Below, in pieces: positions 1-17,943 of a stretch of DNA of 17,943 nt; positions within the stretch are counted from its first letter, which is position 1; every line of letters starts with the position of its first letter. Location: NCBI GenBank assembly GCA_028714615.1, contig JAQTMA010000068.1, forward strand, positions 1 to 17,943. The letters run 5' to 3'. The notes under the pieces are model-generated. The model was not told the origin of the DNA. It was given only the letters and a program-made list of their open reading frames with translations, and searched no databases. Origin of the DNA: Anaerolineaceae bacterium. Its GTDB lineage: Bacteria; Chloroflexota; Anaerolineae; Anaerolineales; Anaerolineaceae. The translations under genes were made by a program, and so were the position numbers.

Positions 1-1
1 T

Positions 2-253
2 GGAACTGCCCGCCAGGCGGAGCGTGGTTACCGTCCGCTGGCAGGCATCCTCGCTGCTCCCGCCCCAAGCGAGGTGGTAACGGTAGACGCAGAGGATTTC
101 TGGTTGAGCTGGCGCAATTCCTTCCGGCAAGGAGAGAACCTCTTCATCGAATCGCGACGATTCTGGGAATCGTCGCCAGTTGCCCTCTGGCTCCTCCAAT
201 CCAGGCAGGCGATCAATGGAGGATCGACGGCAGGTAGAGCCGCACCGGGCTGA
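2..253 (+). CDS. Probable 3' end of an unidentified gene, truncated by the window edge
   Basis: Reading frame 2 of the + strand is open from the window edge to a TGA at 251-253, about 83 codons with no stop. The translation is more protein-like than the other frames: it has an acidic/aromatic stretch reading VDAEDFWLSWRNSF followed by FIESRRFWESSPVALWLLQ, and most codons end in G or C. Frame 1 is also open, to a TAG near 235, but reads as low-complexity Arg/Pro/Cys sequence. No start codon is in view and I do not recognise the family. The last 41 bases overlap the 3' end of the convergent beta-helix gene. It may instead be non-coding, and more upstream sequence would settle this. Confidence 0.42.
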   Translation, partial: GTARQAERGYRPLAGILAAPAPSEVVTVDAEDFWLSWRNSFRQGENLFIESRRFWESSPVALWLLQSRQAINGGSTAGRAAPG

Positions 254-2033
254 CGTCAAAGCCCAGGGGAAGCGGTGGCTCGCCTAAACCCGTTTCGCGG
301 GAAGAAACGCCCGTGGCGGTCACGTTCCCGCTCCCGGCCGACGCCCCGCGCACATTCAAGGTAAAGTGGCATTCGGTATCCGGCGTGCTGATGCCCTTGG
401 CGTCTCCGGAAAAGACGGCGATGCGTTCACCGGGGATGGCCGCGAAGCTGCCCCCGCAGAGAGATGGAAACCCCGGGTGTACGACCGGGTCGGCAAAGAC
501 CAGGGGTTCCGGCAGGGTGATGGTGAATGCAAGCTTCGATAGGGTGGACGGATCGGCGTTCGGATTAGAGACGGCGATATATAGGGCGGTTGTTTCTCCC
601 ACCCGGAACGGGATTGGGTACTGGTGGAAGGTTTCGATGGTAGGGGGCAGCAGCGCCTCATACGCGCCGATATCGGGGGCGCCGTTATAGGCAAACCCCC
701 GTTGGTCTTGGGTAGGGTCGGGCCAAATTGGATTCGCGGCTTGATCGATGGCCGGGCTGCCTTTTTGCAGGGCGCGGGTGAAGGTGGAACCGCCGTTATC
801 GCGCAGTGGGCTAAGCAACGGATCAGTATTCATCTTGTCGGTTGATGGAAACGGCAATAGAACGCAACTGCTGTCCGAACTGATGTTATGCCCATCCGAA
901 ATGATATTCACTATCCCGCTGCAGTTATTATCGGAAAGACCTGCCAGGATCGAATTTCTTGGACGAACTTGTGAAGTAGCAGCTCCGAAATAGATGCTGG
1001 CTCCAGCCGTAGCGCTGTTATCGGCCACGGTAACGTGGTTGAGGGTCAGTTTCCCATCGGTATCCAGGTAGAATGCTCCGCCTTGATTTGCCGCCTGGTT
1101 GCCGGTGATTGTGGAATTGACAATCACAGCCTGGTTATAGAGCAGTATCCCACCCCCGACGCCGGTCGAATGGTTCCCGCTGATCGTCGAGTTCCTCAGG
1201 GTGAATGATCCCGTAACCGCATTAACGAAAAGACCTGCACCGCGACCCGACTCATTCCCGCTGACGGTGACTTGATCCAAAACCGTCGTCCCGCCGGCGA
1301 TATTCAATCCTCCGCCGCCAATTCCGCCGCTGTTGGTATTCTCAAGGATCGTCGTGTTGTTGATGGTATTCGAGCCGCCAGATAAGCCAATCCCGCCTCC
1401 CCAGCGGCCTGAGCTATTCCCGGCAACCCGGCTGTTGTTGATGGATAGCGTGCAGTCATGACTGGCGATCCCCCCTCCATAGTAGTCTCCAGACCCGGTG
1501 TTCGCCAACGTATTATTTTGAACGTACACCTGGGTCAGGGAGAGCGTGGCGTGCGCACAGAACACCCCCGCGCCATTATCATCCGTAACCAGGCCGTTCT
1601 GGATAGAGAGATACTGTAGATTTACGGTTTTGCCAGTAGCCGCTATGTTTAATACGCGCCCCTCGCTTTTGGCATCCAAAATTGCAAGCGGTGGGCTGCC
1701 CACCGGCGTCTCGGGTCCGGCCAGCGTTAATGAATACAGGATGGGATCGCTTATGCGGGGGTATGTGCCCGCCGCCATCTGGATGGTATAGCCATCCCCG
1801 CCGACCTTCGCCAGCGCCCCTTCGAGCTTGCAGGGTTGAGCGGGATCCGTACAGGGGTTACCCGGGATGTACGTCGACGTGGGCGAGACGTACAGGGTCG
1901 TTCCTCCCCCGGCGGCCGCCGGCTGCGGGAAGGCAGCAAGTCCCAGGCTGAGAACCAGGGCGAGCGCAGCCAGGTTACACACCACCGGGCGGGATTGCAG
2001 CAGGCAATGTGATAGGATTGTGGTGATGCGCAT
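213..2033 (-). CDS. Secreted right-handed beta-helix protein with choice-of-anchor Q domain
   Basis: This encodes a 606-aa exported protein, probably on the cell surface. Residues 1-41 form a signal peptide: a hydrophobic run LAALALVLSLGLAAF, then a cleavage site like PAAA|GG. Residues 120-370 contain repeated N-x-T-I/V-x-x-N and GGG-I/L units typical of Pmp/pectate-lyase-like parallel beta-helices. Residues 403-459 carry the choice-of-anchor Q signature: NTDPLLSPLRDNGGS, GSPAID, DQRG and PDIGAYE. Residues 460-606 form a separate beta-rich domain ending RLYLPSILH. The ATG at 2033 is chosen because it has an AAGGAG Shine-Dalgarno 7 nt upstream and is followed at once by the signal peptide; an in-frame ATG at 2129 would bury the signal peptide. 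No enzymatic residues can be identified, so adhesion, carbohydrate binding or a structural role are all possible. Confidence 0.88.
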   Translation of the reverse strand: MRITTILSHCLLQSRPVVCNLAALALVLSLGLAAFPQPAAAGGGTTLYVSPTSTYIPGNPCTDPAQPCKLEGALAKVGGDGYTIQMAAGTYPRISDPILYSLTLAGPETPVGSPPLAILDAKSEGRVLNIAATGKTVNLQYLSIQNGLVTDDNGAGVFCAHATLSLTQVYVQNNTLANTGSGDYYGGGIASHDCTLSINNSRVAGNSSGRWGGGIGLSGGSNTINNTTILENTNSGGIGGGGLNIAGGTTVLDQVTVSGNESGRGAGLFVNAVTGSFTLRNSTISGNHSTGVGGGILLYNQAVIVNSTITGNQAANQGGAFYLDTDGKLTLNHVTVADNSATAGASIYFGAATSQVRPRNSILAGLSDNNCSGIVNIISDGHNISSDSSCVLLPFPSTDKMNTDPLLSPLRDNGGSTFTRALQKGSPAIDQAANPIWPDPTQDQRGFAYNGAPDIGAYEALLPPTIETFHQYPIPFRVGETTALYIAVSNPNADPSTLSKLAFTITLPEPLVFADPVVHPGFPSLCGGSFAAIPGERIAVFSGDAKGISTPDTECHFTLNVRGASAGSGNVTATGVSSRETGLGEPPLPLGFDVSPVRLYLPSILH

Positions 2034-2165
2034 AGGTTTCTCCTTGTGGACTGCGAATGTCATTCCCCGGTTACGTTCTAGCGGATGATCACCGGCAAAC
2101 GGCCAGTTCCTCCAGCCCCATACCAGCAATTACCGCTATAGTCGCTCAATTCATTATTAATGGAT
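2034..2165 (-). other. Long 5' leader of the beta-helix gene
   Basis: Between the predicted start near 2165 and the ATG at 2033 lie about 130 untranslated nt. The leader contains a possible hairpin around 2087-2103 (ACTGGC, 5-nt loop, GCCGGT on the minus strand, with one G-T pair). It ends in the AAGGAG ribosome binding site. I could not match it to a riboswitch class by eye. The rest of the gap up to the kinase stop (2201-2318) shows no gene and no convincing terminator. Confidence 0.35.
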
Positions 2166-2171
2166 AATCAG

Positions 2172-2200
2172 AGTATACGAGTTTGTAAGGCGCCTGTCAA
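2172..2200 (-). promoter_or_regulatory. Sigma-70-type promoter of the beta-helix gene
   Basis: On the minus strand, TTGACA (2195-2200) lies 17 nt before TATACT (2172-2177). This is a perfect -35, a 5/6 -10 and ideal spacing, within an AT-rich stretch between the kinase and the beta-helix gene. Transcription would start near 2165, leaving a 5' leader of about 130 nt before the ATG at 2033. It is the best promoter in the window. Confidence 0.75.
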
Positions 2201-2318
2201 TTAACGAAAACGATAAGCTAAGCCTCTGTTCATTAAGATCGTGGCAACCATTCCAGGCATGGCGCGCAAAGGCGTCACAATGCCGTACACCTCTCACAAC
2301 GGTCATATTCCGCCGCAT

Positions 2319-3701
2319 TCAGCCTTGAGCTTCCCTGGCCAGCGGCAGCCAGACGCAGAACGTCGTGCCCTGGCCCTCCTTGGAGTCGACCTCGATGCGG
2401 CCGTTGTGGTTCCGCACGATCCAATAAGCGATGGACAGGCCCAATCCAAAGCCGCTGCCCTCTCGTGTGCGGGTTCGCGCTTTCTCGGCGCGATAGAAGC
2501 GCTCGAAGACGTGCGGCAGATCCTGGCTCGGGATGCCCGGGCCGGTATCCTGCACGATCAAGCGGGCCTGTTCGCCGGTTTTGCTCAAGCTAAGGTTCAC
2601 CTTCCCGCCCGAAGGCGTGTATTTGATCGAGTTCCCCACCAGGTTCAGCAACACCTGCTTGAGCCGGTCGCGATCGCCCACCACCAGCACCTGGTCGATG
2701 TCCGTAATGCGCAGTTGCAGGCGGTCGCCGGCCAGCACGTGCATCTGTTGGAATACCTCCAGCATGACCGTATCCAGCTCGACTGGGGCCATATCGAGCG
2801 GCAGTTTGCCCGATTCCGCCTGGGCCAGCAGCAGCAGGTCGCCGACCATGCGCGTCAGCCGGTCGACCTCTCCCTCGATGCTGGAGAGCGACTCGTCGTC
2901 GGTCACGCCCATGCGCCGCAGGAGTGCCACGTTACCCTTGATCACCGTGAGCGGGGTGCGCAGCTCGTGGGAGACGTCTGCCAGAAAACGGCGTTGTGAG
3001 GTGAACAGGCTCTCCAGGCGTACCATGGTTTGATTGAAGGCGTGGATCAACTGTCCGACCTCGTCGCTAGCCGGTCCCGAGAAGGGGATGCGGCGCGAGA
3101 GATCGTCGGCGTTGGTGATGTGGGTGGCGGCCTGGGTGACCATCTCCAGCGGCGCCAGCGTGCGCCCGGTGGTGAACCAGGCTCCTAGCCCACCCAGGAA
3201 GATGGATATGAGCGTGGTAATGGCCAGGACGATCAACATGGCTTGTTGAGTGGCCTCAATCAGAGCCAGGCTTGCGCCCACTTCCAGTAGGCCGATGAGC
3301 CGGCCGTTCACCTGCAAGGGCACCGAAAGCACCCTCAGGTGGGCAGATGCGACCGTGGAATTGCGGAAGATGGGCCGGGTGGCTTTCATCCCCAAGGGAT
3401 CCATCGGCTCGGTCAGCCGGCTGGTGTTGGGAGACGCTGCGTTCAGTTTGCCATCATGCCCCCACACCTGCACGAATACGTTTTCGGTCAGGTCCAAGGA
3501 TGGAAATTGCATGATACTCAAATGGCCGGATGGGTCCACGCTGATCACGGCGGTGATCTCGTTGACGGTCTCTTGCAGCAAGCTGTCCACCTGGCTGACG
3601 AGCATAACGCTGACCAGGCTATATACCAGGATGCCAAACAATAACAGCACGCCCCCCATCAGGGAGGCGTACAAGATCGTCAGGCGTAATCGTAAAGACA
3701 T
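2319..3701 (-). CDS. HAMP-domain sensor histidine kinase
   Basis: This 460-aa membrane kinase autophosphorylates on histidine and should pass the phosphate to the regulator encoded just upstream. TM1 spans about residues 8-34 and TM2 about 153-176. They enclose an extracytoplasmic sensor region of about 115 residues that I cannot assign to a named sensor fold. HAMP covers about 177-230. The H-box ADVSHELRTP places the phosphoacceptor at His245. The N-box LLNLVGNSIKYTP has Asn357, followed by G1 DTGPGIP (385-391), the F-box region VFERFYRAE and G2 GSGFGLGLS (416-423). All catalytic motifs are intact. Its ATG shares one base with the regulator's stop (TGATG), implying translational coupling. 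The signal is unknown; the neighbouring envelope genes make an envelope cue plausible. Confidence 0.95.
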   Translation of the reverse strand: MSLRLRLTILYASLMGGVLLLFGILVYSLVSVMLVSQVDSLLQETVNEITAVISVDPSGHLSIMQFPSLDLTENVFVQVWGHDGKLNAASPNTSRLTEPMDPLGMKATRPIFRNSTVASAHLRVLSVPLQVNGRLIGLLEVGASLALIEATQQAMLIVLAITTLISIFLGGLGAWFTTGRTLAPLEMVTQAATHITNADDLSRRIPFSGPASDEVGQLIHAFNQTMVRLESLFTSQRRFLADVSHELRTPLTVIKGNVALLRRMGVTDDESLSSIEGEVDRLTRMVGDLLLLAQAESGKLPLDMAPVELDTVMLEVFQQMHVLAGDRLQLRITDIDQVLVVGDRDRLKQVLLNLVGNSIKYTPSGGKVNLSLSKTGEQARLIVQDTGPGIPSQDLPHVFERFYRAEKARTRTREGSGFGLGLSIAYWIVRNHNGRIEVDSKEGQGTTFCVWLPLAREAQG

Positions 3702-4378
3702 CAGGGCATCTCACGCAGCACGTACCCCACGCCGCGGACGGTATGGAGCAGTCGCTCTTCCCCCTCGATCTCCAGTTTTTGCCGCAGGTAGCGGATGTAG
3801 ACGTCCAGCACATTGCTCTCACCGCCGAAGTCGTATCCCCACACCCGGTCGAAGATCACTTCGCGAGTCAACACCTGGCGTGGGTGCCGCAAGAAAAGCT
3901 CGATCAGGTCGTATTCCTTAGCGGTCAGGGAGATGACGCGTCCTTTGCGGTACGCCTGGCGGGTGCCGGTATCCAGGGTCAGGTCGTTAAACTGGAGCAC
4001 CTGGGAACGGTCCGGCTGCGTGCGGCGCAGCAAGGCTCGCAGGCGGGCGAGCAGCTCGTCGAGCTCGAATGGTTTCACCAGGTAATCATCTGCCCCGGCA
4101 TCCAATCCCTGCACGCGGTCCTGGATGGTATCTTTGGCGGTCAACATCAGAATGGGGACGTTGCCGGCGGAGCGCAGCCGCTGGCATACTTCCAGGCCGT
4201 CCATCCCGGGGAGCATCCAATCCAAAACGATAAGATCCGGGTGCTGATCTCGCGCCAGGTTCAGGCCTGTTTGGCCTTCCGTCGCTGTATCCACCTGGTA
4301 GCCTTCATAGACCAGGCTGCGCCGCAGCATCTTCAGGATAGCCTCATCATCTTCGATAATCAGGATGCGTTCCTTCAT
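3701..4378 (-). CDS. OmpR/PhoB-family response regulator
   Basis: This 225-aa DNA-binding regulator pairs with the kinase downstream. The receiver domain (1-118) has the acidic pocket at Glu9-Asp10-Asp11, the phosphoacceptor Asp53 in [13 protein letters not shown], the switch residue Thr80 and Lys102 in YLVKPF. The winged-helix domain (about 126-222) carries the OmpR-type signature [23 protein letters not shown] and VRGVGYVLR. The ATG at 4378 is preferred over an in-frame start further upstream (4567), because the receiver domain begins immediately and GGGGGAGG lies 4 nt before it. It is the first gene of a two-gene operon and is divergent from the sugar transferase. Targets are unknown. Confidence 0.95.
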
Positions 4379-4394
4379 ATGTCCTCCCCCAGCC

Positions 4395-4403
4395 AATATA
4401 CCA
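4395..4403 (-). promoter_or_regulatory. Candidate extended -10 element of the response regulator operon
   Basis: The minus strand reads TGGTATATT (TATATT at 4395-4400), an extended -10 with no good -35 at 16-18 nt. A start near 4388 would leave only about 10 nt of leader, placing the Shine-Dalgarno at the 5' end of the mRNA. The very short leader lowers confidence. Confidence 0.35.
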
Positions 4404-4487
4404 CAGAGTAAAATTTTCGGGTAGTAAACCAAAGTTGGCATATTGCGGCTGGCTTTGCAAGATACCCTATAGTGCCTCAATGATCTT

Positions 4488-4496
4488 TGGTACAAT
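4488..4496 (+). promoter_or_regulatory. Extended -10 element positioned for a leaderless transcript of the sugar transferase
   Basis: TGG followed by TACAAT (4491-4496) is an extended -10 matching the TATAAT consensus at 5 of 6 bases. The usual 6-7 nt spacing puts transcription start at 4502-4503, exactly the GTG start codon. No Shine-Dalgarno precedes that codon, which agrees with a leaderless mRNA. No consensus -35 is seen. Confidence 0.5.
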
Positions 4497-4502
4497 TCAA
4501 AA

Positions 4503-5135
4503 GTGCCCCCTTTTTTGATCCCCCCGGGGATTCCCCTGTCGAAACGTTTGCTCGACCTGGCGCTCACGCTGCCGGGGTTGGTGCTGCTCTCGCCGTTCCT
4601 GGCGGGGATTGCCGTTTGGGTGCGGTTCGCCGGCGGAACGCCCGTGCTCTTTCGCCAGGTGCGCCCCGGTTATCAGGGGAAGCTCTTTACGGTCTATAAA
4701 TTCCGCACCATGACCGAACACAAGGACGAGCACGGGGTGCTCCTCCCAGACGGGCAACGCCTGCCCCCCTGGGGACGGTTTTTGCGCGCCGCCAGCCTGG
4801 ATGAGCTGCCCGAACTGTTCAACGTTGTCCGTGGGGAAATGAGCCTGGTCGGGCCCCGCCCGCTGTTGGCTCGCTACCTGGAGCGCTACACCCCCGAACA
4901 GTTGCGCCGCCATGAGGTGGCTCCCGGAATCACCGGTTGGGCGCAGGTCAACGGCCGCAACACCCTCACCTGGGAGGATAAGTTCCGCCTGGACGTATGG
5001 TACGTGGAGCATTGGTCGTTCTGGTTGGATGTGAAAATCCTGGCGCTGACGGTCTGGAAGGTGTTGAAACGGGAGGGCATCTCCCAGCCCGGTATGGCTA
5101 CGGCGGAGGAGTTCCATGGGGAGGATAGGGACTAG
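4503..5135 (+). CDS. Small phosphoglycosyl transferase (bacterial sugar transferase, PglC-like)
   Basis: This 210-aa monotopic membrane enzyme is expected to move a sugar-1-phosphate from a nucleotide sugar to undecaprenyl phosphate, starting a cell-surface glycan. Residues 13-41 ([20 protein letters not shown] and onward) form the membrane-associated helix. Family motifs follow in order: FRQVRPG, VYKFRTM, then ASLDELPEL with the catalytic Asp100-Glu101 pair, SLVGPRPLL, and [12 protein letters not shown]. At this size it is the minimal form, without the N-terminal TM domain of WbaP/WcaJ-type proteins. The start is GTG without a Shine-Dalgarno. No other glycosyltransferase, flippase or polymerase gene is in the window, so it appears to be an orphan. 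Its last 38 bases overlap the convergent lipoprotein gene. The sugar cannot be told from sequence. Confidence 0.92.
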
Positions 5136-6186
5136 CGCTAACCCCGATCCTTCCTGCCGCCAGGTCCTCCACCACCTGTTCCACCAGCCGCATTTTGCCG
5201 GGCGTCAGAACGCTGTTATCGACCTGGCTCACCGTCAACCGGGCATTGAGCGCCAGCCCTGCTTTCCCTGCCATCAGGTCAGGCCACAGGGCTTCGAGCG
5301 CCGGGATTGGATCGCTGCCGACGGTGGCGATCCAGTGCGTTATAAGGGCGTCAGTCGGCGGCGTGGCGCCGATAAGGCGCGCTCCCGCCTGCGAGAGCGC
5401 ATCCCACACATCCGGCGCAGCCAGGGCCGGGGGAACGTAGACCACTTTGGCCCCTTTGGTTTTCAGCTCTGCGACCGCACCCTGCCATTCCGTGGGGGAC
5501 ACCGCATCCGCATAGACGGGATAGCCGGGATACGGGGGCGATTTCGGCAGGCAGATGCCGCACACGTAACGCGCCCCATTCAAGAACGCCTCCCGAACAA
5601 CCTGCCCTGGAGCGTCGCCCAGGCTGAGCGTCCCGGCCCGCCAGTCGGAGGTTGTCAGGGCGGCGATATACCCGGCCAGGAAGGCGGTTTGTGCGGCCTG
5701 GCTGTCTCCCCCGATCACGCTCACGTTGTTCTCGGCCTGCCATTCACCCGCTCCGATGGCGACGAATTGAGTCGCCGGCGCCTTTCCGGACAATCCGGCG
5801 ACATCCACACTCCCTGGCTGCCCGGTCGTGGAGACCACAACTACGACTTTCACGCCGGAGGTCAGATCCGCCGCATCGAGCCCCGGACGCACCTCCACTT
5901 TCATGCCGGAAGTGGCCGCCAGCGCTTCGAGAGTGGTGCGCAGTGCCTGAGCGGCTGCCGGCAGGTTGGCCGGGTCGCTGCCCGGGATGACCAGCAGGGC
6001 CTTCGCTCCCTCGGCGGTAGCGGAGGGAGCGGCCGGAGGGGAAAGCGTGACGGCCGGGATGACGCCGGTTGGCGTGGAGGAGTTTCCGGTGGGACCCGGC
6101 CGGAAGCCGCAGCCAGAGAGGATCAGGCTGGTTAGCAGTACAAGACTGAGGAACGTGTGGAGCGATGCAGAGCGGGTAGATGGCAT
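5098..6186 (-). CDS. Lipoprotein resembling BMP-family substrate-binding proteins
   Basis: This 362-aa protein is probably lipid-anchored outside the membrane. The signal peptide runs to the lipobox LILSGC, with Cys26 as the acylated residue, followed by a Gly/Pro/Thr/Ser linker to about residue 60. The mature part alternates strands and helices as in a type I periplasmic-binding fold: VKVVVVVSTTG, FVAIGAGEW, QTAFLAGYIAALTT (a typical BMP-like segment), AFLNGARYVCG, GAKVVYVPPAL, and GARLIGATPP. No ABC permease or ATPase gene is adjacent, so a transport role is not supported by context, and a sensor or carrier role is possible. The start is ambiguous between ATGs at 6198 and 6186; the second gives a compact lipoprotein signal. 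The 3' end overlaps the sugar transferase gene by 38 nt. Confidence 0.78.
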   Translation of the reverse strand: MPSTRSASLHTFLSLVLLTSLILSGCGFRPGPTGNSSTPTGVIPAVTLSPPAAPSATAEGAKALLVIPGSDPANLPAAAQALRTTLEALAATSGMKVEVRPGLDAADLTSGVKVVVVVSTTGQPGSVDVAGLSGKAPATQFVAIGAGEWQAENNVSVIGGDSQAAQTAFLAGYIAALTTSDWRAGTLSLGDAPGQVVREAFLNGARYVCGICLPKSPPYPGYPVYADAVSPTEWQGAVAELKTKGAKVVYVPPALAAPDVWDALSQAGARLIGATPPTDALITHWIATVGSDPIPALEALWPDLMAGKAGLALNARLTVSQVDNSVLTPGKMRLVEQVVEDLAAGRIGVSASPYPPHGTPPP

Positions 6187-6223
6187 TGTATCAAGCATCC
6201 CTGGGTAGCCGAAAAGTACCTGT

Positions 6224-6231
6224 ATTATAAT
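6224..6231. promoter_or_regulatory. Palindromic -10-like element between divergent genes
   Basis: ATTATAAT is its own reverse complement, so TATAAT reads on both strands (6226-6231 on +, 6224-6229 on -). On the minus strand it would start a transcript near 6217, ahead of the lipoprotein start at 6186. On the + strand it points toward the DUF389-like gene. No consensus -35 is seen at the right distance on the minus strand. Confidence 0.4.
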
Positions 6232-6252
6232 GGAGACATGATGTATGGCGCT

Positions 6253-6280
6253 TTGGGATTCTCCCAGGTCGCGGTAAAAT
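6253..6280 (+). promoter_or_regulatory. Candidate promoter for the DUF389-like gene
   Basis: TTGGGA (6253-6258), a 16-nt spacer, then TAAAAT (6275-6280) match the -35 at 4/6 and the -10 at 5/6. Transcription would begin near 6287, giving a leader of about 80 nt to the ATG at 6366. Confidence 0.4.
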
Positions 6281-6365
6281 GGAATGAGATCGGCGAAGCG
6301 CACCCTTCATTTCACTCAATCGACCAATTCGGGCTATCCTGTTGGATGATCGCGAGCTTAAGACA

Positions 6366-7580
6366 ATGACCCTGCCTGCCAGCGAGCCTATCCCCGACGA
6401 TACGGACCATCTGCCTCCGGCGCGTCGCCGGCGCGAAAGACGCCACCTGGCGCCTCTCGGGCTGGGTGAGCGCAATGAACGCGCCGCGTTCTTAGATAGC
6501 CTGGCCGCGCGCGCGATTCCCTCCTTCGACTTTTTCCTCTTCTCTCTCATCTCCGGCCTGGTGTTCGGCCTGGGGTTCTTGCTCAATGCCCCGGCCGTGT
6601 CGGTCGTGGCAGCCGTCCTGGCGCCTTTCCTCGCTCCGCTGCTCGGCTTATCCCTGGCCACCGTCATCGGCTCGGGCCGCTTCTTCCTAAAATCCCTGAT
6701 CAGCTCGGTGTTGGGCGTAGGGCTGGCTTTTCTGGGCGGTTTCCTTGCCGGATTTGCCCCGCGCTATCTGCCCAGCCTGCCGTTACCACTCACCTGGGGT
6801 GTATCCCAAACCCAATTCTCATGGCCGAGCCTGGCAGCCTTGAGCCTGTTGGTCGTGCTGACCGTAACCGGTTATGTCCGCAGCCAATCCAAGGCGTTCC
6901 TCCCGGAAGTGGGTATGGCGTACCTGCTGTACCTTCCCCTGGCTGCGGCGGGGTTTGGTTTGAGCGCCGGCGCTGGGGAGCTGTGGCCGCACGGCTTGAT
7001 CGTTTTCTCTGTGCATCTGGCCTGGACAGTGGTGTTGGGAGCGCTGATCTTGGCGGCGTTAGGCCTGCGCCCTTTGACCGTGTTCGGATATTCGCTTGGC
7101 GCGACCATCGGACTGTCCGGCCTCGTCGTGCTGCTCGCCTTGAGCGGGATCGGGACGATCTTACGTCGCCAGGAGACCATCCCGATCGTCGTCCCCACCC
7201 AACAGACTCCCACCGCCACCCTGGTGACCGCTACTGCTACCCCCACCGAAGCAGTTCCGACCGCCACGCCGACCCCCCGCGTCACGCCTTCGAACACGCT
7301 CGTTCCCAGCGCGACGTTTACCGAGACCATTACCCCGGCGCCGACCCCCGTCTGGGCGATCATCAACGCGGCCAGCCTGAACGGCGCCTATATCCGGGCG
7401 GAACCCAAAGTGGGTTCGAAGATTTTGACTTCTGTGCTCAACGGCGCCCTGGTCAAAGTCCTCCCCGAAACCATTCAGGATGGGGGGACCATTTGGGCGC
7501 ACATTCTGACCACCGGCGGGTTGCAGGGCTGGATCGTCCAATCCCTGCTCGTTACCGCCACCCCTGCGCCGGGCTGGTAA
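6366..7580 (+). CDS. DUF389-like polytopic membrane protein with a C-terminal SH3b domain
   Basis: This 404-aa protein has three parts. Residues 1-50 are charged and Arg-rich, presumably cytoplasmic. Residues 54-265 hold about six hydrophobic segments; the first two (FFLFSLISGLVFGLGFLL, then AVSVVAAVLAPFLAPLLGL) resemble the DUF389 pattern of a non-specific membrane pair with conserved APxxxPxLG. Residues 272-328 are a Thr/Pro/Ala linker. Residues 332-396 form a bacterial SH3-like domain: INAASLNGAYIRAEP, VLNGALVKVLP, WAHI and GWIVQSLL. SH3b domains often bind cell-wall peptides, so the tail is probably extracytoplasmic. The start is unclear: a TTG at 6342 would add eight residues, and neither start has a clear Shine-Dalgarno. 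The DUF389 assignment is by pattern only. Function is unknown. Confidence 0.75.
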   Translation: MTLPASEPIPDDTDHLPPARRRRERRHLAPLGLGERNERAAFLDSLAARAIPSFDFFLFSLISGLVFGLGFLLNAPAVSVVAAVLAPFLAPLLGLSLATVIGSGRFFLKSLISSVLGVGLAFLGGFLAGFAPRYLPSLPLPLTWGVSQTQFSWPSLAALSLLVVLTVTGYVRSQSKAFLPEVGMAYLLYLPLAAAGFGLSAGAGELWPHGLIVFSVHLAWTVVLGALILAALGLRPLTVFGYSLGATIGLSGLVVLLALSGIGTILRRQETIPIVVPTQQTPTATLVTATATPTEAVPTATPTPRVTPSNTLVPSATFTETITPAPTPVWAIINAASLNGAYIRAEPKVGSKILTSVLNGALVKVLPETIQDGGTIWAHILTTGGLQGWIVQSLLVTATPAPGW

Positions 7581-7643
7581 AGCGCCAGGCTGGTAGTACA
7601 GGGCGCAAAAGCAATCGATTGAATACCTTCAAAGGAGCAGTGC

Positions 7644-9104
7644 ATGACCATCCACTTCGGGACAGACGGCTGGAGAGCCGTGATTTCAGATACGTTCACC
7701 TTCACCAATCTACGCCTGGTGTCGCAAGCCATCGCAGATGCCGTGGCGACAGAAAAATGGAATAACGGCGCGCCCCTCGCCCAGCCGCCGGATGCGCGCA
7801 AGATGGTGGTGGGTTTTGACACGCGCTTTCTGTCGGACCGCTATGCCCAGGAAGCCGCCCGAGTTCTGGCAGCCAATGACTTTACCGTCTACCTGGCCCA
7901 GGCCGACGCGCCAACCCCCGCCATTTCGTGGGCGGTGCGCGAGCTGAACGCCATCGGCGCCATCATGATCACCGCCTCACACAATGCGCCGCGTTATAAC
8001 GGGGTGAAGCTAAAAGCGGCCTACGGCGGTTCTGCTCTCCCCGACCAGTGCCGGAGCGTCGAGGTATACCTGAACGATAATGAAGCCCAGGGGCGCGGCC
8101 CGAACCTGATGGACTACGAAATTGCCCGGCAGCGCGGCTTGATCCAGCGCTTCAATCCCCTGCTGGCCTATAGCACACAACTCCGCCGCCTGATCAACCT
8201 GGATATGATCGCCGAAAACCCGCAACGGGTGGCGGTCGATTCGATGTACGGCGCCGGGCGGGGGATTATCCGCAGCCTGCTGCAGGGAACGGGTTGCGAG
8301 GTGCAAGAGGTGCGCGGTGAAATGAACCCCGGCTTCGGGGGCGTCCATCCGGAACCGATCTCCCGCTACCTGGGCGCCCTGGCCGGCGCCGTCAGCATGG
8401 GCATGGGCAGCTTTGGCCTGGCGACCGACGGCGACGCTGATCGCATCGGTGCGATGGACGAGCGCGGGAATTTCGTTGATCCCCACAAGATCATGGCTCT
8501 GGCGCTGCGCCACCTGGTGGAACAACGCGGTTGGCGGGGGTCGGTGGTACGGACGGTCTCCACCACGCGGATGATCGACCGCCTCGCCCAACGCTACGGC
8601 CTGGAGGTGCACGAGACGCCAGTGGGGTTCAATCACATCGCCGATTACATGCTGAAAGAGGACGTGCTCATCGGCGGCGAGGAATCGGGCGGCATCTCGT
8701 TCAAGGGCCACATCCCCGAAGGCGACGGAGTTTTGATGGGCCTGTTACTGGTCGAAATCGTCTCCTGCTCGGGGAAGACCTTGCACGAGCTGGTCGATGA
8801 CCTGCTGAACGATGTTGGCCCGGCCTTTTACGAGCGCAAAGACCTGCGCCTCAGCCGGCCGGTTTCCAAGGCGGCCATCACCCATCGCCTGCAAGATGAA
8901 GCCCCGGAGGAGATCGGCGGCGAAGCGGTCAGCCAGGTTGCCACCGTGGATGGGGTGAAGTACATCCTGGCCGACGATTCCTGGCTGCTCATTCGCCCTT
9001 CGGGCACCGAACCCGTCTTGCGGGTATATGCCGAAGGTCGTTCGCCGGCGATGATGAAAGCCTTGATGGGTTATGGCGAGCAAGTGGCTGCCACCGTTGT
9101 GTGA
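7644..9104 (+). CDS. Phosphoglucomutase/phosphomannomutase family enzyme
   Basis: This 486-aa alpha-D-phosphohexomutase interconverts 1- and 6-phosphosugars in the cytoplasm, supplying precursors for nucleotide sugars. The N-terminus has FGTDGWRAVI. The catalytic serine loop is ITASHNAPRYNGVK, with phosphoserine at Ser112. The metal-binding loop is TDGDADRIG (Asp262, Asp264, Asp266). The sugar-binding loop is GGEESGGISF (344-353), and the C-terminal phosphate-binding loop is RPSGTEPVLRVY (451-462). All four domains are present. GGAG lies a few bases before the ATG. It follows the DUF389-like gene by 63 nt on the same strand and may share its transcript. Sequence alone does not separate glucose, mannose or glucosamine specificity; the SGG loop agrees with broad PGM/PMM members. 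Confidence 0.94.
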   Translation: MTIHFGTDGWRAVISDTFTFTNLRLVSQAIADAVATEKWNNGAPLAQPPDARKMVVGFDTRFLSDRYAQEAARVLAANDFTVYLAQADAPTPAISWAVRELNAIGAIMITASHNAPRYNGVKLKAAYGGSALPDQCRSVEVYLNDNEAQGRGPNLMDYEIARQRGLIQRFNPLLAYSTQLRRLINLDMIAENPQRVAVDSMYGAGRGIIRSLLQGTGCEVQEVRGEMNPGFGGVHPEPISRYLGALAGAVSMGMGSFGLATDGDADRIGAMDERGNFVDPHKIMALALRHLVEQRGWRGSVVRTVSTTRMIDRLAQRYGLEVHETPVGFNHIADYMLKEDVLIGGEESGGISFKGHIPEGDGVLMGLLLVEIVSCSGKTLHELVDDLLNDVGPAFYERKDLRLSRPVSKAAITHRLQDEAPEEIGGEAVSQVATVDGVKYILADDSWLLIRPSGTEPVLRVYAEGRSPAMMKALMGYGEQVAATVV

Positions 9105-9120
9105 TCCCCGTTGAAATCAT

Positions 9121-9148
9121 AATCGCCCGCGCAATCGCGCGGGCGATT
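9121..9148. terminator. Hairpin between convergent genes, probable bidirectional terminator
   Basis: Bases 9121-9132 and 9137-9148 form a perfect 12-bp inverted repeat (AATCGCCCGCGC and its complement) around a 4-nt loop. It sits between the mutase stop and the stop of the convergent LPTTG-protein gene. The stem is very GC-rich. The flanking T-tract is weak on both strands (TTTATTGATT on +), so termination may be imperfect. Confidence 0.72.
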
Positions 9149-9170
9149 TATTGATTGGCGGTTGAGGAGC

Positions 9171-10133
9171 TTACTTTTCGGTTGCCCGGACGCGGCGTAC
9201 CAGCACGATCACTACCAATAGCGCTAAGGAGAGACCCAGTAAGCCGGGAATGCCGAATTCATCGGCAAAACCGGTAGTGGGCAGAGCCGTAGGTTTGGGG
9301 GCAGTGGTCACGCTAACACCGCTGCCGCTTTGGGTCGCCGTGGAGCTGGCCTGGGTGGGCTGGATTTGGGTTGCCGGGACGCTTGTCTGGGTGGGTTGAG
9401 CCAGGTTTTGGGTTGGAGCCACGCTGGTTTTCGTCGCCTGGGCGACCACCTGGGTCGGTTGGGCTGCTTGCTGCGTCGGCTTGGCAGCTCCCTGCGTCGG
9501 TTGGACGACGACTGTGTGGGTGGGTTGCACAACCACCTGGGTCGGTTGGACTACGTTGGTTTGGGTGGGCTGGAGCACCGCCTGCGTCGGCTGGACGACG
9601 GGCGTGTTGGTGGGCTGCACAATTTCCTGCGTCGCGGAGGCTGCAGGTTGGGTCGGCAGGATGGCGCCATTGGTGGCTGCCTGGGTCAGCAGCGCCGCAA
9701 CCGTGGCTGTGTGTAGCTCCGCTGTAACCGCCGGCGCATTGGTCACCTGAAGCGCGGCGATGGGGGTTTCCGAGGGGATCAGGATGGCTGAGGTTGGCAG
9801 GTCGGAAGTGGGGCGCCGGGTGGCCGAAGGCAATACCTCAGGCGTGCGGGTCGGACCTTTCTGACCTGCGGCCTGCAAGGCTACCTGCTGGGTGAGGGCC
9901 ATCACTGTGGCCGTGTTCTGTGCGTAAATGAGCACGGTCTGGGTGCCTTGCGCGTCGCGCTGCGCATTCATTTGGGGGCGCAAGAAGAAGAGGTAACCGG
10001 CCATTAATGCGAGGGCTAGCAGAAAGATGAGCCCGAGCACAATGATGGCGGCTGTGAAGCCCTGGTTCCCACCTCCGGATGGCGATGACTCTGGGCCAGT
10101 GGATGGGACGTCCAGATTACGATAGTCGTTCAT
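9171..10133 (-). CDS. Membrane protein with QPTQ repeats and an LPXTG-like C-terminal tail
   Basis: This 320-aa protein has a short polar N-terminus, a TM segment (about 27-50), a low-complexity region rich in Thr, Pro, Gln, Ala and Val (93-283), and a C-terminal sorting-signal-like tail: LPTTG (284-288), a hydrophobic stretch (293-312) and the basic end RRVRATEK. Residues 173-258 repeat QPTQ-type units of 7-8 residues. The layout fits an anchored surface stalk, either a two-TM loop or an LPXTG-sorted protein whose first TM acts as an uncleaved signal anchor. No sortase gene is visible. AAGAGG lies 5-6 nt before the ATG. It is the last gene of the minus-strand cluster, 46 nt after the KOW protein gene. 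It has no catalytic domain. Confidence 0.8.
   Translation of the reverse strand: MNDYRNLDVPSTGPESSPSGGGNQGFTAAIIVLGLIFLLALALMAGYLFFLRPQMNAQRDAQGTQTVLIYAQNTATVMALTQQVALQAAGQKGPTRTPEVLPSATRRPTSDLPTSAILIPSETPIAALQVTNAPAVTAELHTATVAALLTQAATNGAILPTQPAASATQEIVQPTNTPVVQPTQAVLQPTQTNVVQPTQVVVQPTHTVVVQPTQGAAKPTQQAAQPTQVVAQATKTSVAPTQNLAQPTQTSVPATQIQPTQASSTATQSGSGVSVTTAPKPTALPTTGFADEFGIPGLLGLSLALLVVIVLVRRVRATEK
9384..9617 (-). repeat. In-gene tandem repeat encoding QPTQ units
   Basis: The DNA repeats in steps of 21-24 bases, and the first part alternates 8- and 7-residue units, giving a 45-bp super-period (QPTNTPVV QPTQAVL, then QPTQTNVV QPTQVVV, then QPTHTVVV QPTQGAA). Units diverge toward the C-terminus (KPTQ, QATK, APTQ). 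The frame is preserved throughout, so the repeat is coding. Confidence 0.75.
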
Positions 10134-10179
10134 GGGTGCCTCTTCTTCTCAGGGGCGAACCCCCGCGGCGAATTTCGCC

Positions 10180-11235
10180 TTACTCGATAACTTCCAGGTT
10201 GATCAACGGGATGATCGCCTTTTCCCCGCTTGTCAGGTGGATTGCGGCAGCCGGGGCGCGGACGCCGCTGGGGTATTGTGACAGGCCGTTGCGCAGGTTG
10301 GCCAGGGTTCCGGTTTGGCCGGCGAAGGCCCCGCGCCGCACGTGGATCGTTTGGCCAGGGGCGAAGCTGGTCGTTTCGGGCGGCGGCGGAACCGGGCTGC
10401 TGGTGGGGAGGGGAATGACCACTTCCGGCCGGATGCCGGTTTGGTGATCCCAGGCGGCGGCGTTTACCGTTACGTCCCGCTGCTCGTTGGTCGTCAGGAT
10501 CGAATAGGCTACCGGGTTGAGGGGTATGCGTCCGAATCCCTCCAACAAAATAATCGGGAAGGGGGCTTGCTGCGCCAGTGGGATCAACTGCGCCGGCATG
10601 CTGGCCAGGATCAAGCCGCGCAGTGGCAGGCCGATCGCGGTTTGCAGCGCTTCCTCCTTCATCAGGATGGCCGCCAGCAACACCGATCCGCGCATACCCA
10701 CGTCCATTTGCTTGGCGGTGAATTCTTCGTCCGGGGCATGCGCCAGCACCACCAACAAGGAATTATCGGTTTTGCCGTTTCCCCACACCCCCTGGATCAA
10801 GGCCCCGGTGGCTTCGATGATGGCGCCGCGATCGGGAATCACCTCGGCGACGACCCCGGGCATCCCGGCGCGCAGCTCGAACGCAGCTCCCTCAATCTCC
10901 ATCAGTAGCTGGCCTTCGCCGACCACCTTGACCACTCCGTTCTCCGGGGCGCGAACTACCCGGTTCAGCAACCCCACCGGGCCGGCCAGGACGTCCCCTT
11001 TGATCACCCGGTCGCCAGTCTTTCGCTGCGCAAGCGTATCGGCTTCCTGCGGGGTGACGCCTAATCCGTAGGCGGTGTCAAATAGCAGGTGGGGATTATG
11101 CGGATGGCATTCCGCCAGCACGTCGCTTGCCAGCACTTTTTGGCCAGCGTGCACCAATACCCGGCCGTTGGCGGGTAGCAGGCGTTCGCGGCGGATGGTC
11201 GTCAGGGGCAGGATGTGGGTAAGCGGCGCTATCAT
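10180..11235 (-). CDS. Barrel-sandwich-hybrid protein with C-terminal KOW motif
   Basis: This is a 351-aa soluble protein of unknown function. Residues 20-120 have lipoyl/biotinyl-like or RnfC/NqrA-like beta features: VLVHAGQKVLASDVLAE, KTGDRVIKGDVLAG and VRAPENGVVKVVGEG. A middle alpha/beta region (about 125-265) includes SLLVVLAHAPDEEF and GLILASMPAQLIPLA. A proline-rich linker (275-288) precedes a KOW-like motif (about 292-318, FAPGQTIHVRRGAFAGQTGTL), as found in NusG- and ribosome-associated proteins. The ATG at 11235 is chosen because residues from an upstream in-frame start overlap the MutL gene and look unstructured. It lies 40 nt after the MutL gene and probably shares its transcript. 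The cofactor is unknown: no lysine in the classic E-x-K-M biotin/lipoyl motif is visible. Confidence 0.7.
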   Translation of the reverse strand: MIAPLTHILPLTTIRRERLLPANGRVLVHAGQKVLASDVLAECHPHNPHLLFDTAYGLGVTPQEADTLAQRKTGDRVIKGDVLAGPVGLLNRVVRAPENGVVKVVGEGQLLMEIEGAAFELRAGMPGVVAEVIPDRGAIIEATGALIQGVWGNGKTDNSLLVVLAHAPDEEFTAKQMDVGMRGSVLLAAILMKEEALQTAIGLPLRGLILASMPAQLIPLAQQAPFPIILLEGFGRIPLNPVAYSILTTNEQRDVTVNAAAWDHQTGIRPEVVIPLPTSSPVPPPPETTSFAPGQTIHVRRGAFAGQTGTLANLRNGLSQYPSGVRAPAAAIHLTSGEKAIIPLINLEVIE

Positions 11236-11275
11236 AGTCAATCCATTCGGGTTGCAAGAAGGATGCCTGGGAGGC

Positions 11276-13024
11276 TCAGCCGCCCAGCGTCCACTGCCAC
11301 TTCTTGAGCAGTTCCTGGCGCCGGGTCTCATCTTCGGGTAAGCGCAACGGCCGGCCCCGCGCGTCGATGACCGCTCCCAGCACGCCGCCGGTTACTTTTA
11401 CTCCTCGCCCGGGGCGCGCCATGCCCAGATCGGTCGGCCCAACCGCCTCCAAATAGAGTTGAGCGCTTTCTCCGCGCGTCAGAGGCAGCATGTGCAGGGA
11501 GCCGTGCTTCACCTCGAGGTTGACTTCATTCTTATCTGCATAGACCAGCCTTGCCCTTAAGATGAGCGCCCCAAAAGGCGCTTCGCTGATGGGCGAGACC
11601 ACTGTTCCCAGGTTGATGAATGCACCCGATTCGAGCACCTGGACGGGCAAGAGCGGGTTAATCGTTGCGGCGACGCCCAGGGCGGCAGTGAGCCCGTTCT
11701 GGTCGAGCACCAGCGTCGTAACCCCCACCGGTTGCAACCCGTCCAGCAGGGTCAGCAGGCTCTGTCCCGCGCTGGGTGATTGGGTGAGCACCGGCCCGGA
11801 GGCGATGATCGGCTCGTAGGGCGGCGTGAGACCCGGGCCAGGATAGACCCCCCTGGCATGCAGGCGGTTGGAGAACCCGCGCACGGCCAGGCGCAGGATG
11901 GCGCGCGCGATAGCCTGGTCGATCGCCTGTTCTTCAGCAGACACCGGCAGGCTGTTTGGATAGGCTTCTTTTTGGTTCAAATAGTTCAGCAGATCGCCTT
12001 CACTCAATGGCGCCGTTAACCATTGGGCGATCTCGGCAGGCGGAATGCAGCGCAGCACCCCGGTGATGCCGGATCCCAGGCCCAGCGGGGATTGCACCAT
12101 CAAGGAGAGCTTGCCGGAAGTAGCAGTGGCCAGCACCGTCGACCGGGCGCCCAGGTCGACCCCCATCACACCCTTGACCGGATCGTAGACCTGGCTAAGA
12201 AAGCGGATGACGCGCCCAAAAGCGAAGGCCGTCGTAGAGGCGTGCCCATCGCACAGGCTGATCAGGTCCGCAATGCCCGCCACGTGGGCAGCGCGGTTCG
12301 CCTGGACCATCTCGTTGAGGCAGGCTTGCGCCGGTCCCAGGTCTTCGTGATCAAAGTCGGGACGAATATTGGCGGTGATGCGGACACTGGTGATCGGCTC
12401 AACCTGGCTGCGCATCTTCTCGGCCAGGTCGGTATTGCCCGCATACAACACCGCCGGGCGCTGATCGGCGGGCATCAGATAGCAGGCCAGCCCGGCAATC
12501 TCCACCAGGTGAGCGACGGAGCGCCCGGCGCCCCCATCCGTTCCGCCTGCGATCACGATGATGTCGGGCCGGGCTTGAATGATCGCATCGATTTGGGCTT
12601 CGGGTTTGCGCCGGTCGTTCAGGCCGATGCTCTCCACCACTCGCGCATAAGTGCTCCCTGCCAGGCGTTGCGCGCTCTCCAGGGACACGTCTGCCAGCAG
12701 CCCGATCGTAACGATGTTGAGCGTTGGCCCCGCCGAGAAGCTGGTCACCACTCCGTCCACCCCAGACCCGTCCGCCTGGGTGGGGATGATCAATTCACCC
12801 TCTTTCCCCAACAGCAACCGTCCGGTAATACGCTGCAGGTTTTCGAGCGATTGCCGTACCCCATCCGTGGTGTTCTTATGGGGGGCGCCAGCCGTGGTGG
12901 GCGCCTGGCCTCCAGCCACAAAATTGAAGTGCCCGTCGGCCACCACGAACAGCAGCGCGCGGGTGTTGGCGGATCCCACGTCGATTGCCAGGAGGGTTTC
13001 AGCTTCCATGTGCGAAGGGTTCAT
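11276..13024 (-). CDS. MutL-family (glutamate mutase L type) ASKHA ATPase
   Basis: This 582-aa protein belongs to the actin/Hsp70-like fold. LLAIDVGSANTRALL (Asp15 to Arg22) is the phosphate-1 loop, GVMGVDLGARSTVLA (286-300) the phosphate-2 loop, and DIIVIAGGTDGGA (154-166) and PIIASGPVL (405-413) are glycine-rich segments of the nucleotide site. Members are named for a gene beside coenzyme-B12 glutamate mutase, with a presumed reactivation or chaperone role. This MutL is unrelated to the mismatch-repair protein of the same name. The C-terminal 110 or so residues (about 470-582) form a beta-rich extension beyond the ATPase core. No B12 mutase subunit is nearby; the flanks are membrane proteins. 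Two ATGs are possible (13024, 13009) and neither has a clear Shine-Dalgarno. It begins 15 nt after the six-TM gene ends. Confidence 0.85.
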   Translation of the reverse strand: MNPSHMEAETLLAIDVGSANTRALLFVVADGHFNFVAGGQAPTTAGAPHKNTTDGVRQSLENLQRITGRLLLGKEGELIIPTQADGSGVDGVVTSFSAGPTLNIVTIGLLADVSLESAQRLAGSTYARVVESIGLNDRRKPEAQIDAIIQARPDIIVIAGGTDGGAGRSVAHLVEIAGLACYLMPADQRPAVLYAGNTDLAEKMRSQVEPITSVRITANIRPDFDHEDLGPAQACLNEMVQANRAAHVAGIADLISLCDGHASTTAFAFGRVIRFLSQVYDPVKGVMGVDLGARSTVLATATSGKLSLMVQSPLGLGSGITGVLRCIPPAEIAQWLTAPLSEGDLLNYLNQKEAYPNSLPVSAEEQAIDQAIARAILRLAVRGFSNRLHARGVYPGPGLTPPYEPIIASGPVLTQSPSAGQSLLTLLDGLQPVGVTTLVLDQNGLTAALGVAATINPLLPVQVLESGAFINLGTVVSPISEAPFGALILRARLVYADKNEVNLEVKHGSLHMLPLTRGESAQLYLEAVGPTDLGMARPGRGVKVTGGVLGAVIDARGRPLRLPEDETRRQELLKKWQWTLGG

Positions 13025-13039
13025 AGCGGTTGGGAGAGC

Positions 13040-13720
13040 CTAGAAGATCGAATTCCAGAGGAAGGACAGGCGCTCGATGAGCGCAGTCAGCGCCGCGGAA
13101 TAGACGCCTGCGAAGAGAGCGCCTAACGTGATGGCGATGAAAACCTGCCCAACGTTGGCGGCGGTTTCGACAAGCGCTCCGCGCTGCGGAAGTTGGTTGA
13201 AGCGGGAGTGGGCGCTGAACTGGAAATAGAGCAGTGTTGCGCCCGTCCCGGCCAGCAGCACGACCCCTTCCAGGATCGCCAGGGCAACCCCGGCGGTCTG
13301 GGCCCGCCCGGAATGCACGTCGAAGGCATTGATCGTGGCCATCGTCTGGGGGAAGAGTGTTCCGAGCACCACGCCGGAGATCATGACAGCCGCGCCCACC
13401 CCCACCAGCAGCGCCACCGGGAGGCTTCCCAGTCCGGCCAGGCGGGGAGACGCTTTGGCCAATAATAACAAGCTGAGCACCAGTGGGACGAGCAATAGCC
13501 CTTTTTCGGTCACCGGCAGATCGGAACGGAAGAAGTTCAGCACCAGCTTCGGCCAGATCACCTGATTGAAGGTGACCAGCAGCACGTAGCCGGCCACGAT
13601 GCCCACGAAGGCGTATGTGGCTCCGCGAAAGAAGGGGTTGTCGCCCACCACCGCGTAACTGAGCACCAGCACAGTCAGGATGAACGCGACGGCCATCCAC
13701 ACCAGGTCTGTCAGATTCAT
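13040..13720 (-). CDS. Six-TM integral membrane protein of unknown function (MutL cluster, second)
   Basis: This 226-aa protein is almost entirely hydrophobic. Predicted TM segments are near residues 6-25, 32-56, 73-90, 99-124, 142-168 and 188-216, and the C-terminus is short (LSFLWNSIF). Between TM4 and TM5 is a conserved-looking loop FPQTMATINAFDVHSGRAQ. I recognise no transporter or enzyme signature. The ATG at 13720 is supported by AGGAAGG upstream and by a 4-nt ATGA overlap with the stop of the zinc-ribbon gene; longer in-frame starts would sit inside that gene. The overlap points to coupled translation, and so to a partner in the same complex as the zinc-ribbon protein. Confidence 0.78.
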   Translation of the reverse strand: MNLTDLVWMAVAFILTVLVLSYAVVGDNPFFRGATYAFVGIVAGYVLLVTFNQVIWPKLVLNFFRSDLPVTEKGLLLVPLVLSLLLLAKASPRLAGLGSLPVALLVGVGAAVMISGVVLGTLFPQTMATINAFDVHSGRAQTAGVALAILEGVVLLAGTGATLLYFQFSAHSRFNQLPQRGALVETAANVGQVFIAITLGALFAGVYSAALTALIERLSFLWNSIF

Positions 13721-16002
13721 GCCGCCGCCTTCCTGACCGGTTTCCGGTCTTTCCACAACGGCCAGAAGGCGTTGAACAATGCCCCCGCCAGGATGATCAC
13801 GATTGCCGCCCAGGCCCCCGCCTGGTAAGCATCCCAATAGGCCCGCCCGGTGCTGGGACGCTGGAGCATTTGCTCGTAGGCCGCCCCCCCCGCCAGACCG
13901 GCCACCATGCCCTGCACCTGGCCCGAGTCCAGGTAGGCGCGCAGCACGGGCGCGGCTTGTGAGCTGCTGGTTACCACGAAGGCCCCGTTCGGGCTCATAT
14001 GCGCTCGCACCTGTTCCACCCAGGCGCGGGCGGTATCCACGTTGTCGGTCAACAGGACGATCTGGGTGAAGTCAGTCAGTCCCGTAACGCCCTGGAGCGC
14101 CGGACGATCCCAGGCGGGCTCTCCGCTCAGGTCGTAATACGCGGCTTCCTTCGGCTGCCGGGCGAAGGCGGCCAGGCCGGTCGTTCCACCTGCCAGGTAA
14201 CCCAGGTCGACGACCTTTTCGCCGCTGATGTATCCGGTCATGTAACCGGCCGGTTCGGCATAAAGCCGGTTGAAAAGGCGCGCGGCCAGGGCAGATCCGG
14301 TAGGTGTGCTGGAGATCACCGCCAGGCGCGCCCCACGCGCCATCAGGTGATCGATCACGCCGGACGCGGCAACTTCCAGCTCGCCGGCCAGCGAAGGCGA
14401 ATAATCGATTACCAACAGGACAGGGTCGTTCGTGGAGAGCGAATCGACGGTCTCGTTGGCCCACAACGTCTCCTGGGGGATCGCGTCGGGGATGGGGACG
14501 ATGTGGGTATGGGCTGCGATCGGGAATAACACCACAGCGAACAGGGCCAATGCCAGCGCCATGCGTAAGAGGCGCGAGGTGGACACCAGCGGCTTGCCCG
14601 GCGCTGGCTCGGGCTCAGCCTCACTGGCGAGCAACTTTTGAAACATCTCACTGTGGTCTCGCTGGCGTTCGGAGACCTCTAGGAGGGTAGCATACCGGGT
14701 GGGTTGGCGGAAATCGGCGGCGGCCGGTTCGGAGGGTAGAATACCGCGCAATCCGGCCAGCGGTCCCTGGGCTTCGATGTGCGGGTCGGCGCTGTTTTCA
14801 GGAAGGGGGGTAGGTGCAACCGATTCCACGGGGCGCATGGCCTGCACCCAGATCGGCAGGTCGGCCGGAACGATCGGCTCGTCGCCGGATGCTTGCTCGC
14901 CAGGCGGCTCATTCCCTGCAGGGGGAGCTGGGGTCTTTCCGGGCTGTTCGAGCCACTCCGGCAGCTTTTCTCTGCTTGGCGGGGGCGTCCGCTCTGCCCG
15001 GGCATCTCCCAGGATCAGCGGCGCAGGCGAATCGAAGCTCGTCTGCAAACCGGAAGGGGCGTTGGCTTCCAGTTTCGCCAGCCAGTCCGGAGTCCAATCC
15101 GGCTCCCACTGTGGCCCCTGGGGTTCGACCGCGGGCTGGTCGGGGAGCTCGCTCTCCCCGGGAGCAGGCGCCGGCGGCGGGGTGGGTTCGCTCTCGCCTG
15201 GCGTTTCGTCCGGAGGAAGCACGTTCGGGGTGGGCTCTTCCGGCAGGCGATTTTCTGGTGGGTTGGTTGGAATTTCGGCGGCGGGTTGCTCGGCCTCGTG
15301 CGGCGGAAGCGCCTGGCTGACGTCTTCCGCAGGCAGAGAGAAGGCGTTGTCTTGCGTCCGGTCGGGAATCCCTTCCGGCTCGGGTTCATTGGCTTTCAGC
15401 TCGGATATCTTCGCCAACCAATCGGGCATGTCCGCCTGGAAAGCCATCTCCTCGCCGGCCGGCTCTTGCGTTTTTTCGGGGGTTTCGGGTTGTATCTCGC
15501 CCAGGCGCCTCAACCAGTCTTGTTCGGGTTCGGCCGATTCCGTTGCGGCGAGGTTCGCCACACCTAAAGGCGGCTCGTCTTTCAAGCCATCGTCGAAGGC
15601 GCGCTGGCGGACGGGCTTCAGCCAATCTGGGATGCCATCATCCTCGCTGCTCTCACCCGCTTCTTCACCCCCTTCAAACGGCTGGACGGGGCGCTCGGGT
15701 GTTTCGGGTGCATCGAAGTCGCGCAGGCGACCCAGCCAATCGGGCTCCCCTTCGCTTCCATCCCCTTCCACTTGAAAGGGAGATACCGGCTCCACCTCCC
15801 CGTTCTCGCTGTTCGTCCGCAAAGATTGCAACCAATCGGGGACCTCATTGTTCACGGCTTCGTCCGGGGTTGGGGCGGGGGATGGTGGGGTGGGTGGAGC
15901 GGGCGGATGCGTCATGGGCTTCAAGCGCGCCTGGCAGTGAACGCAGACCTCCAGGTCAGCCGGGTTCAATCTTCCGCACATTGGGCAGCGTATCTCAGCC
16001 AT
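13717..16002 (-). CDS. Zinc-ribbon membrane protein with an array of PDWL-type motifs
   Basis: This 761-aa protein starts with a zinc ribbon (Cys6, Cys9, Cys20, Cys23; RCPMCGRLNP and CVHCQARL). A disordered region rich in Pro, Glu and Asp (30-470) carries repeated tryptophan motifs: PDWL at 55, 87, 125, 193 and 305, QDWL at 161, PEWL at 348 and PIWV at 383, most followed by a short basic/hydrophobic helix such as AKLEA. A TM segment spans about 478-498, then an alpha/beta domain (510-725) and a second TM (about 730-750) with a basic tail. The soluble domain has VLLVIDYSPSLAGEL, a GARLAVISS strand and QIVLLTDN, and resembles a Rossmann-like or vWA-like fold. It begins 2 nt after the preceding gene and overlaps the next by ATGA. 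A large scaffold is a reasonable inference; its function is not known. Confidence 0.82.
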   Translation of the reverse strand: MAEIRCPMCGRLNPADLEVCVHCQARLKPMTHPPAPPTPPSPAPTPDEAVNNEVPDWLQSLRTNSENGEVEPVSPFQVEGDGSEGEPDWLGRLRDFDAPETPERPVQPFEGGEEAGESSEDDGIPDWLKPVRQRAFDDGLKDEPPLGVANLAATESAEPEQDWLRRLGEIQPETPEKTQEPAGEEMAFQADMPDWLAKISELKANEPEPEGIPDRTQDNAFSLPAEDVSQALPPHEAEQPAAEIPTNPPENRLPEEPTPNVLPPDETPGESEPTPPPAPAPGESELPDQPAVEPQGPQWEPDWTPDWLAKLEANAPSGLQTSFDSPAPLILGDARAERTPPPSREKLPEWLEQPGKTPAPPAGNEPPGEQASGDEPIVPADLPIWVQAMRPVESVAPTPLPENSADPHIEAQGPLAGLRGILPSEPAAADFRQPTRYATLLEVSERQRDHSEMFQKLLASEAEPEPAPGKPLVSTSRLLRMALALALFAVVLFPIAAHTHIVPIPDAIPQETLWANETVDSLSTNDPVLLVIDYSPSLAGELEVAASGVIDHLMARGARLAVISSTPTGSALAARLFNRLYAEPAGYMTGYISGEKVVDLGYLAGGTTGLAAFARQPKEAAYYDLSGEPAWDRPALQGVTGLTDFTQIVLLTDNVDTARAWVEQVRAHMSPNGAFVVTSSSQAAPVLRAYLDSGQVQGMVAGLAGGAAYEQMLQRPSTGRAYWDAYQAGAWAAIVIILAGALFNAFWPLWKDRKPVRKAAA
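14845..15840 (-). repeat. Array of eight W-L/W-V linear motifs within the zinc-ribbon protein
   Basis: Eight copies of a P/Q-D/E-W-L type motif occur over about 330 residues, separated by 32-110 residues of Pro/Glu-rich sequence. Five are exact PDWL. Spacers are not conserved, so this is a protein motif array and not a DNA tandem repeat. Motif spacing and acidic spacers fit multivalent docking of a partner protein. Confidence 0.7.
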
Positions 16003-16004
16003 AA

Positions 16005-16628
16005 CTAGTTCTCATATGGGCGGTCGGCCCCAAGCAGGATGCGCAACCCGGTGGCCAGGCTGCCCAGGGCGACGCCCAGCAAGATGCCGCGCGCGCCCGC
16101 TAACGGCAGGCGATTAGCCGAATCGGCCAGGATTTGCAAGAAAGGCGCATTTAACAGCGGCAGGATACCGCTGCCCAGCGCCAGGAATACCAGGGCAGAT
16201 GCCACAAAGACCACCGCCAGGGCGTCTCGCCGCCGGCGCAGCAACCGCGCAGCCGCGTAGATCAGGCTGACCGTCAACACCGCCATCAGGCTGGCCTCCA
16301 CCGGCACCTGGATCGAGTCGACCACCGGTTGGAGCAGCGCTTTTCCGGGATTGAGCAGGTTCTCGGCGATGCCGCCCACCAGCGTCACCCCGAATGCGAC
16401 CAGCAGAATGATGCTGTATACCTTTTCGTTCTGTCCCCGTCGTATCTTTTGCGAGTGCACCGAGATCAGGTTGGCCACCCCCACCCAGGTCGCCACGGCG
16501 GCGATGATCATGGCCCACAGCAGCAAGTGGTCGTGCAGGTTGGTCAGGATGGGCAGGTCGATGAAAGCGCCCAGGAGCACGATTACCCCGGCCGCAATGG
16601 CAATGACGGCGGAAAAGATGATTTTCAC
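16005..16628 (-). CDS. Six-TM integral membrane protein of unknown function (MutL cluster, first)
   Basis: This 207-aa protein has predicted TM segments near 2-22, 35-56, 68-88, 109-130, 136-155 and 176-198. A basic loop RRRR sits after TM4, which suggests a cytoplasmic side there, and the end is polar (ADRPYEN). The start is GTG at 16628, overlapping the preceding stop by 4 nt (GTGA). Its stop lies 2 nt before the zinc-ribbon ATG, so expression is probably coupled on both sides. I recognise no known transporter or enzyme motif. It is about the same size and topology as the other six-TM protein in the cluster, but I see no obvious sequence similarity by eye. Confidence 0.76.
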   Translation of the reverse strand: MKIIFSAVIAIAAGVIVLLGAFIDLPILTNLHDHLLLWAMIIAAVATWVGVANLISVHSQKIRRGQNEKVYSIILLVAFGVTLVGGIAENLLNPGKALLQPVVDSIQVPVEASLMAVLTVSLIYAAARLLRRRRDALAVVFVASALVFLALGSGILPLLNAPFLQILADSANRLPLAGARGILLGVALGSLATGLRILLGADRPYEN

Positions 16629-17374
16629 AGCACACCGGCCAGTTTAAGAGCGGAGCCGGCCAACAACACCGCGACCAGCACCCACCGGGTAATATCTTCA
16701 GTGCGCAGGCTGGCGGCGTGCGCCGCCCCCGCCTGCAGATAGGCGCCGCCGGCGAAGACTTCTTCGCCGATGAGCGGCTCCTGGGCGGCTGCGTAAAGCA
16801 CCGCCTGCGCGCTCAAATTGTCGCTGCCGGCCAGCAAAAAGCCCTTGGTTTGGGCGGCGGCGTCGGCCATCAGGGCTGCTTCGGGACCAAAATTGCCGAC
16901 CATGATATTGGCCGACACCTGCTCGTCGCTGAACACCGGCATGCTCCCCACTGCGTACGAAAAGGGGGTCAACCCGGTCAGCCGTCCTTGGTGAGGATCG
17001 TACTCCTGGGTGGTGTGCGCCTGGCGATAGGTGCTGTGCAGCCTATCCTGGCTCAAGATCGCTAGCGTGCTCTCGCCGGAGGTGACCACGGGCGGCCGGT
17101 CGCTGGCGGAGCTGAGTTGGGCCGCCCGCTCCAGCATCGTCAGACCCACCAGGGCGGAGGCGTTCTGCGGATTCAGGATCGAAGCGCTGCCCAGCGAAAC
17201 GTGCACGCGCGATCCATCCTCGACAGCCAGGTTGATGGCTTTGCGCAGTTGGCCGAAGGCCGCGATGGGGCGCAGGCTGCTGTACGGTTGCCGGCGGGTG
17301 GCCACCCAGATTCCGGTAAGCACGATGGCGAACAGCAGCACCACCACCAAACCAACAATGTTTGTCCAGTTCAA
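16625..17374 (-). CDS. DUF6754-like bitopic membrane protein
   Basis: This 249-aa protein has an N-terminal TM (about 5-25), a soluble domain (30-225), and a C-terminal TM (about 230-247). Conserved-looking blocks include SSLRPIAAFGQLRKAINLAVE, GSRVHVSLGS, SDRPPVVTSGESTLAILSQD, RLTGLTPFSYAVGSMPV, ANIMVGNFGPEAALMADAA and AQEPLIGEEVFAGGAYL. This pattern resembles proteins I recall as DUF6754, common in Chloroflexota; the name is from memory, not a search. The start is TTG at 17374, whose TTGA overlaps the stop of the preceding gene by 4 nt and which follows GGGAGG at 10 nt. No ATG lies between it and a far upstream start in another gene. No enzyme activity can be inferred. Confidence 0.78.
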   Translation of the reverse strand: MNWTNIVGLVVVLLFAIVLTGIWVATRRQPYSSLRPIAAFGQLRKAINLAVEDGSRVHVSLGSASILNPQNASALVGLTMLERAAQLSSASDRPPVVTSGESTLAILSQDRLHSTYRQAHTTQEYDPHQGRLTGLTPFSYAVGSMPVFSDEQVSANIMVGNFGPEAALMADAAAQTKGFLLAGSDNLSAQAVLYAAAQEPLIGEEVFAGGAYLQAGAAHAASLRTEDITRWVLVAVLLAGSALKLAGVL

Positions 17375-17652
17375 CGGTAACCTGCCTCCCTTAAAAAGCG
17401 GGCAAATTGGGTCAGCTCGGTTGGATCTTCCAATAACTGCGCCAGGGCTTGCAGTGATTCGCCGGCCGCTTTCCGTCCGAACAAGGGCTGGCCAAGGTAG
17501 AGCGCTTGAGCGCCCAGGATGGCCAGCGGGCCGGCGATTTCGGAAAGATCGGCTGCGAGGTTGGCCAACCCATTGCGTTGCAAGAAGCGCGCCCAAACCG
17601 GCCAGTGCTCCCGGCTCGCGCCAGCGAATGGAGATACGCTTAAATCAGGCAT
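17371..17652 (-). CDS. Small helical protein of unknown function, first gene of the MutL cluster
   Basis: This encodes 93 aa, mostly helical, with a moderately hydrophobic centre (AGPLAILGAQALYLG) and a charged C-terminal helix (LAQLLEDPTELTQFARFLREAGYR). I recognise no domain. The ATG at 17652 is chosen because the best promoter would start transcription near 17695; longer in-frame starts (17703, 17841) fall upstream of that, and the extra sequence is not protein-like. Its stop overlaps the TTG start of the DUF6754-like gene by 4 nt, so it is translationally tied to the membrane cluster and may be a regulator or small partner. Confidence 0.6.
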   Translation of the reverse strand: MPDLSVSPFAGASREHWPVWARFLQRNGLANLAADLSEIAGPLAILGAQALYLGQPLFGRKAAGESLQALAQLLEDPTELTQFARFLREAGYR

Positions 17653-17701
17653 CAATTTCCCAGAATCATGATAGGGTTCGCAGGCATAGCCTGTAGCATT
17701 C

Positions 17702-17730
17702 ATTTTATATCGCAGCGTGGGATCGGTCAA
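17702..17730 (-). promoter_or_regulatory. Promoter of the MutL/DUF6754/PDWL membrane cluster
   Basis: On the minus strand, TTGACC (17725-17730), 17 nt, then TAAAAT (17702-17707) match both hexamers at 5/6 with ideal spacing. Transcription would start near 17695, 43 nt before the ATG at 17652. A small inverted repeat (CAGGC, 3-nt loop, GCCTG; 17681-17693) follows the start and could be a leader hairpin or operator. Confidence 0.6.
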
Positions 17731-17768
17731 GTGGAGTCTGTCATCCAATCCCAAGAAACCGCCGCTCG

Positions 17769-17796
17769 TTGATGGTTTCACAAATACAGGTATAAT
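17769..17796 (+). promoter_or_regulatory. Promoter of the rubrerythrin gene
   Basis: TTGATG (17769-17774), a 16-nt spacer and a perfect TATAAT (17791-17796) precede the rubrerythrin gene. Transcription would begin near 17803, giving a leader of about 37 nt that includes AAAGGAG. The element is back to back with the cluster promoter, with -35 boxes about 38 nt apart. Confidence 0.65.
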
Positions 17797-17839
17797 CGGG
17801 GAGATAGTCGAATTGGGATTAAAACGAAAGGAGAACACC

Positions 17840-17943
17840 ATGACAAAAACTGCTGAAAACCTTCAAACAGCGTTTGCAGGCGAATCGATGGCGAACCGCC
17901 GCTACCTGGCCTTCGCCAAGAAAGCCGATGCGGATGGCTTCCC
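17840..17943 (+). CDS. Rubrerythrin, N-terminal fragment (runs off the window)
   Basis: Only 34 codons are visible: a start with LQTAFAGESMANRRYLAFAKKA, which matches the first helix of the ferritin-like diiron domain of rubrerythrins; the Glu in AGES is a likely iron ligand. Rubrerythrins reduce peroxide in anaerobes and microaerophiles, in the cytoplasm, using electrons from rubredoxin-type centres. AAAGGAG lies 7 nt before the ATG. Whether the C-terminal rubredoxin domain is present cannot be seen. It is divergent from the membrane cluster and need not be functionally related. Confidence 0.9.
   Translation, partial: MTKTAENLQTAFAGESMANRRYLAFAKKADADGF

Follow-up and report, generated by a model that had tools for sequence, protein, structure and literature searches.

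What a MutL-type ATPase, a zinc-ribbon scaffold and several membrane proteins do side by side in an Anaerolineaceae bacterium is the question raised by the locus analyzed here. The window, meaning the whole stretch of DNA that was analyzed, comprises 17,943 nucleotides of contig JAQTMA010000068.1 (assembly GCA_028714615.1), and eight neighbouring genes lie on its minus strand at positions 9171-17652 (Table 1).

Layout of the gene block

The layout agrees exactly with that described in the earlier note: eight genes on the same strand, with 4-nt start/stop overlaps at three of the first four junctions and a 2-nt gap at the other (-4, -4, +2 and -4 nt). The later junctions are gaps of 15, 40 and 46 nt. 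In the Pfam search of the window proteins, where some ORFs were taken with longer starts, MutL (PF13941) and the DUF6754 protein (PF20539) scored above cut-off, while zinc-ribbon, KOW and barrel-sandwich matches stayed below. None of the 8 proteins matched a PADLOC (anti-phage defence) family at E 0.01, and G1, searched against Pfam as the longer ORF 17371-17841, matched no family above cut-off there. Predicted TM segments are Kyte-Doolittle windows only, except for the DUF6754 helices, which come from a structure model.

Table 1. Features of the gene block and their positions in the window.
Feature	Position	Strand	Properties
G1, 93 aa, first gene of the block	17371-17652	-	No predicted TM; overlaps DUF6754 by 4 nt
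DUF6754 protein, 249 aa, TTG start	16625-17374	-	PF20539 E 3.5e-25; AF2 mean pLDDT 90; K+R counts
TMa, 207 aa	16005-16628	-	Six predicted TM segments
Scaffold, 761 aa	13717-16002	-	Zinc ribbon; P-x-W array; predicted TM 478-496 and TM 728-746
TMb, 226 aa	13040-13720	-	Six predicted TM segments
Long MutL-type ASKHA-family protein, 582 aa	11276-13024	-	PF13941 E 8.4e-64, residues 12-465
MutL C-terminal domain, ~residues 470-582	11279-11617	-	VIDARGRPL motif; not seen in GlmL
KOW adaptor, 351 aa	10180-11235	-	AF2 mean pLDDT 92.6; predicted folds; PDB profile match to Spt5 KOW
Last gene, 320 aa	9171-10133	-	Two predicted TM segments; QPTQ-rich middle; LPTTGFADEFGIPGL-TM-RR tail

Gene order across Chloroflexota

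Related loci found numbered 195, and the best 80 of these form the close set. Of the best 80, 59 contain every one of the eight families with a single order and strand, and in the remaining 21 genes are missing only at contig ends. Scattering of the genes in relatives, against which the earlier note weighed its proposal, was found in none of these 80 closest loci, and the G1 family is present in 80/80. The order is also kept in 20 more distant Chloroflexota loci, with DUF6754-TMa-scaffold in 20/20 and MutL in 17/20. A MutL match was found in 65 of the 67 DUF6754 genomes (relatives of the window), within 10 kb in 53 and on another contig in 12, leaving two with none; among 301 genomes, MutL occurs in 158, KOW in 179 and both in 137. 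The earlier note knew of no described system with this composition, and none was found in the literature searched, where no paper names DUF6754 or PF20539.

An unlikely alternative is that the block is one co-regulated transcription unit whose products serve several separate envelope or housekeeping functions without a joint complex. The sub-blocks do part in evolution: MutL-KOW occurs without membrane genes in Chloroflexota genomes in which profile searches turned up neither DUF6754 nor TMb, other genomes combine the membrane genes and MutL with a KOW gene elsewhere, and the last gene is mostly absent from distant loci (present in 2/20). The remote KOW genes, more than 1 Mb from the cluster in e.g. 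G123, also count against our preferred explanation. The proposal that all eight proteins form one assembly is therefore not supported as it stands; what holds of it is a conserved gene system that combines DUF6754 and two multi-TM proteins with a zinc-ribbon scaffold and an ATPase of the ASKHA type. Separate functions are argued against by the strict order in all of the best 80 of 195 loci, its retention in distant Chloroflexota and the finding of zinc-ribbon/PxW scaffolds in both contexts.

The KOW protein and its pairing with MutL

The KOW protein is modelled by AF2 as a barrel-sandwich domain (~14-142), a swivel domain (~145-276) and a KOW domain (287-351), the last assigned from the model together with a match to Spt5 among PDB profiles (E 3e-5), the Pfam match being below cut-off. 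Similar to NusG/Spt5 proteins, it carries a KOW domain and partially matches T. maritima NusG, which also has an inserted barrel-sandwich domain. It differs in its swivel domain and in being encoded beside a MutL-type protein, and at the sequence level no Pfam match to an NGN domain was found up to E 1. It shares 8-15% sequence identity with aconitase X small subunit, UPF0107 and RraA, which are swivel-domain proteins, and, unlike in these, its swivel is fused to barrel-sandwich and KOW domains. A transcription- or ribosome-coupled system seems rather improbable; in it, the KOW protein would bind to RNA polymerase, rRNA or nascent RNA and so link expression with the membrane module, and MutL would have a regulatory role.

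Among 17 loci selected as having a long MutL but no DUF6754, MutL adjoins KOW in 15, the misses being L140 and L153. New here is that these two constitute a soluble pair, separable from the membrane genes and persisting without them.

The zinc-ribbon scaffold and its motif array

The window scaffold has an N-terminal zinc ribbon and, in a low-complexity part predicted to be cytosolic, a P-x-W-[LMIV] array in which six motifs fit the pattern and two more deviate slightly from it; a part of ~230 aa between its two TM segments is predicted to lie outside. The mean number of PxW[LMIV] motifs per scaffold is 8.5, compared with 0.4 in shuffled sequences. At least three motifs occur in 74/78 close scaffolds versus 0/558 proteins flanking the close loci, and never in the seven remaining families of the cluster. 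In 10 of the 17 DUF6754-free loci, the gene directly upstream of MutL encodes a PxW array and a zinc ribbon without TM segments, and relatives of the window scaffold have a C-terminal TM segment or a basic aromatic tail in place of the two TM segments. The zinc-ribbon/PxW protein, which occurs with TM segments or without, appears to link the MutL-KOW and membrane modules.

Some observations count against the preferred explanation. The zinc-ribbon pattern is found in 77/98 scaffolds, and 4 of 20 distant scaffolds (L128-L130 and L133), all ~290 aa long, contain zero PxW motifs. Five more distant scaffolds have 1-3 motifs and the contig-cut L117 has none, one of 142 distant flanking proteins (L120) contains three, and the L127 scaffold ends in what was judged by eye to be SH3-like sequence.

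The membrane proteins and the last gene

The DUF6754 protein (89 bits against a cut-off of 27) is modelled as a TM helix, a Rossmann-like domain predicted to be cytosolic and a second TM helix, and so is not bitopic as first described. TMa has exactly six predicted TM segments in 70/78 relatives and a conserved end (AGARGILLG...LLGADRPY), whereas TMb has exactly six in 42/66, five or seven in 23 and eight in one. A search of PDB profiles up to E 1 yielded no match for either protein.

The last gene is found in all 59 loci, among the best 80 of 195, whose contig extends to it. The LPTTG motif reported for the window copy is there, but just 38 of these 59 relatives retain LPxTG, so that the sortase motif is not conserved in the family; against the NCBIfam LPXTG model the protein scores 14.4 bits, under the cut-off of 15.9. 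Sortase genes are present in 20/20 genomes tested.

The sortase genes and the steady presence of the last gene among close loci would suit a surface or secretion platform like the PilM-PilN-PilO base of type IV pili, exporting or anchoring, e.g., the LPTTG protein. PilM has an actin-like fold, and the plan of an actin-fold cytosolic protein with membrane proteins is similar. The multi-motif scaffold, the two multi-TM proteins and the KOW adaptor have no known counterpart in PilM/GspL platforms. PilM, which docks on membrane proteins, is reported to bind a short cytoplasmic part of PilN and to resemble the GspL cytoplasmic domain (PMC4471445), and the likeness to PilM-PilN-PilO-PilP or type II secretion GspL/GspM is one of plan only. 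At the sequence level, none of the eight window proteins, MutL included, matched a PilM, PilN, PilO, GspL or GspM Pfam family up to E 1. No pilin or traffic ATPase occurs among ten annotated representatives of flanking families; together with the incomplete retention of LPxTG and the rarity of the last gene in distant loci, this makes such a platform quite unlikely.

The MutL-type ATPase and the glutamate mutase helper

Sources list the ATPase of the cluster as 'glutamate mutase L'. Like GlmL, the window MutL belongs to PF13941 (216 bits against a cut-off of 27) and keeps D15 and D290, the acidic residues of the two phosphate-site motifs. It falls below the cut-offs of the curated GlmL families NF040745 (88.6 bits; cut-off 475) and TIGR01319 (71.8 bits; cut-off 204). 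It differs further in being adjoined by KOW, scaffold and membrane proteins, and in ~113 extra C-terminal residues, a domain found in all four groups of the system and absent from the two true GlmL proteins compared; its VIDARGRPL motif is predicted to mark this MutL class. D15 is kept in 59/67 and D290 in 52/67 close MutL rows, contig-cut rows included. Catalytic acids are often missing from the most divergent MutL-KOW pairs (kept in 8/17 and 5/17), which counts against the preferred explanation and suggests that ATP hydrolysis is not universal.

A role as glutamate mutase helper was rejected, as glutamate mutase E (MutE, PF06368) is above cut-off in 0/67 DUF6754 genomes and the C-terminal domain is missing from the two true GlmL compared; the eight weaker MutE matches all lie inside methylmalonyl-CoA mutase genes. 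That MutL is a reactivating chaperone for any B12-dependent mutase, as the database name and PF13941 membership suggest, is highly improbable: methylmalonyl-CoA mutase does occur in 66/67 DUF6754 genomes (also in 8/14 control genomes), and, of the 78 loci with an upstream flank, 14 and 13 have upstream a family whose single annotated member is MeaB or a B12-binding protein, respectively, but true GlmL adjoins MutE in L154 and L155, G181 carries both true GlmL with its mutase and the system MutL, in G077 the system occurs without any methylmalonyl-CoA mutase match, the two GlmL rows form a separate group (100/100) in an otherwise weakly resolved tree, and the scaffold and membrane genes stay unexplained.

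A model of the system

The confident KOW and DUF6754 models, the fixed gene order, the co-occurrence of MutL with DUF6754 and with KOW, the PxW array and the MutL C-terminal domain lead us to favour, with a probability of roughly 0.4, one functional system of two modules, in which a multivalent scaffold recruits an ATPase-adaptor core to a membrane module. Gene order, co-occurrence, domains and the motif array are observed, topology and folds are predicted, and the physical complex, docking through PxW motifs and coupling to ATP are what we infer. The soluble core would consist of the long MutL-type ASKHA ATPase and the KOW/barrel-sandwich/swivel protein. Through the many P-x-W-[LMIV] docking peptides of its long, probably disordered arm, the scaffold would bind a core protein or client in several copies, and its TM segments, or the basic aromatic tail of some relatives, would anchor the core at the membrane. 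Anaerolineae and a number of further groups of Chloroflexota would make a scaffold with a predicted outside domain alongside two proteins of about six TM segments and DUF6754, the Rossmann-like domain of the last being predicted to be cytosolic. Most likely, the nucleotide cycle of the ATPase, which the earlier note proposed as a possible motor or chaperone, would switch client or partner binding as in Hsp70/actin-fold proteins, and since this cycle is proposed to open and close client binding, the membrane module may assemble, load or gate in an ATP-dependent manner.

A bolder possibility, which we hold to be distinctly doubtful, is a so far unrecognised class of bacterial membrane machine. 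In it, the multivalent PxW scaffold would cluster an Hsp70/actin-fold ATPase with a KOW/swivel adaptor, and these two would drive the membrane module with its pair of multi-TM proteins, perhaps coupling membrane insertion or export to ribosomes or nascent chains. The genes for such a class were found here in Chloroflexota, the phylum searched.

Significance

A fixed gene set, unnamed in the literature searched, is kept by many Chloroflexota, and its ATPase carries the label of a glutamate mutase protein in a group where that mutase was not found. The block yields the predictions that MutL binds the KOW protein and that PxW peptides serve as docking sites for a core protein. Scaffolds exist with two, one or no TM segments, which offers a natural experiment.

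Gene order and conservation of the block

What the analysis shows of the block is its gene order, the co-occurrence of its members and their domains. Its first four junctions are as tight as the earlier note had claimed (-4, -4, +2 and -4 nt). A Pfam scan of the longest ORFs placed the MutL-type protein (E 8e-64) and DUF6754 (E 3.5e-25) above cut-off, with no family above cut-off for the other six of the window's block proteins; folds and topology are predicted throughout.

Genes of the block in the window
Gene	Position	Strand	Place in transcription order
G1	17371-17652	minus	first
DUF6754	16625-17374	minus	second
TMa	16005-16628	minus	third
Zinc-ribbon/PDWL scaffold	13717-16002	minus	fourth
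TMb	13040-13720	minus	fifth
MutL-type protein	11276-13024	minus	sixth
KOW protein	10180-11235	minus	seventh
QPTQ/LPTTG protein (last gene)	9171-10133	minus	eighth

Searching genome contigs with the DUF6754 profile gave 195 relatives, of which the best 80 formed the close set; going by title, these belong to Chloroflexi/Chloroflexota or Anaerolineae groups, a few being binned as other Chloroflexota, e.g. Chloroflexus. With eight family profiles grown iteratively within these loci, the complete series was found in one order and on one strand in 59 of the best 80, and the remaining 21 carry its leading portion, broken off at the contig end (134 bases before it in L044). DUF6754 and TMa overlap, by either 4 nt or 1 nt, in 77 of the 79 close loci compared, and TMb-MutL spacing falls between -20 and 30 nt in 65 of 66, while the MutL-KOW (35/61) and KOW-last gene (26/59) junctions are looser, all counts being biased toward short gaps by picking starts near the preceding stop.

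PF20539 (DUF6754) matched once in each of 67 of 301 Chloroflexota genomes, 66 matches exceeding the cut-off. DUF6754, TMa and the scaffold are neighbours, in order, in 20/20 distant loci, counting a DUF6754 from a separate search (L133) and an aberrant scaffold (L127). MutL is present in 17, the other three contigs ending before its position, and KOW and the last gene lie within the stretch in nine and two of the 20, respectively. The MutL family PF13941 (E <= 0.001) was matched in 65 of the 67 DUF6754 genomes (at most 10 kb away in 53 and on a different contig in 12) and not in two (Fisher p 2e-19, ignoring kinship and counting weak matches).

The scaffold and its motif array

PxW[LMIV] motifs average 8.5 per protein in 66 close scaffolds (range 1-21) versus 0.38 after shuffling, and reach 63 in one distant locus. 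Three or more are present in 74 of the 78 close scaffolds versus none of 558 flanking proteins (150 aa or longer), and in 12 of 20 distant scaffolds versus 1/142 (set 2) and 0/215 (set 4) other proteins. Just 1-3 are present in the scaffolds of L127, L131, L132, L134 and L135, and none in four short scaffolds or contig-cut L117. PxW[LMIV] has the look of a short linear motif for docking. In one distant group (L118 and L120-L126), MutL has an extra tail, in most with a basic stretch at its end, and that of L121 bears two PDWL motifs.

The MutL-KOW pair

Twenty further MutL stretches comprised 17 with long or fused MutL and no nearby DUF6754, one in which the membrane cluster is present (L149), and two loci of true GlmL (L154, 466 aa; L155, 461 aa), both adjoining glutamate mutase E. 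KOW adjoins MutL in 15 of the 17 (exceptions L140 and L153) and in neither GlmL stretch. The DUF6754 and TMb profiles had no match in the 16 genomes searched (those of all the 17 but L153) and matched 7/7 control genomes, six of which had contributed to the profiles. Immediately upstream of MutL, ten of the 17 encode a protein that combines a zinc ribbon with 6-9 PxW[LMIV] motifs and a tail containing basic and aromatic residues, and in which Kyte-Doolittle analysis predicts no TM segment; the corresponding protein of L144 and L145 has, besides its zinc ribbon, a single motif and a single TM segment at the C-terminus, and no such neighbour was seen in L146, L148, L150, L151 and L153. The L153 MutL domain lies in a 1264-aa protein (4233-8027, plus strand), perhaps a fusion. 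KOW was found in 179/301 genomes, together with MutL in 137 (Fisher p 4e-25, ignoring kinship and counting weak matches), and MutL lies within the stretch in 17 of 20 fetched KOW-centred loci. We infer that the pair predates the full block. G1-like matches lie upstream of divergent KOW genes (L165:5289-5579, L166:6144-7106 and L174:6581-6886; E 4e-8 to 3e-11), loci in which no DUF6754, TMa or TMb was seen; G1 may belong to the core.

MutL differs from GlmL

GlmL of L154 and L155 lacks the C-terminal part of block-type MutL: the alignment positions of the final ~113 residues of the window's MutL are occupied in the 25 rows shown of 67 close ones, 18/18 distant rows, and 15/17 and 17/17 rows of two pair groups (the exceptions having 88 and 25 residues), and the GlmL rows cover 3 and 0. 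The motif [DN][AG]RGRP occurs in 98 of 119 system MutL rows and 0/2 GlmL, the other 21 including four rows cut by the contig end and several with slight variations of the motif. Glutamate mutase E was above cut-off in 0/67 DUF6754 genomes, its eight weaker matches all lying inside methylmalonyl-CoA mutase genes. Since methylmalonyl-CoA mutase is found in 66 of these 67 genomes, another B12 mutase could conceivably be a client of MutL; however, genome G077 has the system and no methylmalonyl-CoA mutase match.

The acidic residues D15/D290 of the two phosphate-site motifs are kept in 59/52 of 67 close rows, 12/16 of 18 distant rows, 16/16 of 17 pair rows and, where the pairs diverge most, 8/5 of 17. 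In these pairs (L156-L175), the ASKHA catalytic acids are often gone and the C-terminal domain is retained, which suggests that some divergent MutL proteins are pseudo-ATPases.

Neighbouring genes

A phosphoglucosamine/phosphomannomutase-like gene (7644-9104, plus strand) converges on the block, and a family of the same orientation and median length, identified by length and place, does so in 40 of 57 loci with downstream flank. The gene at 6342-7580 (plus) encodes a DUF389-like membrane protein that also contains an SH3 domain; 17 loci have a counterpart family in the equivalent position, and its annotated member (L062) shares both domains. By eye, the window further encodes a sensor histidine kinase (2319-3701, minus) overlapping a response regulator (3701-4567, minus) by one base, a sugar-transferase-like gene (4503-5135, plus), and a lipoprotein-like BMP-type protein (5098-6303, minus) whose end is overlapped by the sugar-transferase-like gene. 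On G1's upstream side, 14 loci have a PIG-L type deacetylase family (one member annotated, L062:8585-9682). In 13 of them it shares G1's strand and lies 6-69 nt away, the distance in L007 being 1089 nt; a connection with envelope glycans is possible. A MeaB-like family (14 loci) and a B12-binding one (13 loci), each with a single annotated member, are divergent upstream neighbours on the minus strand in a subset including L064 and L075.

Proposed mechanism

Our literature search found no paper on DUF6754 or PF20539 and, relying partly on top entries, none on this gene system. PilM platforms are comparable in plan, in that an actin-fold protein is likewise set on a membrane base. Looked at within Chloroflexota, the block's composition fits no described kind that could be found, and any function of the block is putative. 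The best-supported reading is that the multivalent scaffold would gather a soluble ATPase-adaptor core of MutL and KOW, through complex formation and docking, and that in many Chloroflexota this core would be coupled to the membrane module in an ATP-dependent manner.
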